Part shown: positions 1 through 64,000 of the stretch, piece by piece | Position numbering within the stretch: the stretch's first letter is position 1 | Layout of the letters: each line of letters opens with the position of its first letter | Assembly (NCBI GenBank): GCA_016211105.1 | Contig: JACQSX010000005.1 | Location: forward strand, 1 to 64,000 | Direction of reading: 5' to 3' | Length of the DNA stretch: 64,000 nucleotides | Source of the DNA: Acidobacteriota bacterium | GTDB lineage: Bacteria; Acidobacteriota; UBA6911; JACQSX01 | Made by a program: the position numbers and the translations under genes | Notes under the pieces: generated by a model | Told to the model about the DNA's origin: nothing | Seen by the model: only the letters and a program-made list of their open reading frames with translations | The model's database searches: none

Positions 1-152
1 ATTTTGCGATTCCTGCCGAGGGAATCAAGGAGATCAAGGTCCTGCTGACCGCGATAGGGGGAAAGGTTGTCTATGCCGCACCAGAGTTCGGATCGGTAGA
101 CAGAGGCCTCTTCAAGTCTGCGGAGTATTACGGGAAGGCTGCGTTGAAGTGA
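1..152 (+). CDS. Amidohydrolase, C-terminal fragment cut by the window edge
   Basis: The reading frame is open from the first bases and stops at TGA 150-152. The 49 visible residues align along their whole length with the end of the complete secreted amidohydrolase at 9764-11665: both have FxIP, then (I/V)LLT, then GGKVVYA(A/S)P, then LFKSxEYYG. This is the final beta-strand region of YtcJ-like metal-dependent hydrolases, where an imidazolone-type composite domain closes the protein. The active site lies outside the window, so only family membership can be claimed. The gene is followed after 49 bp by the UbiD gene on the same strand and probably belongs to the same transcription unit. Confidence 0.75.
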   Translation, partial: FAIPAEGIKEIKVLLTAIGGKVVYAAPEFGSVDRGLFKSAEYYGKAALK

Positions 153-201
153 TAGCAAAGCTTCAGGGGAATTGTTATCTGAACTGAAAGGGGAAAGTTC
201 G

Positions 202-1632
202 ATGGCCTTTAAGGACAACAGAGAATTTATACGCGCACTGGAGAAAACGAGGGATGTGGTCAGGGTCACGAAGGAAGTGGACTGGGACTATGAAGCCGGA
301 GCCATCAATCGACGACTGAGTGAGACCCATGGCCCTGCTGTGCTGTTTGAAAATGTGAAGGATTATCCCGGCAAGAGACTCTTCGCGGGGGCCCTGTCGA
401 GTTGGCGGCGCATGGCTGTGGCTCTCGGCCTACCCGTGGATACGCCTGTGCCGGAAATATTGGACGCCTGGGACACAAGGATCAAGAGGCCGATCAAACC
501 CGTTATCGTAAACAAAGCGCCTTGTCAAGAGAACATCTTAACAGACAGCGGAGTGAATCTGTTTGATTTTCCAGTCCCTTTGATCCACGAGGGAGACGGC
601 GGTCGGTACATGCTGACCTGGCATATTATCGTGAGCAGGGACCCTGATTCGGAGTGGGTCAACTGGGGCATGTACAGGGGGCAGTTGGTTACAGAACGGT
701 ATCTCGCTGGCTTGGTGCATCCGATTTCCGATCTTGGGAGAGTGTTTCACGGGAAGTATGCGAAGTACAACAAGCCGATGCCCATTGCGATCGCGATTGG
801 GGCGGATCCTATCACAACTCTGACAGGCGGCACTCCCTTTGGTCCGATTGACGAAGCGGATATGGCGGGAGCGTTGCGGTTGGAGCCGGTCGAACTGGTG
901 AAATGCAAGACGGTGGACCTGCACGTACCCGCCCATGCGGAAATCATCTTAGAAGGGGAGATCCTTCCAGACGTTCTTGCCGAAGAAGGCCCATTCGGCG
1001 AATACACCGGATACCGAGTTTCCGAACGGGCACCGAGACTTATCTTTAAAATCAACACTCTGACATACCGGAACGAGCCCGTACTGACGATGTCGAATAT
1101 GGGGATGCCGATTGATGAGTGTGATATCACATGGTCGTGCGCACTGCGAGGGATCGTAAAGGCGAGGTTGGAGGAGTTTGGGATTCCGGTGAAGCAGGTC
1201 TATGCGCCTCCCGAGTTGGCTATGAACTGCATTGTCGTTTCCACGGAAGTGAGAAACTACGGTCTCGCGAACCAGATAGGAAACATCGTGTTCAGCATAT
1301 CTTCGATCGCCCTCTATTGTTCCCACGTGATTGTCGTGGAGGAGGATGTCGACATCTTCAACCTGAACGAGGTATTTCATACTCTGATGACGCGGTGTAA
1401 TCCGGAAAAGGACATTATTACCAAGCCTCTCTCGATGTCATCGCCGCTGATTCCCTTTATGGATCCAGACGACCGGAGGTTGGGTCGAGGGGTCAAGACG
1501 GTGTTCGATTGCACTTGGCCGGTCAAATGGTCCACGATGCATGAGAGGCCGAGAAAGTCCAGCTTCAACATGATTTATCCGGAGTTCATTCAAAAGCGAG
1601 TGCTGAGGAACTGGAAGGCTTACGGCTTTTAG
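202..1632 (+). CDS. UbiD-family prenylated-FMN-dependent decarboxylase
   Basis: The 476-residue protein has the length and layout of UbiD (de)carboxylases, which use prenylated FMN made by UbiX-type enzymes to add or remove CO2 on aromatic or unsaturated acids. The hallmark segment EEGPFGEYTGY is present near residue 275, followed by the C-terminal oligomerisation region. The ATG at 202 is preferred over an in-frame TTG at 172 because GAAAGGGGAAAG sits just upstream of it. No ubiX homologue is visible in the window. A 107-residue unknown protein follows after 22 bp and flavoproteins come next, so the enzyme probably acts in a catabolic route. The substrate cannot be read from sequence; gallate- or hydroxybenzoate-type acids are possible given the tannase at 20.7-22.3 kb. 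Confidence 0.9.
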   Translation: MAFKDNREFIRALEKTRDVVRVTKEVDWDYEAGAINRRLSETHGPAVLFENVKDYPGKRLFAGALSSWRRMAVALGLPVDTPVPEILDAWDTRIKRPIKPVIVNKAPCQENILTDSGVNLFDFPVPLIHEGDGGRYMLTWHIIVSRDPDSEWVNWGMYRGQLVTERYLAGLVHPISDLGRVFHGKYAKYNKPMPIAIAIGADPITTLTGGTPFGPIDEADMAGALRLEPVELVKCKTVDLHVPAHAEIILEGEILPDVLAEEGPFGEYTGYRVSERAPRLIFKINTLTYRNEPVLTMSNMGMPIDECDITWSCALRGIVKARLEEFGIPVKQVYAPPELAMNCIVVSTEVRNYGLANQIGNIVFSISSIALYCSHVIVVEEDVDIFNLNEVFHTLMTRCNPEKDIITKPLSMSSPLIPFMDPDDRRLGRGVKTVFDCTWPVKWSTMHERPRKSSFNMIYPEFIQKRVLRNWKAYGF

Positions 1633-1654
1633 TAAGGAGCTGAGGAGGGCAGGA

Positions 1655-1978
1655 ATGAGAAGAGAATACGATACATTTGTCTCCCGGGGAGATGAAATTC
1701 CTCTTAACCAGGTGATTGACCTGAATATAAGGGAATTGACTCCTGACGATCGGAAGAAAAAGTACAGATATCGCTATGTGCGGGCCAACATGACGGAGAA
1801 TTCCGCAGAGGCCGATGTGTTGTGGCTATTGTCGAAAACAACCGGATACAGGTATTCAAGGCCTTTGTCGATCAATATTCTTGAGGACTTGGGGGAATTC
1901 AAGTCTTTCCGGCGTGAGGACCTAGAAGGGACGACAAAGGCAGACAAAACAGAATATGAGGCCCCGGCAGCGATGTAA
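1655..1978 (+). CDS. Small protein of unknown function next to UbiD
   Basis: I do not recognise this 107-residue protein. It starts at an ATG with a good ribosome site (GAGGAGGG, spacing 5-6) only 22 bp after the UbiD stop, so the two are almost certainly co-transcribed. It is soluble, rich in charged residues, and has no signal peptide, cysteine motif or membrane segment. The central part contains a YRYRYVRAN stretch followed by an alternating hydrophobic region, which suggests a small beta-rich fold. Some UbiD enzymes have small accessory subunits, so a partner role is possible, but that is inference from position only. Confidence 0.7.
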   Translation: MRREYDTFVSRGDEIPLNQVIDLNIRELTPDDRKKKYRYRYVRANMTENSAEADVLWLLSKTTGYRYSRPLSINILEDLGEFKSFRREDLEGTTKADKTEYEAPAAM

Positions 1979-2146
1979 AGGGAAAGTTCCGGCGAGGAGC
2001 GACTCGCCACCAAAAGCGCTGCATGACGAGGTGGAGGAAATAGTCTGCATCTCTTCAGGCTGCGTGGTAGCCAGCAACAGGCGTCGGTTGTCTTTCGTAC
2101 ATCTGTTCGCCAAAAAAAGTCAATGAGTGCAGAAAGGAGAAAGGAA

Positions 2147-3793
2147 ATGCATAAAGAGTACGATGCAGTCTTTATTGGCGCAGGTCACAATGCGATGATC
2201 TGTGCCGGCTATCTGGCTAAAGCCGGTCTGAAGGTATTGGTTGTCGACCGACATCTGGAGCTGGGTGGAGGGCTGGATTCCCATGAAGGGCCCAAGGGAG
2301 GGTTCTGGCACAACATGCATTCCTGTCTACACCGCAATGTCCCCAACCTCCCCTGGTATCGGGACTTGGAACTGGCGGAGTTAGGACAAGAATACATCTT
2401 GCTGCCGATTGGCACGGCCATGCTTTTGCGAAACCATAAGGCGATTGTCTGGCATACGGCCGAGATAGAGAAGACGGCCGCTTCTATCGCCCGAATCTCC
2501 AAAAAGGATGCTAAGACTTTTCTGGAACTCAACAGAAAATATAAAGCCATGGCCGAGGACATCTTTTTTTACGAAATCTATTCACCACCCGTGCCGTTTG
2601 AAAAGAAAAAGGCATTGCTTGAACAAAGTAAGGCCGGTCGGGAATACCTGGAGTGGCAGCCCTATTCATGCAACGATTTCCTCAAAGAGGTTTTTGAAAA
2701 CGACATTATCCGCGGAGTGTTCACCTTCAATTCTGTGATCCGAGGCTACGAGGTTGACTCCAAGGGAACAGGAATGCTAATGGCGGCCATGATTGGCTCA
2801 GGAATGATGACCTATGTGCCCAAGGGCACCACACATAAGATGGCTCACACGCTGCATAAGATGATTGCAAAAGCTGGCATCGATGTGGTGGAAAGTCAGT
2901 CGGTTGATAGGATCCTGATGCAAAACGGCCAGGCGGTCGGAGTCCATACGGTGGACGGCCGCGAGTTCCGCGCCAGGCAAGTTGTGGTGAGCAGCGTCAA
3001 TCCTCACCAGACTTTTCTCGACATGATCGGAAAGGAATATCTACAGGCGGGTTTTGCCGGAAAAGTGGAAAAGTTCAGGTATTCCAACACAACCCCCCTG
3101 TTTACTCTCCATCTGGCTTTGAACGAGCGGCTTTACTGGAAAGCGGCCCAATACGACCCGGACGTCGATCGCTCTTACTACATTCTTGCTGGCCTAGAGG
3201 GGCTGCGGGATGTAGAGGAGTTATATGAGGACTGCGCAGCGCGCCGCTTGCCTCGATCTCTGCAACTTCTTGGGTCTTGCTCTGCCCAACATGATCCCTC
3301 CCAGGCCCCTCCGGGCAAATGCACGGCCTACCTTTGGCAAGTAGCACCGGGGAATTTGTGTGAAGAGGAAGGAGGCCCAGAGCGTTGGGATGACATTCGC
3401 GAAGAGTTTACACAGCGTTGTGTAGATCACCTCGCTTATTACTCCACCAATCTGACACGCGAAAATATCGTTTACCAGTTCGGGCAAACTCCCTTGGATA
3501 TTGAGCGCCATCTGCCGAACATGCGAGGCGGGGACATCCAGTGCGGCGAGATGGCTGGGGATCAGATTCTGGACAAGCGCCCTTTGCCAGAGTGCAGCCA
3601 GTATCGCACTCCTGTCCCGAAGCTTTACATGTGTGGAGCGAGTATGCACTTTAGTGGCAACATCACCGGTAGTCCAGGTTACAACGCGGCGCGCGTCATC
3701 TGCGAGGATCTGGGCATTAAACTCTGGTGGAAGCCCATCGACGCTGTATCTCATTGGGAAGCGCTGGCGAAGGCTGAAAAAAAGAGAAACTAG
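2147..3793 (+). CDS. Phytoene desaturase/PYROXD2-like FAD-dependent oxidoreductase (copy 1)
   Basis: The 548-residue flavoprotein opens with a Rossmann dinucleotide fold ([19 protein letters not shown]) and an acidic end of the second strand (VVDRH). It closes with the CrtI-type FAD-binding signature around [13 protein letters not shown]...GYNAARV. This family (CrtI, retinol saturase, PYROXD2) removes or adds hydrogen at carbon-carbon bonds. ATG 2147 is chosen over ATG 2123 because AAGGAG lies 7 nt before it, inside the longer reading frame. It is one of three paralogues in the cluster; all keep an FHxxH-like segment near residue 65 followed by a PxYxDLEL motif. The substrate is unknown. A carotenoid role is unlikely because no other carotenoid genes are nearby. 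Confidence 0.88.
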
Positions 3794-3864
3794 GCCAGTT
3801 CCTTCATGCTGGAAACAGGAAGTTAAACGTTCCCCAGGAAGAGGAGAAAAAAGAAGGAGATAGG

Positions 3865-5445
3865 ATGGAAAACAATTTTGACGTAATCATTGTCGGAGGT
3901 GGGCACAATGGTTTGATTCTAGGGAATTATCTTGCCAAAGCTGACCTCAAGGTATTGCTGTTCGAACGCCGTCTGGAGATTGGGGGAGGGCTTAGCACGG
4001 AGGAGGTCACTCTCTCGGGTTTTTTGCACAACTTGCACTCCTACTTTCACGACACCATCAACATCATGCCGGCTTACACAGATTTAGAATTGGCGCAGTT
4101 CAACGCGCGGTATTACCAGCCACCTGTGCAGGCAGGGCTGATCCTGGGCGATGGTCGCTCGCTTTGCTTTTACGAAAGCGACAAACTGGACAAAACTTGT
4201 GAGAGTATCGCGCGTTTTTCCGTCAAGGACGCGAAGACCTGGCGCGAGATAGTGAACAACTATGGAGAATTTGTTTCCACCGTCATCGTCCCCGGGCTTT
4301 ACAGCCCCCCTTCTCCTCCTTCAGTGCAGATGTTGGCTCAAGAAGGCTCGCCCGAAGGGATGGAGTGGCTGCGAATTGGCCGCATGACACCGCGGGAGGT
4401 CGTGGACGAGTGGTTTGAAAATGAACATGTCAAGGCCCTCGTGCTTCATCATTTGCCAATTCCTCGAGGAATCTTGCCCGACTATGCAGGCGTTGGGGCA
4501 GTGGTCCCTCTGGTGATTAGCCAGGCAGAACATTCCCAAATCGCTTTGGGGGGATCGCACATTGCTGCTCATGCTCTCTGGAGGGCGCTGCTTCGGAATG
4601 GAGGGGAGGCAAAATCTCTCACCCATGTGAAGAAGATCCTGGTTGAGGACGGCAGGGCAGCGGGAGTGGAAACCGAGGATGGGCACCGCTACTCGGCAAA
4701 GGTCGTGGTCAGTACTGTCGACCTCAAGCAGACCCTCTTGGAGCTGGTGGGCGAGGAGAAACTAGACCCCGGACTGCTCGGCAAGATCAAGGGATTTCGC
4801 CTCGATGAGTTTTCCGTATTCGCTGTACATATGGCTCTCCGGGAGCCCCCCCGCTTTAAAACGCAAGAGGGTTACGAGGACGTCAACCAGGCCTTCCGGC
4901 TTGCCATCGGCTTTGAGACTCCGGATGATTTTACGGCTCTGTTTTCGGAAATCAGGAGGAGGAAGCTCCCCGAAAAGGTTGCTCTTATTGCCAGTGTGCC
5001 TACTCTTTTTGACCCTTCGCAGGCACCGAAAGGCTTCCACACAGCCTTCCTGTGGCAGCTTGTTCCCTATCATCTGGATGGAGAGAGCTGGGACAAGATC
5101 AAAGAGGACTACGCCCGACATTGTGTCTCCAAATGGCAAGAGTATGCGCCCAACTTGCATCAGGGCAACATCCTGAAGACAACAGCAGTCTCCCCCGTCG
5201 ATCTTGAAGCTCGAATTTCGAATATGACGGAAGGGGGTGTTTTTATGGGTCGCATGGCTTTTGCTCAGCTTGAGCACTTTCGGCCCGTCCCAGAACTCAG
5301 TCAGTTCCGGACCCCCTTGAAGGGGCTCTACCTCGCTGGGGCCTGTATGCACCCAGGCGGCGGCATCATTGGGGGACCGGCGGTGATTGCGGCCGATATC
5401 ATCTTGGATGACCTCAAACTTCCCAAATGGTGGGAAAGGCAATAG
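3865..5445 (+). CDS. Phytoene desaturase/PYROXD2-like FAD-dependent oxidoreductase (copy 2)
   Basis: This 526-residue paralogue follows copy 1 after 71 bp and has a strong ribosome site (AAGGAG, 6 nt before ATG). The N-terminal FAD-binding motif reads [19 protein letters not shown], and the C-terminal signature is [18 protein letters not shown]. It is clearly related to copies 1 and 3 but diverged, especially in the central substrate domain, so the two adjacent genes may form a heteromer or act on successive intermediates. The next gene starts 3 bp after the stop, which suggests translational coupling with the CoxG-like protein. Confidence 0.87.
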
Positions 5446-5448
5446 CTT

Positions 5449-5964
5449 ATGCTTACAATTGAGAATAGTTTTCTAGTGGACAAGTCCGCGCGGGAAATTT
5501 TTGGCCTCTTCAACCAGATAGACAAACTAGCCTGGGCTTTCCCGACTGTAAGTCGTGTGGACGTGATCGATGCCGATCATGTCAATCTCGGGGTAGTGCT
5601 CAAGATGGGCTTGCTGCCGCTAGACAACAACTTATCATTAGAAATCACCGAAAGAACTCCATCGAAGCGTCTGGTGGCTGAGGGCATTGCTATCCCTGGT
5701 AAGGGATTGGCAGGAGCGGCTAGGATCGCGGACAAAGAAGCCTCAACCAGAATTTCGATGGTGCTGGACCTAGAGGAGTTAGATGGTCAGAAGACTAGAA
5801 TCCGCTATACGATCACGGCTGACGCCAGCGGTAACTTAAAACGCATCTATGACGCTATCATCAAGGGCCAGAGAACCAAACTGGAGTCGGAATTTATCCA
5901 CAACGTCTCCGACATCCTAGGCGTGCCCATTTTCGAAGAGCGGGGATGCGGTTCGCCAGACTAA
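5449..5964 (+). CDS. SRPBCC-superfamily protein, CoxG/polyketide-cyclase-like
   Basis: The 171-residue protein has the start-domain-like pattern of CoxG and related lipid/small-molecule binding proteins: an N-terminal strand beginning ENSFLVDKSAREIF, then a helix ending W(A)FPTV, later strands, and a long C-terminal helix. These proteins bind hydrophobic ligands or help mature or anchor redox enzymes. It lies 3 bp after flavoprotein copy 2 and 6 bp before a ferredoxin gene, so it probably works with the flavoprotein electron-transfer step. No catalytic role can be assigned. Confidence 0.75.
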   Translation: MLTIENSFLVDKSAREIFGLFNQIDKLAWAFPTVSRVDVIDADHVNLGVVLKMGLLPLDNNLSLEITERTPSKRLVAEGIAIPGKGLAGAARIADKEASTRISMVLDLEELDGQKTRIRYTITADASGNLKRIYDAIIKGQRTKLESEFIHNVSDILGVPIFEERGCGSPD

Positions 5965-5970
5965 AGTTTT

Positions 5971-6261
5971 ATGGCGCTGAAGATAACGTGTGACTGCATT
6001 GCTTGTGCAGCCTGTGTAGAGGATTGTCCTAACGGCGCAATTAGCGAAGGCCCAGGTATCTACGTGATTGATCCCGAACGATGCGTTGAGTGTGTCGGGT
6101 TCCGCGAGACGCCCCAGTGTGTTGCAATCTGTCCAGTAGACGCTTGTGTCCCAGATCCGGATTACGTCGAAACGCGGGAGGAGCTACTAGCTAAGAAGCA
6201 ACGACTCGCTACCATGGGCTCCGAGTTCTGTGAAGTAAGGGCAAACAGGACGCGTAGCTGA
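5971..6261 (+). CDS. Ferredoxin with two [4Fe-4S] clusters (YfhL/Alvin type)
   Basis: The 96-residue protein shows CIACAACVEDCP followed by CVECVGFRETPQCVAICP. This is the two-cluster arrangement with an extended second loop found in Allochromatium-type ferredoxins. It should carry electrons at low potential in the cytoplasm. It starts 6 bp after the CoxG-like gene, so it most simply serves the adjacent flavoproteins as electron acceptor or donor. The C-terminal 30 residues are charged and resemble the helical tail usual in this type. Confidence 0.9.
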   Translation: MALKITCDCIACAACVEDCPNGAISEGPGIYVIDPERCVECVGFRETPQCVAICPVDACVPDPDYVETREELLAKKQRLATMGSEFCEVRANRTRS

Positions 6262-6301
6262 CGAAAATGAGATTCCGCAAAACAGACAGGAGGTTTGGAG
6301 T

Positions 6302-9300
6302 ATGAAGGGGAAATGGAGTGTTCTGTGGCTGCTGACGAAGCTACTTATGAATACCAAAACATCGTTTTACGTTCTTTTTTCACTGCTCAGCCTTTTACTG
6401 CTCAACTCTTTGGCCTTTGCACAGATTACAACGGCAAGTATATCCGGTACCATCAAAGATGAAACTGGAGCTGTCTTACCGGGTGTCTCCCTCACCGTGA
6501 CCCATCTGGACACGGGAAGAACGAGCGCCACCATTTCTGATGATCAGGGAAGGTACCGCATTCTGAACCTGGCTTTGGGGAATTACCGGGTTAACGCAGA
6601 GCTTGTGGGATTTCAGACAACCGTCCGGGGCGGAGTAACGCTTTCAGTGGGACAGGAGGCAGTCGTTGATCTCACATTGCGGGTAGGCGAGATCACCGAT
6701 AAGGTGGAAGTCACTGGCGAAGCCCCTTTGGTGGAGACCACGACCTCGACTTTGAGAGCGCTGATAGATCAGAATCAGATTCGTGACCTGCCCTTGAACG
6801 GGAGGGACTTCAGCCAGTTGGCGCAGCTTCAGGCCGGAGTGTATGCCCCGCCTTCGATGGGACAAACGTCGAGTTCGGTTGGCGGAAGTGGTCCGCGGCT
6901 ATCTGTATCCGGATCCCGTCCCGATCAAAATAACTTTCTTTTGGACGGATCGGATGTAATGGATGTCAACGGGAGAACACCAGGCGGGGTTTCAGGGACC
7001 ACTTTGGGTGTAGAGACAGTTCGCGAGTTCACCGTGCTCACCAATACCTATAGCGCGGAATACGGGAAAGTAGCAGGAGGAGTTATCAATGCGGTAACCA
7101 AGTCAGGGACCAACGAGCTTCACGGGTCACTCTTTGAATTTCACCGCAATGATAACCTGGACGCCCGGGTCTTTTTTGATGATAAGAAACCAGAGTTTAA
7201 GCGCAACCAATTTGGCTTCACCCTCGGAGGTCCCATAGTCAAGGACCAGACCTTTTTTTTCGGAAGCTATGAGGGACTACGAGATCGCTTAGGGATAACC
7301 CAGAGAAGCATCACATTGACGCCTGAGGCTCGCCGCGGCATATTACCGGGTGGCACGGTCATTCCCGTTGATGATCGTGTCAAACCTTTCTTGGCACTGT
7401 ACCCCTTGCCGACCCCCGGCGGCCGGGAATTCGGAGACGGTCGTGCTGAGTTCGTTCGAGCGGTCAGCAAGCCTACCAATGAAGACTACTTTGTCATCAA
7501 GGTCGATCACGGCTTCTCACAGAATCATTCCACCTTTGTTCGCTACCTCCGCGACAATTCCTCGCTGATAAACCAAGGTTCTTTCCCCGGTTTCCAGGAT
7601 AGAGGAAAAACCGCCCGGCAGTTTGCCACGATCCAGGACCTGCTAACTGTTGGCCCTCATTGGCTTAACGAGTTCCGCTTTTCCTTTAATCGAAACATTT
7701 ATGGAGATGATACCGAGCAAACAATCCAACTCGATCCGCGGTTGACGTTTGTTCCCGGCCAGCAGATCGGGATGCTCGCCGTGTCGGGGATTTCCAGCTA
7801 CGGCAATAATCCGCGCTCGAACAAGATCTTGACCCAAAACATGTTTGAGTACATCGACAACGTTTCCTACAGCTCGGGAGGAAATTTAATGCGCTTTGGC
7901 CTTCAGGTGAAAAGAATTCAGTTTAATCCCTTCAACGCTTTCGCGCAATATGGGGAGTATCGTTTCACAAGCTTCGAAAATCTCCTGAGGGGGCAAGCGT
8001 TCCAGTTGGATGTCATGACGCCGGGCGCTGATAAGCACCGCGGATGGCGCCAAACATATTTCGGAGCATACCTGCACAGCGAGTGGGCCTTGACAGGAAC
8101 CCTTACGTTCAATGGGGGCCTGCGCTGGGAGTTCTCGAGCGAGCCCAAAGAGGTGAACGGGAAGGTAGCCAATCTTGTCAATCCCCTTACGGATGCCGAA
8201 GTCTCCGTGTTGAAAACCCTCTACCGTAATCCTTCTTTAGCTAACCTGGCGCCGCGACTAGGAATGGCGTGGGATGTTTTTGGAGACGGCAAGACAGCCG
8301 TTCGGGGAGGCACGGGGATTTTCTACAACGTTCTCCTTCCCGGCGATTACGTGTTTACTGCTACCAATCTTCCGCCTTTTTTTGTCAGGCCTTTGGTATC
8401 CAGTCCGTCCTTTCCGAACGTTCTGGAGGTGTTGGCGGGGGGGCGTTCGGTTGCTCCTCCCGGTCTTCAGATTATCGATTACACTCCGGATCAGCCTTAT
8501 ATGATCAAGTATGATTTGAACATTCAGAGGCAAATCCTTTCAGATTTCGTGGTGACTATCGCATACACAGGTTCTAACGGGGTCCACGCCGGGAGGACCG
8601 ACAACCCTAACGTTAATCGGTTCGAGATTTGCCCTCAGTGCAGCAGCGCGCTCGCTAATCAGGTGCCTGCGGGAACCAAGTTTTGGCCCGCCGGTCCCGT
8701 TAGGCGCATCAACCCGGTTTTTTCGGCCTACGCGCTCACAACCTTTGACACGCGAAGTATGTACAACGGATTGAGTGTCTCCGCAAACAAACGTTTCAGC
8801 CGGGGTTTCCAGTTTCAAGTAGCCTATACTTTTTCCAAGATGATGGATGCTGCCTCTGGTCGCCAGGGGGGTTATGAAGTTGGTGGATCTAGCACGCTCC
8901 CGTTGGACCCTTACGACTGGAAGCGAGACTGGTCACTTGCAGCCTTCCATGTTGGGAATGTGTTCCGAGGAAACTTCACATTGGACCTACCCGTAAACGT
9001 AGGTGGGGCGTTGAAGGACCTAATAGGAGGCTGGCAGGTCAATGGTATCTTAGTCTTGGCGGACGGAAGCCCAGTCAATTTAACCAACAGTGTGAATCGT
9101 ACCCGTGCGGCTAACGATCCCATCGGGCAGAGCCGCCCGGAACGGCCAAATCTGAAACCCGGCGGCAATAACAATCTTTCTCGAGGCCGCAATACAGAAA
9201 ACTATTGGGACAGCAGCCAGTTTGAGCTTCAGCCCGCCGGGTTTATGGGCGATCTAGGCCGTAACACCCTGATTATTCCGGGAGTGATCAGCTTTGACTT

Positions 9301-9511
9301 TTCTGTGAATAAAGACATCGAGTTCAGCGAGCACCGAAAACTGCAATTCCGAGCCGAGTTTTTCAATCTGTTTAATCGAGCCAATTTCGGGCAACCAAGT
9401 ACAAACCTTTTCCGAACCGACTCCGGGGTCCCCGATACTACTTTTGGCAGAATAGCCAGTACCTCGACCACAGCACGTCAGATTCAATTTGGTCTCAAGT
9501 ATCTTTTCTAA
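6302..9511 (+). CDS. Oar-type TonB-dependent outer-membrane receptor
   Basis: The 1069-residue protein has a signal peptide ending near SLAFAQ, then a carboxypeptidase-regulatory-like beta-sandwich (about residues 45-130; GTIKDETGAVLPGV), then a plug domain with LPLNGRDFSQL and the following GSGPRLSVSGSRPDQNNF-type segment, then a long beta-barrel ending in a terminal aromatic residue (GLKYLF). Receptors of this kind import large or scarce ligands with TonB energy, and expanded families are typical of Acidobacteriota. AGGAGG lies upstream of the ATG at 6302; an alternative ATG at 6347 would give a shorter signal peptide. Its place between the ferredoxin and the amidohydrolase suggests it takes up the substrate of this cluster. 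A diverged but clearly related pseudogene lies at 17179-20231. Confidence 0.92.
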   Translation: MKGKWSVLWLLTKLLMNTKTSFYVLFSLLSLLLLNSLAFAQITTASISGTIKDETGAVLPGVSLTVTHLDTGRTSATISDDQGRYRILNLALGNYRVNAELVGFQTTVRGGVTLSVGQEAVVDLTLRVGEITDKVEVTGEAPLVETTTSTLRALIDQNQIRDLPLNGRDFSQLAQLQAGVYAPPSMGQTSSSVGGSGPRLSVSGSRPDQNNFLLDGSDVMDVNGRTPGGVSGTTLGVETVREFTVLTNTYSAEYGKVAGGVINAVTKSGTNELHGSLFEFHRNDNLDARVFFDDKKPEFKRNQFGFTLGGPIVKDQTFFFGSYEGLRDRLGITQRSITLTPEARRGILPGGTVIPVDDRVKPFLALYPLPTPGGREFGDGRAEFVRAVSKPTNEDYFVIKVDHGFSQNHSTFVRYLRDNSSLINQGSFPGFQDRGKTARQFATIQDLLTVGPHWLNEFRFSFNRNIYGDDTEQTIQLDPRLTFVPGQQIGMLAVSGISSYGNNPRSNKILTQNMFEYIDNVSYSSGGNLMRFGLQVKRIQFNPFNAFAQYGEYRFTSFENLLRGQAFQLDVMTPGADKHRGWRQTYFGAYLHSEWALTGTLTFNGGLRWEFSSEPKEVNGKVANLVNPLTDAEVSVLKTLYRNPSLANLAPRLGMAWDVFGDGKTAVRGGTGIFYNVLLPGDYVFTATNLPPFFVRPLVSSPSFPNVLEVLAGGRSVAPPGLQIIDYTPDQPYMIKYDLNIQRQILSDFVVTIAYTGSNGVHAGRTDNPNVNRFEICPQCSSALANQVPAGTKFWPAGPVRRINPVFSAYALTTFDTRSMYNGLSVSANKRFSRGFQFQVAYTFSKMMDAASGRQGGYEVGGSSTLPLDPYDWKRDWSLAAFHVGNVFRGNFTLDLPVNVGGALKDLIGGWQVNGILVLADGSPVNLTNSVNRTRAANDPIGQSRPERPNLKPGGNNNLSRGRNTENYWDSSQFELQPAGFMGDLGRNTLIIPGVISFDFSVNKDIEFSEHRKLQFRAEFFNLFNRANFGQPSTNLFRTDSGVPDTTFGRIASTSTTARQIQFGLKYLF

Positions 9512-9763
9512 TGGCACCGCATCGTATGAGCAGACGATCAAGAATGGGCAGCCCCCTTCGTTTCCCGAGATTTACTGTTGCAGCAATAGGTCAAACAGTA
9601 GATGCACTTTCGGGATATTAGGGGTGGGGTTTCTGTGTAGCTTGCTGAGCTGCGCAGCAATGGGATGTTTCGCTGGGAGACGAACTTTGCCAAAGACACG
9701 GCTGAGATTTCTTGCCGCAAGAACATCGCACGAAAAGCACACTGTCTTTTGGAGGTGATAACC

Positions 9764-11665
9764 ATGAAAGTTGTAACAAGGTTTGTTTTACGCTTCCTGT
9801 CGTTTTGCTTGTTGTTTCCACTCAGCTTGTCCACTCGGGTAATGGCTCAGGAGCCAGACCTGATTGTCTTCAACGGCAAAATCGCCTCCGTAGATGAAAA
9901 GCCCCTTTTCCAAAAGGGAACCTCACCGACCGCCGGCGGAGTTTTCCAGGCAATGGCCGTTGGCGACGGCACTGTTATCGCCGTGGGCAGGAATGAGGAG
10001 ATTCTCCGGCTGGCTGGCACGAGGACAAAAAAGTTGGATGTTCAGGGCCGGACGGTGCTTCCTGGTTTGATTGATCCTCACGCGCATCGTAATGGATTCT
10101 TGCCGGAAGACTTCCCTGAAGTGCAGCAAGCCCGCGTCCAGATCCCTCCGAGCGGAAACCGCGAGGAAGTGAAGCGTCAGATCTTGGAGGCCTTGCGCGA
10201 CAAAGCGGCGAAGACCAAGGGCGGCGAGTGGATCATTTTGAACCCCACCGGAGACGTCGCACGAGAACTTATTCTGTTCAATCAAATTACGCGTGGGGAC
10301 CTGGATCGTCTGGCGCCCGACCATTTCGTGATGCTCAACGAGACAGGGTCTGGCCCAAACAGCCAGATTGTTTTCAATACTCGGGCCCGAAAATTGCTGG
10401 AACGGGAGCTGCCGGGATTTCGGTATTTCTCCGACCAGGACATAAAGGGGGATGGCGTCAATGTAAGCATCCTGGTCACTCAGGACGTCATTCTCAAGGG
10501 CAAGGAGGAAAGATATGCGGAATCTCTGAAGAAGATGCTCATTCGTCTTCTGAGAGATGGCACCACAGCGGGGGGAAGCTGGGCAATGCGAACGGCGCTT
10601 AACGCTTACATGACTCTCGACCGAAAAGGCGAGATGCCATGGCGGTTTGCCTGGATATTCTGTGATGGCTCCTATTACAACGGCGAGGGTTTCTATAGGC
10701 GCTTTCCAGATTTTTCTCTGGGTGGCGGAAGCAGATATCTCTGGAGCTTCGGGAACGGCGAGGAAGTGGTGGACTCCCCGTCGACAGGTCTTTGCACGAC
10801 GGTACCCATCATCAACCGCGAGTTAAAGGAGAGGTTTGAGAAATCAGGGGTGGACACGTGCTTTTTGAACAACCCGGTTAAGCGGGCGACCGTGAAGGAT
10901 CAGATAGAGTACGGCCGTGGGAGGCAATACCACGCTTCGGGGGACAAAACGGTCGATCTTTTGTTGGGGATTATTGAGGAGATTCGGCGCGAAACAGGGA
11001 TGACGGCCGAGCAGATCAAAGCCAAGCGAATCACCATGGAGCATCTCCATATGGTCAGAGAGGACCAGTACCCGAAGCTCAAGGAATATGGCGTTGTGAT
11101 GGGCAACAGTCCCGGTTTTATGACTGATAGCCTGAACCCCAAGAAGCCCGACAACGTCATTCAGAACTTTGGCGAACAATACTTGAAATGGATGATGCCA
11201 GCTAAAGGGTTCATCGACAATGGCGTCTACACGGTGCTCGCCGAGTACGGCGGCTTTTCGGGCATCGAGCGCATGGTTACACGCGAAGTCTGCTTTACGC
11301 CGCGGCTTCCTGGGGAAGGAGAAATAGGAACGGAGAAGTGCAAGGTGCTGGCCCCTGAGCAGGCCATCGACCGGGCAACTGCCTTGAAGATGGCCACTAG
11401 CTGGCCCGCCTACTACATGTTGCGGGAAAATGAAATGGGTTCGCTGGAGGTTGGCAAGTGGGCAGATTTCATCGTCATTGATCGAGACTACTTTACGATT
11501 CCCGAGAAGGAGATCAGCGATATCCGAGTCTTGCTGACGGTCCTCGGCGGAAAGGTGGTCTATGCCAGTCCGAACTTTGGTCCCATCGAGCAGATGCTTT
11601 TCAAATCACCCGAATACTACGGAGACGCTCAGCTTGCAAGTCCAACCACAACGGTGGGAATGTAA
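9764..11665 (+). CDS. Secreted YtcJ-like metal-dependent amidohydrolase
   Basis: The 633-residue enzyme starts at ATG 9764 with a strong ribosome site (GGAGGTG, spacing about 6); a longer frame from 9665 has no such support. A signal peptide (basic start, hydrophobic stretch, RVMAQ) precedes the N-terminal composite domain LIVFNGKIASVDE. The first metal motif is DPHAH, and ITMEHLHM and the C-terminal KWADFIVIDRDYF follow, as in YtcJ-type amidohydrolases. Export to the periplasm is therefore predicted, with hydrolysis of an amide or related bond in an imported compound. The partial gene at 1-152 is a paralogue, so the cluster carries at least two copies. Confidence 0.87.
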   Translation: MKVVTRFVLRFLSFCLLFPLSLSTRVMAQEPDLIVFNGKIASVDEKPLFQKGTSPTAGGVFQAMAVGDGTVIAVGRNEEILRLAGTRTKKLDVQGRTVLPGLIDPHAHRNGFLPEDFPEVQQARVQIPPSGNREEVKRQILEALRDKAAKTKGGEWIILNPTGDVARELILFNQITRGDLDRLAPDHFVMLNETGSGPNSQIVFNTRARKLLERELPGFRYFSDQDIKGDGVNVSILVTQDVILKGKEERYAESLKKMLIRLLRDGTTAGGSWAMRTALNAYMTLDRKGEMPWRFAWIFCDGSYYNGEGFYRRFPDFSLGGGSRYLWSFGNGEEVVDSPSTGLCTTVPIINRELKERFEKSGVDTCFLNNPVKRATVKDQIEYGRGRQYHASGDKTVDLLLGIIEEIRRETGMTAEQIKAKRITMEHLHMVREDQYPKLKEYGVVMGNSPGFMTDSLNPKKPDNVIQNFGEQYLKWMMPAKGFIDNGVYTVLAEYGGFSGIERMVTREVCFTPRLPGEGEIGTEKCKVLAPEQAIDRATALKMATSWPAYYMLRENEMGSLEVGKWADFIVIDRDYFTIPEKEISDIRVLLTVLGGKVVYASPNFGPIEQMLFKSPEYYGDAQLASPTTTVGM

Positions 11666-11756
11666 TCGACATTCTACTCGAACCTGACGGCGCACTACGC
11701 GTCGGGTACAGTAATGAGATTACCTTCGCGGATAATCTCTATGTAGAGAGGAAAAG

Positions 11757-13397
11757 ATGAAAACTCACGAGTTTGATGGTGTCATTATCGGAGCGGGTCA
11801 CAATGCTCTTGTTCTAGCTGGTTACTTGGCAAAGAGCGGCTTGAAGGTGGCCGTCTTGGAAAAGACCGGATTTATTGGAGGCGGGGCAGGAACCTTCCCG
11901 AGTCCCTACTACCCCGGGTTCCTTCACGAATATCACTCTCAGTTTCATCGCAACGTGCCCAACCTGCCATGGTATACGGATCTAGAACTGGACAATTATG
12001 GCGTTGAGTACATCTTTCCCCCGGTCAACAACGGCATGCCGCTCAGTGACGGCCGGTGCCTCATCATTCACGCGGATCCCAACATAACTAAAAAGTCACT
12101 TGAGCGCTTCTCAAGAAAGGACGCTGAAAACTATTACCGGATCTACCATAAGTACGAAGACATGGGTAAGAAAATCTGGTTTGTGCGAGATTACTCTCCC
12201 CCGCTGTCCCAAGATGAGGAGACCGATTTGCTAAAAAAGAGCAAGATGGGCCGGGAGTTTCTGGAAATCAACAAAAAAAGCGCCTATGAAATCGTTCACG
12301 AGCTGTTCGAGGATCAGGCACTTCGGGCTTTCTATCTGTTTCTTTTCTCGGTGAGGGGTTACTTGCCTGCCCCTACTATCAAGGGTACGGGCTTTGCCAC
12401 CGTCGCCATGACCTTTATGGGCAACAAAGCCATGCTGCCCAAAGGCGGGGCGCGCCAGTTGACTCACGCCTTGGCTTTCATGGTTTCCCACCACGGAGGG
12501 AAGATTTTTCCGGCGACTGAGGTTGAGCGAATCATGGTGCAAAATAACCGGGCTGTGGGCGTTGAAAGCGTGGATGGGCACAAGTTCATGGCCAAGAAGT
12601 TTGTGGTCAGCAGTGTGGATCCCACTCAGACATTCCTCCGCTTCATCGAAGGGCAGTTTCTGGATGCCCATATTGTCGAACGGGCCAGGAATTATAAATA
12701 CGGGGTTTCCGGAAAGAGCTTTGGCGTGCTTTTCACGTTACACGCGGCAACCCATGAGCCGCCCAACTATACCTCATCGAAATATGACCCGATGATTAAC
12801 CAGGCATTCAATACCTGTGTAGGGTATGAAACTCCTGACGAGGTCATCCATCATCTCAACCAAGTGATTGAAGGCATGCCCCCGGACAAAATCGGGATCC
12901 AGTGTGCAGTTCCCACCCTCTTTGACCCGAGCCGTGCCCCCCGTGGAAAACATGTTCTTCTGGCTTGGCAATTTGCCCCTTACTCGGTATGCGGAAAGGG
13001 ACCGGAGGAATGGGACAACATTAAACACACGTACTTGGAAAAGGTCCTGGCGCGCTGGGCAGAGTACGCGCCCAACCTTGAGCCCAAGAACGTTATTTAT
13101 GCCTTCCCACAAACCCCGGTGGATGTGGAGCGGCATCTGATCAACATGCGGGAAGGAGACTTTCATGTCGGCGCTCTTATACCGGAACAGCTAGTGGCGA
13201 ACCGGCCCTTCCCGGAGGTTTCGAATTACCGGGCTCCTATTGACAGTTTGTATCTGACGGGAGCGGGAACCCATCCTACAGGGAATATTACAGGGGCGCC
13301 GGGTTACAATTCAGCGCAGGTGATCCTCCGCGATCTGGGCATGGATGTGTGGTGGAAGCCACCCGATCCTCGAAAAGTATGGCGCCATCTGGACTAA
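11757..13397 (+). CDS. Phytoene desaturase/PYROXD2-like FAD-dependent oxidoreductase (copy 3)
   Basis: The 546-residue flavoprotein has the N-terminal motif VIIGAGHNALVLAGYLAKSG and the C-terminal FAD signature LYLTGAGTHPTGNITGAPGY. By inspection it is closer to copy 1 than to copy 2: both share [10 protein letters not shown] and the closing LWWKP/VWWKP region. The ATG follows AGAGAGGAAAAG. Together the three copies suggest several related dehydrogenation or isomerisation steps on a non-aromatic ring or polyene. A palindromic hairpin lies 14-70 bp downstream of the stop and may end the transcript. Confidence 0.87.
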   Translation: MKTHEFDGVIIGAGHNALVLAGYLAKSGLKVAVLEKTGFIGGGAGTFPSPYYPGFLHEYHSQFHRNVPNLPWYTDLELDNYGVEYIFPPVNNGMPLSDGRCLIIHADPNITKKSLERFSRKDAENYYRIYHKYEDMGKKIWFVRDYSPPLSQDEETDLLKKSKMGREFLEINKKSAYEIVHELFEDQALRAFYLFLFSVRGYLPAPTIKGTGFATVAMTFMGNKAMLPKGGARQLTHALAFMVSHHGGKIFPATEVERIMVQNNRAVGVESVDGHKFMAKKFVVSSVDPTQTFLRFIEGQFLDAHIVERARNYKYGVSGKSFGVLFTLHAATHEPPNYTSSKYDPMINQAFNTCVGYETPDEVIHHLNQVIEGMPPDKIGIQCAVPTLFDPSRAPRGKHVLLAWQFAPYSVCGKGPEEWDNIKHTYLEKVLARWAEYAPNLEPKNVIYAFPQTPVDVERHLINMREGDFHVGALIPEQLVANRPFPEVSNYRAPIDSLYLTGAGTHPTGNITGAPGYNSAQVILRDLGMDVWWKPPDPRKVWRHLD

Positions 13398-13410
13398 GGG
13401 AGGCAGCCTG

Positions 13411-13467
13411 GAGCAGACCGGGGCAAGAGAGGTCCCCGCCTGCTGATTGTTAAAGCCCGGCCTGCTC
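13411..13467 (+). terminator. Long imperfect hairpin after flavoprotein copy 3
   Basis: The arm GAGCAGACCGGG (13411-13422) pairs with CCCGGCCTGCTC (13456-13467) at 11 of 12 positions. A smaller CGGGG/CCCCG pair sits inside the 33-nt loop. There is no T-run after it, so it is either a factor-assisted terminator or an mRNA-stabilising structure at the end of the flavoprotein transcript. Confidence 0.4.
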
Positions 13468-13584
13468 TCCACCTTGAGGGCTCTTGCCTACCTGGAGTTT
13501 GATGATTCCGGGGGTGCCGTCCACAGTCTCGGCTACATAGCTATGAAAATTGAGTTTGTCTCACTCAGCGGAGGTACTTGAAAC

Positions 13585-13998
13585 ATGAACATAAAAATCG
13601 TAAATCCAGCGACCATAGCGCCTCCTATTGGTGCATATTCGCACGCTTTCACACTAGATACCAAGAGTGTTTCAAACATCTGCTTTATCTCGGGGCAGGT
13701 GGCAAATGACCCTCAGGGGAACCTGGCAGGTAAGGGCGATTTCCGCGCCCAGTACCTGATGGTGTACCAGAACTTGAGAAATCTTTTGGCTGCCGAGGGC
13801 GCCACTTTCGACAACATCGTTCAGTTGCGCACCTATTTGACCAGCTACGAGAATGTTCACAAGTTCTTTGATATCCGCAAGGAAACGTATTCGCAGTGGT
13901 TTCCATCTGGCAAGTACCCTCCTAATACCCTACTAATAATCGACAGTCTCGTATGGCCAGACCTACTCATAGAAGTGGAAGCGGTCGCCTGCTGGTAG
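13585..13998 (+). CDS. RidA/YjgF/UK114-family protein
   Basis: The 137-residue protein matches the RidA family: an N-terminal PIGAYSHA segment, ICFISGQVANDPQGN, a middle NLRNLLAAEGATFDNIVQLRTYL-like region, and a C-terminal LLIEVEAVA strand. RidA proteins hydrolyse reactive enamine/imine intermediates, and some family members act as 2-aminomuconate deaminases in ring-cleavage pathways. GGAGG stands about 10 nt before the ATG. Its setting beside an SDR and an aldehyde dehydrogenase fits a catabolic deaminase role better than general housekeeping, but this is inference. Confidence 0.85.
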   Translation: MNIKIVNPATIAPPIGAYSHAFTLDTKSVSNICFISGQVANDPQGNLAGKGDFRAQYLMVYQNLRNLLAAEGATFDNIVQLRTYLTSYENVHKFFDIRKETYSQWFPSGKYPPNTLLIIDSLVWPDLLIEVEAVACW

Positions 13999-14070
13999 CA
14001 AACTTTTTTCGGGAGCACAGGCCGGCCAAGGAAGTCCCAAGGGGACATTAAAGGACAAGTGGAGCACGTT

Positions 14071-14817
14071 ATGGAGCAATTCAAAGATCGTATTGTGATC
14101 GTCACCGGTGGTGGTACGGGAATCGGGGAAGCCTATTGCCGCGGTTTTGCCAAGGAAGGAGCCCGCGTGGTCGTGGCCGATATTGCAGCAGAGGCCGCTG
14201 GGCGGGTTGCCAAGGATATCGATGGCATGGCCATCCGGGTGGATGTCTCCGACGAAGTCAGCACAGAGGCGATGGCCAAGACAGCCCACCAGCGCTACGG
14301 GAGGATTGACATCTTGGTGAATAACGCCGCGCTCTGGACGGCCATTCTCCCTATGAAGCCCTGGACCGACATCCCGGTGGAGGAATGGGATCGCGTCATG
14401 GCGGTCAATGTTCGGGGTGTCTTCCTTGCATCCCGCGCCGTTTTTCCCTACATGAAAGAGCGAAGTTGGGGAAGAATTATCAATATCTCCTCCACCACGG
14501 CTCTGAGTGGGGTTCCCGGATTTCTGCACTACGTGGCATCGAAAGCGGCCATTTTGGGACTGACGCGGAGCTTAGCCCGAGAAATCGGTGACATCGGCAT
14601 TACCGTCAACGCGGTAACCCCAGGTTTAGTCTCGACTGAAGGTGTCAAGAGCCACTATTCGAACGAAGCACTTCAAGGAAGAGTAGCCGCACGGTCGATC
14701 AAGCGACAACAGATGCCCGAAGATTTGGTAGGGGCAGTCATGTTTTTCGCATCCGATCGCGCCGCTTTTATCACGGGTCAGGCGTTGAACGTGGACGGTG
14801 GTCATGTTATGCACTAG
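14071..14817 (+). CDS. Short-chain dehydrogenase/reductase (SDR)
   Basis: The 248-residue protein is a classical SDR. It has the cofactor motif TGGGTGIG near residue 11, VNNAA near residue 86, a catalytic serine in INISSTTA, the catalytic YVASK pair, and the C-terminal ITGQALNVDGG. An acidic residue after the second strand (VVADIA) suggests NAD(H) preference. ATG 14071 with TGGAG 6 nt upstream is preferred; GTG 14059 in the same frame is the alternative. It probably oxidises a hydroxyl intermediate in the pathway. Confidence 0.9.
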   Translation: MEQFKDRIVIVTGGGTGIGEAYCRGFAKEGARVVVADIAAEAAGRVAKDIDGMAIRVDVSDEVSTEAMAKTAHQRYGRIDILVNNAALWTAILPMKPWTDIPVEEWDRVMAVNVRGVFLASRAVFPYMKERSWGRIINISSTTALSGVPGFLHYVASKAAILGLTRSLAREIGDIGITVNAVTPGLVSTEGVKSHYSNEALQGRVAARSIKRQQMPEDLVGAVMFFASDRAAFITGQALNVDGGHVMH

Positions 14818-15101
14818 ACCGGGGATTCTGGAGTTGACCGATGGTTGTCATTAGACAGCTACGTTTGAGCTTGGCTCTTCGACGCCATGTCATCGCCCGC
14901 CGCGGATAACGCCCTACGTAATTGATTTGTAATTGGCGCCTTTTTGAGAAATGACCTGGCTTGCAGTTCTTTGCGATTAACCGCCCGCGGACTAAAGGGC
15001 AGGAACCCGCTGTATTTAAAGAATTTTTCTCCCCGCACTTGTTGTGGAGAGTGCCGATTCGGTCAATAATAATCCCTCTATCAGGGACAAGGAGTCATTC
15101 C

Positions 15102-16589
15102 ATGAGTACAGTTCAGACCAAGCTTACGAACCAGCAGCAATACGAGGGCGCCATGTATATCAACGGCCGCGCCCTACCGGTGCAGAACCCGATTCCCATT
15201 CCCAACCCGGCCCGCCTCACTGAAGTGGTGGGCACCATTCCCAAGGGCTCCATTGCCGAGTGCCATATGGCGATCGAGGCAGCCCAGGCGGCTTTTCCGG
15301 CGTGGGCTGCGCTTTCAATCCATGAACGGGCGCGCACGGTGGCCACGGCCTATGAGGCTTTCATGCCGGGGATGGACGACCGCGCCGTCCTGTTAAGTCG
15401 GGAGAACGGGAAAACCAGGATCGAGGCGTGGTTCGACTGCATGGGCGCCAAGCGCTGTGTCGATTACTACGTTAACCTGTCGAAAGATTTCGAGTTGGAG
15501 TGGGAACCGCCAGCCCCCAACGGGCGTGTTGTAGTCACTCGCAAGCCCATGGGCGTGGCTGGAATCATTGTGCCCTGGAACGCGCCAGTGCTGCTGGCTT
15601 ACCTGGGAATCGCTCCCGCCCTGATTGCGGGGAACACCGTGGTGGTGAAACCGTCCAATTTTGTGCCGCTGGCTCTGATCGATACCGTGCGCCTGATGGC
15701 GGAATACCTTCCCCCGGGAGTGTTGAACGTGATTACCGGTCCCGGCGCCGCAATCGGGAAGGAGCTAGCCAGTCACCCGCTGGTCCGCCGCATGATTTTC
15801 ACGGGAAGTGTCGAAGTGGGCAAGCAGGTGCTCCTGGACGCCGCCTCCACAGTTAAGCGTTGCACCATGGAACTGGGTGGAAACGATCCAGCCATCGTGC
15901 TGCCCGACGCCAACCTCGACACGGCCGTACCGGGAATCCTGAGGGCAGTGTTCACCGGCGCTGGTCAGATTTGCTACGATGTCAAGCGCATTTACGTACA
16001 GAAGGATATTTACTCCCAGTTTGTGAAGTGCTTCACTGAAGCGGCGGACGAGATCGTCGTGGGCAACGGGTTGGATCCCAACGTCACAATGGGATCAATC
16101 ACCACAAAAGAGCAGTACAATTTCGTCAATGACCTCATCGCCGAAAGCAAGGCTGGCTCTGGGAAGGTGACCGTCGTCGGAAAGAAGGCTGTAAGTGAGG
16201 AAGAATGGAAGAACGGATACTTCATCCTTCCCCACATCGTCACCGGCGTCGACCACCGCCACCGGGTGGTCACCTGCGAGCAGTTCGGTCCCATCATCCC
16301 CATCATATCCTTCGATACCGAGGAAGAGGCTGTCAGGCTGGCCAACGATAGCGAGTTCGGACTGGCGTCTTCTATCTGGACCGAAGACATCGAACACGCG
16401 TGGGAGCTTGCGCGCAAGATCGACGCGGGAACGACGTTTGTCAACACCCATGCTGTGGCGTCGGCTGTTGACATGCCGTTCGGCGGCTTCAAGTGGAGTG
16501 GCCTGGGACGCAGCCACGGCGTCATCGCCTTGGAAGAGCAGTACGAATTGCAGACGCTGAGCACCCGCAAGCTGCAGGGGGGAAACTAA
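15102..16589 (+). CDS. NAD(P)-dependent aldehyde dehydrogenase
   Basis: The 495-residue enzyme shows the family's features in order: PWNAPVLL, KPSNFVPL, the cofactor loop FTGSVEVGK, the general-base glutamate in MELGGND, and the C-terminal PFGGFKWSGLGRSHG. The usual catalytic cysteine region reads FTGAGQICYDVKR, so the nucleophile is present (QIC). ATG 15102 follows AAGGAG by 7 nt and is preferred to the frame beginning at 14961. It closes the + strand catabolic cluster and likely turns a semialdehyde into an acid; succinate- or muconate-semialdehyde types are possible. Confidence 0.9.
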   Translation: MSTVQTKLTNQQQYEGAMYINGRALPVQNPIPIPNPARLTEVVGTIPKGSIAECHMAIEAAQAAFPAWAALSIHERARTVATAYEAFMPGMDDRAVLLSRENGKTRIEAWFDCMGAKRCVDYYVNLSKDFELEWEPPAPNGRVVVTRKPMGVAGIIVPWNAPVLLAYLGIAPALIAGNTVVVKPSNFVPLALIDTVRLMAEYLPPGVLNVITGPGAAIGKELASHPLVRRMIFTGSVEVGKQVLLDAASTVKRCTMELGGNDPAIVLPDANLDTAVPGILRAVFTGAGQICYDVKRIYVQKDIYSQFVKCFTEAADEIVVGNGLDPNVTMGSITTKEQYNFVNDLIAESKAGSGKVTVVGKKAVSEEEWKNGYFILPHIVTGVDHRHRVVTCEQFGPIIPIISFDTEEEAVRLANDSEFGLASSIWTEDIEHAWELARKIDAGTTFVNTHAVASAVDMPFGGFKWSGLGRSHGVIALEEQYELQTLSTRKLQGGN

Positions 16590-16800
16590 CACTAACCGAA
16601 GTTTCCCCGGCGATTGGCGGCAAAGAGTGTTTCCAACTCCCAGCGCTTGGATCCTCGCACCGTGTTCCAACGCCGCAGTAACAGCCAGCGTTTCCCGCGT
16701 CGACGAGGAGCCCAAAAAAAGGAGTTCGACAAAAAAGTCCTCTTGGGACAAACCCTTCGTTGACGGCCTACTTGCCCCTTCGGGCGCGTCTTAGTCCTCT

Positions 16801-17110
16801 ATTTCGTAATTACGGTGACGTATTTTAGGCCACTTGAGGAGGTGCCTCCTTTGTGAGCTTTGCCAGGAGGGCAGCCAGCTCTTGACGGGTGAAGGTCCAT
16901 TGGACAGGACGGGCAATGTGCTGGTAGTGCTGCTGAAAGTTCATGAGGTGTTTTTCTACTTCGGTCGGTGAAAGAAAGTCATTAGCCCGGGTCTAGGTGG
17001 GGCTAGGTGTAAGAACCTTGCGTTGCACGATAGACACGATAGAGAAGAAGATTTCGATCTGATTGAGCCAACTGGCGTGAATGGGCGTGTGCACAAGAAC
17101 TGCGGCTGGC
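16801..17110 (-). mobile_element. IS630-family transposase remnant (C-terminal end with one terminal repeat)
   Basis: On the minus strand this stretch still reads as the end of an IS630-type DDE transposase: HTPIHASWLNQIEIFFS, then VQRKVLTP, then a region ending LTKEAPPQVA with a stop. An in-frame stop lies within a short insertion (SPT*TRA) after VLTP, so the gene is dead. Outside the coding remnant is the terminal-repeat motif TACGGTGACGTATTTT (about 16811-16826), shared with the remnant at 22379-23008 and, in variant form, with the MITE at 34664-34939. The N-terminal half is missing. Confidence 0.75.
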
Positions 17111-17178
17111 CGCTGGCATTTAAGAGGGAATCATGAGTTTCGGTAAAATATAGTTACTGCAATTCAGGCTCCCAGCTC

Positions 17179-20100
17179 TCAAAAAAGAACCTTCACAGCG
17201 AACTGAACCTGTCGCGAGGTCGTCGTCGTACTCGTGATGCGACCAAACGTTCTGGAAGGAGCCCCTGTAGTGTCGGTAAAAACACTGTTGCTCGGGCTTC
17301 CAAAATTGGCCCGGTTTAATATGTTGAAGAGTTCCGAGCGGAATTGTAACAACCGGTCTTCGTGGAACTGAAAGTTCTTGACCAGAGAGAGGTCCAGCGT
17401 GGCCACTCCGGGCCCACGCCCAGTCCCTTTCCCCAGGTTTCCGAAAAAGCCCAGGTCCTGAAGTTGGAACTGAGTACCGTCCCAATACTGATCAGGATTC
17501 CGAGTGTCCACAATCGGATTATTGTTGCCGCCCGGCTTCAGATTTGGAAATTCCTGACAACACGAAGGAGAGGTGATCTGGGACCGGGCCCGCTCAATGC
17601 CGACCGTAAAGCTCCTCGGAGTTCCATTTGCCAGGGTGACGATACCGTTGATCTGCCAGCCGCCGAGTAGCAGGTCTGTCTTCCCCGAAGACAACCTCGG
17701 CAGGTCGTAACTAAAACTGGAGGTCAGCACATTCTTCACATGAAATCCGGCAGGGCCCCAGTCCCGTTTCCAGTTAAACGGATCCGATGAACCGGTCGTA
17801 GCGCCAGGGACCTCGCTGGTTCCTGTATTCCCGTTAGCGACGGACATCGTCTTGCCGAAGGTGTAGGACACCTGAAACTGATATCCCTGGCTGAACCGCT
17901 TGTTCAGCATCACCTGAAGCGCATTCTACATACTGGGGACATCCATTCGTTCGTAAGAGACCGCGCCCAAAGCCGGATTGAGGCGGGGCGCGCCGGCGGG
18001 GAAAAACTTTCTCCCGTCGGGAAGAATCTGAAATCTCGAGATATTAGTCATCTGTTCCCGACTGATGTGCACTGTCTTTGAGCCGGAATACCCGACCGTC
18101 AGCACGAAGTCCTGGGCGAGACTCCGCTGAATGTTCAAATTGTACTTGTACAAGTACCCCCGGCTCACGTCGGGACCCAGAGACTGGATGAAAAACGGGA
18201 GAATGGGTGACGCAGCCAGGTTGAGAGCGATGGATTCCGGCATCATGAGGTTGTAAAAGATTCCTCCTCCCCACCGCAGGGCGGTCTTGCCGTCTCCGAA
18301 AACATCCCATGCAAATCCGACGCGTGGGGCGAAGCACGTCCGACAAGGATTATCGTACAGGGTTCTGCGGACGGTCATCGCTTGGTCAGTCAACGGATTG
18401 ACCAGCGTAGCAATTTTCCCGTGCACTTCACTCGGTTCTGTGGTGAGCTCGTAGCGCAGCCCCAGATTCAGAGTGAGTCGGGGAGTCAGCCGGACGTCGT
18501 CCTGGACGAACGCCGCAAAACCCCGAAAGCGGTAGCCGCGAATCGGGTCCGACTCTGGAAGCATGATGTCCAACCCCGCCGGCATATTTCTCAAGAAGTT
18601 TTCCACGTTATTGAACCGGAAGCGACCATTCCAGGCGAAGGCGGCGAATGTGTTGAATTGGTATCTCCTAAACTCGGCGCCTACGCGTAACGAGTGCCGG
18701 CCCCGCGTGTAGGAGATATTGTCGATCAGCTCAAACAGGTTTTGGGTCATAAGCCGATCCGACTGAAAGAAGTAACCATAAGACGAAAGTCCCGTAACGT
18801 CAATCCCACCCAACGGTCGCCCCGGCGCGAAGCTGAGAGATGGGTCGATGGTAGCTGTCTGTCGGGAAACCGACCCAACAACATTTCGATTGAATGAAAA
18901 GCGAGCCTCGTTGAGAAGGACAGGCGAGATGACCTTCCGTTCCTCGATTGTCGTAAAGTGCCTGTCCGTCTTACCCGGATTGTCAAAACCAGGGAAGGGC
19001 CGCTGTGTCACAATTGACGAATCATCCACCACCTGCCGTACAAAGAGCATGTCGGAAGGTGATAAAGTGTAATCGACTTTCACCAGGTAGTAACGCTCAT
19101 CGCTCGGCTGGGTGAAGGAACGAATCAACTCGCCCCGACCATCTCCAAAGTCCCTTCCGTTAGGCAGCGGATACAGATTGACATAGGGTTTCACGGCGGG
19201 GTCGATAGGGATGATCCGCCCTCCGAGATTACCTTGATTACCTTGCCGCCCCGCAGCACTGAGAGTGTTCTGAATACTGGTTACGCCCAACCGATCACGT
19301 AGCTCTTCATAGGCGCCGAAGAAGAAGACCTTGTCCTTTCGAATCGGGCCTCCCGCCGTAAAACCAAACTGGTTGCGCTTAAATTCCAGTTTCTTCTGGT
19401 CGAAAAAGTTCCGCGCATCCAGGTTGTCGTTGCGGAGGAACTCAAAGACCGACCCGTGAAATTCGTTCGTCCCGGACTTGGTTACCGCGTTGATCACACC
19501 CCCGGATCTGGTCCCGTACTCGGCGCTGTAGATGTTGGTCAGCACCACGAATTCACGCACCCCTTCAACGCCCAGCGTGGCACCGGGCACACCCGCAGGA
19601 GTTCGGTTGTAGTTGTCTTGGACATCAGAGCCGTCGAGGCGAAAGGCGTTCTGGTTTGGGCGAGCGCCGGAAATAGAGATCCTGGGGCCGGATCCTTGTG
19701 TGGCTGTGTTGGCCTGCCCCATGCTGGGGGGGCGTAGACCCCTGACTGCAACGTCGCCAGTTGGCTGAAATCCCGGCCGTTGAGAGGAAGGTCCCGGATC
19801 TGCTTGTCGTTGACCGTTGCCCGGACGGCAGAGCTGGTAGTCTCCACCAAAGCCGCTTCTCCCGTCACCATGACCTTCTCGCTAATCTCTCCTACCCGCA
19901 TCACGAAGTCCAGGACCGCTTCCTGCCCCACGGAAAGCGTAATCCCACTGCGCACCGATGTTTGAAAGCCCGCCAGCTCGGCCTGCACTTCGTAACTTCC
20001 AAGCGACAGATTGGGAAGGTGATACCTCCCCGAGTCGTCGGTGACAATGGCCCGGCTAGCTCCCGTGTCGAGATGCCGGACAGTGACCGACACGCCCGGC

Positions 20101-20231
20101 AGGACGGCACTGGTCTCATCCCGGACTGATCCCGAGATCGTAGCTGTGGCTGTCTGTGCCAGAGCTGTCTCACTCTGGAAAATCGCGCACAGTGAGAGCA
20201 AAAGACATGCCGAAACGGATCTGTTTCGCAT
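17179..20231 (-). pseudogene. Oar-type TonB-dependent receptor, broken by a frameshift and an amber codon
   Basis: Three pieces rebuild one receptor of about 1015 residues. The N-terminal piece (20231 down to about 19730) holds a signal peptide ending ALAQ, the regulatory-like domain (GSVRDETSAVLPGV) and LPLNGRDFSQL. The middle piece (to 17926) begins at MGQANTATQGSGPR. The C-terminal piece (17925-17179) ends in VKVLF. The first break is in a run of seven C on the coding strand (19725-19731), where the related receptor at 6302 would need eight. The second is TAG at 17928-17926, where that receptor has the Tyr of SMYN. Each lesion alone would truncate the barrel. The gene precedes the tannase region and was probably its receptor. 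Confidence 0.88.
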
Positions 20232-20556
20232 GGAACCTCCTCGTTAAGATTGCAAAATCGTGAAATATTTTGAAAACATCCTAACCTCGGTGGCGCAAGC
20301 TCATCAATCCGTTCCACCCCACCACCCACAAATTGCCTCATGGAAAATCTGCCTGAAAAGGATTTCCTTACCTCACTTACGCATCTACTTGAAATTGGCT
20401 TGGCTGACAGACAAGCAGGGTTACTTGCATGAGTCACAGTAGACACCGTTCCGGTTGCGGAAGAATGATACGCGGAGGGTCCACTTGCATACACGGGCGG
20501 CTCGGACTTCATCGCTCATTGGAACCAAGTTCGCCATGAATAATCTGGGGCTAAAC
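20232..20556. other. Intergenic stretch without a recognisable gene
   Basis: The 325 bp upstream of the broken receptor contain no convincing reading frame on either strand. The receptor start is preceded by AGGAGG (coding strand) and an AT-rich leader, so its former promoter probably lies here. I see no inverted repeat or operator that stands out. Confidence 0.5.
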
Positions 20557-20640
20557 TTACTCGCTGGGATTGCACGCAAAGTTTTTCTCCAATTCAGTTC
20601 GCGGATTATTCTGGTCGTGATAACTGTTTCCTGAGCAATT
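20557..20640 (-). pseudogene. Stub of a second tannase C-terminus
   Basis: On the minus strand, a frame ending at TAA 20559-20557 reads DQNNP, then ELEKNFAC, then NPSE and stop. The intact tannase just upstream ends GDQNNPAN, then WLEKNFTCK and stop, so the spacing and most residues match. Only about 25 codons are recognisable and there is no start. The best reading is the 3-prime end of a deleted or recombined tannase copy that once stood in tandem. Confidence 0.6.
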
Positions 20641-20678
20641 TGTGCGATGACATACTTTTTCCTCCAGCAAATACGGGA

Positions 20679-22349
20679 TCACTTGCACGTAAAATTCTTC
20701 TCCAGCCAGTTGGCGGGATTGTTCTGATCGCCGCCCGGGCCCGTGTAGACAGTCTTCTGCGGATAAGCGCAGACTTTCCGTTCGTTGTCAACCTTGCCTT
20801 TGCCGTCTTCGGCGCGGTGCACTGCCACCACATAATTAGGCGCTTTCCCTTTCTCCACCCACTCCACCAGCGGTGCCAGCTTGTCCCAGTCATTCGGGCC
20901 CGGACCGCCGCGGCAGTGACCCATTCCGGGAATCATGAACAGGCGAGATCGTTCTCGCGCCGCATTTACGTCGCCATGGAATGTCGTCTTGACCACGTCC
21001 TTGTAATAGTCCAGCGTCGGCTCCGGGTGGGGTTGCGTGTCCCCCCATCCATGATAGAGGATCAGCTTGCCGCCCTTCCTGATCAAAAACCGCGTCAGGT
21101 TCGGATCTGTGGCGTCGATAATCGACGCCATGAACTTGCCCTTGCCTGCTGTGAAATCGTCGATATTGAATTCCCACCACGCCCACTCCGGCGGGTTCGT
21201 CTTCTTGTCGGGCACATGCGCGAGGTCGGTTCGATCCGGCGGCACGACCCCCGGATCTTTTTCGTAGAAAAGATAGTTCAGGTGATCGCCCGAGAGTCCC
21301 GTGAGCGCCGGGTAAAGCTTGTTGCCGGCATACGGAATGATGTTCTGGGTCCAACTGAACTCGGAACCCAGAGCGTATCCCTTGAAAATCGGGTTCCCCT
21401 TGCTGTCGTACGAACCCCGGTAGATGTCCTTGATGGTTTTCAGTTGCAACTCGGTGAAACAGTCGTCCGCATTGACGTCGCCGCGACACGTCTTGCCGGC
21501 CAGGTCCACCTCCGGCTTGAAGTCGCATACCACCGGGTCATCGATCACTCCGTCGACAATCCCGTCCCTGGCGTCGCACTTGGCCAGCACCGCCTCGCGC
21601 AGCATGTTCAGCTTAGTCAGACTCTCCGGTACTCCATCCCCGTCTCTATCAAACGCCAGATTGCCTGCAAAATTGTCCGAGTACAGTTTCTGGAGAAACC
21701 AGACGCTTGTAACGCTGCGCGCCGTATAAAAGTTGACCGGGGCACCGGCGACGATGCCGTCAAAGTCGTAGGGAAAGCGTTGCGCCTCCATCAGTCCCTC
21801 CCGCCCTCCTGCCGAGCAACCCTCAAAGTAGGAATACTGCGGATCCCTCCCGTAGTATGCCTTGATAACCGTCTTGGCCGCATTGGCTGTCAGATGCACC
21901 GCCCGGTAGCCGAAATCAATCTCCGCCTGCCGGTTGTTGTGAGCAAACGACGCCCCCGGTTCGGCCCCGTTATCGTGGCCCATGTTGCTATTGGCCACCG
22001 CGTACCCTTGCGCTACCCGGTGATCGGCAAAGTCCAGGTCACCGTCTTTCCCTCCGTCGCCCCACTTCAAAAATCGCCCGTTCCAGTTGCGTGGCAGCGG
22101 CAACTGCACGTGAAAATGGATAGCCGGTGAAATAATTCCCCTCAGATAGCAGTACTGCGGCCCTGTGTCCGTCGGCCCCACCAGCTCGGCAGAGAGGATC
22201 GTCAAGTTCGGTAGTTTCGCCAAAACTCGGCAGGTGGCCTCGTCCCCCGACATATCCGGGTCGGCTGGTGCGCCCCATCCCAGAGCTGCCCGCCACGATG
22301 AAAGGAGTACTACAAGGAATGCAACGGAGTGCCATCTCTTCTTTCTCAT
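20679..22349 (-). CDS. Secreted tannase/feruloyl esterase-family hydrolase
   Basis: The 556-residue protein has a signal peptide (MRKKRW, hydrophobic core, ALGWG), then the esterase domain. The nucleophile motif GCSAGGREG is followed by QRFPYDFDGIVAGAP; the acid and histidine lie in LILYHGWGDTQ and MIPGMGHCRGGPG. Many cysteines suggest the disulphides usual in this family. Members split ester bonds of gallotannins, feruloyl sugars or terephthalate-type esters outside the cytoplasm. ATG 22349 is chosen because AAGGAGG stands 5 nt before it; the frame opens slightly earlier. Freed gallate or hydroxycinnamate would be plausible food for the UbiD cluster, which is inference. Confidence 0.9.
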   Translation of the reverse strand: MRKKRWHSVAFLVVLLSSWRAALGWGAPADPDMSGDEATCRVLAKLPNLTILSAELVGPTDTGPQYCYLRGIISPAIHFHVQLPLPRNWNGRFLKWGDGGKDGDLDFADHRVAQGYAVANSNMGHDNGAEPGASFAHNNRQAEIDFGYRAVHLTANAAKTVIKAYYGRDPQYSYFEGCSAGGREGLMEAQRFPYDFDGIVAGAPVNFYTARSVTSVWFLQKLYSDNFAGNLAFDRDGDGVPESLTKLNMLREAVLAKCDARDGIVDGVIDDPVVCDFKPEVDLAGKTCRGDVNADDCFTELQLKTIKDIYRGSYDSKGNPIFKGYALGSEFSWTQNIIPYAGNKLYPALTGLSGDHLNYLFYEKDPGVVPPDRTDLAHVPDKKTNPPEWAWWEFNIDDFTAGKGKFMASIIDATDPNLTRFLIRKGGKLILYHGWGDTQPHPEPTLDYYKDVVKTTFHGDVNAARERSRLFMIPGMGHCRGGPGPNDWDKLAPLVEWVEKGKAPNYVVAVHRAEDGKGKVDNERKVCAYPQKTVYTGPGGDQNNPANWLEKNFTCK

Positions 22350-22378
22350 TACGTCCTCCTTTTCCACTTAGTCCTGTA

Positions 22379-23008
22379 ATTCAGAATTACGGTGACCTGT
22401 TTTTTCCAGTTTTGCATGTCAGGCCGCCCTCTTGGATTTGGTGGCCAGTTTTGCTATGAGCGCGGCCAGGTCTTTGCGAGTGAATTTCCAGTGGAAGGGG
22501 CGGGCAGTCTGCTCGTAGCGCTCTTGAAAACGAAGCAAGCGATGTTCAACATCGGTCAGGGAGTGGAAGTCGTTGGGCGTAAGTACCTTGCGCTGGACGA
22601 CGGAAAAGTAGATTTCAATCTGATTGAGCCAACTGGCATGAACGGCTGTATGGACGGGAACAATGTTGGGCCAAGTTCGCTGAGCCGTTGTCGACGACCC
22701 AAAAAACTCGATCAGCCGAGCGATAAGGCTGTTGCGACATCACCTGATCTACGAGGGGTATGGATGCGTGCAGCGATGACATCGTTTTCCAGCCCTTGGG
22801 CGGCAAACAAGATAATCTTGGCCCGGATGACGTCTCTATACGGTGACGTATACTTTCTGGCCCTAGACTCCGGTTCTGCGCGCTCGTCGGAGGACAGCTT
22901 GATGACATATGGGCTTTTTCTTGGCAGTCTGTCGCACTTCCTCCGAGGAAGTCTAGCAGATCATGCCGGCAACGGTCAGATAAATACGTCATCGTATCTA
23001 TGAAATCG
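22379..23008 (-). mobile_element. Internally deleted IS630-family element with both terminal repeats
   Basis: Both ends are visible: TACGGTGACCTGTTTT near 22388-22403 and, inverted, TACGATGACGTATTT near 22985-22999, with matching flanking TTCA bases. Between them the minus strand keeps the transposase N-terminal helix-turn-helix region (LSSDERAE, then RDVIRAKIILFAAQG, then NDVIAARI; about 22960-22760) and the C-terminal part (FWVVDNGSA, then HASWLNQIEIYFSVVQRKVLTPND), ending KSKRAA and stop near 22420. The central catalytic part is deleted and frames are shifted, so it is inactive. It is in the same orientation as the remnant at 16801-17110. Confidence 0.78.
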
Positions 23009-23013
23009 TGGAC

Positions 23014-23835
23014 TTAGCTTGACGCCCGCTGCGGCCTACCGCTACTGTCTGAATCGCAGGAAAGGGAAGTGGCAGTGAGCGACTTGCTTTGAAGTTTGCC
23101 TGGAGAAGAAGCAAGAAAGCCGCATCTTAGTGCCAAGGTTAATAACTCAAGCCGACTGTGAACGTGTAGTTTTGTAAAGATGTGCTGAACGTGGTTTTTC
23201 ACCGTGGCGACGCTTATGGAAAGCTCATCAGCTATCTCTTTTGTGTCCCTACCGTCAGCGATTAGCCTTAGCACGATCTGTTCTCTACTACTGAGCCTCG
23301 TAAAGGAAACCCAGTTTTCACCAGAGAGATTCAATTCACTTTCCGACGTTAAAGAGAGCTTCAATCCCTGGAGAGAGAAATTCCTCAGCAGTTCCTTTAT
23401 CTCTATGTACCCCGTGATGTCACGAAATACGTGAATAATCGTTGTCAGTTCACCGGTTCTGACAACCATGGGGCTCACGTTAATCCAAATCGTTTTCCCG
23501 GCCTTGTTCAGGGTTACAAGGTTCGAATTAGGAATCACCCCTCGTTTTTTCGCTATCTGACATTCCCTGCAATCCTGACGACACACCCGCCTCTCATTGC
23601 CATTACAGCCAGCAATTACGTCGTAGCAATACTGTCCTAGAACCTCGGTGGAGCGGAAACCAAGCAATGCCTGAGCCGCGCGATTCCAAAAGATGATCTT
23701 TTGGTCAAGACCCACGGCGAACACACCATCGCTACACGTGTTTGTTACTAGCTGCTCGAGTAAGGCATTTCGGCTGCCTCTTTCGTGCACTTCTGCCCGT
23801 TCTGCTGTACTGTTATTTGACATATTGTAATCCAT
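23014..23835 (-). CDS. PAS-domain LuxR-type transcriptional regulator
   Basis: The 273-residue protein has a PAS domain (about residues 28-150; GVFAVGLDQKIIFWNRAAQALLG and a C-terminal HVFRDITG) and a LuxR/GerE helix-turn-helix (about 175-240; LSSREQIVLRLIADG and VATVKNHVQHIFTKLHV). Inside the PAS domain is a cysteine series C-x6-C-x7-C-x3-C-x2-C, which suggests a redox- or metal-dependent signal. The target is unknown. It lies head-to-tail with a PAS-only paralogue and next to the tannase region. Confidence 0.88.
   Translation of the reverse strand: MDYNMSNNSTAERAEVHERGSRNALLEQLVTNTCSDGVFAVGLDQKIIFWNRAAQALLGFRSTEVLGQYCYDVIAGCNGNERRVCRQDCRECQIAKKRGVIPNSNLVTLNKAGKTIWINVSPMVVRTGELTTIIHVFRDITGYIEIKELLRNFSLQGLKLSLTSESELNLSGENWVSFTRLSSREQIVLRLIADGRDTKEIADELSISVATVKNHVQHIFTKLHVHSRLELLTLALRCGFLASSPGKLQSKSLTATSLSCDSDSSGRPQRASS
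23569..23661. repeat. 93-bp direct repeat, copy A (in the PAS-LuxR gene)
   Basis: This stretch is identical by eye to 24235-24327 over 93 bp. It covers the cysteine-rich loop of the PAS domain. On both sides the two genes differ clearly, so identity is confined to this block. Confidence 0.9.
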
Positions 23836-23880
23836 TATGCCCCCGCGCTACCGCGAAAATTCTCAGCTCAGCGGATCATG

Positions 23881-24450
23881 TCAAGCTGCTATCTCGAAAA
23901 TAGGTTGATCAGGCCGCAACGGGTTCAAGAGGATCACCTTGTGGCCGAGGTTTTCCAGGCGCTTGACCAGATAACGGGCCAACTCTTGCGCAGACAACGT
24001 CAATTCACCTTCCCCTTGGAAAGTGAGTTTGGATCCCTCCAGAGAGAATTTCCTCACAAATTCCTTGAGTCGTATGTAATCCGTGATGTCACGGAACACG
24101 TGAACAATCATGGGTTCGGAACTTTTTACAAGGATCGGGCTGATGTTAATCCAAATCGTCTCTTTCGCCTTGTTCCGGGTTGAAAGGTTGTAATTTGGAA
24201 TCAGCTCCCCTCTTTTCGCTTTCTGACAATCACGGCAATCCTGACGACACACCCGCCTCTCATTGCCATTACAGCCAGCAATTACGTCGTAGCAATACTG
24301 TCCTAGAACCTCGGTGGAGCGGAAACCCAGCAATGCCTGAGCCGCACGATTCCAGCAAAGGATCTTTTGGTCAAGACCCACAGCGAAGACACCGTCGCCG
24401 CTGTTTTCTAGCTGCCCCAATAACTCACTGCTGGCCGCCGTGCTCGCCAT
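23881..24450 (-). CDS. PAS-domain protein without DNA-binding domain
   Basis: The 189-residue protein repeats the PAS domain of its downstream neighbour (GVFAVGLDQKILCWNRAAQALLG) and the same cysteine series, but after the linker it ends in a different 60-residue tail (LARYLVKRLENLGHKVILLN) and lacks the LuxR helix-turn-helix. It could be a truncated duplicate or a sensory partner that competes with the full regulator. The 93-bp identical block suggests recent gene conversion. The protein frame is intact, so I treat it as a gene. Confidence 0.78.
   Translation of the reverse strand: MASTAASSELLGQLENSGDGVFAVGLDQKILCWNRAAQALLGFRSTEVLGQYCYDVIAGCNGNERRVCRQDCRDCQKAKRGELIPNYNLSTRNKAKETIWINISPILVKSSEPMIVHVFRDITDYIRLKEFVRKFSLEGSKLTFQGEGELTLSAQELARYLVKRLENLGHKVILLNPLRPDQPIFEIAA
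24235..24327. repeat. 93-bp direct repeat, copy B (in the PAS-only gene)
   Basis: Second copy of the block at 23569-23661, spaced 666 bp from it and in the same orientation and reading frame. Confidence 0.9.
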
Positions 24451-24575
24451 TTCTGCTGTCCGAATTGTGTTGTTTTGTTTGAAGCATTATATTCGTTATA
24501 CTTCGGTCTTCCTAGCGAAAAATCTCCGACCACCAGATGATTGCGTGCCCACCCTGGTTGGGCGGGTTGGAGCTG

Positions 24576-25439
24576 CTATGGGATCTTCGTTTGTCGCTCC
24601 GGGTGGGTCAAACAGGTCACGGAAGGTAAGTCGCTGGCGTGAAACTCGGCGGGGGTACCGAAAAAAGCGATCTGACCTTGGTCCAGCACGATTACCTTTA
24701 TGTCGGCTCCATGCGGCGCGTCTGCTTGATTCACTCGCACGGCGCCGCGCGCGTCTTCTGACGCGTAGTGCGTAGCCAGATAAGAGATCTCGTAAAGCAG
24801 CTTGCTTACACACAGCGATGAATTCTTGTGTAAATCGCGCGCGCGGATAATGAGATCCAGGATATGGCGTGCATTGATCGGGTCGAGTCCGGCAGTAGGC
24901 TCGTCATACAGCATGATGGAAGGCCAACCGACCAGCGCGCGGGCAATCTCCAGCCGCCGTTTCATACCGCCAGAAAGCTCCTCGGGAAACTTCTCCATGG
25001 CGTCCTGCAAGCCGACGAAACGCAGGATCTCACGTACGGCACGATCGGTCACTTCTGCCGCCCGGCGTTGCTCGACCAAGCGGTATGCTGCATTATCGTA
25101 AGTCGACATGCCGCTAAACAACGCATCTTCCTGAAAGACTAGACCCATCAGATCGCCACGGATGGCAAGCATCTCCTCTTCATCCAACACCTCGATTTCG
25201 CGTCTCTCAATCAGAACGCGCCCCTGGTCGGGACGCAGGAGCCCCATCGCCAGACGCAGCAGCACAGACTTGCCGGAGCCGGAATTACCGGTGATGAGAA
25301 TCATTTGACCGCGTTTGAGCGTAAAGCTGACATCGTGCAGCGCGCGTACTTCGCCGAAGCTTAGAGAGACATGGCGAAACTCGATTGCGGGGATTTCAGA
25401 GTCAATTCCAGAATTCACTGAGTTCAATCCGCTTGCCAA
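24576..25439 (-). CDS. ABC transporter ATPase, MlaF-like, orphan
   Basis: The protein of up to 287 residues has Walker A GNSGSGKS, the signature LSGGMKRRLEIARAL, Walker B IMLYDEPTAGLDP, and an order close to MlaF-type ATPases, which drive lipid transport through MlaE permeases. No MlaE, MCE or other permease gene is adjacent; the next gene upstream is a Liv-type binding protein on the other strand. The frame opens at a TTG (25439) and several later starts are possible, so the N-terminus is uncertain. Confidence 0.82.
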   Translation of the reverse strand: MASGLNSVNSGIDSEIPAIEFRHVSLSFGEVRALHDVSFTLKRGQMILITGNSGSGKSVLLRLAMGLLRPDQGRVLIERREIEVLDEEEMLAIRGDLMGLVFQEDALFSGMSTYDNAAYRLVEQRRAAEVTDRAVREILRFVGLQDAMEKFPEELSGGMKRRLEIARALVGWPSIMLYDEPTAGLDPINARHILDLIIRARDLHKNSSLCVSKLLYEISYLATHYASEDARGAVRVNQADAPHGADIKVIVLDQGQIAFFGTPAEFHASDLPSVTCLTHPERQTKIP

Positions 25440-25593
25440 ACCTTCCTCGTTTCCCGATCACAATCCCGCAGACGAGCGGTTGCCGTCTCCAGGCTTCTGG
25501 GTGATAATGCACCGTCCAACGAGCCATCCGCTGGAGAACTGGCTGTGGGCGACTCGAAACTCTGATTCTATTGAATTCTGAAGGAGAAGAAAA

Positions 25594-26841
25594 ATGCAAA
25601 GCTGCCGCTGCCAGCTCCTATCGAGTATCTGCGTGACGAGTGTAATGGCTCTTTCGGCATGCGCCCCAGGAAGGCGTGCTCCTGAATCGGCGGGCGATCA
25701 AATCGTGGTCGGTACCGCGCTTCCTTTGAGCGGCGGGCAGGCGCGCGAAGGTGGGTATTTCAAGAAGGCATACGAACTGGCATGGAGGGAGGCAAACGAC
25801 GCTGGCGGGATTATGGTAGACGAGCGAGGCAAAAAACTGCCGGTACACTTGATTATCTACGATGATAAGAGTGATCCGACCACTTCAGTGCAACTGTACG
25901 AAAAACTTGCCACCGAGGACCGCGTTCATTTCTTTCTCGGAGGCTACAGCACGCCGCTGGTGCAGGCGCAAACGGTCGTCCCAGAAAAATATCAGGTGCC
26001 ATATATTACTGGCGGCGGGGCGACGGCAGAAATTTATGCCCGCGGGATGAAGTATATCTTCGGTCTGCTGGCAGATATTTCCAAACTCGCTGCTACTTTG
26101 ACTAAGTGGTTGGCATTGCAGCAGGACGCCGGGAAATTGCCTAAACTGCTAAAGATTGCCGTGGTGACGGAGAACACCTCGCACGGCCGTGAATTCGCAA
26201 GGGGAATCGAGAATGCCGCCGGGACGGCTCCAGACCGATTCAAGATGGTTTTCAACGAGGCATTCGAGCAGAACATCAAGGATGCAGATCCGCTTCTACA
26301 AAAAGCCAAAGCGGCCAGCGCCGATGTGTTCCTGGCGGACGCGCGCGTGGCCGACTACATTACGGTCCAGCGACGCTACGCTGAGTTACAGTTACAGCAC
26401 CTGATCATCAGTTATGGGCCGCGCGGCCCGGAGAAGGAAGCCCGTGACGCGCTGGGACCTGCGTCTGATTATATTATCTCCGCAAGCTGGTGGGACAAGG
26501 ATCTCAAAGACGAGGCGTCGCAGGCCTTTCTAAGAAAATACCGTGAGGCTTATCACGACGATCCGGAATGGTTTGCCGCGCTCGGCTATGAGTCGGCGCG
26601 TGTTTTGTTCGCCGCCATTGCCAATGCAGGGACGCTCGATCGCGTCAAGGTGCGCGCTGCCTTGGCCAATATGCGACTTTCACCCTCCCTGGTGGTGGGT
26701 GGCGTCGTCCAATTCGGACCGAATGGGCAGATCCAGAACGAGTACGTGATGATGCAGAACCTGCCGGATGGCAAATCTGTAATCATTTACCCGCCCAATC
26801 TAGCGACGGGTGAAGCCATTGTGCCCGTGCCGCGGCGGTAG
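25594..26841 (+). CDS. Branched-chain amino-acid-type ABC substrate-binding lipoprotein (LivK-like)
   Basis: The 415-residue protein has a lipoprotein signal with lipobox LSAC near residue 22, then a type-I periplasmic binding fold beginning IVVGTALPLSGGQA and continuing through FFLGGYSTPLVQA to a C-terminal VGGVVQFGPNGQ. Such proteins deliver amino acids, or in many soil bacteria aromatic acids or amides, to LivHMGF. AAGGAGAAG lies before the ATG. The permease genes follow after a small gene on the opposite strand. Confidence 0.9.
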   Translation: MQSCRCQLLSSICVTSVMALSACAPGRRAPESAGDQIVVGTALPLSGGQAREGGYFKKAYELAWREANDAGGIMVDERGKKLPVHLIIYDDKSDPTTSVQLYEKLATEDRVHFFLGGYSTPLVQAQTVVPEKYQVPYITGGGATAEIYARGMKYIFGLLADISKLAATLTKWLALQQDAGKLPKLLKIAVVTENTSHGREFARGIENAAGTAPDRFKMVFNEAFEQNIKDADPLLQKAKAASADVFLADARVADYITVQRRYAELQLQHLIISYGPRGPEKEARDALGPASDYIISASWWDKDLKDEASQAFLRKYREAYHDDPEWFAALGYESARVLFAAIANAGTLDRVKVRAALANMRLSPSLVVGGVVQFGPNGQIQNEYVMMQNLPDGKSVIIYPPNLATGEAIVPVPRR

Positions 26842-26932
26842 CGGGGAAGGAGGATATCGGCTGACAAACTCGCATTTCATAACCGCCTTCCTCTGGGGGT
26901 ACGTGCATCCTGAGGGTGGAATCGTGGTGGAA

Positions 26933-27277
26933 CTAACTTTTCCCGTTTCCGGAAAAGTAGCGCTCGACTACGTTGATGAGAACATTGAGGCGCTCGTCGG
27001 TGCGTCGCTGTGATTCTGCCAGCCGCTTCAACTCCTCCTCGGTTTGCCGTTGAGCTTTGGTGAGACGATCAAGTTGCTCGTCTGTTCGATGGAATCGCTC
27101 CGCCGTTTCATGGGCAAACTCTTCGGCAAATCTGGATAGTCTAAGAAGGAAATCACCTAGCTGGCCAATTTGTTCCGAGTGACGGTCGATTGCCGCAGCC
27201 ATTTGCGCCTGGTGGCCTGCGAGGAATTCAATCTGCTGTTCTATACGGTCAAAACGCTCTTCCGGAGTCATGGCCAC
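26933..27277 (-). CDS. Small coiled-coil protein
   Basis: The 114-residue protein is almost wholly helical by composition, with heptad-like spacing of hydrophobic residues and repeats of the type QRQTEEELKRLAESQRR and RRTDERLNVL. It has no signal peptide. Proteins of this kind are common in Acidobacteriota and Cyanobacteria, often without known role. It sits antisense to the Liv genes between the binding protein and the first permease. Confidence 0.7.
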   Translation of the reverse strand: MAMTPEERFDRIEQQIEFLAGHQAQMAAAIDRHSEQIGQLGDFLLRLSRFAEEFAHETAERFHRTDEQLDRLTKAQRQTEEELKRLAESQRRTDERLNVLINVVERYFSGNGKS

Positions 27278-27407
27278 ATTCTACCAAATTTGCAGATCGG
27301 CTTTACAAACGGCCTAACAAAAGAGCAGCCACCATTTTCGTAGGAATACCCGACCCTGGAGTATAGAATCGGCCTTCCCATGCCTCTACCTCATCCTGGG
27401 AAATAGA

Positions 27408-28286
27408 ATGACCGTTCAAGATTTAGCCACGCTGATCGTCAGCGCCATTCTCACCGCGGGCTTGTACGCCACCATGTCGTACGGTCTTGCTTTGATCTAT
27501 GGTGTAATGCGGATCATCAATCTGGCGCATGCCGGGGTGATGATGTTGGCTGCCTACATGACGTTTTGGCTGGTTGCGGTACTCCACCTCAATCCGTTTT
27601 TGGCGCCATGCGTGGTGGTACCGACTTTCTTTCTCCTGGGTCTTGCAATGCACCGTTTCCTGATTCGGCCACTTGGCAGCGCGCCGATGATTGCCTCGCT
27701 GCTCCTGCTTTTTGGTGTATGGCTCATCATGCAGAATATAGCGTATCTGATTTTCAGCAGCGACACGCGCTCGATCTTTACCCAATACACGCTATGGACG
27801 ATCCATGCGGCGGGCATTCCAATCTCCTTTAATCGGTTGATGGTATTTGCCGCGGGCGTGATCGCGTTGATCAGCTTGCACCTCTTTTTGACCAAGACTT
27901 ATCCCGGACGCGCCATTCGCGCGCTCGCCGTGGATCCTGAGGCGGCGATTCTGGTTGGCATCAACACCAGCCGGATGAGTATGCTGGCTTTTGGTCTCGG
28001 CATCGCCCTTGCGTCGTTGGCTGGCTGTCTGATGTCTCTGATTTTCTCATTTGATCCTGACTTTGGCCGCTCGCATCTGCTGAAAAGCTTTTGCATCGTA
28101 GTGTTGGGGGGCCTGGAAAGTTTCGTGGGTGTCGCGCTGGGCTCCCTGGTGCTGGCGCTGGTCGAAGCATTTAGCGTGATGTGGTTGCGTGCCGCACTGC
28201 AGGATTTTGTGAGCTTTGCCTTGCTGGTGCTGGTGCTGCTGGTCATGCCGAACGGCTTGATGAGTTTATTTCGAAGACGAGCCTAA
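27408..28286 (+). CDS. livH: Liv-type ABC permease, first subunit
   Basis: The 292-residue hydrophobic protein has about eight membrane segments and the LivH pattern: TAGLYATMSYGLALIYGVM, then INLAHAGVMMLAAY at the start, and VVLGGLESFVGVALGSLV near the end. It forms half the membrane channel of the importer with the next gene. The start is the ATG 36 bp upstream of the first hydrophobic segment; no strong ribosome site is seen. Confidence 0.92.
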   Translation: MTVQDLATLIVSAILTAGLYATMSYGLALIYGVMRIINLAHAGVMMLAAYMTFWLVAVLHLNPFLAPCVVVPTFFLLGLAMHRFLIRPLGSAPMIASLLLLFGVWLIMQNIAYLIFSSDTRSIFTQYTLWTIHAAGIPISFNRLMVFAAGVIALISLHLFLTKTYPGRAIRALAVDPEAAILVGINTSRMSMLAFGLGIALASLAGCLMSLIFSFDPDFGRSHLLKSFCIVVLGGLESFVGVALGSLVLALVEAFSVMWLRAALQDFVSFALLVLVLLVMPNGLMSLFRRRA

Positions 28287-28322
28287 GTACAAAGTGCGGG
28301 TCCCAAGTCAAAGGTTTGGGTC

Positions 28323-29375
28323 ATGAGAACTGACCGGAGTTTGACCTGGCTGGTGGCGATCGTCGTGCTTGCCTTCGTTGCGGCACTTCCGATGCTCTAC
28401 CCGGGCAGTTACTGGCAGACGCTCGGTTTGATCACCTTTCTGTTCGTGAGCCTGAGCGTGTCGTGGAACATCTTAGGGGGGTACGGCGGCCAGATTTCTT
28501 TCGGACATGGAACTTTTCTGGGGCTGGGCGCGTTCACGACTGCTGCGATTGCGCTCCGGACCGGCATACCACCGTGGCTGACGATTCCGGTTGCGGGCCT
28601 TATCGCCATGCTCTATGGTTTGCTTTGGGGCTATCCGACTCTGCGGTTGCGCGGCCCATATTTTTCGATCGCCACGATCGGCGTGGGAGAGGCAACCCGT
28701 GTTTTAATGATCAATCTCGATGATCTGCTGCGCGGTATCCCCGTGTTAAAGGAGGTCGTCAGATTTCGCCCGCTCACCGGAGGCGCAAGCGGCTTGACCC
28801 TTCCTATGCCGGCCGACATCCGGTCTTATGCGCTAGCCTATTACTACGGCGCGTTTGCTTTTATGCTGGTAGCGCTCGCAGTTTCCTGGTGGATTCGCCG
28901 CTCCCGCTTCGGGCTGGCGCTGCTGGCGATCAATATGGATCCTGACGCGGCTGAGACTCTTGGCATCAGCACGTCGCGCTACAAAGTGATGGCTTTGATG
29001 GTGAGCGCCTTTTTGGTTGGCATCGTCGGCAGTCTCTATGCACAGTATTTTCTTTTCATCGATCCGCGCGAAATGTTCAGCTTTCAGAACAGCATCGCGA
29101 TGGTGTTGATGCCTATCATTGGAGGGGTCGGAACGCTGTGGGGGCCGGTGCTGGGCGCCGTGGTGTTCAAAGTGGTGGAAGATCGTCTTTCCACCGCCCG
29201 CCTGATGGTCGGCTCGCTCTCGATTAACCTTGTACAGTTCAATCTCCTGTTGTATGGCCTGCTGTTGGTCTTGATCATACTCTTCGAGCCGGGGGGGGTG
29301 CTGGGGCTGATTCGGCGCATCGGGCGCAGCAAGTTAAGTCTGCGTATCAGCGCCCGGTTTAGAGGTTGGGTATGA
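28323..29375 (+). CDS. livM: Liv-type ABC permease, second subunit
   Basis: The 350-residue protein has the LivM features: WNILGGYGGQISFGHG near residue 50, SRYKVMALMVSAFLVGIVG in the middle, and PIIGGVGTLWGPVLGA toward the end. It pairs with LivH. Its TGA stop overlaps the ATG of the following ATPase gene (ATGA), a standard coupling in liv operons. Confidence 0.92.
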   Translation: MRTDRSLTWLVAIVVLAFVAALPMLYPGSYWQTLGLITFLFVSLSVSWNILGGYGGQISFGHGTFLGLGAFTTAAIALRTGIPPWLTIPVAGLIAMLYGLLWGYPTLRLRGPYFSIATIGVGEATRVLMINLDDLLRGIPVLKEVVRFRPLTGGASGLTLPMPADIRSYALAYYYGAFAFMLVALAVSWWIRRSRFGLALLAINMDPDAAETLGISTSRYKVMALMVSAFLVGIVGSLYAQYFLFIDPREMFSFQNSIAMVLMPIIGGVGTLWGPVLGAVVFKVVEDRLSTARLMVGSLSINLVQFNLLLYGLLLVLIILFEPGGVLGLIRRIGRSKLSLRISARFRGWV

Positions 29376-30103
29376 GTGTACTGCTGGAGTGCGACGGACT
29401 GATCAAACACTTTGGAGGGCTTGTTGCCGTCAATGATGTCAGTTGTCACGCTCGTGACGGCGAAATTTTCGGACTGATTGGTCCGAATGGCGCCGGCAAG
29501 ACGACGCTGTTTCGCCTAATCAGCGGCGTCTACTCGCCGACGACGGGTTACATATTATTCAAAGGGCGTAGCGTGGCGGGCTTGAAACCGCATGCCACTT
29601 GCCATCGCGGAATTGTCAGCACGCATCAGATTGTGCGGCCATTCCGGGAGATGAGCGTTTTCGACAACGTGCGTGTGGGAGCGGAGTTTGGCCGGCGTGG
29701 AGATCGCCGCCGTGATGTGAACGCATGGACGCGTGAGATTTTGGAGTTTACCGGGCTGGCGCCACAGGCGGATAGGCTAGCCAAAAACCTGACGCTCGCA
29801 GGGCGGAAGCGGCTGGAAATCGCTCGCTCCTTGGCGGCCGATCCCGAATTGTTGTTGCTTGACGAGGTGATCGCCGGATTAAACCCTACCGAAATAGCGC
29901 AGACCATGAACCTGATTCTTCAAATCCGTGCGCGCGGTATCACCATTATCATGGTGGAACATGTGATGAAAGCTATTATGAACTTGAGCGACCGGATCAT
30001 GGTTCTAAATTATGGTCGGAAAATCGCGGAGGGCCAACCGAAGGAGATCGCACAGAATCCGGCGGTGATTGAAGCGTACCTTGGGCAACCGTTCGCGAAT
30101 TGA
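29372..30103 (+). CDS. livG: Liv-type ABC transporter ATPase, LivG subunit
   Basis: The 243-residue protein has Walker A GPNGAGKTTLF, the LivG-specific segment GIVSTHQIVRPFREMSVFDNV, a Walker B LLLLDEVIAGLNPTE, and the H-loop MVEHVMKAIM. The signature is LTLAGRKRLEIARSL, a little unusual since most LivG have LSxGxxR. It couples ATP use to import with LivF. The start at 29372 is fixed by the ATGA overlap. Confidence 0.92.
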   Translation: MSVLLECDGLIKHFGGLVAVNDVSCHARDGEIFGLIGPNGAGKTTLFRLISGVYSPTTGYILFKGRSVAGLKPHATCHRGIVSTHQIVRPFREMSVFDNVRVGAEFGRRGDRRRDVNAWTREILEFTGLAPQADRLAKNLTLAGRKRLEIARSLAADPELLLLDEVIAGLNPTEIAQTMNLILQIRARGITIIMVEHVMKAIMNLSDRIMVLNYGRKIAEGQPKEIAQNPAVIEAYLGQPFAN

Positions 30104-30109
30104 AGCCGT

Positions 30110-30814
30110 ATGTTGCGAGTTGAAGCCATCAATGTTTTTTACGGGGAAGTGCAGACTTTGTGGGATGTGTCGTTTGCAGTAAACCCGGGCGAGATTGTGA
30201 CGCTTGTTGGCTCCAATGGTGCAGGCAAGACGACCCTTCTGAAAACGATCTCAGGCTTGTTGACGCCACGCAGTGGCGCCGTTTATTTCAACCAAACTCG
30301 GCTGGATACCCTTGCATCTCATCGGGTCGTTGAACTGGGAGTTGCTCACGTACCCGAGGGACGACGGTTGTGGGCCGGCCTGACTGTATTGGAGACTCTC
30401 GAACTTGGCGCCTATGTGGCGCGGGCGCGGAGGGAAAAGAAACAGACTCTGGAGTGGGTTTTTGCTCTCTTCCCCCGCTTGGCGGAGCGTAAGTGGCAAC
30501 TGGCTGAAACGTTAAGCGGGGGCGAGCAGCAAATGCTTGCAATCGCGCGCAGCCTGCTATCGCGCCCCAAGCTCCTGATGTTCGATGAGCCGTCGCTGGG
30601 TCTTGCGCCGGTAATCGTGGAGCAGGTATTTCAAGTCATTGAAGAGATTAATCGTCAAGGCGTAACGATCCTGTTGGTGGAGCAAAACGTCAGCCATGCG
30701 CTGGCGCTGGCGCATCGCGCCTACGTACTCGAGACCGGAAGGGTGATCAAGACCGGCCGCGGTCAAGACTTATTAAACGATCCCCAGGTCAAGAGCGCAT
30801 ATCTTGGTTTGTAA
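30110..30814 (+). CDS. livF: Liv-type ABC transporter ATPase, LivF subunit
   Basis: The 234-residue protein shows Walker A GSNGAGKTTLL, VPEGRRLWAGLTVLETL, the signature LSGGEQQMLAIARSL, and Walker B LLMFDEPSLGLAP, all typical of LivF. It begins 7 bp after livG and completes the importer. The operon ends here; a Usp gene on the opposite strand converges 22 bp downstream. Confidence 0.93.
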   Translation: MLRVEAINVFYGEVQTLWDVSFAVNPGEIVTLVGSNGAGKTTLLKTISGLLTPRSGAVYFNQTRLDTLASHRVVELGVAHVPEGRRLWAGLTVLETLELGAYVARARREKKQTLEWVFALFPRLAERKWQLAETLSGGEQQMLAIARSLLSRPKLLMFDEPSLGLAPVIVEQVFQVIEEINRQGVTILLVEQNVSHALALAHRAYVLETGRVIKTGRGQDLLNDPQVKSAYLGL

Positions 30815-30836
30815 GGCGGATCGAACCTGCTGCCTG

Positions 30837-31685
30837 CTACCGGATCAGTAGCAAAGGGCTGTCAATGGCATGCAGTAACTCGTGGATTGCCTCGCCTTGC
30901 AGCAACCGGCTGTGCGCGTCTACTACCAGCAGCGCACTCCCTTCTGCCTGTGCGGCATGCGCCAGATCCGGGAGTTTCGGACTGCGCAGCCGGCGGTAAC
31001 GAATGTGCAAGTCACGTCCTTTCAGGAGAGCAGCCACCTGTTCTTCAAGATGCTGCGCAACCTCCACGCTCTCTGCCGAGATAAGTACCACCAGACCGCC
31101 GTTGCTAGCCTGAGCGAGGCGAGCGGCGGCGCTCAATGCGCGCTTTGCGCCTACCGAGCCATCGTAGACGGCCAGGACGCGTCGTCCGATCGATGTGCCA
31201 TGTTCCACCAGTAACACGGCGCGAGGCGCGCCCGCCGCGACTGCGCGAGCGGTGGAACCGAGGCGCGCCTGTCGGGTCAGAGGCCGACTAACCTTTCCCA
31301 ACGTAAGCATGTCGGACTCGGAGGCTGCGGCCAAAACCTCCAGCGTGACTCGGCCGCGCGCCACGCGGAAGGACCACTGTACTCGCGTTCGTTCGGCTGC
31401 GGCCGCCAGCGCCCGGCGCGCTCGCTCGGCCTGCGCCTTCAGTTGCCGTTCCATCTTATGTCGGTCTAATTCCTCGCCGGTCGCTGAAAGGTAATGAACC
31501 TGGTGCGCGAAAGGCAATCCGGCAAGCCGCAGTAAGTTGATGTCCTCAACGAACAGCCCCAGCAGTTCGGCCCCCATTCTGGCGGCGAGTTGAACGGCCG
31601 CTTCCAGCGCCGTAAGGCTCTGCTGTGAAGCGTCCAAAGCCACCAAAATACGGCGGCACAGGAACTCATGCTCTTCCTGATTCAT
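30837..31685 (-). CDS. Tandem universal stress protein
   Basis: The 282-residue protein has two Usp-like halves: an N-terminal one starting RRILVALDASQQSLTALEAA and a second from about residue 160 (RVLAVYDGSVGAKRAL). The first half ends with LGKVSRPLTRQARLGSTARAV, close to the ATP-binding loop, though the exact G-x2-G-x9-G-S/T pattern is degenerate. Its ATG (31685-31683) overlaps the protease stop TGA by one base (TGATG), so the two are coupled. Confidence 0.85.
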   Translation of the reverse strand: MNQEEHEFLCRRILVALDASQQSLTALEAAVQLAARMGAELLGLFVEDINLLRLAGLPFAHQVHYLSATGEELDRHKMERQLKAQAERARRALAAAAERTRVQWSFRVARGRVTLEVLAAASESDMLTLGKVSRPLTRQARLGSTARAVAAGAPRAVLLVEHGTSIGRRVLAVYDGSVGAKRALSAAARLAQASNGGLVVLISAESVEVAQHLEEQVAALLKGRDLHIRYRRLRSPKLPDLAHAAQAEGSALLVVDAHSRLLQGEAIHELLHAIDSPLLLIR

Positions 31686-34099
31686 CACTCCGCTTCCTCA
31701 TTCATTCGTGCGCCGAACGCCCGTCTTTTCTCCGCCAGCGCACCCAATCCAACCTCTACCCGCTGGTTGACGCTTCCCTCGGGAAAGTTTCCATTCTTGT
31801 CTCGTTCTCCCGCGGGCAGTCCGGTCAGGATCTCGATTCCTTGATCGATCGTCTCCACCGCGTAGATGTGAAACGTACCGGCGCTGGCAGCCTCCACGAC
31901 GTCTTGTCGCAGCATCAGATGTTTCACGTTGGACATGGGGATCAGCACTCCTTGATCGCCGGTCAAACCGCGAGCGTTGCATACGTCAAAGAAGCCTTCG
32001 ATCTTTTCATTGACCCCCCCGATGGCCTGCACCTGTCCGTATTGATTCACCGATCCGGTCACAGCAAGGGACTGGCGGATCGGAACGTTAGCCAGGGCTG
32101 AAAGCAGCGCATATAATTCAGCCGAGGATGCGCTGTCTCCTTCCACTCCGCTGTAGGACTGCTCAAAAACAAGACTGGCGGAAAGGGAAAGGGGGCGATC
32201 GGCCGCGTAACGCGCTCCTAAAAAACCGGAAAGGATCAGCACCCCTTTAGAATGAATTGGACCGCCCAACTCGACCTCCCGCTCGATGTCGATTACCTCG
32301 CCTTTGCCCAATCGCACCCGAGCCGTGATGCGACTGGGACGCCCGAAGGCAAACTGGCCCAGAGTGATCACGGAGAGCCCATTGACCTGTCCCACGTTTG
32401 CGCCTTGCGTATCGATCAGGATCGTTCCCCGCCGAATCTCTTCCTGTATCAATTCGCGCAATCGATCGAGGCGATGGATTTGGGCGCCGATGGCGCGTTG
32501 CACGTCTGGGGCAGAGACACGGTCGTGGCCAGCCTCTCCTGCCCAATAATCGGCTTCCCGCAATAGATCCGCGACCGATCCCATGCGGAGAGAGAGCTTT
32601 TCAGCATCTCCCGCGATGCGGGCGCTGTGCTCGATGACGCGCGCCACCGCGCCACTCTCCAAGGGGCGAAGGTTCTCCTTGCGCGCCAGCGTGGCGATCA
32701 ATTGCGCATAGAGAAGATGGTTCTCAGGGCGGCGGTCCATTTGTTCCTCAAAATCTGCCGCGACTTTGAACAGTTCACTGAAGTCGGGATCAAATTGGCA
32801 AAGCAAGTAGTAGAGCAACCGCTCTCCCAGCAGAACCACCTTGACGTCCAAAGGGATTGGCTCCGGCTCGAGCGAGACGGTGCTGATCAGGCTGAGCATT
32901 TGTCCCAGCGGCTCGATGCTCATTTGGCGGGAGCGCAAGGCTCGCTTCAGCCCTTCCCAAGCAAAGGGCTGCAGAAGCGCTTTGTGGGCGTCCAGCATCA
33001 GGTAGCCGCCGTTGGCGCGATGTAGGGCGCCTGACTTGATTAGATTAAAGTCGGTAATCAGCGCGCCCATCTGCGCGATGTGTTCGATTTGTCCGACCAG
33101 ATTGTGGTAGGTGGGGTTGTCTTCGTAGATGACCGGCGCTCCATGGTTGACGCTGTGGTGTACCAGTGCGTTCACCTGGTAGCGGCGGTAAAACGGCGAG
33201 TCTTTCAGAGAGCGGGACTGCGGCAGGCTTAGTAGCGCCGCCGGCGCTTGGGGGTTGATGAAGTCATCCAGGTTCTCCACAACGTCCTGCTGTACGGCGT
33301 TAAGGAAATTCACGACGTCGGGTAGTGCGCTGTACTTCTTCCGCAAGTCGTCGATCAGATGTCCGACGGCAAACATGGTGACCTCGCGGTTGAGGGCCCT
33401 GATTTTTTCGCGGGTTTCTCTTTCCCAGAGCGGGACTTGACGGATGATCCCTTGAAGCTGCTCCTGAAGGCTCCCGATTTCCTTGTCGATCCGCTGTTGT
33501 TCTTGTTCTGGAAGCTTTTCAAATTCCTCGCGATCGAGGACTTCATCCTTACGCACGGGAGCGAATACCAGTCCGACGGGCGTCCGAAGCAAGGCGATGT
33601 CCTGCTTCTGCGCGCGCTGCCGGAGTTCCTCGAACACCTTATCCTGTCGCTCTTTAAATTCCTCTTCGACCATCTGCTTGCGAGTACGGTAATCTTCACT
33701 TTCAAACACCGAGCGGATGGCGGCGCGCAGGTCGTCAATTAGCCGCTCTACGTCCTGGCTAAGAACCATCCCTTGGCCGGGCGGGAGCCGTAAAGCGCAC
33801 GGTTTGTGAGGCTGCTCGAAGTTGTTTACATAGCACCAGTCAGAAGGAGTAGCTTCGGCGGCCGCCTTCTGCTCCAGGAAATGACGCAAGATGGAACTTT
33901 TTCCCGTTCCCGGACGGCCCAAGGCGTAGAGATTGTAACCCTCGCGGTGGATACCGATCCCGAAGCGGACGGCATCGACCGCCCTCGCTTGGCCTAGGAT
34001 CTCAGTCAGGTTGGGTAGGTCGGCGGTTGTCTGAAATGGGAACTGAGCAGGATCACAACGCTGGTATAGCTCCTCTGGGTTCAAAGCTTTCACGGTCAT
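31685..34099 (-). CDS. Lon-family ATP-dependent protease (AAA_32/LonB-like)
   Basis: The 804-residue protein has an AAA+ N-terminal part with Walker A GRPGTGKS near residue 60, a long coiled helical insertion (about 140-240), and a C-terminal Lon protease domain. The catalytic serine lies in EGDSASSAEL and the lysine in GGVNEKIEGFF. This type lacks the classic Lon N-domain. ATG 34099 is chosen because CAGGAGT stands 9 nt before it; the frame opens earlier at 34192 in the divergent promoter region. Protein quality control is the likely role, supported by coupling to a Usp gene. Confidence 0.9.
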   Translation of the reverse strand: MTVKALNPEELYQRCDPAQFPFQTTADLPNLTEILGQARAVDAVRFGIGIHREGYNLYALGRPGTGKSSILRHFLEQKAAAEATPSDWCYVNNFEQPHKPCALRLPPGQGMVLSQDVERLIDDLRAAIRSVFESEDYRTRKQMVEEEFKERQDKVFEELRQRAQKQDIALLRTPVGLVFAPVRKDEVLDREEFEKLPEQEQQRIDKEIGSLQEQLQGIIRQVPLWERETREKIRALNREVTMFAVGHLIDDLRKKYSALPDVVNFLNAVQQDVVENLDDFINPQAPAALLSLPQSRSLKDSPFYRRYQVNALVHHSVNHGAPVIYEDNPTYHNLVGQIEHIAQMGALITDFNLIKSGALHRANGGYLMLDAHKALLQPFAWEGLKRALRSRQMSIEPLGQMLSLISTVSLEPEPIPLDVKVVLLGERLLYYLLCQFDPDFSELFKVAADFEEQMDRRPENHLLYAQLIATLARKENLRPLESGAVARVIEHSARIAGDAEKLSLRMGSVADLLREADYWAGEAGHDRVSAPDVQRAIGAQIHRLDRLRELIQEEIRRGTILIDTQGANVGQVNGLSVITLGQFAFGRPSRITARVRLGKGEVIDIEREVELGGPIHSKGVLILSGFLGARYAADRPLSLSASLVFEQSYSGVEGDSASSAELYALLSALANVPIRQSLAVTGSVNQYGQVQAIGGVNEKIEGFFDVCNARGLTGDQGVLIPMSNVKHLMLRQDVVEAASAGTFHIYAVETIDQGIEILTGLPAGERDKNGNFPEGSVNQRVEVGLGALAEKRRAFGARMNEEAE

Positions 34100-34158
34100 G
34101 TCTTGCACTCCTGGTGTCATCGTTGTGCGCAAGACCATTCTATCCCCTGATCTGGAGT

Positions 34159-34185
34159 TTGACACTCCGAAATCCACTTTACAAT
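34159..34185 (+). promoter_or_regulatory. Candidate sigma-70-type promoter for the Rieske operon
   Basis: TTGACA (34159-34164) and TACAAT (34180-34185) are separated by 15 bp, a little short of the usual 17. The expected start would be about 28 nt before the Rieske ATG. It lies in the 120-bp divergent gap between the protease and Rieske genes. Confidence 0.35.
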
Positions 34186-34219
34186 CCAGCAATGCGATAA
34201 TGATTCCGAGGTTTTGCCG

Positions 34220-34663
34220 ATGGAAAACGTGGAAAACTCCCGACGCGGCGTCACACTGTTCCTTCTATGGAGCGGATTTGGAGCCTTGGTGGTCTCGGTG
34301 CTCTACCCGATCGTTCGTTATCTGGTCCCACCCAAGATCGGTGGGCCCACGATTTCCAGCGTCCCGATTCCGTGGAAGCCGGCTGAAATCAAGGCCAATT
34401 CTGGAAGGTTGTTCAAATTTGGAAGCCGGCCCGGCCTTCTGATCAAGACGCCGGCGGGAGAGCTGCGAGCATTCGGCGCGACCTGCACTCACCTAAATTG
34501 TACCGTCCAGTATCGCGAGGAGAAACAAGACATCTGGTGCGCTTGCCACAATGGGATCTACGATCTGAACGGCAAGAATATCAGCGGGCCGCCGCCACGC
34601 CCGCTGGAAGCGTACAAGGTGAACGTCAGAGGAGAACAGATGATCGTGAGCAAGGGAGTCTAA
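34220..34663 (+). CDS. petC: Rieske iron-sulphur subunit of a cytochrome bc complex
   Basis: The 147-residue protein begins with NSRRGVTLF and one membrane anchor, the form of an uncleaved twin-arginine anchor. The Rieske cluster motifs are CTHLNC and CACHNG. It oxidises quinol at the outer face of the membrane together with the cytochrome b encoded downstream. ATG 34220 is chosen over a TTG at 34214. The stop codon is followed directly by a MITE. Confidence 0.92.
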   Translation: MENVENSRRGVTLFLLWSGFGALVVSVLYPIVRYLVPPKIGGPTISSVPIPWKPAEIKANSGRLFKFGSRPGLLIKTPAGELRAFGATCTHLNCTVQYREEKQDIWCACHNGIYDLNGKNISGPPPRPLEAYKVNVRGEQMIVSKGV

Positions 34664-34939
34664 GTACCTCGATTCATAAATACGGTAACGTTTGCTGATG
34701 GGACTTGCGAGGCGAGATCCAGGAGCGAGGAGGAGGCGATGCAACAAGGGACATCGGTGACGACGACCGACGCCGAGACCGCCCGCAACCCCCATCAGCC
34801 CGAAGGGTTGCGGTGGGATGGCCCCGCTTTCTTTGTCGCTCCTCCTCGCCAATGGGCCCCGCATTGACTCGTCGTCGCTTCGCGAAATCAGGCCCATCGC
34901 GCTCGCAACAAACGTTATCGTATTTATGAATCGAGGTAC
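34664..34939. mobile_element. 276-bp MITE with IS630-like terminal inverted repeats
   Basis: The ends are inverted repeats of about 30 bp: the left arm begins GTACCTCGATTCATAAATAC at 34664 and the right arm is its reverse complement ending at 34939, with one mismatch (GGTAACG versus GATAACG). The inner motif TACGGTAACGT is a variant of the TACGGTGACGTA seen at the IS630 remnants. A CTAA (or TA) direct repeat flanks it, as expected for IS630-type insertion. Inside is a hairpin CGCAACCC/GGGTTGCG. There is no transposase. It fills the whole space between petC and the cytochrome b gene. Confidence 0.85.
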
Positions 34940-34944
34940 TAAGG

Positions 34945-36054
34945 ATGGCACAAAGCCGGCGCGCACGGGCGCATCGAGTCCAAGTTCTGAAAAATTGGTT
35001 GGACCAGCGGATTGATCTTGCTGGGATGAGGCAGTTTGTGGAACACAAGGTGGTCCCGGTCCACCGACATACCGTCTGGTACTACTTCGGTGGAATGACA
35101 CTGTTTCTTTTTATCGTTCAGGTCCTGACTGGAATCTTGCTGCTGCTTTACTACCAACCCAGTGCCGAGCAGGCCTTCGAGAGCGTTCAGTTCATCATGA
35201 CCCAGGTTGAGTTCGGGTGGTTGATTCGGTCCATCCATGGTTGGTCGGCCAATCTGTTGATCGCGACGATGATGATCCACCTGTTTAGCGTCTACTTCAC
35301 CCGTGCATACCGGAAGCCGCGCGAACTGACATGGATCAGCGGTGTCCTCCTTCTCGGGATCATGCTGCTTTTCGGCTTTAGTGGGTATCTGCTGCCATGG
35401 AATGAACTCTCCTATTTCGCTACCAAGGTGGGAACCGACTTGGTAGCACAGCTACCGGTGATTGGGCCCACCGTCGGCAGAATCCTGCGCGGCGGCGATG
35501 AAGTCACAGGGGCAACGCTGTCGCGATTCTACGGCATTCATGTGGCGCTCCTGCCGTTGCTCACAACGGGCATTCTAGGAGTACACGTCTTTCTGGTGCA
35601 AAAGCAGGGGATGAGTGCGCCGCTTGACATCGAGCGCGGCGGGCGACCCGTTCGAACCATGCCCTTCTTTCCCAACTTTCTGCTCCGGGATTTGGTAGGC
35701 TGGCTCTCCGCCCTGGCGGTCCTGGCAGCGTTGGCGGCCTACTCCCCTTGGGATTTAGGTTCCAAAGCCGATCCGTTTGCGGCCGCTCCCGCCGGGATTC
35801 AGCCCGAATGGTATTTCGTGTTTATGTTTCAAACGCTGAAGTATATCCCAGCCAAGATCGTCTGGATTGACGGGGAGATCCTTGGGGTGGTCGTCTTCAG
35901 TTTGGTAGGCCTATGGCTGTGGTTGGTGCCATTCCTGGATCACAAAGCGGCTCGGGGAGAAGACAGTCCGCTGTTCTTTTGGATCGGGGTGAGCGCGCTG
36001 GCTTATATTTTGATCTTCAGCATCTTGGGTTACGTAGCGCCTGGGGGGAAGTAA
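34945..36054 (+). CDS. petB: Cytochrome b subunit of a bc complex (full-length fusion)
   Basis: The 369-residue membrane protein joins the N-terminal haem-binding half and the C-terminal half. Haem histidines lie in [10 protein letters not shown] plus MIHLFSVYF and in [10 protein letters not shown] plus GVHVFLV. YLLPWNE and the quinol-site motif PEWYF (in [11 protein letters not shown]) are present. It should oxidise menaquinol with the Rieske protein. The ATG begins 5 bp after the MITE, so the GAGG in the MITE end may serve as its ribosome site. Confidence 0.93.
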
Positions 36055-37449
36055 ATGGCAGAGGCTGGGAGCAGCCGGTCCGACCATTGCAGCGGGTGGC
36101 GCGCATGGGCCTTGCAAGGCGGGGTCAAGGCGCGAGGAGCCATCGATTCCGGGGCGCCTAGACGGTGGCACGCAGTACTGGCAATGCTGATGGTGAGTTT
36201 GCTCGTCCGGGTTGAGGAGAGCAAGGTGTGGTCGCAAGACCTCCCCAAAGGAAATTCGTGCATTGAATGTCATCGGGCGATTGGCGATTCCAGGGTGACC
36301 CCGCCCGCTGAGAAGTTCCCACAGGATATCCATCTTGCCAAGGGGATTTTGTGCCAGGACTGCCACGGCGGCGATGCGGCGACTTCCGAGCGTGAAGGCG
36401 CCATGGATCCGGCGAAAGGCTTTGTAGGCAAGCCAAAGCGCCAGGCGATCCCACAACTGTGCGGAAAGTGCCACAGCAGCGCCGACTACATGAAAAAGTT
36501 CAACCCGACGATGCGCATCGACCAGGTGCAACAATACTTCACCAGTGTCCATGGAAGGAGACTGCTTGCGGGTGACCCGAAGGTGGCGACCTGCATCAGT
36601 TGCCATGATGTTCACAGGATCCGGGCGGTCAGGGATCAGCAGGCGTGGACGTATCCAGCCAAGGTAGTGGATACCTGCGCACGCTGTCATGCGGATCGTC
36701 AATACCTGCGAGGTTACAAAATCGCGACCGATGTAGTGGACCAGTACAAGGCGAGCATCCATTACGAGACCTTGACGAAGAAGGGCGATCTCTCGGCGCC
36801 TACCTGCAACGTGTGCCACGGTAACCATGGAGCGACGCCGCCCAATGTGGATTCGGTCGCCAACGTATGCGGTACGTGCCATAGTCTAACGGCTGAGATG
36901 TTTGCCAAGAGCCCTCACCAAGAAGCCTTCGCGTCAATCGGCCTCGCCCCATGTGTGACTTGCCACGGCAATCACGATGTGATGAAGACCACCGACACCA
37001 TGGTGGGAACCGACTCGAAGGCAGTGTGTGTGAACTGTCACGACTCCGACTCGGAGGGATATAAGAAGGCGGCACAGATTCGGGCATCGCTGGACAGGCT
37101 GCGAGAAGAGGTGCAGCGCGCGACGGCAATCCTGGACCGGGCCGAACACGCCGGAATGGAAGTCAGCCAAGCCAAGTTCGAACTCACAGGCGCCACGGAC
37201 GTGCTTCTTAAAGCGCGAGCGGCGGTTCATCAATTCGATCCCACGGTCGTCAAGACGTTGACAGAGGAGGGAATCCTAGTTGCAAGTCAAGCAAATGCCA
37301 AAGGGGTCAAGGCTCTGGAAGACCTTCGATTCCGGCATCGTGGATTGTGGATTTCCGTTGTAGTCATCCTGGTAGCGATCAGCGGCTTGGTGTTAAAGAT
37401 TAAGGAGATTGACCGCCGGGGACCGCGGCGAGGCATTAAAAAACTTTAA
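36055..37449 (+). CDS. Nine-haem cytochrome c, third subunit of the bc complex
   Basis: The 464-residue protein has nine CxxCH motifs: CIECH, CQDCH, CGKCH, CISCH, CARCH, CNVCH, CGTCH, CVTCH and CVNCH. There is an N-terminal hydrophobic stretch and a C-terminal membrane anchor near residues 425-450, with a charged helical hairpin before it. The ATG directly abuts the cytochrome b stop (TAAATG). It takes the place of cytochrome c1, passing electrons from the bc core into a chain of haems, as in the multihaem bc complexes of Geobacter-like and acidobacterial respiration. Confidence 0.9.
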   Translation: MAEAGSSRSDHCSGWRAWALQGGVKARGAIDSGAPRRWHAVLAMLMVSLLVRVEESKVWSQDLPKGNSCIECHRAIGDSRVTPPAEKFPQDIHLAKGILCQDCHGGDAATSEREGAMDPAKGFVGKPKRQAIPQLCGKCHSSADYMKKFNPTMRIDQVQQYFTSVHGRRLLAGDPKVATCISCHDVHRIRAVRDQQAWTYPAKVVDTCARCHADRQYLRGYKIATDVVDQYKASIHYETLTKKGDLSAPTCNVCHGNHGATPPNVDSVANVCGTCHSLTAEMFAKSPHQEAFASIGLAPCVTCHGNHDVMKTTDTMVGTDSKAVCVNCHDSDSEGYKKAAQIRASLDRLREEVQRATAILDRAEHAGMEVSQAKFELTGATDVLLKARAAVHQFDPTVVKTLTEEGILVASQANAKGVKALEDLRFRHRGLWISVVVILVAISGLVLKIKEIDRRGPRRGIKKL

Positions 37450-37538
37450 TGATGACTTTTTAATCTGCAGTTAATTTGTACTTAATGTTGGTGAGCCATG
37501 CTTGCGATGCGTTCAATCAGTGAAAGGAGGATAACACG

Positions 37539-37874
37539 ATGACACGCAAAGTAATTGCATTGGTTGGGATCCTGGTTCTTAGCTCGTTCGTAGGCTTGGC
37601 GGCCCAAAAGTACGGCGGGAAAGCTACTGCTAAAGGTGCAACCCACACCTTCAGCGGAAAGGTTACCGCATGGAGCGCCGATTCGTTTACCGTCGAGTCG
37701 AGCGGAGCCGTTCCGGAGTCGAAGACTTTCCAGATCGGCGCCGGGATGGTGAAGACCGGAACGCCGCAAGTGGGCTCGGAGGTCACGGTAAAGTACACCG
37801 AGATGGGTGGAGCCATGCAGGCGAAGTCCGTGAAGGTGGTCAAAGCTAAGACCGCGAAAATGAAAAAGACCTAG
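37539..37874 (+). CDS. Small secreted protein with OB/SH3-like beta pattern
   Basis: The 111-residue protein has a signal peptide (ALVGILVLSSFVGLAA) and a mature part with HTFSGKVTAWSADSFTVES and VGSEVTVKYTEMGG, as in DUF5666-like small periplasmic proteins. It ends in a lysine-rich tail. AAAGGAGG precedes the ATG. A strong hairpin follows the stop by 10 bp, so it is probably a single-gene transcript. The role is unknown. Confidence 0.72.
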   Translation: MTRKVIALVGILVLSSFVGLAAQKYGGKATAKGATHTFSGKVTAWSADSFTVESSGAVPESKTFQIGAGMVKTGTPQVGSEVTVKYTEMGGAMQAKSVKVVKAKTAKMKKT

Positions 37875-37884
37875 ATCCCTACCG

Positions 37885-37914
37885 GGCAGGTGGAGACTGG
37901 AGTCTCCGCCTGCC
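37885..37914 (+). terminator. Strong hairpin after the small secreted protein
   Basis: GGCAGGTGGAGACT pairs with AGTCTCCGCCTGCC over 14 positions, with one G-T wobble and a 2-nt spacer. It starts 10 bp after the stop. No clean T-run follows, so termination strength is uncertain, but position and stem argue for a transcript end. Confidence 0.65.
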
Positions 37915-37978
37915 AACTCTTCCCGTCCCACACGGCGGCCTTTCCTTTCTTGACGAAATTTGCCACTCTGTTACTTCC

Positions 37979-38653
37979 ATGAGGGTGTTAGTTGTTGAAG
38001 ACGAATACAAGGTGGCCAGCTTCCTCCAAAAGGGACTGCAGCAGGAAGGTTACACGGTTGACACAGCGTCGGATGGAGTCAAGGCGATCGAGTTGGCCGA
38101 AGCAGGCGACTGCGATCTGATCGTGCTGGATGTGATGATGCCGAAGCTGGACGGCTTTGAGGTGGTCCGGCGGCTGCGGGCAAGAAAGAATACCTGTCCG
38201 ATTCTGTTGCTGACGGCGCGCGACCGAACGGAAGACAAGGTAACGGGTTTGGACCTGGGAGCCGATGACTACCTGGTCAAGCCATTTCAATTCGCCGAAC
38301 TGCTGGCGCGCATCCGCGCGCTATTGCGCCGCGCCACACCAGCCACGGAGCCCATCCTGTCGCTGGCGGATCTGGAGCTGGATCCGGCGACGCACGCCGT
38401 GAAGCGCAGGGGGAGAAAGATCGATCTAAGCAACAAGGAATATGCTTTGCTCGAGTATTTGTTGCGCAACAAAGAACACGCGGTCACCCGCAACATGATT
38501 CTGCAGCACGTCTGGGATATGGCCTTTGACAGCTTTACGAACATTGTGGACGTCTACATCAATTCCTTGCGCAACAAAATCGACAAAGGATTCGATGAGA
38601 AGCTGATTCATACGATCCGAGGGGTCGGCTATACGCTCAAAAGAGAGCCGTGA
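37979..38653 (+). CDS. OmpR-family response regulator
   Basis: The 224-residue protein has a receiver domain (phospho-acceptor Asp in LIVLDVMMPKLDG, switch Thr in LLTARD, Lys in DYLVKPF) and a winged-helix DNA-binding domain (SNKEYALLEYLL and TNIVDVYINSLRNKID). It most resembles CusR-like metal/envelope regulators. The histidine kinase gene overlaps its stop by 4 bp (GTGA). Confidence 0.92.
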   Translation: MRVLVVEDEYKVASFLQKGLQQEGYTVDTASDGVKAIELAEAGDCDLIVLDVMMPKLDGFEVVRRLRARKNTCPILLLTARDRTEDKVTGLDLGADDYLVKPFQFAELLARIRALLRRATPATEPILSLADLELDPATHAVKRRGRKIDLSNKEYALLEYLLRNKEHAVTRNMILQHVWDMAFDSFTNIVDVYINSLRNKIDKGFDEKLIHTIRGVGYTLKREP

Positions 38654-40053
38654 ACCTCCGTAGCCTGTGTTTCAAATTGGCGCTCTACTACGGCCTGACG
38701 GCCGGGGCGGTGTTTGGCGCCAGCGGCTATTTCGCCTATCAGCTCATATCCTCCCAGTTTCAGCGGCACTTCGACCAGCAATTGGAGGCCAAGGCGTCGC
38801 TGCTGAAAAGGAGCATCCGCTTCCAGGGAGAGAAGCCGGTCTTTGAAATCGAGGGCGGCCGCGAGTCCCAGTATGCCTTCAGTACTGTCTCTCGCTACGT
38901 GATGATCACAGACCATGCCGGGGAAGTGTTGTACCAGACCGACGAACTGCTGCTGCTGGAACCAACGTTCAAGAGGGGACCTATGCGCGCAGCCGGGGGA
39001 CAGGAGGCGCGCTTTGCCACTCTTCCCACAGAGTTGAAAGAGACGGTCCGGTTCGTGCAGCTTCCATTACAGGATCCCCACGGCCACAGCTATTTGATCC
39101 ATGTAGGCGCTCCGTTTACTCAAGTCGAACAGTACCAGCGGCAGTTGCTTTGGGGTCTGGTGGGGTTGGTGATGGTCCTCTTCGCTCTCTCGGTCGCGGG
39201 CGGCTGGTTCCTGGCCAAGCGCTCGCTGCAGCCCGTAGATGAGATGGCGCGCCTGGCCCGCCAACTGGGAGGCAACAACCTGTCGGCTAGGCTGGCGGTG
39301 CCTCCGACTCGAGATGAAATCAGCACGTTGGCGGAGACGTTCAACGAGATGATCTCACGCCTTCAGGAACAGTTCGAGCGCGTTAAACAATTCAACGCCG
39401 ATGTTTCCCACGAGCTGCGCACACCTCTGACCGTTATGCAGGGAGAAAATGAAGTGGCGTTGCGTTCTCGCCTGAGTGAAGAGGAGTACCGGACGGTGCT
39501 CATCTCCAATTTGGAAGAGCTGGAACGGATGAACCGGATTGTCAGTGATCTGCTGATATTGGCCCGCGCTGACGCCGGCGACCTGGAGATCCAGCGCACG
39601 CCGATTGACCTGAGCGCGACTGCCGCGGATGTGTGCGAGCAGTTCCGACCACTGGCGGAGCAGTCCGGCAAGAACTTGAAATGCCACGCCGCTGGTTGCG
39701 CTACGATTCTGGGTGACGCGGCGCAGTTGCGGCGCCTGGTAGTCAACCTGGTGGACAATGCCTTGAAATGCACGCCGGGCGGAGGAACGATTGAAGTGCG
39801 CACCCAGGTGGAAGGGGCAACCGTGCTCCTGTCTGTCGTCGACAGCGGAGTAGGAATTTCTGAAGCCGAGCAGGAAAAGATATTTGAGCGCTTCTACCGT
39901 GGTTCTCGTCAGCCTGACAAGCTCCGCAGCGCAGGCTTGGGACTAAGTATCGTACGGCAGATCGTGCATTCGCACGGAGGGCAAATCACAGTGAAGAGCC
40001 AGCCCGGAGCCGGCACTGCTTTTGAGGTAACAATTCCGGAACGACGCTCCTAG
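38650..40053 (+). CDS. Sensor histidine kinase, CusS-like
   Basis: The 467-residue kinase has two membrane segments around a periplasmic domain (about residues 35-165), a HAMP domain, the phosphorylated histidine in VSHELRTPLTVM, the N-box VDNALKC, and the G boxes DSGVGIS and SAGLGLSIV. The GTG start overlaps the response-regulator stop (GTGA). It should phosphorylate the adjacent regulator. The signal may be metal or envelope stress by family, but this is not proven. Confidence 0.92.
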   Translation: MNLRSLCFKLALYYGLTAGAVFGASGYFAYQLISSQFQRHFDQQLEAKASLLKRSIRFQGEKPVFEIEGGRESQYAFSTVSRYVMITDHAGEVLYQTDELLLLEPTFKRGPMRAAGGQEARFATLPTELKETVRFVQLPLQDPHGHSYLIHVGAPFTQVEQYQRQLLWGLVGLVMVLFALSVAGGWFLAKRSLQPVDEMARLARQLGGNNLSARLAVPPTRDEISTLAETFNEMISRLQEQFERVKQFNADVSHELRTPLTVMQGENEVALRSRLSEEEYRTVLISNLEELERMNRIVSDLLILARADAGDLEIQRTPIDLSATAADVCEQFRPLAEQSGKNLKCHAAGCATILGDAAQLRRLVVNLVDNALKCTPGGGTIEVRTQVEGATVLLSVVDSGVGISEAEQEKIFERFYRGSRQPDKLRSAGLGLSIVRQIVHSHGGQITVKSQPGAGTAFEVTIPERRS

Positions 40054-40071
40054 TTTACGTGTAGCTGCGCT

Positions 40072-40977
40072 TCATTTCGCTCTGCGGTCTGGCCCGCGAG
40101 AGTCGCCAGGCGTCTCAGTGCGGCCCGGAGGAGTGCGGCGGAGCGGAACGTAGAGAACGGATGGCCTCCCTGCACCAGCTTGGGGATATAGATCCATAAG
40201 CTGATAGATGATCTGGGGCATATCTGTCGACACTGGTATCCCAAGCTGACGAGCAGCATGGACTGTGATGGGAAAGTCATGGGTCCAACGACCTTCGCTC
40301 AGGGCTAGGGCCAGGTCTGCTGCCTTTTCTTTTGGCAAGTGTTTGAGCAGCACCTCGGCAACGAAGGCCGCAACCTGAAGGCGTGCCTTCGCTGCGATAT
40401 CCGCCAGAACCAACATTTCATCGCTAATTTGGGCGTGAGGCTTCACATCCAGAAGTTTCACAATGGATGCTGCTGGCAGGTCACCGATCTGTGGATCGAC
40501 CGGTCCAAGCACAGCGTTGGGATCCATCACGATCTCGTCCGCGGTGAGCGCAATCAATGTCCCGCCACTCATCGCGTAATGCGGGACAAACACCGTTACT
40601 TTCCCCTTGTGTTCAACCAAGGCATGCGCAATCTGCTCGGCAGCAAGGACAAGCCCACCGGGAGTATGCAGGATCAGATCAATAGGCTGTTCGGGCGGAG
40701 TGAGGCGGATGGCGCGCAGCACGGCCTCTGAATCTTCGATATCAATGGCTCTGCTCACAGGTACGCCGAGGAAGCTGATAGTATCCTGCCGGTGAATCAT
40801 CGCGATCACGCGGGACTTTCGTTGTTGCTGAAAGCGGTCCAGGACGCTAGCTCGAGCTGCGTCAATCCGATTCGGTTCCCATATCTGCTGGAGGAGGAGC
40901 AGGGCCAGGATCAGCCAGAATAACACTTTAATGATGCGCCAGATACGACCCCCCCACGATCGAGCTTCGGTTATCAC
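40072..40977 (-). CDS. Membrane-anchored ClpP-like serine protease (SDH_sah family)
   Basis: The 301-residue protein has one N-terminal membrane helix (about 12-30) followed by a ClpP/crotonase-like domain: LILHTPGG, VPHYAMSGGTLIALTADEIVMDPNAVLGP with the presumed nucleophile Ser in AMSGGT. This is the SDH_sah family, related to SppA and ClpP. A proline-rich charged tail follows. It would cleave membrane-linked peptides, by family inference. It converges with the sensor kinase gene. Confidence 0.87.
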   Translation of the reverse strand: MITEARSWGGRIWRIIKVLFWLILALLLLQQIWEPNRIDAARASVLDRFQQQRKSRVIAMIHRQDTISFLGVPVSRAIDIEDSEAVLRAIRLTPPEQPIDLILHTPGGLVLAAEQIAHALVEHKGKVTVFVPHYAMSGGTLIALTADEIVMDPNAVLGPVDPQIGDLPAASIVKLLDVKPHAQISDEMLVLADIAAKARLQVAAFVAEVLLKHLPKEKAADLALALSEGRWTHDFPITVHAARQLGIPVSTDMPQIIYQLMDLYPQAGAGRPSVLYVPLRRTPPGRTETPGDSRGPDRRAK

Positions 40978-41115
40978 AGTTCACCCCCTTCAAATGGGAA
41001 TTTCGATTGTCGATTATCGAATCGCAGCGGCATTAGCAAGTTTCAACATCCAACGTTGAAAATCAAACATTCGGTGATATTCCACACTCGAAATCTGCCA
41101 TTTCACATTTTGGTA

Positions 41116-42147
41116 TCATTCCACCTGCTGTCCCTGTTTGTCGCGGATCATTATTTTGTTTATCCCATCTCGAATTGTGTATAGTGTCGTTCCGCTAAGA
41201 CTGAGGGCAAGAAAGCCTATCGCCCACAGGGGCGCAGTCAACAACACAAAAACGACCACGGAAAAGCCGGTGGCCAGATGCTTTTCGACTCCAAAAAGCG
41301 TGAGCCCCACGACACAGAAGAATTGATAAGTTCCTATGTTTCCCGGAGCGTTGGGAATAGCGGTCCCAAGATGAACGATCAGGAAAACGACGACGCCCGC
41401 CCACAACGATAATGGCAAGCCATAGGCCCACATGGCCAACCAAAAAGCGAGACACTGAAAGACAAGCAAGAGTAGAGAAACAGCAAAGGCCGTATACAGA
41501 AGACGCGACATGCCAATTTGCTGCAGACCGCGCGCAAGGCGACCAATCAGTGACGACATGAAGCCGGACTCCTCCTGCATTGCCCCAATTGCGGGGGCAT
41601 GTTCTAACAGCGCTTGCCGGCTACGCAGGACAGCGTAGAGGAACAGCCCGGCGCCGATCAAGACGATTACTCCTAGTATGTCCCCAGCTTTGAGAAGGTC
41701 TTTCGGCAACGGGAAGAAAATGGCCATCAGTCCGATGGCTAATGCCAACCAAACACCATCCAATAGGCGCTCCACAACCATGGAGGGAATGATGAATGAA
41801 AACTGGATGGGGACCCAGCGGGAAACCAGGTAAGCGCGGGCCAATTCGCCAAGTCGCATGGGCAAAACTTCGCTGGCGAAAAGGCCGACATAAATGGCTT
41901 GTGTGAGTCGCGACAGGGTCAAGGAACCAATCGGCTGTAAAAGAAGCTGCCAACGCAAACCTTGGCAGACATAACTGACGATATCCAAGACAATAGCTAG
42001 CGCCGCCCATCCCCAATGGATGTTGGTCATTCCTTGCAGAAGTTTTGATATTTGAATGTCGTGAAAAACCCACGCCAAGCACGCCGCGGCTAAGAGGTAC
42101 CCAAACATTGTCTTGATGAGCCTGGGGAAAAGTCCGCCAGTTCGCAT
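41116..42147 (-). CDS. Lysylphosphatidylglycerol-synthase-type membrane flippase domain (UPF0104)
   Basis: The 343-residue protein is made of about eight membrane helices and matches the N-terminal, flippase half of MprF: YVCQGLRWQLLL, then LPMRLGELARAYLVSRW, then the ending PNAPGNIGTYQFF. It would move aminoacylated phosphatidylglycerol across the membrane. ATG 42147 with GAAGGGG 6 nt upstream is chosen; a TTG at 42162 would overlap the preceding stop (TTGA). It is the last gene of a three-gene set that splits MprF functions. Confidence 0.88.
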   Translation of the reverse strand: MRTGGLFPRLIKTMFGYLLAAACLAWVFHDIQISKLLQGMTNIHWGWAALAIVLDIVSYVCQGLRWQLLLQPIGSLTLSRLTQAIYVGLFASEVLPMRLGELARAYLVSRWVPIQFSFIIPSMVVERLLDGVWLALAIGLMAIFFPLPKDLLKAGDILGVIVLIGAGLFLYAVLRSRQALLEHAPAIGAMQEESGFMSSLIGRLARGLQQIGMSRLLYTAFAVSLLLLVFQCLAFWLAMWAYGLPLSLWAGVVVFLIVHLGTAIPNAPGNIGTYQFFCVVGLTLFGVEKHLATGFSVVVFVLLTAPLWAIGFLALSLSGTTLYTIRDGINKIMIRDKQGQQVE

Positions 42148-42158
42148 TCGTCGCCCCT

Positions 42159-42944
42159 TCAACGCTCTGCCTTATTTATCCATTGCAATGCTTCGCGCAG
42201 AGTACGGAAGAATTCGTCCCTGTTGCCGTCATAACGATGGTTACGCGCCTGAATTAAAGAAAAACGTTTGGGTTCGTGCGCCGCGGAAAACAGATGCCTT
42301 GCAGTTTCCACTGCAACGTAGTCGTCCTGGCTTGACTGGATCATAAACAACGGCAGCGGAGCGACTTTGGGTAAAAATGGGAGGCTCAAAAACGTCGGCT
42401 CGGCCGGATCCTTTCCGGTGATGTACGTAAGGGCATCCGACCATCGCCATCCGAGAACGGACGATTCTCCTAATCCCAGGGTTATCAGCCCAAAGAATGT
42501 TTTCTTATTCTCATCTGAAGCCGCCGCCAGCAGGCAGAGACCTGCGCCCTCTGACCAGCCGATAAGAGTTACCCGCTCTGTGGACCCCTGAGTCATCCAC
42601 CCAGCGATTTGGCGAAAGTCACTCATGACGTCAGTTTCCTTCAATGTAGTCTTTCCGGTGAAGCTTTCCAGGTACCGCTTGGTGTCCAGCCCGTATACGT
42701 CATATCCCCAGGAGGCTGTAGTGGTGGCGACAGTAACGGCAAATCCAAACCATCCTCCATCTCCCGGAGCGAATAAGATTTTGCGATCCAGGCGCTGTAA
42801 TGCCGACTCAGCAGGGTAAAAATAAATGTCCTGGCGCTGGGCGCGGATGATTGGTGAATTCTTCCCCGCTACCGGGCTCTGCGCAAAAAGCGAAACGGGT
42901 AGGAGCAGCGTCAAGGCCAGCGTCGAAAAGCAGTGGCGATGCAT
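42159..42944 (-). CDS. AcvB/VirJ-type periplasmic lipid hydrolase
   Basis: The 261-residue protein has a signal peptide (ending LFAQ), then the alpha/beta-hydrolase elements of the VirJ/AcvB family: LFAPGDGGWFGFA, nucleophile motif GWSEGAG, acid near SSQDDYVA and a late histidine in RNHRYDG. Agrobacterium AcvB removes lysine from lysyl-phosphatidylglycerol, so the same reaction is predicted. The shorter start at 42944 (GAGGAAAG upstream) gives a clean signal peptide; the frame itself opens at 43073 inside the upstream gene. It lies between synthase and flippase genes. Confidence 0.85.
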   Translation of the reverse strand: MHRHCFSTLALTLLLPVSLFAQSPVAGKNSPIIRAQRQDIYFYPAESALQRLDRKILFAPGDGGWFGFAVTVATTTASWGYDVYGLDTKRYLESFTGKTTLKETDVMSDFRQIAGWMTQGSTERVTLIGWSEGAGLCLLAAASDENKKTFFGLITLGLGESSVLGWRWSDALTYITGKDPAEPTFLSLPFLPKVAPLPLFMIQSSQDDYVAVETARHLFSAAHEPKRFSLIQARNHRYDGNRDEFFRTLREALQWINKAER

Positions 42945-42958
42945 TCTTTCCTCGTAGG

Positions 42959-44590
42959 CTAAAATCCCGCCACTTTTCCTAGCGCAATCACAAGCCGAGG
43001 CAAGTCCAGGGGATTTCGATAGATCAAATATCGAGGCTCCCAGAAAGTGGCAAATTTCGACTTGTATTCCCACAATCCTCTGTAGCTGAAAAGAAAATTC
43101 AGGTGCTGGAAAAAATAATGGACCGCCCTTTCTTCCTTTGAGGCTTCCTCTTTCTCACGAAACCCGGCCATCGGCGCCATGCCCAAGTTGAAGCGTTCGA
43201 ACCCTCTCTCTTTATCATGTATAAATAGTTTGACAAACAGGTAGTCCATAATCCCGTTGGGGACATCCAGCCGCCGCCGCATGAGATCGACCGTCGCCTC
43301 ACCCTTGCGATAGGACGGGACGATATTTGCAAATGCCAGAATCCTGCTGTCCTTATCTGCAACGGTAAAAAGAGGGGTAGAGCGGATATAGTTTGGCTCG
43401 AACATACCCACTGTAAACCTGCGCTCTCGACGGCCCGGAAGTTGCAACCAGTCATCGGAAACCTCCTTGACCTGCCGCAGGATTTCATCGGAGATGGGCG
43501 GTTCAAAATGGAGGATACGAAAGCCGGACTTGTCCAGCAGATTGATATTGTGACGGATCCTCTTCATCGACTTTCCATCCAGGTTGAATCGCATCAGATC
43601 AACGACAGCGTCATCGCCGATTTTCAGTTTTCTAAAACCGAAACGCCGGTAGATGGGCAAAAAATCGGGAAGGACTTGGTGAAATCCCAGCCCCCAGTCA
43701 TTCTGTTCGCAATATTCTGAAAATCCACGGATGGTCTGCTCCATCTTCTCTTCCGGGCCTACCGGGTCGGCCAACACCACGGCAAAGTTCCCCCCCACAC
43801 AGTACGCTAGAAAACAATCCCGTGACGGCGAAAAAAAGTAGGATTTGTCCAACCGAAGCTTGAAGTAATCAAGCGAAGACCGTCCGTATTTGGCGAGGAT
43901 ATTTGCCGCTAGGGCGCGTTCCCGCGGAAGCGTCCGGAATCGGTAGATGACCGGCCGGTACAGCGCGAAGATGGAGTAGCCGACCGCAGTGACGGTCATT
44001 AGGTACAGAGAATTGACAAACCAGCGAGCGTAGCGGGTGTGCGGGACAACTTGCGGATCGCCCACCAAGGAGAAGAACAACAACGCTCGATGGACAGAAT
44101 CCTCGAAGGAGAAATCTATGCCAAACTCTCTTCGATCCAGAAGCCAGAATCCTGCTACCCCGTAGCCAAATGCTACCAGCACCGCCAGGCTAAATCGGAC
44201 TAACGCCCAGCGCAAGTCAGGGACACTACTGCAGACGGTGAAATGCCTCCGCGACGCCAGCAAGATCGCTACGAGCAACAACGAGAAGAGGGCTTCCTCA
44301 TAGTCGAGTCCCTTCGTCAGGTGGAAAATGACCGATACGCAGGCCAAAAGGAGCACTCCTTGGAATGCCCGCTTCTTGCGTTTGTAAATGTTGATTGAAG
44401 AAACAATCAGCGCGAATCCGCTCAACAAAGTTAGGAATCGGGAAAGGTGTAGAAACTCGAGAGGAAAGACCTCTCGCAGCAAGGTGGTCCGTTCTGGAAG
44501 GGCAGGGAACGTTAGGGAGGACAGATTGATCAGCCCACTTCCCAGACTCACCAGGGCGACGATCCAGACCAGAATCGGTCTCTTTTTCAT
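42959..44590 (-). CDS. Phosphatidylglycerol aminoacyltransferase (MprF C-terminal half, DUF2156)
   Basis: The 543-residue protein has about six membrane helices in the first 240 residues and then the soluble DUF2156 domain (FSPSRDCFLAYCVGGNFAVVLADPVGP, then KIGDDAVVDLMRF, and DVPNGIMDYLFVKL). It uses aminoacyl-tRNA to modify phosphatidylglycerol and so alters envelope charge. The N-terminal flippase half found in Staphylococcus MprF is absent and encoded two genes downstream. ATG 44590 is preferred over TTG 44614; neither has a clear ribosome site. Confidence 0.87.
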   Translation of the reverse strand: MKKRPILVWIVALVSLGSGLINLSSLTFPALPERTTLLREVFPLEFLHLSRFLTLLSGFALIVSSINIYKRKKRAFQGVLLLACVSVIFHLTKGLDYEEALFSLLLVAILLASRRHFTVCSSVPDLRWALVRFSLAVLVAFGYGVAGFWLLDRREFGIDFSFEDSVHRALLFFSLVGDPQVVPHTRYARWFVNSLYLMTVTAVGYSIFALYRPVIYRFRTLPRERALAANILAKYGRSSLDYFKLRLDKSYFFSPSRDCFLAYCVGGNFAVVLADPVGPEEKMEQTIRGFSEYCEQNDWGLGFHQVLPDFLPIYRRFGFRKLKIGDDAVVDLMRFNLDGKSMKRIRHNINLLDKSGFRILHFEPPISDEILRQVKEVSDDWLQLPGRRERRFTVGMFEPNYIRSTPLFTVADKDSRILAFANIVPSYRKGEATVDLMRRRLDVPNGIMDYLFVKLFIHDKERGFERFNLGMAPMAGFREKEEASKEERAVHYFFQHLNFLFSYRGLWEYKSKFATFWEPRYLIYRNPLDLPRLVIALGKVAGF

Positions 44591-44727
44591 AATCTTGGTA
44601 CGCCGGGCGGGCAAAGCCCGGGCGGTGATCCCTTACAAGCAAGATTGGTGCCAAAAAGAGGAAAGAAGAATTTGAGGTAAACGGATTGGAGCAGGACGTT
44701 TGTAAGCGCGTGAGTTTCTCGTTTGGT

Positions 44728-46056
44728 TTATGTCCTCCAGGTTGCGATCATCGCGATTGTCGCGGCGCTCATGACCAGCGCGGTCAGCCAGCCGAGCGCG
44801 CGGAGCAGAGGCGAATTGACCCTCTCGCCCATAACTTCTGGATTGCTGGTCAATATCACCACCAGGATGATCAGCGGGGGAGCGAGCACTCCGTTGACTA
44901 CCGCAGCCCAGAACAGCATTGCGACTGCGTCAAAGCCAGCATAGTTTTGCGCCAATCCCAGTATCATCGATATGGCGACCACGGCGTAAAACTTGGGCGC
45001 CAGGCGCGGTGGCGCTTCAAGCGAACCATGCCATGCCTTTGCCTCGCTGACTGCATAAGCGCAAGAGCCTGCGAGTACGGGAACACCGAGCATTCCGGTT
45101 CCGATCAGGCCTAGCGTAAACAGCCAATAGGCCCCGTCTCCTGCCAGCGGTCGCAGCGCCTCTGCGGCCTGACGCGCTGTTGTGATGCGGGTCTGTCCGT
45201 ACGCATGTAATGTAGCGGAAGTCGTGAGGATGATGAAATACATGACGACATTAGAGAAAAACATTCCTGTCACGACATCGGTCCGCACATCGGCTAGCTC
45301 ACGCTCGGTGGCTCCCACCCGCTGGCTGAGACTTCGCCGCCCCTGTGCGCGCTCCTGCTCGACCTCTTGCGCCGCCTGCCAGAAAAAAAGATAGGGAGAG
45401 ATCGTAGTTCCGAGAACTCCCACAAACGTTGCAAGGTAGGCGCTGGACCACTCGATATGAGGTAGCAAGGTGAAGTGCAGCACGGCCTTCCAGTTCTGGT
45501 GCGCTAAAAACGCCGCGCCCACATAAGCGAACAGAACCAAAGTGAGTCCTTTAAAGATGCGCGCGATTTGACGATAGGAAGACCAGAACAGCAAGGATAT
45601 GATCAGCAAGGCATACACCGGCATCCAGACAAATTCGTTGATCCCCGTTACCATCTCGGTAGCCTCGGCCATGCCGCCTAAATCGGCGCCGATGTTGACG
45701 ATGTTTGCAATCACCAACAGCGAGCATGCGCCCCAGAGTACGCGCCGTGAATAGCGGCGGCGCACCACTCCGGCCAGACCCCGTCCCGTGACCAGGCCGA
45801 GGCGCGCGCACATCAGTTGTACTGCCGTCATCAGTGGAAAAGAAAACAGCGCCGTCCAGAGCGCCGTATAGCCGAAGGAGGCGCCCGCTACAGAGTAGGT
45901 GGAGATTCCCGAAGGATCATCGTCAGCCGCGCCGGTGATCAACCCTGGACCCAGATTGGCAAAAAAACGGCGGACTCTGCCCGGAGAGACGCGCCTTCGG
46001 CCGACCGGCGCCTGCGCCATTGCTGGTTTTTCTTCTTTGGAGAGATCCGTCTTCAT
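44728..46056 (-). CDS. NRAMP-superfamily divalent metal transporter with altered binding motifs
   Basis: The 442-residue protein has about eleven membrane helices and NRAMP layout. The TM1 motif, usually DPGN, reads DDDPSGIST. The TM6 motif, usually with a metal-binding MPH, reads TTISPYLFFWQ. These changes remove the methionine that favours Mn/Fe, as seen in NRAMP-related members that carry other ions, so the substrate may be Mg or another metal, or none. A soluble charged segment (about 220-240) follows TM6. Confidence 0.85.
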   Translation of the reverse strand: MKTDLSKEEKPAMAQAPVGRRRVSPGRVRRFFANLGPGLITGAADDDPSGISTYSVAGASFGYTALWTALFSFPLMTAVQLMCARLGLVTGRGLAGVVRRRYSRRVLWGACSLLVIANIVNIGADLGGMAEATEMVTGINEFVWMPVYALLIISLLFWSSYRQIARIFKGLTLVLFAYVGAAFLAHQNWKAVLHFTLLPHIEWSSAYLATFVGVLGTTISPYLFFWQAAQEVEQERAQGRRSLSQRVGATERELADVRTDVVTGMFFSNVVMYFIILTTSATLHAYGQTRITTARQAAEALRPLAGDGAYWLFTLGLIGTGMLGVPVLAGSCAYAVSEAKAWHGSLEAPPRLAPKFYAVVAISMILGLAQNYAGFDAVAMLFWAAVVNGVLAPPLIILVVILTSNPEVMGERVNSPLLRALGWLTALVMSAATIAMIATWRT

Positions 46057-46146
46057 GGCGATCTCATACTAGCAGGGTGATGTTAAGGCGGCAAAATCCA
46101 CCTTTGGTCCTTCAATTGCGTTATCCTGCCGCTTAGAGGCGGGTTC

Positions 46147-47943
46147 ATGAGCGACGATTACGGCATTGCTTACTTTTCGATGGAGATTGCCCTGGAAACG
46201 GATATGCCCACTTACAGTGGCGGCCTGGGTGTGTTGGCCGCCGACACGGTTCGATCGGCGGCAGACCTTGCCATTCCCATGGTGGCAGTCACGCTTCTTC
46301 ACCGAAAAGGCTACTTTTACCAGCGCTTGGACTCAAGCGGATGGCAAACCGAGGAACCCGTGGATTGGGATGTGCAGGCCTTCTTGGAGGAAATGCCGAC
46401 AAGGGCATCCGTGATTGTGGAAGGCAGAACCGTGTACCTGCGCGCGTGGAGATACCAGGTCAAAGGAGCGCATGGTTTTGTAGTGCCCGTTTATTTTCTG
46501 GATTCGGATCTGCAGGAAAACTCGGAGTGGGACCGAAACCTTACCCACTATCTTTACGGAGGCGATGCCCATTATCGACTTTGCCAGGAGGTCCTTCTGG
46601 GTATGGGCGGCCTGCGGATACTTCGTGCGCTGGGATTTCAAAGAATCAAGCGCTTTCACATGAACGAGGGCCATGCCAGCCTGCTGACACTGGACCTGCT
46701 GGAGGAAGAAACCAGGAAGGCAGCCACGGCGGACGACCAAGGCGGAGTGGCTTGGCTGGATTCCAACTTCCTGGAGGCGGCGGAAGAAGGACCGATTATG
46801 CAGCGAGACATCGAAGCGGTCAGGCAAAAATGCGTCTTTACCACTCACACTCCCGTGCCTGCGGGTCACGATCAGTTTCCCATGGATCTGGTCAACCGGG
46901 TTCTCGGACCGCGCGCGGTCTACAGCCGGCAAGACGTCTTCTGCTGCGACGGTCGTCTGAACATGACGTATCTCGCCCTGAACTTAAGCCATTATGTCAA
47001 CGGCGTTGCCAAGAAGCATGGCGAAATTTCAAGGCTCATGTTTGCACATTACACGATCGACTCGATTACCAACGGCGTCCGCGTGGATACGTGGACTTCC
47101 GGGCCTTTCCAAGAGCTTTTTGACCGCCATATTCCGGGATGGCGGGACGACAACTTCAGCCTTCGCTACGCTCTCAGCATTCCAAAAGAAGAGGTGTGGG
47201 ACGCTCATCGCAAGGTCAAGAGAGACTTGATCCAACACGTGAACCGCAACACCGATTCCACATTGGATGATGACGTTTTTACCATCGGTTTCGCCCGGCG
47301 AGCCACCGCCTATAAAAGAGCAGACCTGTTGTTTCATGACATCGACAGGCTTAAGGGGATTGCTTCCCGAGCCGGAGCTTTTCAAGTCATTTTTGCCGGG
47401 AAAGCACATCCGCAGGATATCGGCGGGAAGCAGCTCATTCAACGCATCTGCCAATTCAAGGAGGCGCTGAGGCGCGACATCAAGATCGCTTACGTGGTTA
47501 ACTACGATCTGCGCTTGGCCAGGATGCTGACGGCCGGGGTGGATCTGTGGCTGAATACCCCTCAACCGACGATGGAAGCCTCTGGAACCAGCGGGATGAA
47601 AGCCGCGCTCAATGGGGTTCCCAGTTTAAGCAGTCTGGACGGGTGGTGGATTGAAGGACACATCGAGGGGGTAACCGGATGGGCGATCGGGGAGAAGGGA
47701 GGAGGCGAACCATCCAAAGACGCTCATTCCCTTTATGACAAGCTGGAGACGCAGATCATTCCGATCTTTTACCAAAATCGAGAGCGTTTTACCGATGTGA
47801 TGCTGCATTGCATCGCTCTGAATGCTTCCTTCTTCAACACGCAGCGGATGCTGCAGCAGTATGTGCTCAAGGCTTATTACCTGGAGTCAGGCCCCGTTGC
47901 AGCCAACGAGCAACCCAGCTTGTCAGGATCTAGAATCAAGTAA
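46147..47943 (+). CDS. Alpha-glucan (glycogen/starch) phosphorylase, short form
   Basis: The 598-residue enzyme belongs to the short alpha-glucan phosphorylases: [22 protein letters not shown] at the start, [10 protein letters not shown] in the middle, and [15 protein letters not shown] followed by the pyridoxal-phosphate motif [15 protein letters not shown] near the end. It releases glucose-1-phosphate from storage glucan. It is about 250 residues shorter than E. coli GlgP, which is normal for this subfamily. The GT39 gene follows 48 bp later on the same strand. Confidence 0.9.
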
Positions 47944-47991
47944 ATCGGACTCCCTGGCATTTATAATGGGCACGGTGATTTACCACGATCC

Positions 47992-49839
47992 ATGCAGGAG
48001 CCACTTGCGCTGATGCACATAGCCGCCCGCGAGTTCAATCGACGCTCTCTCTTGCTGGCATCGCTCCTAGGCGTCTGGCTCCTTGTCTACGTCCCTGGCC
48101 TATTCCGGCCGGCATTGCTGGATGATGCCGATTCGGTTCACGCGGAGGCAGCCAAAGAAATGGTGCAACGCCATGACTGGGTCACGATGCACATCAACGG
48201 CGGCTTTCGCTATTTGGAGAAAGCGCCGCTGATGTACTGGACCATCGCGGCCAGCTTCCGGATCTTTGGTATCTCAGAGTGGTCCGCCAGGCTGCCGCTT
48301 GCGTTGGGCATGTTGGCCCTCCTGTTAGCCACGTTCGCGATCGGTCGGCGGACCGGCGGGAACGAGGCGGGATTTTACGCCGCGCTGATTCTGGGAACTG
48401 CGTTTGGCCCTTATCTGTTCACCCGCATTCTCATCCCAGACATTCTGGTGGGACTGTGGTTGGCCCTCGGCCTTGGCTTTTTTCTTCGCGCGGTAAATGA
48501 GCAGCGTCCTTCGCGGCTGGTGTGCTGGGGTTTTGCTGCGACAACGGCGCTGAATGCCCTGACAAAAGGCCTCATTGGATTGATATTTCCGCTGGCCATT
48601 GCTGGAATTTACCTGCTTTTGACCCGCCGCCTGCGTCACCTGTTTGCAATGCGTCCCCTTTCCAGCACGGTAGTTTTTCTGGCAATCGCCGCGCCGTGGC
48701 ACATTCTGGCGGCTGTAAGAAACCCTCCAATGGGGCAAGCAAAAGGTTTCTTGTGGTTTTATTTCGTCAACGAGCATTTTCTACGCTACCTGAACATGCG
48801 GGTACCGCGCGATTACGACACGGTGCCGCTGTTTGTCTTCTGGGGTCTGATGTTGCTTTGGCTGTTTCCCTGGAGCGTATTCGTTCTTCAGGCGCTCGGG
48901 CAAGTTCCAATTCGTTTCCGCCGGATCCATTCCGGCCTCGATGCGCCGCGGCAAGCGAGTCTACTTTTTGGGCTCTGGATGGCAGTCGTTTTGGGTTTTT
49001 TCAGTTTCTCGACCCGGCAGGAGTACTACGCTCTTCCGGCCTTGCCCGCATTGGCGTTACTCATTGGGAACTGGCTTGCGCGCGAGTCTCAAGCTGCAGC
49101 GGAAAGTCCGCTGGGCCGAAGCGGCAGAGTTTCTTCCCTCGTCTTGTTCATCGTTGGAGTCGCCGGATCCGCGGTGGCGCTCGCTCTCGCTCTTATATCT
49201 CAACCCGCGCCGCCCCATGCGGACATCGCCGACCTGTTAGCGAAGAACCCGGAAAAGTATGCGCTCTCGCTGGGTCATTTCTTCGACCTGACGCCGCAGG
49301 CTCTCGGGGCCTTCCGCTTGCCGCTTTTGATCACTGGGCTTGCGCTGGTCACGGGGACAGGGCTGAATTGGCTGTTTCGGAGACGCGCCTCCCCTTTTCA
49401 TGGGAACCTGGTTTTGGCGGCCATGGGAGTAGCGGTACTATGTTGCGCTCACCTTGGTTTGTTGATCTTTGAACCCGTGCTGTCGTCAAAGGCCCTGGCG
49501 CTGGCCATTTGGAAAGAGTATCAATCGGGGGAAGTGGTCGTCATTCACGGGGAGTACGAGGAGAGTTCGACTCTCAATTTTTACACCGGGATTCAATTGC
49601 ACATCTTGAATGGGAGGCGCTCCAATCTCTGGTACGGATCCTTGTTCCCTGACTCTCCAAGGATTTTTGAGGATGGCGCTTCCTTCGCGCAGCTATGGGA
49701 AGGACCCACGCGCGTTTATCTTTGGACCGATGCAGCGCGAATGCCTGAGATTCTTCGAGATGGAAGTTCCAAGAATGTTTACGAGCTTGCTCGAGCAGGG
49801 GGGAAGTCAATTTTCAGTAATCGACCGACTCAGGATTAG
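47992..49839 (+). CDS. GT39/ArnT-like membrane glycosyltransferase
   Basis: The 615-residue protein has about eleven membrane helices and the GT39/GT83 pattern: a first periplasmic loop LLDDADSVHAEAAKEMVQRHDWVTMHINGG, then YLEKAPLMYW, and a C-terminal soluble domain. Such enzymes transfer sugar from a polyprenyl-phosphate donor to lipid A or protein. The acceptor is unknown here. No ribosome site stands out. Confidence 0.85.
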   Translation: MQEPLALMHIAAREFNRRSLLLASLLGVWLLVYVPGLFRPALLDDADSVHAEAAKEMVQRHDWVTMHINGGFRYLEKAPLMYWTIAASFRIFGISEWSARLPLALGMLALLLATFAIGRRTGGNEAGFYAALILGTAFGPYLFTRILIPDILVGLWLALGLGFFLRAVNEQRPSRLVCWGFAATTALNALTKGLIGLIFPLAIAGIYLLLTRRLRHLFAMRPLSSTVVFLAIAAPWHILAAVRNPPMGQAKGFLWFYFVNEHFLRYLNMRVPRDYDTVPLFVFWGLMLLWLFPWSVFVLQALGQVPIRFRRIHSGLDAPRQASLLFGLWMAVVLGFFSFSTRQEYYALPALPALALLIGNWLARESQAAAESPLGRSGRVSSLVLFIVGVAGSAVALALALISQPAPPHADIADLLAKNPEKYALSLGHFFDLTPQALGAFRLPLLITGLALVTGTGLNWLFRRRASPFHGNLVLAAMGVAVLCCAHLGLLIFEPVLSSKALALAIWKEYQSGEVVVIHGEYEESSTLNFYTGIQLHILNGRRSNLWYGSLFPDSPRIFEDGASFAQLWEGPTRVYLWTDAARMPEILRDGSSKNVYELARAGGKSIFSNRPTQD

Positions 49840-50055
49840 GCTTCGAAGTATTCCAGGAAACCAATCGATTCGTAACTGTGTTTGGAACCCTGTCGCTGGA
49901 AGTTAGCGAAATAACATGGAGCGCACCCGGTCTTCAAAAAGACGGAGTACGTCACATCCAGCAGTTAGTGGCGATTTTCACGCAGTTGTTCCGTTGTTAT
50001 AGAAGCGCAAGATACCGCGCCTCTATGCTGCTACCGATCCCTATACTTCATTTTG

Positions 50056-50511
50056 CTAGTCGTGTTGGTGCTCCGACTGAGTAGCTGCAGCATTCGACTC
50101 AAACAGATGTTCTGTTTGTTCTCCTTTGATGGAGATTTTCTTAATTACGGTCTGGCCAGATGAGTTCAGGCCCAGGGAGACCTGTGTGTGCTCGATTCGT
50201 TTGTCGGTCGCTCCGAATGTGCATTTTGCGCGGGCGGCTTCTTTACCGGGCCGTGGCGAAAGGTAGCTGCGCGGGCCCACCAATTCAGTGAAGACCATAA
50301 CATGATCTTTGCCTTCAAAAACATGCTGGATCTGATAATCCCCCGGTTTGAGCAAGGTATCTCCCACGCGAACTTCCGAGGTGAGAATAATTTGCTCCTT
50401 CTTGCCGGTGGCGGGTGTGCTTGCCTGTTGGGCGAGGGGCGCGGCAGTGAAATCGATTAGGGCCAAAATCAGTGCCGCACTCATGAATAACAATTGGTTC
50501 CTCAATCTCAT
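50056..50511 (-). CDS. Small secreted protein of unknown function
   Basis: The 151-residue protein has a signal peptide (MRLRNQLLF, hydrophobic core, APLAQ), then a beta-rich middle (ILTSEVRVGDTLLKPGDYQIQH) that suggests an immunoglobulin-like or beta-barrel fold, and a histidine-containing end (EHQHD). AGGAGGAAGT is 4 nt before the ATG. I do not recognise the family; secreted proteins with a PGDYxI motif are frequent in Acidobacteriota. Confidence 0.75.
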   Translation of the reverse strand: MRLRNQLLFMSAALILALIDFTAAPLAQQASTPATGKKEQIILTSEVRVGDTLLKPGDYQIQHVFEGKDHVMVFTELVGPRSYLSPRPGKEAARAKCTFGATDKRIEHTQVSLGLNSSGQTVIKKISIKGEQTEHLFESNAAATQSEHQHD

Positions 50512-50716
50512 ACTTCCTCCTACTTTGTCGAGTTAATGGCTGTTCCCCTTTGTACGTTTTTCCCTTAAAGCAATTTCTGGACCAGCCGCTGAGGGAACGG
50601 CTCTTCCCCATGGTGACCCAATAGTTGCGTGTTGCGGCGGGTCTGCAGACAGGAGAGGGCATAACAGAGAATACAGAAAGAGATGCCGTTTTACTTCTGT
50701 GGGAGTGGAAAGAAAT

Positions 50717-51058
50717 TCAGTCGTTATGGAACGCTCCGGATGCGGCTCTCAATGACATACGGCCGCTCAAAGGTAGAATTCCTTGCTTTAGAGAGCCAAC
50801 GAAGTCGCGCGCCCGGCCGTCCGACGTTCTGCTCCAGACGATTTGCACCCAATCGGCAATAATTTTTTCCGCCCTGTCGAGTTCTTTGATGCGTGCCGCG
50901 TAGTGCGCATTCACCAAAGTCTGCACGTCATCGATGTCGTATAGGAAAATCGATTCCTGCCGGCCGATGGTGGGGTCCAAGTTCCTGGGAACCGACAAAT
51001 CCAGCAGCAAGAGAGGCTGTTGTTTGCGTAACTGGGCGAGCTTGGCAGTGGCTCGACA
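50717..51058 (-). pseudogene. hemA: Decayed fragment of glutamyl-tRNA reductase (hemA)
   Basis: On the minus strand, residues reading ATAKLAQLRKQQPLLL then LDLSVPRNLDP, then FLYDIDDVQTLVNA and AEKIIADWVQ match the end of the catalytic/NADPH domain and start of the helical dimerisation domain of HemA. The N-terminal catalytic domain is missing and the C-terminus runs into unrelated sequence. No start exists, so it is a non-functional remnant; a working hemA must be elsewhere. Confidence 0.75.
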
Positions 51059-51140
51059 CAGTCAAGACTCGAGCTGTGCTATAAGCCCAAAAGCGGGTGA
51101 TATCCCCCTTGGTGTAAGCAGGAGCAGAAAAGGGGAGGAA

Positions 51141-51168
51141 TTGGCCGCCCTGAAGAATTTGCTATGAT
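51141..51168 (+). promoter_or_regulatory. Candidate promoter of the malic enzyme gene
   Basis: TTGGCC (51141-51146) and TATGAT (51163-51168) lie 16 bp apart, 159 bp before the ATG. The -10 is good, the -35 fair. A leader of about 150 nt would result. Confidence 0.35.
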
Positions 51169-51326
51169 GATACACTTGTCGCTGTCTTTGCAACTGGTGG
51201 AGAAAGAGGGCACTTGAGGCTTCGGTTGGGCCAAGAATTGCTTTAAAACAAATTCTGTTTCATGGAACAACCAGCAACGGAAACGCGTCTTTTTACTTTG
51301 TACAACGGCGTCTAGGAGAAGGACTC

Positions 51327-53642
51327 ATGGTAAGGGAAAACGAAGCTTTGGAATACCACAGTCGTGGACGAAAGGGAAAAATTGAAGTCGTCCCGACGAA
51401 ACCCTGCAGCACGCAGTGGGATCTCTCGATGGCTTATACCCCGGGGGTTGCTGTCCCCTGTCTACGAATCAAAGACAATCCGGACGAGGTTTACAACTAT
51501 ACCGCCAAGGGCAATCTGGTGGCGGTGGTGTCCAACGGAACCGCGGTATTGGGCCTGGGTGACATCGGTGCGGCAGCAGGGAAACCGGTAATGGAAGGCA
51601 AGGGAGTCCTGTTTAAGCGATTCGCCGATATTGATGTGTTCGATATTGAGATCGACAGTCACGACCCGGATGAGGTCATCAAAGTTGTCAAGTTACTGGA
51701 ACCCACTTTTGGAGGCATCAACCTTGAGGACATCAAGGCGCCGGAATGTTTCCACATCGAAGAGACGCTTATCCGGGAACTGAAGATCCCGGTGTTTCAC
51801 GACGACCAGCATGGCACCGCGATCATCTCGGGTGCGGCGCTGCTCAATGCGCTGGAGGTGGCGCGTAAGAACATTGATAAGGTGAAAGTGGTCTTCAATG
51901 GGGCGGGCGCTTCTGGAATTGCGTGTGCCAAGTACTACATCGGCCTAGGCGTCAAACGGGAGAACCTCATGCTGTGCGACAGTACGGGTGTCGTCTATAA
52001 AGGGCGGCAGAAGGGGATGAACCCGTACAAGGAACAATTGGCCGCTGACACGAAGGCCCGCACATTGGCTGAGGCACTGGTCGACGCCGACGTTTTCGTC
52101 GGCCTCTCGATTGCCAACTGCGTCACTCAGGATATGGTGCGTTCCATGAATGAACGGCCGATCATTTTCGCGATGGCCAACCCGGACCCCGAAATCACGT
52201 ATGAAGAGGCGAAGGCGGCCCGCCGCGATGTGATTATGGCCACGGGAAGATCGGATTATCCCAATCAGGTCAACAACGTGCTGGGCTTTCCATTCATTTT
52301 TCGGGGCGCCCTGGACGTGCGCGCCACGGCCATTAATGAAGAGATGAAACTAGCCGCGACGCGTGCACTGGCCACGTTGGCGAAAGAAGATGTCCCGGAT
52401 TCAGTCATGAAAGCTTACGGCGTCAGCCGTCTCCGTTACGGGCCAGAATACCTCATTCCTAAGCCGTTTGACTCGCGCGTGCTGATTTGGGAGGCTTCCG
52501 CGGTAGCCGAAGCGGCGATGCGAAGCGGGGTTGCGCAGACGAAAATCGACATTGAACTCTACAAAGAACAGCTCGAGAGACGGCTGGGCAAGTCGCAAGA
52601 AGTGACACGCATCATGATCAACCAGGCAAAGCGAAATCCTAAGCGTGTGGTGTTTCCCGAGGGTTATCATGAAAAGGTTCTCCGAGCCAGCCAGATCATC
52701 GTGGACGAGGGCTTTGCCCAGCCCGTGCTCTTGGGCAAGGAGGAGCGGATTCGCCAGTTGACAAGAGAGCACGATTTGAACATCAACGGCATCGCTATTG
52801 TGGATCCAGCCAGTTCCGTAAAGCATGAAGAATATGCGCAGGAGCTGTTTCGGTTACGCCAGCGAAAGGGTGTGACACTGGCGCAAGCGCGGGCGCGCCT
52901 ATTGCGGAACCCCACGGTCTACGGCGCCATGATGGTACACATGGGCGACGCGGACGCCCTGGTTGCGGGAGTAGACCAATCGTATCCGGAAACGATTCGG
53001 CCGGCGCTGGAGATTATCCAAATGCGCGAGGATGTTGCCCGCGTGGCGGGGCTGTTCATGATAATTTTCAAGGAGAAGATTTACTTTTTTGCCGACACGA
53101 CGGTCAACATCGAGCCTACGGCCGAAGAGCTAGCCGATATTGCCATTTGCAGTGCTGAAGTGGCCCGCCGCTTCCAGATTGAGCCCAGAATTGCCATGCT
53201 TTCGTTCTCCAACTTTGGTACCGCCAAGCATCGGTTCGTGGACAGGGTGCGGGAGGCTACCGAAATCGTCAAGCGGCGAGCTCCAGATCTCATCGTCGAC
53301 GGCGAGATGCAGGCCGACACGGCAGTGGTCCCGGAACTGATGGAGCAGCACTACCCGTTCAGCCCTTTGAAGGGGGGAGCCAACGTGCTGATTTTCCCAG
53401 AGCTCCAGTCAGCCAATGTGGCATACAAGTTGGTACACCGGCTGGGCGGCGCGGAAGCAATCGGACCTATCCTGATGGGGATGCGCAAACCCGTGCATGT
53501 ACTCCAGCATGGTTTTGAGGTGAAGGACATTGTCAACATGGCGGCCATCGCGGTAGTGGACGCCCAGGAGGCCGAGGAGAAAAACAGGTTAAGAAGATCC
53601 AGCGCCGAACGGGGCAGAGAACACGTTCCCATCTCTACGTAA
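51327..53642 (+). CDS. maeB: Malic enzyme-phosphotransacetylase fusion (MaeB type)
   Basis: The 771-residue protein joins a malic enzyme (about 1-430; [36 protein letters not shown]) with a phosphotransacetylase-like domain (about 440-770; [26 protein letters not shown]). It turns malate to pyruvate with NADP; the second domain usually regulates it by acetyl-CoA. CTAGGAGAAGGA lies before the ATG. It converges on the PPDK-like gene, so pyruvate and PEP enzymes stand together. Confidence 0.92.
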
Positions 53643-53680
53643 GGCCGGCGGGTCACGGACTGGGCCTATAGCGGAAGCGG

Positions 53681-53709
53681 GTAGAGACGCACCGGCTGGG
53701 CGTCTCTAC
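53681..53709. terminator. Perfect 10-bp hairpin between convergent genes
   Basis: GTAGAGACGC and GCGTCTCTAC form a perfect stem with a 9-nt loop, 39 bp after maeB and 31 bp before the end of the PPDK-like gene. It may end both transcripts. Similar GTAGAGACG palindromes are dispersed in several phyla, so it could also be a repeat. Confidence 0.6.
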
Positions 53710-53739
53710 GATATCGGACCTGATGAAATTAACTTGCAG

Positions 53740-56700
53740 TTACCGTGCCTTTCGGTGCAGCGACAGGGATCCGATGTATACCTCTCCCGATGTCCCGTGG
53801 ATGGAGACGATGTCTCCCTTTCGGATGGGGTAGCGCTCCACTCCCGTGGCGTCTACAATCACGGCCGTGTGTTCTTTCAGATTGACGCGAAGGCCCACGG
53901 CGCTCATTACGGCGTGAAAGCGCTTGTTTTCAATTCCGTTGATCGCGACGGCGGCGTGAGAGCTCGACCCACCTTTTGCGGTCAGCAATCCATCTGCGGA
54001 AATGATCATAGGGATGTCGTCCGGCGCAGGGTTTTCCAGCACCAGTAGCACACCGTCGACATCCTCCCGCTCGTTTAAATCCGTCGAGGCTAGCTCCTTC
54101 CGGTCCATCTCGTCAAAAGCGACGCGTCCTCTGAAACCACCGCCTCGGATGCCGATTCCGCGTGTCGCCGACTCGCCGGGAGCAACAAAGGTGTTCGTCT
54201 CCAATTGCATGCTGGTTTCAGCGGTTCTGGACTGGAGAACGCTCAGCACCCCTCGCTCCACCGTGAACTCAATTTCCTGATCGGTCCCCGTCAACCTTCT
54301 AAGTTTGGCGACGATGTGCTTCAATCTTCGCTCCAGCATGGGCATCAGGTTGCCCAATGCTCCCATCGGCTGGAAGGAGGTGGAGGTGGTTAAAGCTCCG
54401 ACCAGATCGTCGCCCACGGCGGAGAATTTAATCTCTCCGGCGAATGTTCGGACTCCCCAATCGGTCATGTAGGTGCGGGGAATCACGCCGGTGAGCGAGG
54501 CCTTGGTTTCATCCATCCCCTCTCCAACCTCCTCGTTTTTTCTGTTTCCTGAGGCCATTTCCTGAACGATGACAGCGGTGTGCCACGTGTGACAGATGCC
54601 CTTGATCGTCCGGTACCGCCTTGCCCTCTCGCTGTTCCAAGACTGAAACACGGCTTGGACGGCGCTGAAAAGTTGTTTCGTGGGATCGTTAAGGATTTCA
54701 TCCAGTTGCGGGCCGAAGCCCTGCTGTCGAATGATGCTTTTGGACATCTCAACAATTTCTTTCATCGCCACCCAAGGAAGCCGGTATTTGTACGGGACCT
54801 TGTAGCGGCGCTTCATTTCCTCCACCAAGTGGAAGCCTTCGATGTCGATGGCCCACGCCGCCGCGCCGTAACTGGCAAGAAACCTTCGATAGGAATCATA
54901 AGCGTGCCATGCGTCGTCCTGTGCGAGCCCTTCGGCGATTGAGTCGTTGATGCCCGCGAAAACGATCGTCGACAAGATCCCGGGCAAGGAAAACACCGAG
55001 CTGCCCCGCACTGCCAACAGAAGCGGACACTTGGCGTCCCCAAACCGCCTTTCGACGCCATCCCGTCTGGTAATGTCCTCTTCCAGAACCCGAAGATGAG
55101 CGGCAATCTCCTTTTCCAATTGCGGCCGGTTGCGATGATAGAGCCCCGCGCGGGCGAACGTGGTCGGAAGGATGAAACCGTCGCAGGTGGGAATGTTCAT
55201 GTAGCTGATATAAATGAGACTGCTACCCTTTCCACCGTACTGGTCTCTCGGATTCGGCAGACTCTCAACGCGCTGCGCCAGCTCTTGTATATCTCCCTTG
55301 TGAGAAAGGTGAACCACGCCGTTGCCGGCAAAGCCCTCTAAGGGTTCAAGGGGCAGGTTCCCAATCGGTCGTGAGGAGTCCACAATGTGATTCTGGATGT
55401 GTGTTCTTGCAAGATCGCAAAAGTGAACCATGCTGTTCAGATCGTGCATGTAACGCGTCATGTTGGCGACAACGGCGCGCAGTTCGCCCGCCTCAAGCCC
55501 TAACCGGTGAGCCATCTTTTCGTAGGCAATCGTAGCGCGCTGCAGAATCTTGTGGTAATCACGCTGGATGCTCTCCAGCAGATTTGTCACCTCTGCATAC
55601 GTCTTGGTCGGGTCGGTCAATATGGCGGCAAAGTCGGCCAACTCTCGCGAGAATAAGCCATCATAGTCAAGATTCGCGATGCACATCCGAATGATATTGA
55701 GGCACTGGTTGAGTTCGACTCCCCGGTCGTCATATGCGGCTGCCACGTGTCGCAGAGCGAGAAATCCGATTTCTTCCAGCAAGCAGTCCAACTGATACAG
55801 ATAATAACGCTGCTCGGTAAATCCACCCCGCTGGATGCCACTGTGAAGGGTCTGGCGGAGTTTGCAAATTTGTGAGAAGGTTTCAAAGAAGGCCCCTTGT
55901 TCGTAACAAGCCAGCACCTCCTGAAGTGACCGGAAGAGGTCATTTTGGTAAGCGTTCTGGATTTCCCGGCTAAAACTCCTCACACAGTCTCTTGCGATCC
56001 GTTCCGTGCCTTCAACAACAAAACCGGCCTGGTCCGGCATCAGGGCCGTCAATGCTTCCAATCGGCTTTTGAATCCTTCCGCCAGGCCCGAAGGAGAAGA
56101 AAAATCTTCGACTTTCCTGATAAGAATCCGCAGATGGTGATAGTAGACCCATCGGTTTCTTGTCCGAATCCCCTTGTTGACCAGTGCCTCCAATTCGTCC
56201 TCGAGACTGTTGCCGAATTCACACCGTAAGAGGCTCTCGGCGTACGCGTCCCGCCACTCCTGGATTCTCGTTACCACTTCCGAAATCCCGAGAAGTTTCT
56301 CCAAACCGAGTACGACGCGCTCCACAATCCTGCGGGGAGTTTTGCGACTTCTTGCCAGCATGTCGGCTGGCGACGGAGCCTCAAAACCGAAGCGGGCCAG
56401 TCGCTCCGCATTCCCCGTGTCGAGGTAGTCTAAGTACATCTTCGCGAGAAGAAGCGTCCTTTTTCCCAGCGCATGATGCGCGCTCCTTCTCAGCTCATTG
56501 ACAATCGCGCTACCCCGAATGTGAATCTCAGCTAGATCAATCGTGTCATTCCACAGCTCGTCGATGACTTTCGGTCTGAGGATAATGCCGGATAAATTTC
56601 TGACAAGAATTCGTGTGAGCAGCCGATGCCGGCGTGAAAATGGCCCATTGAGGAGGCGAACCAGTTGGGTGATGAGATTATTGACTTCCGGCTGCACGTT

Positions 56701-57279
56701 CTTTGCCCCGAGAAACGCTTCAAAGGAGAGACTGCACAATTTCGCGGCCAAGAAGCGAAGACAGTAGATCATTTCGTTGCGGTTCGTACACGCGTTCACT
56801 CTTTCCAGCAGGAAAGCAATATCGCGGATTCGCTCAATATGGATTTCCGCAATCTGGTCATCTTGGAATTCAAACAGCTCTCGCTCCAAATCGACGGGTT
56901 CGCCAGACAAGCCGATGGTTCCGGCAATGAGAGCGTCTGTATAAATCGTCCCGGCGGGAAATTGCCGGACGACGACCCGATCCGTTGTTCCATCCCGAAC
57001 GATGTAGACAACCAACGTTTCCACAGCCAGATAGGGCACAATCAAAAGAGGCGCGTCTCTTAGGATCCGATTATTGACAATCCCGAACCGCCCCACTCTG
57101 CCCGCTATTTTGGATTTGATGTGGATGTAGTAACGCAGCGCTTCCTTGCTGTCTACGTCTGCCTCGGCGGGGACATGGGCGCGGTACAACGCTAGGTTGA
57201 GAGTTGCGATTTGCTCCTTCTCCTCTTCGGTGAAGGGTTCCAGAGTGAATATTTCGGGTCCGGCGGCGCTCTGTTGCAT
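53740..57279 (-). CDS. PPDK/PEP-synthase-like protein without the PEP-binding barrel
   Basis: The 1179-residue protein has three parts. Residues 1-650 are mostly helical and not recognised. Residues about 670-1050 are a PPDK-type ATP-grasp domain (YGGKGSSLIYI, VRGSSVFSLPGILSTI, PTKQLFSAVQAVFQSWN). The end (about 1080-1179) is the phosphohistidine domain, with the phosphorylated His in LTAKGGSSSHAAVA and GDIVSIHGTSGEVYIG. The C-terminal TIM barrel that binds PEP/pyruvate in PPDK and PpsA is missing. It starts 20 bp after the enolase fusion gene (CGAGGG site), so they form an operon. The phosphoryl acceptor is unknown; the large N-terminal region may supply it. Confidence 0.85.
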   Translation of the reverse strand: MQQSAAGPEIFTLEPFTEEEKEQIATLNLALYRAHVPAEADVDSKEALRYYIHIKSKIAGRVGRFGIVNNRILRDAPLLIVPYLAVETLVVYIVRDGTTDRVVVRQFPAGTIYTDALIAGTIGLSGEPVDLERELFEFQDDQIAEIHIERIRDIAFLLERVNACTNRNEMIYCLRFLAAKLCSLSFEAFLGAKNVQPEVNNLITQLVRLLNGPFSRRHRLLTRILVRNLSGIILRPKVIDELWNDTIDLAEIHIRGSAIVNELRRSAHHALGKRTLLLAKMYLDYLDTGNAERLARFGFEAPSPADMLARSRKTPRRIVERVVLGLEKLLGISEVVTRIQEWRDAYAESLLRCEFGNSLEDELEALVNKGIRTRNRWVYYHHLRILIRKVEDFSSPSGLAEGFKSRLEALTALMPDQAGFVVEGTERIARDCVRSFSREIQNAYQNDLFRSLQEVLACYEQGAFFETFSQICKLRQTLHSGIQRGGFTEQRYYLYQLDCLLEEIGFLALRHVAAAYDDRGVELNQCLNIIRMCIANLDYDGLFSRELADFAAILTDPTKTYAEVTNLLESIQRDYHKILQRATIAYEKMAHRLGLEAGELRAVVANMTRYMHDLNSMVHFCDLARTHIQNHIVDSSRPIGNLPLEPLEGFAGNGVVHLSHKGDIQELAQRVESLPNPRDQYGGKGSSLIYISYMNIPTCDGFILPTTFARAGLYHRNRPQLEKEIAAHLRVLEEDITRRDGVERRFGDAKCPLLLAVRGSSVFSLPGILSTIVFAGINDSIAEGLAQDDAWHAYDSYRRFLASYGAAAWAIDIEGFHLVEEMKRRYKVPYKYRLPWVAMKEIVEMSKSIIRQQGFGPQLDEILNDPTKQLFSAVQAVFQSWNSERARRYRTIKGICHTWHTAVIVQEMASGNRKNEEVGEGMDETKASLTGVIPRTYMTDWGVRTFAGEIKFSAVGDDLVGALTTSTSFQPMGALGNLMPMLERRLKHIVAKLRRLTGTDQEIEFTVERGVLSVLQSRTAETSMQLETNTFVAPGESATRGIGIRGGGFRGRVAFDEMDRKELASTDLNEREDVDGVLLVLENPAPDDIPMIISADGLLTAKGGSSSHAAVAINGIENKRFHAVMSAVGLRVNLKEHTAVIVDATGVERYPIRKGDIVSIHGTSGEVYIGSLSLHRKAR

Positions 57280-57299
57280 AAAAAGCCCTCGCTTCTACG

Positions 57300-59939
57300 C
57301 TATCTCTGCAGCGGCGAACTCGACCCGACGGGCGAGATCTCGGTCGTGTCTCCGCCGGGTAGCGTCGACTTCGGTCGGTCAAGCCTGGAGGCCACTGGAT
57401 TCATCACCTCGGAAGCCGGTTGGCCGGCGGGCAATTCAATCTCTGTCCTTGAAGGTGGCAGCGTACCCGCGGGGGAGAGCTCATCGTTAGCATAAATGTT
57501 GGTGGTCTCGCGGATTGCCTGGTACAGTGGTTTTCCCTGCGCCTCCAAAAGTCGGTTTACTTCTCGGAGGGCGTACACATAGTCGGAAAATCTACTGCCA
57601 GCGATCGGTATTTTGTAAGTCCCTGCCAGAGAGTCGATGATGGCAAGCATCTCTTCACGCAACAGCTCATAGAGTTGCTTTCCCTGCACATGGGCGAGCG
57701 CCCGGGCAAGCGCCAGGGAGACGGATAACAGCGCATTCATGCCGAGATTCTGCTTGCGCTGCATGACTCGAACGGCGCTTTCCCGCGAAGCGTGTAGGTC
57801 GAGCTTGTTTCGCTGCCGGGCCAGACGTAACTCCAGTTGCAAAAGGGCTCGATCGATATCCTTGACGGTGTGGGCGGCGATATCGCGCCCTTCAAAATAT
57901 GGCGCGACCGTCTGACGGACATTGTCGACGGCATTCAGACAGCCCTTTCCCTGGTAACGCTGGGCGCGGGTGAAGATGGCTCTCAGCCGCTCGTCGCCCG
58001 GAGTTCGGCCTGCTGGAACATCTTTTTTGAAGGCATACACGCCGGGTTCCACTTCTCGGAAGAAAGTTGAATACTTCTTAATCAATTCTCGGTGTTCCGC
58101 GTACTCGACGAAGGCGTCAACAAGGTGTACTGCTTCCCCGGTGCCGGCAGAAGTGCCAAGGGGTGTCGCGCCGTTGAACGTAAGGCAGACGCCTGCATTC
58201 GGGAGATGGAGTTCCACCTCGACGCCAACGGTTGGAACTCCGGCATTGGTAGGCTCCTCGTAAGCGGTGACTTTGCGAATCACCGCGTTCTGCCCTTCAG
58301 ATATGGCGCCCAGCCTGCCGGCGTCGGCCAGCTTTGCCATCAATGTTGTCACGGCTTGATATTTGACGAGCCGCTCCGTGTTTGCTCCACCTCCCGCCTT
58401 GAGGCCCAAGGCGTTGGCAGCCAGCGCAATGTGGGCTTCCATCGTATCATTCGGGCTCTTGGACCGGTGCGATACGATCAGTTCCAGATTCTTGCCTAAC
58501 GCCACCAGCATTGCGAGCAGGGTCTCGTAGAGGGAACCGATTTGGTTGGCCTTGATCAGCGCGACATTGATCAGCCCTTGGGAGGCGGCCATCTCGATGG
58601 TTCGATCGTTGGTAGTTACCAGATCGTCGCCGATGATGAAGATTCTGTCTCCCAGGGCTGCCAGTAACTTTTTCCATCCTTCGTGGTCGTTTTCCGAAAA
58701 GCCATCTTCAATTGAGAGGATCGGAATCTCATACTTTTGAACTGCCTGGTTGTAAATCTCCAAGACCCCGTCCCGATCCATGACAATTTTGGTCTTATCC
58801 CTCCAGAAAAGGTACATTCCCACGGCGTCAGGCACGTTGTACTCGGTCCGGTAGGCGTTCTCCAGTTCACTCATCGCTGGGTCCAGAGCAATGGCGACAT
58901 CGATACCGGGCCGATAGCCGCACTCCTCGATTGCCTGCTTCATCATTGCCCAGAGCCGGATTTCAGGGAGGGGATAATCTCTTTTGTCAATGTAGGGAGC
59001 CAGGCCGCCTTCCAACCCGATACCCATCACCCGGCACCCATCTTCCTTCTCAATGATCTCTTTGAGACGGGTCTGCAGCCGCACAGTCATCTCTTGGGCT
59101 TCCTGATAATCGGGCGCGCCCAGGATCAAGAACATGGCCTCCTGCATACTGATGTTCGACTCCGGATAATCTTTTTCCGTATGTCGACCCCCCATGCCGC
59201 AGTTCCGGAATTGCCAGGGCGCCGCTACCGGACCCAGGTGAGGATGGTTGGCCTCCCGCACGCGCTCGGCCAACATCTTTTGCTTGACCTTCGTGGCCAG
59301 TTTGTACCACTCGGACAGCTTGGGCACCGCTTGAGCCGATTGTTGCGCTCTTCGCTCCTGTTCTTTGAATGCCGCATACTTCCCGGGGTCTGCCAGCAGA
59401 AAGTCCAGAAGCGTCACGATGCCGATGCCGAGCAGAAGTCTCCCCGCATAGACAGCAGCCGGGATGTGCGATAGAAGCCCCAGGGCAATGAGGAGCAGAG
59501 CGGGAGGCAGCGCACTCCATGCCGCATTGCGGCTTGCCCGTGGACCTTCCGCCGCGACCGCCAGGTTATAGGGGGCATCAGGATAATAATTCAGACCTTC
59601 CCGCTTGATGCCGCCGCTTTTTCCATAAGGGGCAAAGGTAAATACCTTCGCATAGTACAGAAGACGTTGCGGGAGAGGTTTTCCAAGTTGTTGTCTTACT
59701 TCTTCCAGCACCTTCTGGTTCAAAGCATTTAGTTTTGCCGCTTTCCGAAAATGGCCAATTTCGTGGATGGCAATTCCCGTGTGGAAGCTGAGGTACATGA
59801 ATAGAGCCGAAACTAAAGTTTCCGGGCTGTAGAAGATGAACCGCAGGACCTCGGCCTTCAATACCGCGGCGGCTGGCAAGACCAGCACGGAGGAGATGAA
59901 CGCTACGTGAAATGAAACCAGAATATGGTTGGCAATCAC
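57300..59939 (-). CDS. Circularly permuted enolase fused to an intramembrane HExxH domain
   Basis: The 879-residue protein starts with an M50-like membrane domain (about 1-195): several hydrophobic helices, HEIGH at 59-63, and LLDFLLADPG near 177-186. Next comes the enolase catalytic barrel (about 242-537): His253, Gln266-Glu267, Glu310, Asp353, Glu411, Asp439, Lys463, Arg492-Ser493 and Lys514 match E. coli H159, Q167-E168, E209, D246, E290, D317, K342, R371-S372 and K393. Only then does the usual N-terminal domain follow (about 547-760; PTVGVEVEL, SAGTGEAV, LGMNALLSVSLALA), so the order is reversed. A low-complexity tail closes it. GTG 59939 with AGGAGGGG upstream is preferred over ATG 60161, whose first 74 residues look non-coding. 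Confidence 0.88.
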   Translation of the reverse strand: MIANHILVSFHVAFISSVLVLPAAAVLKAEVLRFIFYSPETLVSALFMYLSFHTGIAIHEIGHFRKAAKLNALNQKVLEEVRQQLGKPLPQRLLYYAKVFTFAPYGKSGGIKREGLNYYPDAPYNLAVAAEGPRASRNAAWSALPPALLLIALGLLSHIPAAVYAGRLLLGIGIVTLLDFLLADPGKYAAFKEQERRAQQSAQAVPKLSEWYKLATKVKQKMLAERVREANHPHLGPVAAPWQFRNCGMGGRHTEKDYPESNISMQEAMFLILGAPDYQEAQEMTVRLQTRLKEIIEKEDGCRVMGIGLEGGLAPYIDKRDYPLPEIRLWAMMKQAIEECGYRPGIDVAIALDPAMSELENAYRTEYNVPDAVGMYLFWRDKTKIVMDRDGVLEIYNQAVQKYEIPILSIEDGFSENDHEGWKKLLAALGDRIFIIGDDLVTTNDRTIEMAASQGLINVALIKANQIGSLYETLLAMLVALGKNLELIVSHRSKSPNDTMEAHIALAANALGLKAGGGANTERLVKYQAVTTLMAKLADAGRLGAISEGQNAVIRKVTAYEEPTNAGVPTVGVEVELHLPNAGVCLTFNGATPLGTSAGTGEAVHLVDAFVEYAEHRELIKKYSTFFREVEPGVYAFKKDVPAGRTPGDERLRAIFTRAQRYQGKGCLNAVDNVRQTVAPYFEGRDIAAHTVKDIDRALLQLELRLARQRNKLDLHASRESAVRVMQRKQNLGMNALLSVSLALARALAHVQGKQLYELLREEMLAIIDSLAGTYKIPIAGSRFSDYVYALREVNRLLEAQGKPLYQAIRETTNIYANDELSPAGTLPPSRTEIELPAGQPASEVMNPVASRLDRPKSTLPGGDTTEISPVGSSSPLQR

Positions 59940-60327
59940 CCACCCCTCCTGAAGAAAGCAGCCTGGTAGCCGATCGACCAAGGAGGCTCCCCAAGGTCCG
60001 GAACGGTCATGGGTTTGACATGGCGAGCCAGGGGTATGGCGGCGCTGTCTCGGTAGGGTCCTGCAGACGGTTTCCGCAATTGAACTTGCCGTCTCACTCG
60101 GGCGGTCTTGAACAATCCCGTTACATCGACTGGAAGTTTGAAAATGTTTGATCTTGACCATTTCACCACCTAATCACCACGTAGGGCGAAGACAAACGAC
60201 GATCTGCTTAAGCCTAATCTGCTTCGGTTGGTAGAAAGGATATTCCTTTTTTCCTGCTGATTGAAGTCAAAATGGGAAATCGGGAGATCCGACACTCCGG
60301 GCAAGATGTGGCTGCCAAGGGGATGCG
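59940..60327. other. Leader region between the NrfD-like and enolase genes
   Basis: These 388 bp separate two minus-strand genes. Two frames stay open through the part near the enolase start: one continues into the enolase (from ATG 60161) and the other is a 77-codon frame whose TGA overlaps the enolase GTG as GTGA. Neither translation resembles a known protein. The region may hold the operon promoter. Confidence 0.5.
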
Positions 60328-61530
60328 TCAGGAGGTTTGCCTGGAAGCCTCTTTCCACGGAGGTATGAGTTTCACTAGGATGGTCAGAATGACAAACGGC
60401 AGCACCAGCAGAGCCAGCGCCATCATTAGTCCTTCCGAGCCGATGACCTCCATTTTATACGTCGTTAGTCCCCGAAGGCTCTTTGAAAACAACTGACCTC
60501 CAATGACGACATTCCACCGCGTACTAAATATGCCGACCTGAATCAAAATGCAGGCCGTGAAATAGAGCAGTTTTCTCAGTTCTTCGCTTAACCTCCACGC
60601 TCTTCCTGCCACCAGCATTGCCGAAGGGATGATCATTCCCAACAGCACCTGAATGATCAGAAGGCTCATGAACAGTTTTTGATTGATCAGGGTAGCCAAG
60701 ATCTTAACCGATTCCTCACTTTCGTAGAGCCGGTGTACAAAGTCAAGCGCTTCAAGAGAAAAATCCACAATCACGGCGTAAAACAAGAATGAGGCGAGTC
60801 TGTCCAAGCATCTCATGTCGATGGTTTCACCCCGAATTGGGGTAATCACCATATACAAGAAAATGATCAGCGCGATGCCTGAGACAATTGCTGACATCAG
60901 AAAAACGATTGGCATCAAAACGCTGCTCCACCATGGGTTGGCCTTCACCGATCCAAATATGAATCCCACGTATCCGTGCAGGAGAAACGCGGACGGAATG
61001 CCAATGATCGTGATCGCCTTGGCGGCTTTGTGATCGAATTCCAGCGCCCGCTTACTGATATCGTTTGAAAACAGGGAGAGCAGCCGGTAGATCCATTTCA
61101 TGGGGAACTGTTTTTCCCGGGACCACACGACGAGGTCCCCCCGGTATTCGAACCATATTTCCAGCAATAGCACGCCCATCAGATACCAGGCGTACACAAA
61201 CCCGAACATTGCCATGGCGGACCTGAGATTTGGCGTAAGGAATATTTCGTAGGCGCGTTCGGGATGCCCCAGATGCAGATTGAGCGGTAAAGGAGCTACC
61301 AAAAGAAAAGAGAGTGCGGTCAACAATGACAACCTGTAGGTAGGCCGCACTTCTTCCACATTAAAGACCTTGACTAGTGAAGCAAGGATGAATGCCCCGG
61401 CAACGACCCCGGTAACATAGGGATAGACCACGATGAGGATCGACCAGTGAATCTCGATCTCATTGGGGTAGATGTAGCCCGTGACCTGGCTCAAAAGATC
61501 CGTTAACTTTTCAGTCAATTCCTGATTCAA
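60328..61530 (-). CDS. NrfD/PsrC-like quinone-interacting membrane subunit
   Basis: The 400-residue protein has about ten membrane helices and NrfD-like features (HWSILIVVYPYVTGVVAG, then HLGHPERAYEIF, and a C-terminal RWNVVIGGQLFSKS region), the quinone-oxidising or -reducing subunit of complex iron-sulphur enzymes. The TTG start at 61530 overlaps the ferredoxin stop (TTGA) with GGAG 7 nt upstream. An in-frame longer reading to 61680 would run through the upstream gene and is not preferred. Confidence 0.88.
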   Translation of the reverse strand: MNQELTEKLTDLLSQVTGYIYPNEIEIHWSILIVVYPYVTGVVAGAFILASLVKVFNVEEVRPTYRLSLLTALSFLLVAPLPLNLHLGHPERAYEIFLTPNLRSAMAMFGFVYAWYLMGVLLLEIWFEYRGDLVVWSREKQFPMKWIYRLLSLFSNDISKRALEFDHKAAKAITIIGIPSAFLLHGYVGFIFGSVKANPWWSSVLMPIVFLMSAIVSGIALIIFLYMVITPIRGETIDMRCLDRLASFLFYAVIVDFSLEALDFVHRLYESEESVKILATLINQKLFMSLLIIQVLLGMIIPSAMLVAGRAWRLSEELRKLLYFTACILIQVGIFSTRWNVVIGGQLFSKSLRGLTTYKMEVIGSEGLMMALALLVLPFVILTILVKLIPPWKEASRQTS

Positions 61531-62273
61531 TTCACCACTCCGTCCAGACCCGAGTAATAGACTTTTGGTTCCGTATTGAGATAGGGCTTCAGGACGTGGA
61601 TCTTGTTCATTCGCTGGAACCGTACCAATTCGCTTGCCCGGCTCCGTAAATCTCCGAAAATTCTCGCTTGCGTGGGACAAACTTCAACGCACGCAGGAAG
61701 CAATCCTTTGACGACTCGGTGATAGCAAAATGTGCACTTGTCCGCCGTCCGGGTTTGGGGGTGGAGATAGCGAGCTCCAAAAGGACACGCCTGAATACAA
61801 TAGCGGCACCCAATGCAACGATCTCGGTCTACTAGAACCACCCCATCGTCCGTTGAAAACGTGGCGCCGACGGGGCAGACCTGTACACAGGGCGGGTTGG
61901 CGCATTGGTTGCATGTTTTTGGAACAAAAAAGCTACGGAGGATATCCTTTTCCTCAATCGTTTCTTTTGGTTGTTTCCCTCCGGTGTGGATGCTCTCCAC
62001 AGCAACGCTGCTGTCTTTCTTGATGATGTATCGCTCTACCCATGTCCGGAAAAAGAACGGCTCTCTGGGCACATTGTTTTCAATCTTGCATGCCTCGATG
62101 CATTTACCGCAGCCGATGCATTTTGCGACCTCGATCCCCATTCCATAGTAGTGGTTCTCTGGATGGTAACCGTTGAGGTCAGAATTTGCCTGGGCGGCTT
62201 GAATCGTTGCCCTGAAGGCCCCACTCACAGGAATAAAGAGAATGATGTTTTTCAACAAATCCCGTCGCTTCAT
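61527..62273 (-). CDS. Tat-exported ferredoxin with four [4Fe-4S] clusters (DsrO/HybA-like)
   Basis: The 248-residue protein has an RRDLLKNI signal segment and sixteen cysteines in four sets: CIGCGKCIEAC, CNQCANPPCVQVC, CIGCRYCIQAC and CTFC...ACVEVC. It passes electrons between the NrfD-like quinone subunit and periplasmic cytochromes. ATG 62273 begins 1 bp after the octahaem cytochrome stop; the longer frame to 62579 lies inside that gene. Confidence 0.9.
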   Translation of the reverse strand: MKRRDLLKNIILFIPVSGAFRATIQAAQANSDLNGYHPENHYYGMGIEVAKCIGCGKCIEACKIENNVPREPFFFRTWVERYIIKKDSSVAVESIHTGGKQPKETIEEKDILRSFFVPKTCNQCANPPCVQVCPVGATFSTDDGVVLVDRDRCIGCRYCIQACPFGARYLHPQTRTADKCTFCYHRVVKGLLPACVEVCPTQARIFGDLRSRASELVRFQRMNKIHVLKPYLNTEPKVYYSGLDGVVN

Positions 62274-62274
62274 G

Positions 62275-63012
62275 TCACAGCCTTTCCGCCGGCAGGTGCG
62301 GATAATGACACTGCCAACAAACATACTTCTCCCAGTGGGTCGAGAGGTCGATCTTGGGAGCGTCCACGACCGGCGCGCCTTTGGCATGGCATTTTCCGCA
62401 GAAATCTCTTGTCTCGGGTTTCGTCGGCCTGATAATGCGGGGCGTGATCTTATGTTTTTCTGGCACTGTGTGACATGTGGTGCATGCGACCAGAGCGTGC
62501 GAGGAGATGGCTTTTGTGCGAACAATCCCGGCGTGGCAGGCGGCGCATTCCTCCGGGGTTCTGGGTGGCACCGGGTCATGGGGATTATGGCAGGTCACGC
62601 ATGGTTGTAATGGGTTGTGAATCGTGGGATTGATTTGCGGAAATCCCGTGGGTCGCGACGGGTCGTATTCGTGGCACGTCGGGCAGCCCCGTCGCTCTCG
62701 CGCCACGAAAGGCTTTATCGTGATGGGATCTGCCGCGTGCTCGGCCGCGGGTCCGTGACATGTTTCACAAGACAAATTTCGGTGATAACCAGTCTTCTTC
62801 TGTTGGTATTTGTCGTCATGGCAGTCTGCGCATGCGTTCGAACCTGCAAACTGGATGGGCTTTGCAGTCTCCGCCAGTATGGTGGAGCGTCGATGAAACG
62901 GTTTGTCCTTGAGCGCAGGAGGCAGCAGATAAAGCGTCAGTGCGACGCTGCCAAAAATGATGGAGATGACGATCCCGAGTCTTATGATTTGCTCAGGTAC
63001 TTTCTTTGGCAT
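62275..63012 (-). CDS. Eight-haem cytochrome c, membrane anchored
   Basis: The 245-residue protein has an N-terminal membrane helix (about 9-30) and eight CxxCH motifs: CADCH, CETCH, CPTCH, CVTCH, CAACH, CTTCH, CGKCH and CWQCH. With the ferredoxin and NrfD-like proteins it makes a quinone-to-periplasm electron route. Spacing to the downstream ferredoxin gene is 1 bp. Confidence 0.9.
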   Translation of the reverse strand: MPKKVPEQIIRLGIVISIIFGSVALTLYLLPPALKDKPFHRRSTILAETAKPIQFAGSNACADCHDDKYQQKKTGYHRNLSCETCHGPAAEHAADPITIKPFVARERRGCPTCHEYDPSRPTGFPQINPTIHNPLQPCVTCHNPHDPVPPRTPEECAACHAGIVRTKAISSHALVACTTCHTVPEKHKITPRIIRPTKPETRDFCGKCHAKGAPVVDAPKIDLSTHWEKYVCWQCHYPHLPAERL

Positions 63013-63373
63013 TGCGTTCTTCTTCTAGCTGCTCATGGAAACGGCCCTACGGATCAGAGCTTGTGCTCTGTGTACGCAACAGAAGCAACGCGACTACGTC
63101 TATAAGGTTCGTGGGCAGCGCAGATTTTCTAAGAGTGCTGCAAGCGGGTTGGATGGCGGTACAACCGCGGCCGAAATGCTGTCCTGGCGCGGGTCCTCGA
63201 TTGAATTCCCGATTCATGTCGCGTCTAAAGTGCAATTCGCCAGTTCCCCAGCAATAACCGTACCAATGGCGGAGGCGTCTCGGCCAGAGTGCAAGCCCGC
63301 GGTCAATTCGGTGATATCCCCCAGGGCATGGGCAAAATCCCCAACCCAGAATTAAAGTGCTGACATCCATGGT
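63013..63373. other. Gap between two cytochrome genes without a recognisable gene
   Basis: The 361 bp carry open frames on both strands but none with a ribosome site, known motif or haem-binding cysteine. A GC-rich middle part reads smoothly in one minus-strand frame (GDFAHALGDITEL) without a start, which may be chance or an old remnant. Confidence 0.4.
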
Positions 63374-64000
63374 TTAGGACTTTTTTTCACCTCGTCGAAA
63401 TGAGTGACAGTCCTGGCAAGCGGCCTCCGGATTGTGCGCGGTTTTGTCTTGGTGGCAATTGAAGCAGAGCTCTTTCTCGCCTACTTTCCACTGGTGCGGG
63501 ATATGGCAGAGGGTGCAGTCTGCTGCCGAATGAGTGGGCTTGAGGTGCAGTTCGCCCAACCCAGTGTGACAGGTCGTACAAGCCTGTATCGGCTTAACGT
63601 ACTGTTCCTTCAAGTGACACTGATTGCACTCGAAAGCCATGGGTGCATCCGCCGGGCGTTCGTGACACGTTCCGCATTCCGCTACCAGCCCTCTTCCCCT
63701 CCAATGACATTGCGTGCAGCTGATCTCAGCGTGCTTCCCTTGAAACGGCCAGGGATGCTTGAATTTTTCTGCCATGACCACTTCCGTAGGATTTCCCACC
63801 TGTGTTTCCTGGCCAATGATGGCATGGCAGAGTTGGCAATCACGGCGAATGACCTTTCCCTCCCGGCTTATATGCTTTCCCTCGTGGCAGCGAAAGCAAC
63901 CTGGGTATAAAGTGTGACCGATGTTGTCCGGGTGCGTCCGCCAGTCCACCTTCATCTCTGGAAAGAAATTGGTTTGGTAAATTTGTTGGATTTGTCCAAT
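63374..64000 (-). CDS. Multihaem cytochrome c (at least nine haems), start outside the window
   Basis: The frame is open to the window edge, reading QIYQTNFFPEMKVDWRTHPDNIGHT before the internal ATG, a segment that usually stands in the middle of longer NapC/NirT-like membrane cytochromes. Nine CxxCH motifs are visible: CFRCH, CQLCH, CTQCH, CGTCH, CNQCH, CTTCH, CTLCH, CFNCH and CQDCH. A NapC-like anchor is expected beyond the edge. It is the first visible gene of the NrfD module. Confidence 0.88.
   Translation of the reverse strand: MGQIQQIYQTNFFPEMKVDWRTHPDNIGHTLYPGCFRCHEGKHISREGKVIRRDCQLCHAIIGQETQVGNPTEVVMAEKFKHPWPFQGKHAEISCTQCHWRGRGLVAECGTCHERPADAPMAFECNQCHLKEQYVKPIQACTTCHTGLGELHLKPTHSAADCTLCHIPHQWKVGEKELCFNCHQDKTAHNPEAACQDCHSFRRGEKKS

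Follow-up and report, generated by a model that had tools for sequence, protein, structure and literature searches.

What becomes of two adjacent genes when 276 bp of repeat DNA come to lie exactly between them? In the 64,000-nucleotide stretch of DNA analysed here (the window), a MITE-like mobile repeat occupies positions 34664-34939, between petC and petB. An earlier note on this DNA had claimed that the element follows the petC stop codon with no gap and ends 5 bp before the petB ATG, and that petC, petB and the cytochrome gene are intact. All of this is borne out by the sequence. petC (34220-34663, + strand) is an open reading frame for the Rieske iron-sulphur subunit (PF00355 Rieske, E 5.8e-11) and its last codon adjoins the element with a gap of 0 bp. 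On the other side, the element is followed by TAAGG and then by the ATG of petB at 34945. petB (34945-36054, + strand) encodes an intact cytochrome b subunit of 369 amino acids (PF00033, E 7.9e-53), and the multihaem cytochrome gene downstream of petB is likewise intact.

The left end of the element at 34664 reads GTACCTCGATTCATAAATAC, and the right end at 34939 is the reverse complement of GTACCTCGATTCATAAATAC. Terminal inverted repeats of 29 bp (34664-34692 and 34911-34939) enclose two inner arms, A (34694-34799) and B (34807-34909), which are the arms of a three-way junction according to the consensus fold of 22 copies and pair counts over 38 copies. The 276 bp contain no transposase gene, the internal open reading frames being short, and copies of the element differ by indels with lengths that are not multiples of three. 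The triplet TAA is found on both sides (+ strand). Its left copy, at 34661-34663, is the petC stop codon; its right copy is located at 34940-34942.

The earlier note had proposed a search for empty petC-petB sites in relatives. petC was detectable in 77 of 80 relatives, one of which (L135) was unreadable, with a stop call that ran past petB, leaving 76 informative junctions. An insert of such size is present in none of the 76, and the largest gap between the petC stop and the petB match is 99 nt. In L059-L062, which are the four nearest relatives to have petC upstream, the G-rich petC end is followed directly by stop-GG-ATG, the junction reading petC-TGA-GG-ATG-petB with a single copy of the stop. 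Deletion of the element together with one TAA restores the spacing of this junction, and the empty sites thereby support a target-site duplication of TAA at petC-petB. The same 276 bp were looked for at petC-petB in unrelated genomes and were not seen, which agrees with an insertion rather than a conserved element. Empty sites were taken from other petB relatives because the nine relatives that bear the element contain only distant petB homologues (34-42 % identity, in six of the nine).

The genome search for further copies, also proposed earlier, was productive. The host genome comprises 3.5 Mb in 52 contigs and is incomplete. A 20-bp end pattern, allowing up to 3 mismatches, matches it 59 times, compared to 0 times for the reversed control pattern. 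The 59 ends pair into 39 elements, 20 of them with both ends among the matches and 19 with one. Fourteen copies, including the one at petC-petB, are near full length (78-100 % identity), and many shorter copies are present. Two 26-bp palindromes (L174:3001-3026 and L187:3667-3692) consist of two fused repeat ends and nothing else. One of the two sits 4 bp after a leuD-like gene, and a truncated copy of the element is found 12 bp before a leuD-like gene, the name being our reading of the gene's sequence. Outside the host, the full element is matched in 17 of 60 relatives searched. A 35-bp end pattern is present in 8 genomes out of 38 from the class, the host counted. Plasmid and phage collections yielded 0 matches to the element.

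At most ends, the flanking bases are CTNA (left side) and TNAG (right side). In the host genome, 23 elements have both ends visible; read by eye, nine carry an identical TNA on both sides, while the triplet differs in 14. Sixteen elements read TNA on both sides, and nine of these have the same middle base, against about 5.5 expected by our own arithmetic. This agreement of the flanks weakly supports a clean 3-bp target duplication as a putative trait of the host's elements.

Very probably, a non-autonomous DNA transposon (MITE) inserted at a CTNAG site overlapping the petC stop and duplicated the central TNA, with petB coupled through a GAGGT hidden in a hairpin. Insertion into this target would have been a reaction of the cut-and-paste type, with a DDE transposase acting in trans. 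The petC stop would have survived because the target overlaps it and TNA is duplicated. This anatomy predicts the survival of both genes: the duplicated triplet is itself a stop codon, and the end of the repeat carries a presumed ribosome site in a position where the terminating ribosome would expose it.

CTNAG always contains TAA or TGA on one strand, and it is conceivable that the family actively targets stop codons, with operon-friendly insertion as its strategy. The stop codon of a gene is overlapped by 11 of the 39 elements in the host genome, compared to 12 of 85 permissible CTNAG sites (p 0.016, binomial; p 0.055, Fisher), which leans in this direction. Against it, only 2 of 17 measurable copies in relatives (of 20 fetched, 3 had no clear pair) overlap a stop codon, matching the 14 % background, and selection against insertions elsewhere accounts for a mild excess. 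Active targeting is not upheld and in our estimate improbable. We conclude that the elements are tolerated at stop codons but do not aim for them.

A second insertion (C7:63717; L170:3001-3189) lies between the gene for a protoglobin histidine kinase and that for a response regulator. Its right end gives GAGGTACTAAGGC-ATG, the same ribosome-site geometry as at petC-petB. The histidine kinase now stops at a TAA within the left repeat, which supplies its C-terminal residues. We infer that the junction was an ATGA overlap before the insertion. This putative ancestral state is deduced from the host's own sequence, because the best foreign matches to the pair are at most 44 % identical, and no empty site or ancestral junction was seen among them.

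How is petB translated behind the element? GGGAG in the last petC codons (34654-34658, + strand), the presumed original petB ribosome site by the sequence and by comparison with L059-L062, is displaced by the insert to more than 270 nt from petB. The right repeat ends in CGAGGTAC, which places GAGGT (34933-34937, + strand), the presumed new ribosome site, 7 nt before the petB ATG. The GAGG within it (34933-34936) is 8 nt from the ATG, as the earlier note had approximately stated. Of 186 called genes with starts picked blind to the ribosome site, 42 have GAGG upstream and 46 have GGAG, compared to 15 and 13, respectively, in a control stretch. The 16S 3' end, which holds the anti-SD, was sought in the incomplete host genome and not found.

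The predicted RNA fold of the element has an energy of -140.9 kcal/mol (z -8.45), and 0 of 200 shuffles are as stable. In the predicted RNA the two terminal repeats pair, and GAGGT lies in the base of the resulting long hairpin. Opening of GAGGT in the folded insert is predicted to cost 12.3 kcal/mol, compared to 2.0 kcal/mol for GGGAG in the empty site. The insertion could still be neutral, petB being translated from GAGGT at the old rate and the hairpin being irrelevant in the cell; GAGGT is at a normal spacing, and GAGG is a common ribosome site in this genome. Two features tell against neutrality, namely the high stability of the predicted fold and the position of the petC end exactly at the element, so that no translating ribosome keeps the element open. 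We regard a neutral insertion as unlikely, although it deserves consideration.

Coupling through the hairpin-hidden GAGGT would proceed as follows. In the petC-petB mRNA, the terminal repeats would pair and hide GAGGT. By terminating at the petC stop, a ribosome would cover the 5' arm and free GAGGT, and petB would stay coupled to petC. With a ribosome covering 9, 12 or 15 nt, counted from the first base of the petC stop, the predicted opening cost falls to 2.9, 0.7 and 0.7 kcal/mol, respectively. As a second route, an RNase III cut in the 29-bp stem could also free GAGGT; the predicted cost in the 3' fragment after such a cut is 1.4 kcal/mol, and an RNase III gene is present in the host genome (241.9 bits). 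Since the opening cost is lower with a terminating ribosome or a cut stem, petB should depend on petC translation or RNase III, and we infer from these folding models that petB would be translated mainly by coupling to petC or after RNase III cutting.

An altered petC:petB ratio, which the earlier note had suggested, is a plausible outcome of the insertion. The same outcome could arise at transcription if the element were a partial terminator or attenuator that lowers petB relative to petC, with no gating of translation. Two weak terminator-like sites are present on the + strand at 34805-34828, inside the element; over both strands of a 1-kb stretch 4 such sites are counted, where shuffles average 1.1 (sd 1.1), and several elements sit directly downstream of gene ends. 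These sites, however, are without a solid T run and are located in the middle of the element, and petC and petB encode subunits of one respiratory complex, a pair that has been kept despite the insert. Attenuation thus seems rather unlikely to us. Under the coupling that we prefer, petB output would probably shift to a modest degree, and we expect the insertion to be tolerated and not adaptive.

The fold itself is conserved across the family. The consensus of 22 copies is a three-way junction with 76 pairs, 24 of which show a change of both partners in one copy or more. Across 38 copies, pairing is retained for 96.0 % of inner-arm pairs, and in the 29-bp terminal stem 95.1 % of pair cells are paired. 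Pairs changed on both sides number 16 in the terminal stem and 13 in the inner arms, for which shuffles average 6.6, none of 500 reaching 13, and slid versions do not exceed 8. Such counts are inflated by kinship among the copies. The alignment leaves out the rows of L013, which has an internal deletion, and later also L051.

When selection acts on the RNA of one strand, G-T pairs are expected to outnumber A-C mismatches. In the terminal stem the two are equally frequent (44:44); in the inner arms the ratio of G-T to A-C is 47:27, with a single column pair contributing 13 of the 47 G-T. RNA-level conservation of the fold is therefore not upheld: since the mismatches are near strand-symmetric, the constraint on the fold looks like one that acts on the DNA. 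Suggested candidate causes are a transposase binding both ends, cruciform or single-strand folding, and palindrome correction in replication. Because these counts give no sign of RNA-level selection, the coupling of petB to petC would be a by-product.

The same observations bear on whether the element could instead belong to the petC-petB operon as a conserved regulatory RNA and never have inserted. The strong fold and the covarying inner arms are what such an RNA would offer. Yet the element is absent from petC-petB in all 76 informative relatives, it has many copies at unrelated places, its covariation is close to strand-symmetric, and a search of 4227 Rfam families up to E 1 found no match. 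We consider a regulatory RNA highly improbable and retain the insertion of a mobile element as the explanation.

Elements from another family of the class and from another class of the phylum have terminal repeats that are nearly unrelated to those in the window. Between the window element and six of these (L039, L042, L043, L054, L055 and L058), identity is 34 % in the terminal helix, compared to 79 % and 63 % in the arms. The terminal helix of the six is still paired, with 204 of 219 cells Watson-Crick. The six were picked for their core match, so that the conservation of the arms is partly built in; this does not apply to the ends, which are replaced and yet paired. When up to 2 mismatches are allowed, one other end type has 80 matches in G025 and 72 in G055, whereas the control gives 3 and 2. 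Within the host genome, a 177-bp element (L202:2984-3160) contains part of the same core with other ends, of the AGTGTCGC type, and has CTAG at one flank.

A conserved folded core with replaced ends raises the question of the purpose of the core. Tentatively, and with considerable doubt, we propose that several classes of one phylum share a family in which the three-way-junction DNA core is functional and the ends have been re-matched to different transposases. Ends with a stop facing inward and a ribosome site facing outward would allow entry into operons and the replacement of direct coupling by hairpin-gated coupling, as proposed for petC-petB. If this is true, the core would be recognised by a transposase or by the host, and a terminal helix of about 30 bp would have been swapped and yet remained paired.

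The autonomous parent was sought in several ways. No end pair is spaced 0.8-3 kb apart in the host genome, and no autonomous element for either end type was recognised among the relatives listed. Searches with PF01609, PF13751 and PF13586 (DDE_Tnp_1, DDE_Tnp_1_6 and DDE_Tnp_1_2) returned no locus with the element's ends. In one relative, close to the end of a contig, a copy of the element adjoins a fragment of a broken DDE_Tnp_1 transposase (L215:1238-1509). The host genome encodes a DDE_Tnp_1 transposase at L222:1107-3100, with CTAG at both ends, which recalls the CTNAG target of the element, and with repeats that differ from the element's.

Among known systems, DDE_Tnp_1-type IS elements (IS4, IS5 and IS1634 groups) resemble the petC-petB element in their short symmetric target (TNA or CTAG-like), and the transposase locus L222 of the host likewise has CTAG at both ends; they differ in that no transposase with the ends of the petC-petB element was found. 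Chen et al. 2008 reportedly described the Chunjie MITE of Geobacter uraniireducens in an operon whose structure it does not disturb. According to PMC10969869, Chunjie is 178-235 bp long. It is similar in length, in an operon insertion that leaves the structure undisturbed and in its tens of copies, while the host differs; the likeness is one of description.

ERIC of Yersinia (De Gregorio et al. 2005) is described in PMC2229807 and PMC10969869 as a co-transcribed palindromic MITE at gene 3' ends, for which the ribosome is proposed to alter the RNA fold and expose an RNase E site (PMC2229807). Both systems thus invoke a ribosome that refolds the RNA and exposes a site within the element. In ERIC, the RNase E site destabilises the upstream mRNA, whereas at petC-petB the site proposed to be exposed is the ribosome site of the following gene; as described, the elements also differ in length (PMC2229807). 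In Correia/NEMIS of Neisseria, RNase III cuts the paired terminal repeats in the mRNA, according to PMC10969869. The likeness lies in a MITE with paired terminal repeats in mRNA and in RNase III cutting. As described in PMC2229807, these elements differ in length (107/155 bp) and in having TA at their termini. Among the papers listed by our literature search, we recognised no report on MITEs in NC10/Methylomirabilota and none on operon coupling by MITEs. MITE insertion within an operon is a known kind of event; new here are the anatomy that preserves the stop and supplies a ribosome site, and a family that swaps its ends.

Follow-up and report, generated by a model that had tools for sequence, protein, structure and literature searches.

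MprF is a well-studied resistance factor in which making a modified lipid and flipping it are normally fused in one protein, and because of this fusion the two activities are hard to separate.

The synthesis of Lys-PG needs only six transmembrane segments and the C-terminal domain, and the two halves of MprF function as separate proteins (PMC2774229), so that a natural two-gene synthase and flippase system is biochemically reasonable. CpMprF1 of Clostridium perfringens lacks a flippase and, by its description, is a synthase with the six-helix second membrane part only, relying on the flippase of another MprF (PMC11980842). In Agrobacterium a synthase and a periplasmic serine hydrolase share one operon, in which the fused LpiA is encoded with AcvB, a proven Lys-PG hydrolase that binds LpiA directly (PMC13197417). 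The closest organisational parallels to the locus described here are gpgSDF (GlcN-PG, P. aeruginosa) and hexSDF (C. difficile), three-gene lipid modification operons with a standalone COG0392/YbhN-type flippase encoded last; however, they add a sugar instead of an amino acid and their middle gene codes for a predicted cytoplasmic deacetylase, not for a periplasmic eraser (PMC12713373). Finally, DedA(VTT)-synthase fusions, found at four loci in this phylum (Pfam-tested in three of the four), join a synthase of the same family to a non-MprF translocase, there of DedA type and fused.

Each kind of part in our locus is already known, and what appears new is their conserved combination as one operon. 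Our literature search found no one conserved operon combining a synthase, a non-MprF/YbhN flippase and an AcvB-sister hydrolase, and both the triad and MprF in Acidobacteriota appeared undescribed within its reach, which did not extend to one preprint, cited in PMC11980842, that deals with standalone MprF-type translocases (10.1101/2022.03.11.483950). The triad is a natural system of three small separate proteins, so that make, flip and erase could each be knocked out individually. It also bears on a current dispute over MprF-type translocators, which may be either selective for aminoacyl lipids or general scramblases made selective by the fused enzyme: in the triad nothing is fused, and a member of an apparently different PF03706 subfamily takes the flippase role.

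Layout of the locus

We have analyzed a window of 64,000 nucleotides, the whole stretch of DNA studied here, from an Acidobacteriota bacterium (contig JACQSX010000005.1). The synthase, hydrolase and flippase genes occupy positions 41116-44590, are encoded on the minus strand throughout and each start with ATG. The features are the following:

42959..44590, minus strand: synthase gene (543 aa, ATG), with an N-terminal membrane part and a cytoplasmic double-GNAT catalytic domain, without a flippase domain
43019..43903, minus strand: LPG_synthase_C catalytic domain (PF09924) of the synthase, with the S. aureus-essential residues present, E624 being Asp
42945..42958, minus strand: gap of 14 bp between synthase and hydrolase, with a purine-rich ribosome-binding-like site ahead of the hydrolase start
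42159..42944, minus strand: hydrolase gene (261 aa, ATG), a candidate aminoacyl-lipid esterase, predicted periplasmic alpha/beta hydrolase of a VirJ/AcvB-like sister family
42879..42944, minus strand: signal-peptide-like N-terminus of the hydrolase, MHRHCFSTLALTLLLPVSLFAQ, with a hydropathy segment at aa 4-27; predicted export signal
42552..42554, minus strand: codon of the predicted nucleophile Ser131, in GWSEGAG
42324-42326, minus strand: predicted triad residue Asp207, from the alignment
42237-42239, minus strand: predicted triad residue His236, from the alignment
42148..42158, minus strand: 11 bp from the hydrolase stop to the flippase ATG
41116..42147, minus strand: flippase gene (343 aa, ATG), a standalone PF03706/TIGR00374 lipid translocase with the MprF transport-domain fold

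The initial annotation had described three adjacent minus-strand genes spaced by about 11-15 bp. All three are present there, separate and co-oriented, and the gaps measured from the ATG starts (14 and 11 bp) agree with this estimate. An alternative TTG start of the flippase would overlap the hydrolase gene by 4 bp. The triad is flanked upstream by an Nramp transporter gene and downstream by one for an SDH-type Clp-like protease. The genome carries single copies of PF09924 and PF06057 and three of PF03706. An Rfam search near the operon found no element, and no sigma-70 consensus promoter was found at the operon.

We consider it likely that the locus is a three-gene make-flip-erase module for aminoacyl phospholipids, inherited as a unit rather than derived from a recently broken fused MprF. 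The membrane-anchored synthase, to judge by its homology, would use aminoacyl-tRNA to load an amino acid onto an inner-leaflet lipid, phosphatidylglycerol or one similar to it. The separate PF03706 protein, given its predicted fold, would then carry the product across to the periplasmic leaflet, replacing the MprF N-terminal domain, and its selectivity may come from proximity to the synthase, as proposed for PaMprF. The hydrolase, with its signal peptide and Ser-Asp-His triad predicted from the sequence and its substrate suggested by the context, would cleave the aminoacyl ester in the periplasm, restoring the lipid, and this step would set the level of the modified lipid. Because AcvB binds LpiA, a physical complex of the triad proteins is conceivable by analogy. 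The full make, flip and erase cycle proposed initially is plausible from three separate, conserved and co-oriented genes, but not in the form given there, as a split MprF with an AcvB.

Synthase and flippase

The synthase matched PF09924 with 254 bits. Against NF033480, the model for the bifunctional MprF with a cut-off of 600 bits, it reached 461.6 bits, aligned to model positions 320-838 only, that is, to the second membrane part and the catalytic domain; the flippase protein reached 20.3 bits, so neither qualifies as a bifunctional MprF. The MprF chains in the PDB matched the synthase over query 18-548, and its hydropathy segments lie at aa 3-153 and 192-210. In an alignment of 46 sequences, synthases and references together, 32 columns reach at least 90% conservation, and the protein keeps all of them. 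The residues that S. aureus MprF requires for making Lys-PG (K547, K621, E624, D731, R734 and K806; PMC2774229) were mapped onto it through the sequence of the B. licheniformis structure. Five of the six are identical (K547, K621, D731, R734 and K806), as are D546 and E685, and the sixth, E624, shows a conservative change to Asp. The PF09924 domain therefore has the residues of an aminoacyl-PG synthase, and the initial annotation's assignment of this DUF2156 protein, which hinged on them, stands. The change at E624 is shared by 17 of the 18 members of the separate-synthase clade, this one included, whereas Glu is found at this position in 31/32 of the group made up of the fused MprFs and L070, and in all four DedA fusions. 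All 18 separate synthases group together in a single clade, apart from the fused MprFs (tree support 100/99 for the first eight; SH-aLRT 98 for all 18), and the synthase of L070 is an independent flippase-less one nested inside the fused MprF clade.

The flippase matched PF03706 with 138 bits and TIGR00374 with 67.8 bits. Its AlphaFold2 model (pLDDT 82.8) resembles only MprF structures, which are the top six in Foldseek and give Z values of 17.9-20.4 versus 5.4 or lower for others. Profile and MprF transport-domain fold together place it among the PF03706 translocases. Within them, the group profile of the triad flippases was much nearer to a set of standalone PF03706 proteins (E 5.5e-58) than to the MprF N-domains (E 2.6e-4), a contrast somewhat biased since the standalone set was chosen by similarity to the triad flippases; E. 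coli YbhN, in an unbiased comparison, lies near the MprF N-domains (E 6.7e-38). Besides, the E280-R304 pair of RtMprF is absent in all split flippases shown, where Glu is replaced by Gln with no Arg after it. As PaMprF transports without this pair (PMC11980842), its loss is no argument against a flippase function. These profile distances and the missing pair place the protein outside the MprF/YbhN subfamily. In the maximum-likelihood tree a long branch (100/100) separates the triad flippases from the MprF N-domains. The AU test did not reject joining them (p 0.42), and we have dropped the tree alone as a proof of non-MprF origin; the claim of a non-MprF flippase therefore rests on the profile distances. 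As far as the sequence allows us to say, the protein combines the MprF fold with membership in a PF03706 subfamily other than that of MprF and YbhN.

Compared with MprF/LpiA, then, the locus has the same catalytic family and residues and a standalone flippase with the MprF transport-domain fold, but it differs in the separate genes, the reversed order, the synthase clade of its own, the other PF03706 subfamily, the Asp at E624 and the replaced E280/R304 of RtMprF. CpMprF1 is, as described, alike in the synthase, but here a dedicated flippase and a hydrolase are encoded alongside.

Hydrolase and its family

The hydrolase matched PF06057 (VirJ) with 29.3 bits, above the cut-off of 22, covering positions 3-80 of the 191 in the profile only; its relative in L006 falls just under the cut-off (21.9 bits). 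The profile match to VirJ/AcvB that the initial annotation depended on is consequently there. Ser131, Asp207 and His236 are invariant in a 13-sequence alignment of the hydrolase family, and Ser, Asp and His were found in 14/14 hydrolases of triad loci. The AlphaFold2 model (mean pLDDT 89) is a standard alpha/beta-hydrolase, with Z about 24 to esterases, and the structures it matches best belong to generic esterases and proline-iminopeptidase-like enzymes. The AcvB structures 9XHM and 9XHN are absent from these fold matches, the structure set used ending in April 2026 and probably predating their release, and AcvB was compared by sequence instead of fold.

Equivalents of AcvB Ser336, His433 and D271 align with S, H and D in the hydrolase. 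Most members of the family have D271 and the GW loop region, and the L006 hydrolase has N at the D271 position. On the other hand, D340 is reported to be conserved across the AcvB homologues, including those of Ala-PG-making pseudomonads, and D370 has been linked to lysine recognition (PMC13197417). The equivalent of D340 is Gly here and Gly, Asn, Ser, Cys or Ala, never Asp, across the 14 triad hydrolases, and no acidic residue is found in them at the position aligned with D370. Since D340 is reported to be conserved even in the Pseudomonas homologues, cleavage of aminoacyl-PG is not transferable from AcvB to the hydrolase, and the substrate may be something other than lysyl-PG, because the pocket has no counterpart of the acidic residues with which AcvB recognises lysine. 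A tree built from 70 domains placed the triad hydrolases (99/95) apart from the clade of the A. tumefaciens AcvB C-domain (99/99); their neighbours, in a weak grouping (84/56), were single-domain hydrolases flanking fused MprFs and DedA-synthases. The Agrobacterium system is alike in the Ser/His and D271 equivalents, but there LpiA is fused, and here the hydrolase is single-domain, belongs to a separate clade, has a canonical acid residue and is without D340 and D370. The initial "AcvB-type" label holds for the VirJ match and for Ser, His and D271, and fails on the partial match, the separate clade and the two missing aspartates; by its sequence the enzyme is AcvB-like, not AcvB.

A first survey of the hydrolases was biased, as the loci had been fetched around synthases. 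As a correction, we ran a phylum-wide search for the family in 392 genomes, independent of the position of the synthase. It gave 16 strong matches (300-369 bits), after which the score falls to 147. When their places were compared with those of the PF09924 matches in the phylum, 14/16 adjoined a PF09924 synthase; each of the 15 genomes with a strong member also carries a synthase. The family adjoins synthases of three architectures (flippase fusions, DedA fusions and separate synthases) and is a candidate for a second type of aminoacyl-lipid eraser.

Distribution of the triad and alternative readings

PF09924 was present in 110/396 genomes of the phylum, where most of the strong matches were fused MprFs, often with one or two hydrolases adjacent. 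A separate synthase was found in six sampled genomes of the phylum (G000, G180, G187, G203, G331 and G363) and in L006, from another collection. A scan of genome contigs with the synthase gave L006 as its only locus, and the phylum and family surveys were used instead. In the family of G187, 11/101 genomes have a separate synthase, all 11 with the order synthase-hydrolase-flippase. A neighbourhood search for the same triplet had been proposed with the initial annotation, and this exact order was found in 14 loci in all, where neighbouring genes overlap or are spaced by between a few and a few tens of bases; such recurrence with tight spacing is not due to chance. The hydrolase is missing between synthase and flippase in three loci, of which L032 and L071 are synthase-flippase pairs and L069 is synthase-flippase-AcvB, and a true two-domain AcvB is additionally carried by L006 and L084. 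A flippase of the same subfamily follows the synthase or the hydrolase in 17/17 split-synthase loci with downstream sequence included. The subfamily has also members without an adjacent synthase (two in G296, one in G187 and one in G289), and its nearest wider relatives include genes adjoining glycosyltransferases.

The initial annotation read the locus as an ordinary MprF broken in two around an inserted AcvB gene. Its domain content is indeed that of MprF plus a VirJ-like hydrolase, in L070 a synthase without a flippase does sit within the fused MprF clade, and the AU test leaves a tie between triad flippase and MprF N-domain possible. However, the gene order reverses that of the MprF domains, the separate synthases group apart from the fused ones, the flippase profile is distant from the MprF N-domains (2.6e-4 against 5.5e-58 for the standalone set) and the hydrolase falls outside the AcvB clade, so that we regard a split MprF as very improbable.

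Two other readings would keep part of the make-flip-erase module, and we judge both unlikely. The hydrolase may not erase aminoacyl lipids but act on another ester or peptide, for instance another lipid or an incoming antimicrobial, while synthase and flippase work as proposed. The lost D340 and D370 and the generic esterases and proline-iminopeptidase-like enzymes among the top structural matches point this way, and the true AcvB also present at L006 and L084 suggests a different job for the triad-type enzyme; the family nevertheless adjoins aminoacyl-PG synthases of three architectures and mostly keeps D271 and the GW loop region. In the same range of probability, the flippase could be a general phospholipid scramblase or the mover of a different lipid, placed in the operon for bulk membrane balance and not for dedicated export. 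Proteins of PF03706 are able to transport other lipids, and PaMprF is promiscuous and scrambles many lipids in vitro (PMC11980842), which fits such a role, as do the solo members of the subfamily and its relatives next to glycosyltransferases. Against it, the 17/17 loci have this same subfamily in that place, and the flippase stands in for a domain that is otherwise obligatory. Somewhat more credible than either, and still tentative, is a different product of the operon: not lysyl-PG but an aminoacyl lipid with another amino acid or acceptor. Its export would fall to a translocase subfamily that is not known to be linked to aminoacyl lipids, and its removal to a new non-AcvB hydrolase family; in this case the clade-wide E-to-D change of the synthase and the lost acidic lysine pocket of the hydrolase would reflect the different substrate.

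The only sampled genus-mate (G218, 77% complete) has no triad genes. The nearest relatives of all three genes are those of L068 (G331), of the same phylum but a different class, and not those of the classmates G180 and G203. The patchy distribution of the triad suggests transfer or repeated loss.

Synthase and flippase arrangements in other genomes

Among the comparison loci, four (L072, L074, L075 and L122) encode an aminoacyl-PG synthase fused to a DedA/VTT domain that replaces the MprF flippase; this domain was confirmed by Pfam in the first three, and in L122 it is indicated by protein length and place in the tree. A hydrolase of the same family as that of the triad adjoins the fusion in L072 and L074. 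The fused MprF of L101-L107 is flanked by a single-domain VirJ-like hydrolase on one side and a two-domain AcvB-like hydrolase on the other. Flippases of the triad subfamily were also found standing solo, with no adjoining synthase, in L156, L157, L158 and L159. Another locus carries a synthase pair:

L006:5818-9390, synthases of 603 and 583 aa in tandem, ahead of the hydrolase and flippase

Past these last two genes, farther downstream, L006 encodes a two-domain AcvB. The paired synthases possibly represent two specificities, either for the amino acid or for the lipid.

Candidate regulatory and glycosyltransferase genes

At five loci of family f66 (L067, L183, L186, L189 and L192) the triad is adjoined by genes that, judging from sequence, are response-regulator-like (LLADDH..VR) and kinase-like, and that may regulate it. 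The window itself contains:

37979-40053, OmpR-type two-component pair, near the next gene
47992-49839, plus strand, PMT_2 membrane glycosyltransferase that weakly matches ArnT

ArnT is the lipid A aminoarabinose transferase, and the match scored 93.8 bits, far below the cut-off of 567.

An enolase-like protein with reversed domain order

Two adjoining genes are found farther along the window:

53740-57279, minus strand, PPDK/PEP-utilising-like protein (1179 aa)
57300-60161, minus strand, protein with Enolase_C and Enolase_N matches (953 aa)

In the latter, Enolase_C (residues 320-616) precedes Enolase_N (628-777), the opposite of the order in ordinary enolase. An ordinary enolase is encoded besides on contig C22 of the same genome.

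Follow-up and report, generated by a model that had tools for sequence, protein, structure and literature searches.

In mycobacteria, VadK (Rv1127c) is a pyruvate, phosphate dikinase (PPDK) without the PEP barrel that autophosphorylates its own histidine and acts as a regulator, binding enzymes of the methylcitrate cycle (PMC13400623). The two-component dikinases HpeHI/PpsAB and rifampin phosphotransferase also combine an ATP-grasp domain with a swivelling His module, with acceptors other than PEP (PMC12167813). Among intramembrane proteases, M50 proteins with C-terminal CBS regulatory domains form a large known group (PMC11486902). Here we describe a locus in a 64,000-nucleotide stretch of DNA from an Acidobacteriota bacterium (hereafter the window) in which a barrel-less PPDK-like protein (gene K) lies beside a circularly permuted enolase preceded by an M50-like membrane domain (gene E). 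Judged from its sequence, this architecture appears to be new: the modules come from known superfamilies, and their combination departs from each resembling family in a defining feature. No family model was found for the combination of E and K, and neither a natural circularly permuted enolase nor such a fusion was found in any paper of the open-access literature (subscription journals being mostly outside it).

Gene K (53740..57279, minus strand, 1179 aa) encodes an N-terminal region followed by a PPDK-like ATP-grasp domain and a phosphohistidine domain. The ATP-grasp domain (residues 676-1023; 54211..55254, minus strand) was matched by Pfam PPDK_N (E 4e-14) and, over residues 678-1023, by the NCBIfam model TIGR01828 (E 2.5e-69). 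The swivelling phosphohistidine domain (PF00391; 53761..54066, minus strand), with the motif GGSSSHAAV and His1108, was matched by the Pfam PEP-utilizers domain (residues 1075-1145, E 1e-6). K also matches NF004531 (PRK05878, named pyruvate, phosphate dikinase; E 1.5e-51), and nothing in it other than PPDK_N and PEP-utilizers exceeded the Pfam curated cut-off. Residues 676-1022 and 1072-1173 align to 1dik 14-341 and 419-511, respectively. Both domains are thus shared with PPDK (TIGR01828; PDB 1dik), whereas the C-terminal PEP/pyruvate barrel of that enzyme is missing from K: PF02896 was not detected in it, and in the genome of the window was found only in the canonical PPDK and in a 597-aa PTS enzyme I-like protein. 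The ATP-grasp residues K684, R758, E1004, Q1016 and R1018 and the phospho-accepting histidine are invariant in 21 of 21 aligned rows, His1108 being the PPDK-type catalytic histidine (GGxTSHAA). For PPDK itself, we take the ATP-grasp residues to be K22, R92, E323 and Q335.

The N-terminal region (residues 1-645; 55345..57279, minus strand) had no match to known families. It contains a conserved RGSxIxNExRRSxHH stretch, in whose HH motif we suspect a likeness to plant glucan water dikinase. Weak matches to MbeD_MobD, EST1 and synaptonemal families were dismissed as chance hits to helical sequence that were inconsistent across members. A PEP barrel hidden within these approximately 650 residues was also rejected, since domain searches and alignment found none, and the preliminary description of this locus was right on both counts in proposing a missing barrel and an N-terminal region of no known family.

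K resembles VadK in its PPDK-type ATP-grasp and phosphohistidine domains, its loss of the barrel and its retention of the catalytic residues (PMC13400623). VadK is however a stand-alone protein of approximately 50 kDa, whereas K carries the 650-residue extra region and is partnered, in most cases within a single chain, by a permuted enolase that has an M50 membrane domain. The VadK-type gene stands alone near methylcitrate genes, while K is fused to or paired with the permuted enolase and has no recurrent neighbours. HpeHI/PpsAB and rifampin phosphotransferase are similar to K in their ATP-grasp and swivelling His domains but differ in domain arrangement (PMC12167813), and no family match connects the substrate domain of either with the N-terminal region of K or with the enolase barrel.

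Gene E (57300..60161, minus strand, up to 953 aa) shares with enolase (TIGR01060; PF00113/PF03952) the barrel, the N-domain and 12 catalytic residues, but the order of the domains is reversed. The C-terminal TIM barrel comes first (PF00113, residues 320-616, E 2e-51; 58314..59204, minus strand) and the N-terminal domain follows (PF03952, residues 628-777, E 2e-16; 57831..58280, minus strand), an order common to the 11 relatives that were aligned with canonical enolases. The PDB sequence matches of E are enolases, the barrel aligning to residues 151-422 of one with 430 aa, and the enolase of E is a true circular permutation of the two halves. E further differs from enolase by an insert of approximately 50 residues in the N-domain and by a membrane domain in front, as well as in two motifs, LDSRGNPT being replaced by PTNAGIPT and the SGETED loop by SKSPND; the loop serine (yeast S39) is kept in the alignment. 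Once canonical enolases are rearranged to match this order, the 12 catalytic residues line up with theirs and show no variation in any of the 25 family members examined. In yeast numbering we take this set to be S39, H159, E168, E211, D246, E295, D320, K345, H373, R374, S375 and K396.

The start of E had previously been implied to be a GTG at 59939. This was in error: the residues LxEGW just before that valine codon are conserved in relatives of E, and the codon itself is GTC, GTA or GTT in five of them, which rules out this GTG and places the start upstream of 59939 but no farther out than the ATG at 60161.

Between this start and the barrel lies an M50/site-2-protease-like domain (59223..59939, minus strand) with three to four hydrophobic segments, an HExxH motif (residues 59-63) and a distal aspartate (Asp184, both counted from 59939). 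HExxH is invariant in 24 of 24 family members and the aspartate in 25 of 25, and 22 of 24 relatives match Pfam Peptidase_M50 (best E 5e-6), although the window copy taken by itself does not pass. That the N-terminal part of E is membrane-located and protease-like is well supported by these sequence features, and it bears out the earlier suggestion of a membrane-bound system, made before the domain was identified. The M50/site-2 proteases SpoIVFB and mjS2P likewise have HExxH and a later aspartate within hydrophobic segments, followed by a soluble part, but C-terminal CBS domains stand there in place of the enolase and dikinase modules found here (PMC11486902). To judge from the residues conserved, the family therefore has three active centres, all of them apparently active.

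E and K are both on the minus strand and 20 nt apart (57280..57299), with GAGGG ahead of the ATG of K; in fused relatives this gap corresponds to a linker. When 60 related genomes were searched with the N-terminal region of K, three further copies were found, and in all three a single open frame (2,051-2,184 codons) holds both halves. Scanning 84,980 species genomes with an alignment of E gave 42 loci, all in metagenome-assembled genomes (MAGs), from Acidobacteriota, Aminicenantes, Pseudomonadota, Myxococcota, Planctomycetota, Krumholzibacteriota, Gemmatimonadota, a Desulfonatronum-labelled bin, WOR-1, Cloacimonadota, Spirochaetes and Elusimicrobia. Of the 38 main-clade relatives, which span about ten phyla, 34 have E and K as one protein of approximately 2,050-2,370 residues, and the other four loci (L026, L041, L054, and L058) are cut by a contig end; a shift breaks the frame in L045 and L056, with the order of E and K unchanged. 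Identity between phyla is approximately 60-70%. In a tree of E, every fused copy falls on one side of a branch with support 99, and the window copy is sister to the fused L017 (support 99). Given this position inside the fused clade, the two-gene state of the window is best explained by a fused gene that was secondarily split in two. A single frameshift or assembly error is an unlikely cause of the split, because stops occur in both frames ahead of the ATG, which has GAGGG before it, as seen in one MAG. The preliminary description had the two adjacent minus-strand frames right, while an operon is not the general state, relatives having one gene.

In a second, unfused form, the permuted enolase has near it a different PPDK-like gene, which is barrel-less too. 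Four loci (L052, L053, L055, and L057) make up a distant E group without K. In WOR-1 (L052), a gene with PPDK_N adjoins the distant E, and in a spirochaete (L055) the adjoining gene has two tandem PPDK_N-type modules; L053 is close to a contig end. Searching the WOR-1 candidate phylum with the membrane domain found E in 6 of 74 genomes, and in six of six a barrel-less PPDK-like gene is adjacent or one gene away. A profile of this WOR-1 kinase gene (A8) scored above 1,000 bits in precisely these six genomes and in none of the others among the 74; its matches elsewhere in the phylum were all below 200 bits and look like ordinary PPDK. The unfused form is also present in four Acidobacteriota genomes, where E and the kinase gene are adjacent, and in one Elusimicrobiota genome. 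Permuted enolase and barrel-less dikinase are thus paired in two architectures, the fused clade and a separate unfused form. Conservation of the pair as neighbours, which the preliminary description had proposed checking, holds in both, as a fusion in 34 relatives and as close, co-occurring genes in the second form, and the coupling of the two modules, which are inherited together, is beyond reasonable doubt.

There are exceptions. One genome (G184) has K alone (L064:7689-11261, 1190 aa), its only enolase being canonical, and in two others (G101 and G120, both approximately 82% complete) a very divergent relative of E was found and no such kinase. In G101, this third, very divergent permuted-enolase relative (L124:3417-6020) lies tail-to-tail with a canonical enolase gene. 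The kinase was also looked for and not found in the Elusimicrobia genome of L057, where a 3,123-aa open reading frame (L057:6008-15379) encodes a permuted enolase and a triosephosphate isomerase domain, along with further regions that could be assigned to no family.

An ordinary enolase is present in 23 of the 26 genomes with the family, the other three possibly being incomplete MAGs. The genome of the window has a canonical enolase on contig 22 as well as a canonical PPDK. The system is therefore accessory, with bulk catalysis covered elsewhere, and these ordinary enolases together with the M50 domain support the earlier view that it is not plain glycolysis. It is also rare and patchy, K being found in 5 of 396 genomes of the window's phylum, and no conserved neighbour was found around the fused form across its loci. 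A malic enzyme-phosphotransacetylase fusion gene (51327-53642), which we take to be an ordinary MaeB-type hybrid, is indeed convergent with K; the part in the system once suggested for it was rejected, as it is not conserved near other copies. A role in anti-phage defence was likewise rejected, there being no PADLOC match.

Neighbours of the unfused form in WOR-1 include genes for PGK, iPGM and PFK, and aldolase-like, FBPase-like (FBPase_2-like), phosphatase/mutase-like and GAPDH-like genes. They tie the system to lower glycolysis, which is compatible with catalysis or with sensing. The GAPDH-like protein L083:7120-8253 is without the catalytic Cys motif, and some of these neighbours may be pseudoenzymes, forming a pseudo-glycolysis set. 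At L079, L080, L081, L082 and L083, the unfused permuted enolase lies within a cluster of these divergent paralogues of glycolytic genes. The PGK-like protein of L079 has no recognisable C-terminal GGG motif.

We infer a PEP-related or signalling role for the pair, as first suggested. Tentatively, with a probability of roughly 0.4, we propose that the protein is a membrane device for phosphotransfer and proteolysis that responds to metabolites and ATP, a sensor or switch for the state of lower glycolysis and energy, rather than a bulk glycolytic enzyme. The M50-type intramembrane metalloprotease-like domain anchors it in the membrane; ATP would autophosphorylate His1108 as in PPDK and the barrel-less VadK, and the enolase module would bind and interconvert 2-phosphoglycerate and PEP. 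The combined state of both modules (ATP/phospho-His and 2PG/PEP) would then be passed to the M50 domain, which would cut a membrane substrate. Fusion in 34 of 38 relatives, independent pairing with a different kinase gene in the second form, the invariant residues, the M50 match, the ordinary enolase and PPDK encoded elsewhere, rarity and the precedents of VadK and the CBS-M50 proteases all favour a sensor. On the other hand, sensors often lose catalytic residues, and the full enolase set fits real catalysis equally well. Neither a protease substrate nor a conserved regulated neighbour was found around the loci, and the PGK, iPGM, FBPase-like and PFK-like neighbours in WOR-1 point to metabolism.

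The protein may instead be a metabolic enzyme, a possible but somewhat doubtful alternative in which the swivelling phosphohistidine would dock on the enolase TIM barrel in place of the lost PEP/pyruvate barrel, a three-carbon acid in the enolase site would accept or donate the ATP-derived phosphate, and the M50 domain would serve only as a tether. Every enolase, ATP-grasp and His residue is invariant, the PEP barrel is missing in every form while the enolase barrel is nearly always linked, and distant relatives have glycolytic neighbours and a fused triosephosphate isomerase, all of which would suit such an enzyme; enolases are however not known to accept a phosphoryl group from histidine, and an invariant HExxH and Asp are more than a tether requires. 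The solitary K of G184 counts against enzyme and sensor alike, and the permuted-enolase relatives of G101 and G120 without such a kinase weigh further against the sensor. K alone is easier to accommodate if phosphorylated K, like VadK (PMC13400623), regulated its own enolase module, through either activity or placement at the membrane, and possibly the housekeeping enolase too, to set flux at the PEP node without proteolysis. The specificity of the pairing for enolase also favours such control, which we nonetheless regard as unlikely, because it leaves the invariant M50 active site unexplained. Unrelated neighbours, or decayed paralogues of housekeeping enzymes, might have been suspected from the two open reading frames of the window and the canonical enolase and PPDK elsewhere in its genome; fusion across about ten phyla and co-occurrence contradict this, and with invariant active sites and a ribosome-binding-like GAGGG before the second gene it is very improbable.

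A bolder reading joins parts of the sensor and the enzyme: the enolase barrel would replace the PEP barrel of PPDK, a three-carbon acid in the enolase site would receive ATP-derived phosphate from the swivelling phosphohistidine at the membrane, and the outcome would gate the intramembrane protease. We consider this improbable, but if true, one polypeptide would unite a new energy-linked reaction with a new kind of metabolic sensor. More generally, the architecture suggests a link between energy metabolism and the membrane that has not been described so far, and either M50 proteases would gain a role as direct sensors of glycolytic state, or a phosphotransfer reaction new to the PEP node would come to light. 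The three active sites can be mutated one by one, which makes the question of function directly testable.

Several other features were noted by eye or in passing. In G670 (L085:17813 to L079:2387), the unfused pair has beside it another PPDK-like gene as well as a TIM-like gene (by eye) that is divergent. Upstream of E in the window (60328-63955), genes for an NrfD-like membrane protein, a 4Fe-4S protein and multihaem cytochromes (by eye) are shared with the sister genome G001, and Fe-S or molybdopterin oxidoreductase genes also occur near L029, L031, L034, L047 and L054. Elsewhere in the window (2123-13397), three related open reading frames for phytoene-dehydrogenase-like FAD oxidoreductases lie near a UbiD-like gene (by eye).

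Follow-up and report, generated by a model that had tools for sequence, protein, structure and literature searches.

Evidence for a circularly permuted enolase fused to an M50-like membrane domain and paired with a dikinase half

The locus described here raises two questions: does a single bacterial gene encode an enolase whose two domains stand in reversed order behind a membrane domain resembling a metalloprotease, and, if so, what might such a protein do? The window, a 64,000-nucleotide stretch of an Acidobacteriota contig, contains an open reading frame (ORF A; Table 1) for which a first-pass annotation, made from sequence alone, had proposed this arrangement and given the interval 57300-59939. 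That interval is slightly short, as the frame runs 57300-60161 (-); conserved sequence begins only at ~59951, and the true start codon is uncertain. All of the enolase motifs that the annotation quoted are present in the translation of this frame.

Ordinary enolases contain an Enolase_N domain followed by an Enolase_C barrel. In ORF A the Pfam matches have the opposite order: Enolase_C is found at residues 320-616 (2e-51; 175.5 bits versus a cut-off of 21.5), and Enolase_N is found at residues 628-777 plus a second stretch (2.3e-16; 60.6 bits versus a cut-off of 35). The reversal also appears in a PDB sequence search, in which the N-domain piece matches after the barrel and the best relatives are bacterial enolases. 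As encoded, ORF A matches TIGR01060 in two stretches (237.9 bits); when its halves are swapped back, the match becomes continuous, from position 34 to 413 of 425, with a score of 253.9 bits. The equivalog cut-off of this family is 300 bits, and ORF A, at 236.9-253.9, lies below it. The AlphaFold model of ORF A (mean pLDDT 86.3, pTM 0.84) contains the enolase barrel, with a best Foldseek match to a PDB enolase of 6.5e-14; the Foldseek matches inspected for this model are enolases only and hence are uninformative about the M50-like part. Because Pfam, the PDB search, the TIGR01060 reordering test and the modelled barrel agree, the reversed order is shown, and this claim of the first-pass annotation held. 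Its proposed refutation, an Enolase_N match before Enolase_C or none after residue 540, failed, since Enolase_N starts at 628. All family members submitted to Pfam likewise have Enolase_C ahead of Enolase_N. There is little doubt that ORF A is a permuted enolase fused to an M50-like domain.

Table 1. Coordinates of ORF A, ORF B and their parts in the window
Feature	Position	Strand	Basis or remark
ORF A, 953 aa	57300..60161	(-)	M50-like membrane domain + circularly permuted enolase (very likely)
M50 (site-2-protease)-like membrane domain	59322..59942	(-)	weak PF02163 matches in relatives, hhalign, AF2 helices, hydropathy
HEIGH, matching the HExxH zinc motif	59751..59765	(-)	conservation
DFLLAD, with D183 or D188 (A1 numbering) as putative third zinc ligand	59388..59405	(-)	conservation; role by analogy
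Enolase_C TIM barrel, normally the C-terminal domain	58314..59204	(-)	Pfam, PDB sequence match, Foldseek
New joint, usual enolase C-terminus to N-terminus	58281..58313	(-)	residues 617-627, between Pfam matches
Enolase_N domain, normally N-terminal, with insertions	57651..58280	(-)	Pfam; TIGR01060; residue alignment
Short intergenic gap, ORF A to ORF B	57280..57299	(-)	stops of both frames there or at its edge
ORF B, 1179 aa, dikinase half	53740..57279	(-)	next gene, same strand; fused to A in most relatives
Mostly helical domain, ~640 aa	55318..57237	(-)	AF2 model
PPDK_N ATP-grasp nucleotide-binding domain	54223..55257	(-)	PF01326 4.3e-14; TIGR01828 2.5e-69; PDB 1kbl 2.5e-21
PEP-utilizers swivelling phosphohistidine domain	53758..54120	(-)	PF00391 1.1e-6
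Catalytic-His equivalent of phosphohistidine domain	53956-53958	(-)	His invariant in 28 rows

An obvious objection is that such a gene is an assembly artefact or a chance juxtaposition of two gene fragments. In favour of this, relatives were found at 42 loci among 84,980 species genomes scanned, and all of these come from records titled as metagenome-assembled genomes. Against it, the same architecture is present at 42 independent loci and in further genomes of the window's phylum, and the permuted sequences group together on a tree. The independent loci refute the artefact explanation, and with it the assembly join of two genes that the first-pass annotation had named as a possible refutation. 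One locus (L046) carries the architecture on a 4.35-Mb contig, and near full-length relatives with 67-76% identity exist in a genome of the same genus (G001) and in two of the same class (G019 and G009).

The homologue search suggested by the first-pass annotation shows that the gene is no isolated instance and that its family is widespread, a spread that the annotation had missed together with the dikinase-half partner and the ordinary enolase elsewhere in the genome. Because two short peptide patterns served as seeds for the scan, the family has at least 42 loci. The labels of the 42 contigs represent roughly twelve groups of bacteria: Acidobacteria, Aminicenantes, Thermoanaerobaculales, Gemmatimonadales, Deltaproteobacteria, Desulfonatronum, Myxococcales, Gammaproteobacteria (Lysobacterales and others), Planctomycetota, Krumholzibacteriia, WOR-1, Cloacimonadota, Spirochaetes and Elusimicrobia. 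The distribution is patchy; within the window's phylum the membrane-domain profile is matched in 11 of 396 sampled genomes (one by a fragment only), and within its class in 4 of 38. A plasmid collection yielded no record covering 80% of the query. In the barrel tree the permuted and ordinary enolases lie on two sides of one branch (100/94), with a long branch between them, and their separation is therefore shown. A single origin of the permuted form is consistent with this tree and remains possible; it is not proven, because one degenerate paralog (L127) is long-branched and the tree was midpoint rooted.

The enolase active site is conserved throughout the family. Counterparts of H159, E168, E211, D246, E295, D320, K345, H373, R374, S375, K396 and S39, in yeast enolase numbering, are invariant in 37 of 37 rows of an alignment of relatives (A3); the first-pass annotation had judged the catalytic and metal-binding positions of ORF A to appear intact, which held. 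The loop serine equivalent to yeast Ser39 is held by the relocated Enolase_N domain. More divergent members, tabulated apart, also keep these twelve catalytic, metal and substrate positions, with the sole exception of the degenerate paralog. The permuted enolase resembles phosphopyruvate hydratase (PF03952 plus PF00113, TIGR01060) in its barrel, its N-domain and all twelve positions examined, whereas it differs in its reversed domain order, N-domain insertions, membrane front and score below the equivalog cut-off. Beside the catalytic residues, GDEGG has become GLEGG and SHRSGE has become SHRSKS. It is likely that enolase chemistry is retained, although conversion of 2-phosphoglycerate (2-PG) to PEP is inferred and rests on no assay.

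Unlike an ordinary enolase, the permuted form is usually an extra gene. The host genome also encodes an ordinary enolase (418 bits), so the permuted protein is probably not the enzyme of housekeeping glycolysis. Ordinary enolase accompanies the permuted one in 20 of 24 genomes checked; G083 has only two partial hits, and G064, G073 and G080 have the permuted enolase alone, which incomplete assemblies may explain. PPDK-length proteins are usually present in these genomes as well. At locus L125 an ordinary enolase gene, 6050-7492 (-), adjoins the permuted one convergently.

The front of ORF A was described in the first-pass annotation as carrying HEIGH in a region like that of M50 proteases, and this held in the sense of M50-like, below the family cut-off. 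PF02163 (Peptidase_M50) is matched weakly by 10 of 11 family members (best 5.3e-6); the best scored members reach 24.5 and 23 bits, short of the Pfam cut-off of 27.2, and the window's own front domain has no Pfam match by itself. A search of PDB sequences with the M50-like region returned only unrelated thioredoxin-domain chains (E 0.35). When the front domain is aligned by hhalign with M50 proteins of related genomes, probabilities of 85-89% are obtained (reversed control, 0.1%), and the HExGH and an AGP-type motif are brought into register. The AlphaFold model places long helices in this domain, and three regions exceed the hydropathy threshold (>1.6 in 19-residue windows whose first residues lie near 5-22, 142-152 and 163-172, counted along the conserved part). 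HEIGH lies inside a predicted helix, 43-73, where 19-residue hydropathy stays <1.6; that this helix, itself a model prediction, is buried in the membrane is less certain than it is for the adjacent ones.

Conservation of the putative metal site is nearly complete. HExxH is present in 36 of the 37 A3 rows, the remaining row being gapped at this site, and among the other divergent members tabulated only the degenerate paralog lacks it. D188 is invariant in A3, and D183 is kept in 36 of 37 rows; the Spirochaete has N at 183. If the LDG motif of M50 is taken as a guide, either aspartate might provide a third zinc ligand; the ligand has not been identified. Thus the likeness to site-2 proteases (PF02163) consists of HExGH in a predicted helix, the AGP-type motif, a conserved Asp region that follows, and a weak yet reproducible profile similarity. 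In contrast to those proteases, the front domain does not reach the family cut-off, neither a PDZ nor a CBS domain was found, and enolase sits where a cytoplasmic regulator would. Because the matches are weak or sub-cut-off and the HEIGH helix is under the hydropathy threshold, the label is limited to "M50-like": the front is not a proven M50 protease, and protease activity, zinc binding and membrane localisation are all inferred.

ORF A is followed by ORF B, which encodes half of a dikinase. The ATP-grasp domain and the swivelling His domain occur in the same order as in pyruvate phosphate dikinase (PPDK; TIGR01828; PDB 1kbl), with the catalytic His and the invariant ATP-grasp columns kept. 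Unlike PPDK, ORF B has no C-terminal PEP/pyruvate barrel, as it ends directly after the His domain and has no match to the PEP-utilizers C-terminal family; it carries ~640 extra aa in front, and it is fused or linked to the permuted enolase. The extra helical domain has no PDB match of its own and no Pfam match reaching cut-off, and the Foldseek matches below 0.001 are all to PPDK, PEP synthase or rifampin phosphotransferase. Rifampin phosphotransferase and glucan water dikinase follow an ATP-grasp and His-swivel logic with a non-pyruvate acceptor and no pyruvate barrel; similarity to these is limited to a weak Foldseek match to 5hv6/5hv1. The pyruvate kinase of Bacillus, which carries a C-terminal PEP-utilizer His domain, is a glycolytic enzyme joined to a PPDK-type His domain; however, it lacks the enolase, the ATP-grasp domain, the membrane domain and the permutation. 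An origin of the A/B split in a single indel was considered and rejected. Because both frames carry stops between the ORFs (57300-57302 and 57295-57297), which one base change cannot join, and because ORF B has its own ATG, a single sequencing indel is excluded; GAGG, a ribosome-site-like stretch, precedes this ATG.

In another reading, the enolase and dikinase folds would have been recruited to act on a different substrate in some pathway not yet described, for example in the phosphorylation and dehydration of another 2-phospho-acid. The long branch to ordinary enolases, the GLEGG/SHRSKS changes and the N-domain insertions favour this idea, and the 640-aa helical domain might serve as a new site for the acceptor. 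However, all twelve of the metal and 2-PG/PEP positions checked are retained, the HRS motif and Ser39 among them, and recruitment is considered unlikely.

The pairing of the permuted enolase with a dikinase half recurs. At 34 of the 42 loci a single open frame covers A and B wholly or partly, and complete frames encode 2026-2371 aa. The other eight comprise four loci truncated by the end of the stretch (L048, L063, L076 and L080) and four without a fused dikinase partner (L074, L075, L077 and L079). In the Spirochaete (L077/L106) and WOR-1 (L074/L107) a similar dikinase half, B2, is the neighbouring gene on the same strand, and in four genomes of the window's phylum (L121-L124) B2 lies convergently beside the permuted enolase. 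Neither B nor B2 was found within the surrounding stretch examined for Cloacimonadota L075, Elusimicrobia L079 or L125-L127; L125 and L126 belong to G125 and G144. Over 396 genomes the B2 profile splits sharply, with seven genomes above 740 bits and the next at ~210 bits and below. B2 adjoins the permuted enolase in four of the seven; in G019 it is separate from that genome's own A-B fusion, and in G404 and G360 it is present without a match to the membrane-domain profile. Recurrence of the pairing is thus shown, and its different arrangements (fused, neighbouring, convergent) suggest that the parts cooperate, an inference also drawn from the presence of three conserved sets of catalytic sites in one chain.

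Several variants were observed besides. In Spirochaete L106, 5390-10057 (+), two tandem copies of the dikinase half share one 1556-aa frame, which adjoins the permuted enolase. Elusimicrobia L079 (= L105), 9061-18429, has a 3123-aa frame that combines the permuted enolase, triosephosphate isomerase and unidentified N-terminal parts. One Myxococcales genome has a free-standing copy of B, and free-standing dikinase halves (B or B2) with no permuted enolase nearby occur at L104, 7785-11342 (-), and at L140, L141 and L142.

How might these parts function? The preferred reading, in which function is inferred and none has been demonstrated, is that of a trigger-enzyme membrane protein with a metabolite- and ATP-gated M50-like site; it is held tentatively, with slightly more doubt than belief. 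Its presumably cytoplasmic portion, the naturally permuted and probably active enolase, would partner with the dikinase half (ATP-grasp plus phosphohistidine swivel), either fused or encoded beside it. Turnover or binding of 2-PG/PEP in the enolase portion and ATP-dependent phosphorylation of histidine would jointly gate the M50-like metal site, which in turn would cleave a membrane substrate. CBS-domain site-2 proteases such as SpoIVFB are gated by ATP, and these are the proposed parallel. The first-pass terms "probably active" and "membrane-tethered" likewise remain inferences. Because HExxH is conserved as well as the enolase residues, the M50-like part appears to be more than an anchor. 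In the degenerate paralog (L127 2-2959 (-)) the Glu of HExxH has disappeared along with the catalytic residues of the enolase, a joint loss suggesting that the two sites are coupled, although this is one case only; the genome concerned, G144, also carries an intact copy (L126). Against protease gating, the M50 assignment is sub-cut-off, the dikinase half is without its barrel, so that the phosphoryl acceptor is not identified, and L125 and L126 have no dikinase neighbour in the stretch examined. In addition, intact enolase catalysis exceeds what a mere sensor would need. Gating is therefore a proposal only.

The main rival, which is possible, is a membrane-tethered metabolic enzyme. The permuted enolase would interconvert 2-PG and PEP at the membrane, the dikinase half would move phosphate between ATP and an unknown acceptor, the chain would channel PEP chemistry, and the M50-like part would be an anchor or perform an auxiliary metal reaction. 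In support of this, the enolase and dikinase catalytic residues are fully conserved; PEP is both the product of enolase and a ligand of true PPDK; a polyphosphate:AMP phosphotransferase-type gene downstream in L065 and L068 could recycle AMP made by the dikinase; L125 adjoins an ordinary enolase gene; and in L079 the frame also encodes a triosephosphate isomerase domain. However, an anchor could dispense with HExxH, the PPDK barrel for pyruvate/PEP is missing, and the genomes concerned usually encode an ordinary enolase and PPDK-length proteins too. The trigger-enzyme model is ranked above the metabolic one only narrowly.

A bolder form of the trigger-enzyme reading, toward which our confidence likewise falls a little short of the doubt, is an undescribed membrane machine in which an active permuted enolase and an ATP-driven phosphohistidine swivel would control or feed an intramembrane metalloprotease. 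If true, membrane proteolysis would be tied directly to lower glycolysis and to the energy state. Few enzymes are as conserved as enolase, and no report of its natural circular permutation, or of such a fusion, was found in the full text searched; subscription papers were mostly, and bioRxiv preprints wholly, outside this coverage. Because the literature searched was incomplete, novelty is not proven; each domain is of a known kind, and the permutation and the combination are likely to be new as far as can be told. A permuted enolase with a membrane-protease-like site and half of a dikinase, all three sets of catalytic residues being kept, offers a testable case of the rewiring of a housekeeping enzyme, possibly into a sensor.

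No conserved operon partners recur widely across the loci inspected, and no recurrent neighbour fit to be a protease substrate was seen among those neighbourhoods. Genes for Fe-S, NrfD and molybdopterin proteins were considered as partners and rejected, as they are near several loci but not consistently adjacent. In the window, 60328-64000 (-), upstream of ORF A, encodes an NrfD-like membrane protein (Pfam). Judged by sequence alone, it also encodes an Fe-S protein resembling ferredoxin and CxxCH-rich proteins resembling multihaem cytochromes. The same-genus locus L033 likewise has NrfD- and Fe-S-like genes. PPK2-family genes lie directly downstream of the fusion at L065 (9106-10623) and L068 (6881-8428), and the L065 copy matches polyphosphate:AMP phosphotransferase TIGR03708 above cut-off. 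The window also contains, at 51327-53642 (+), a 771-aa malic enzyme fused to phosphotransacetylase, a known MaeB-type arrangement.
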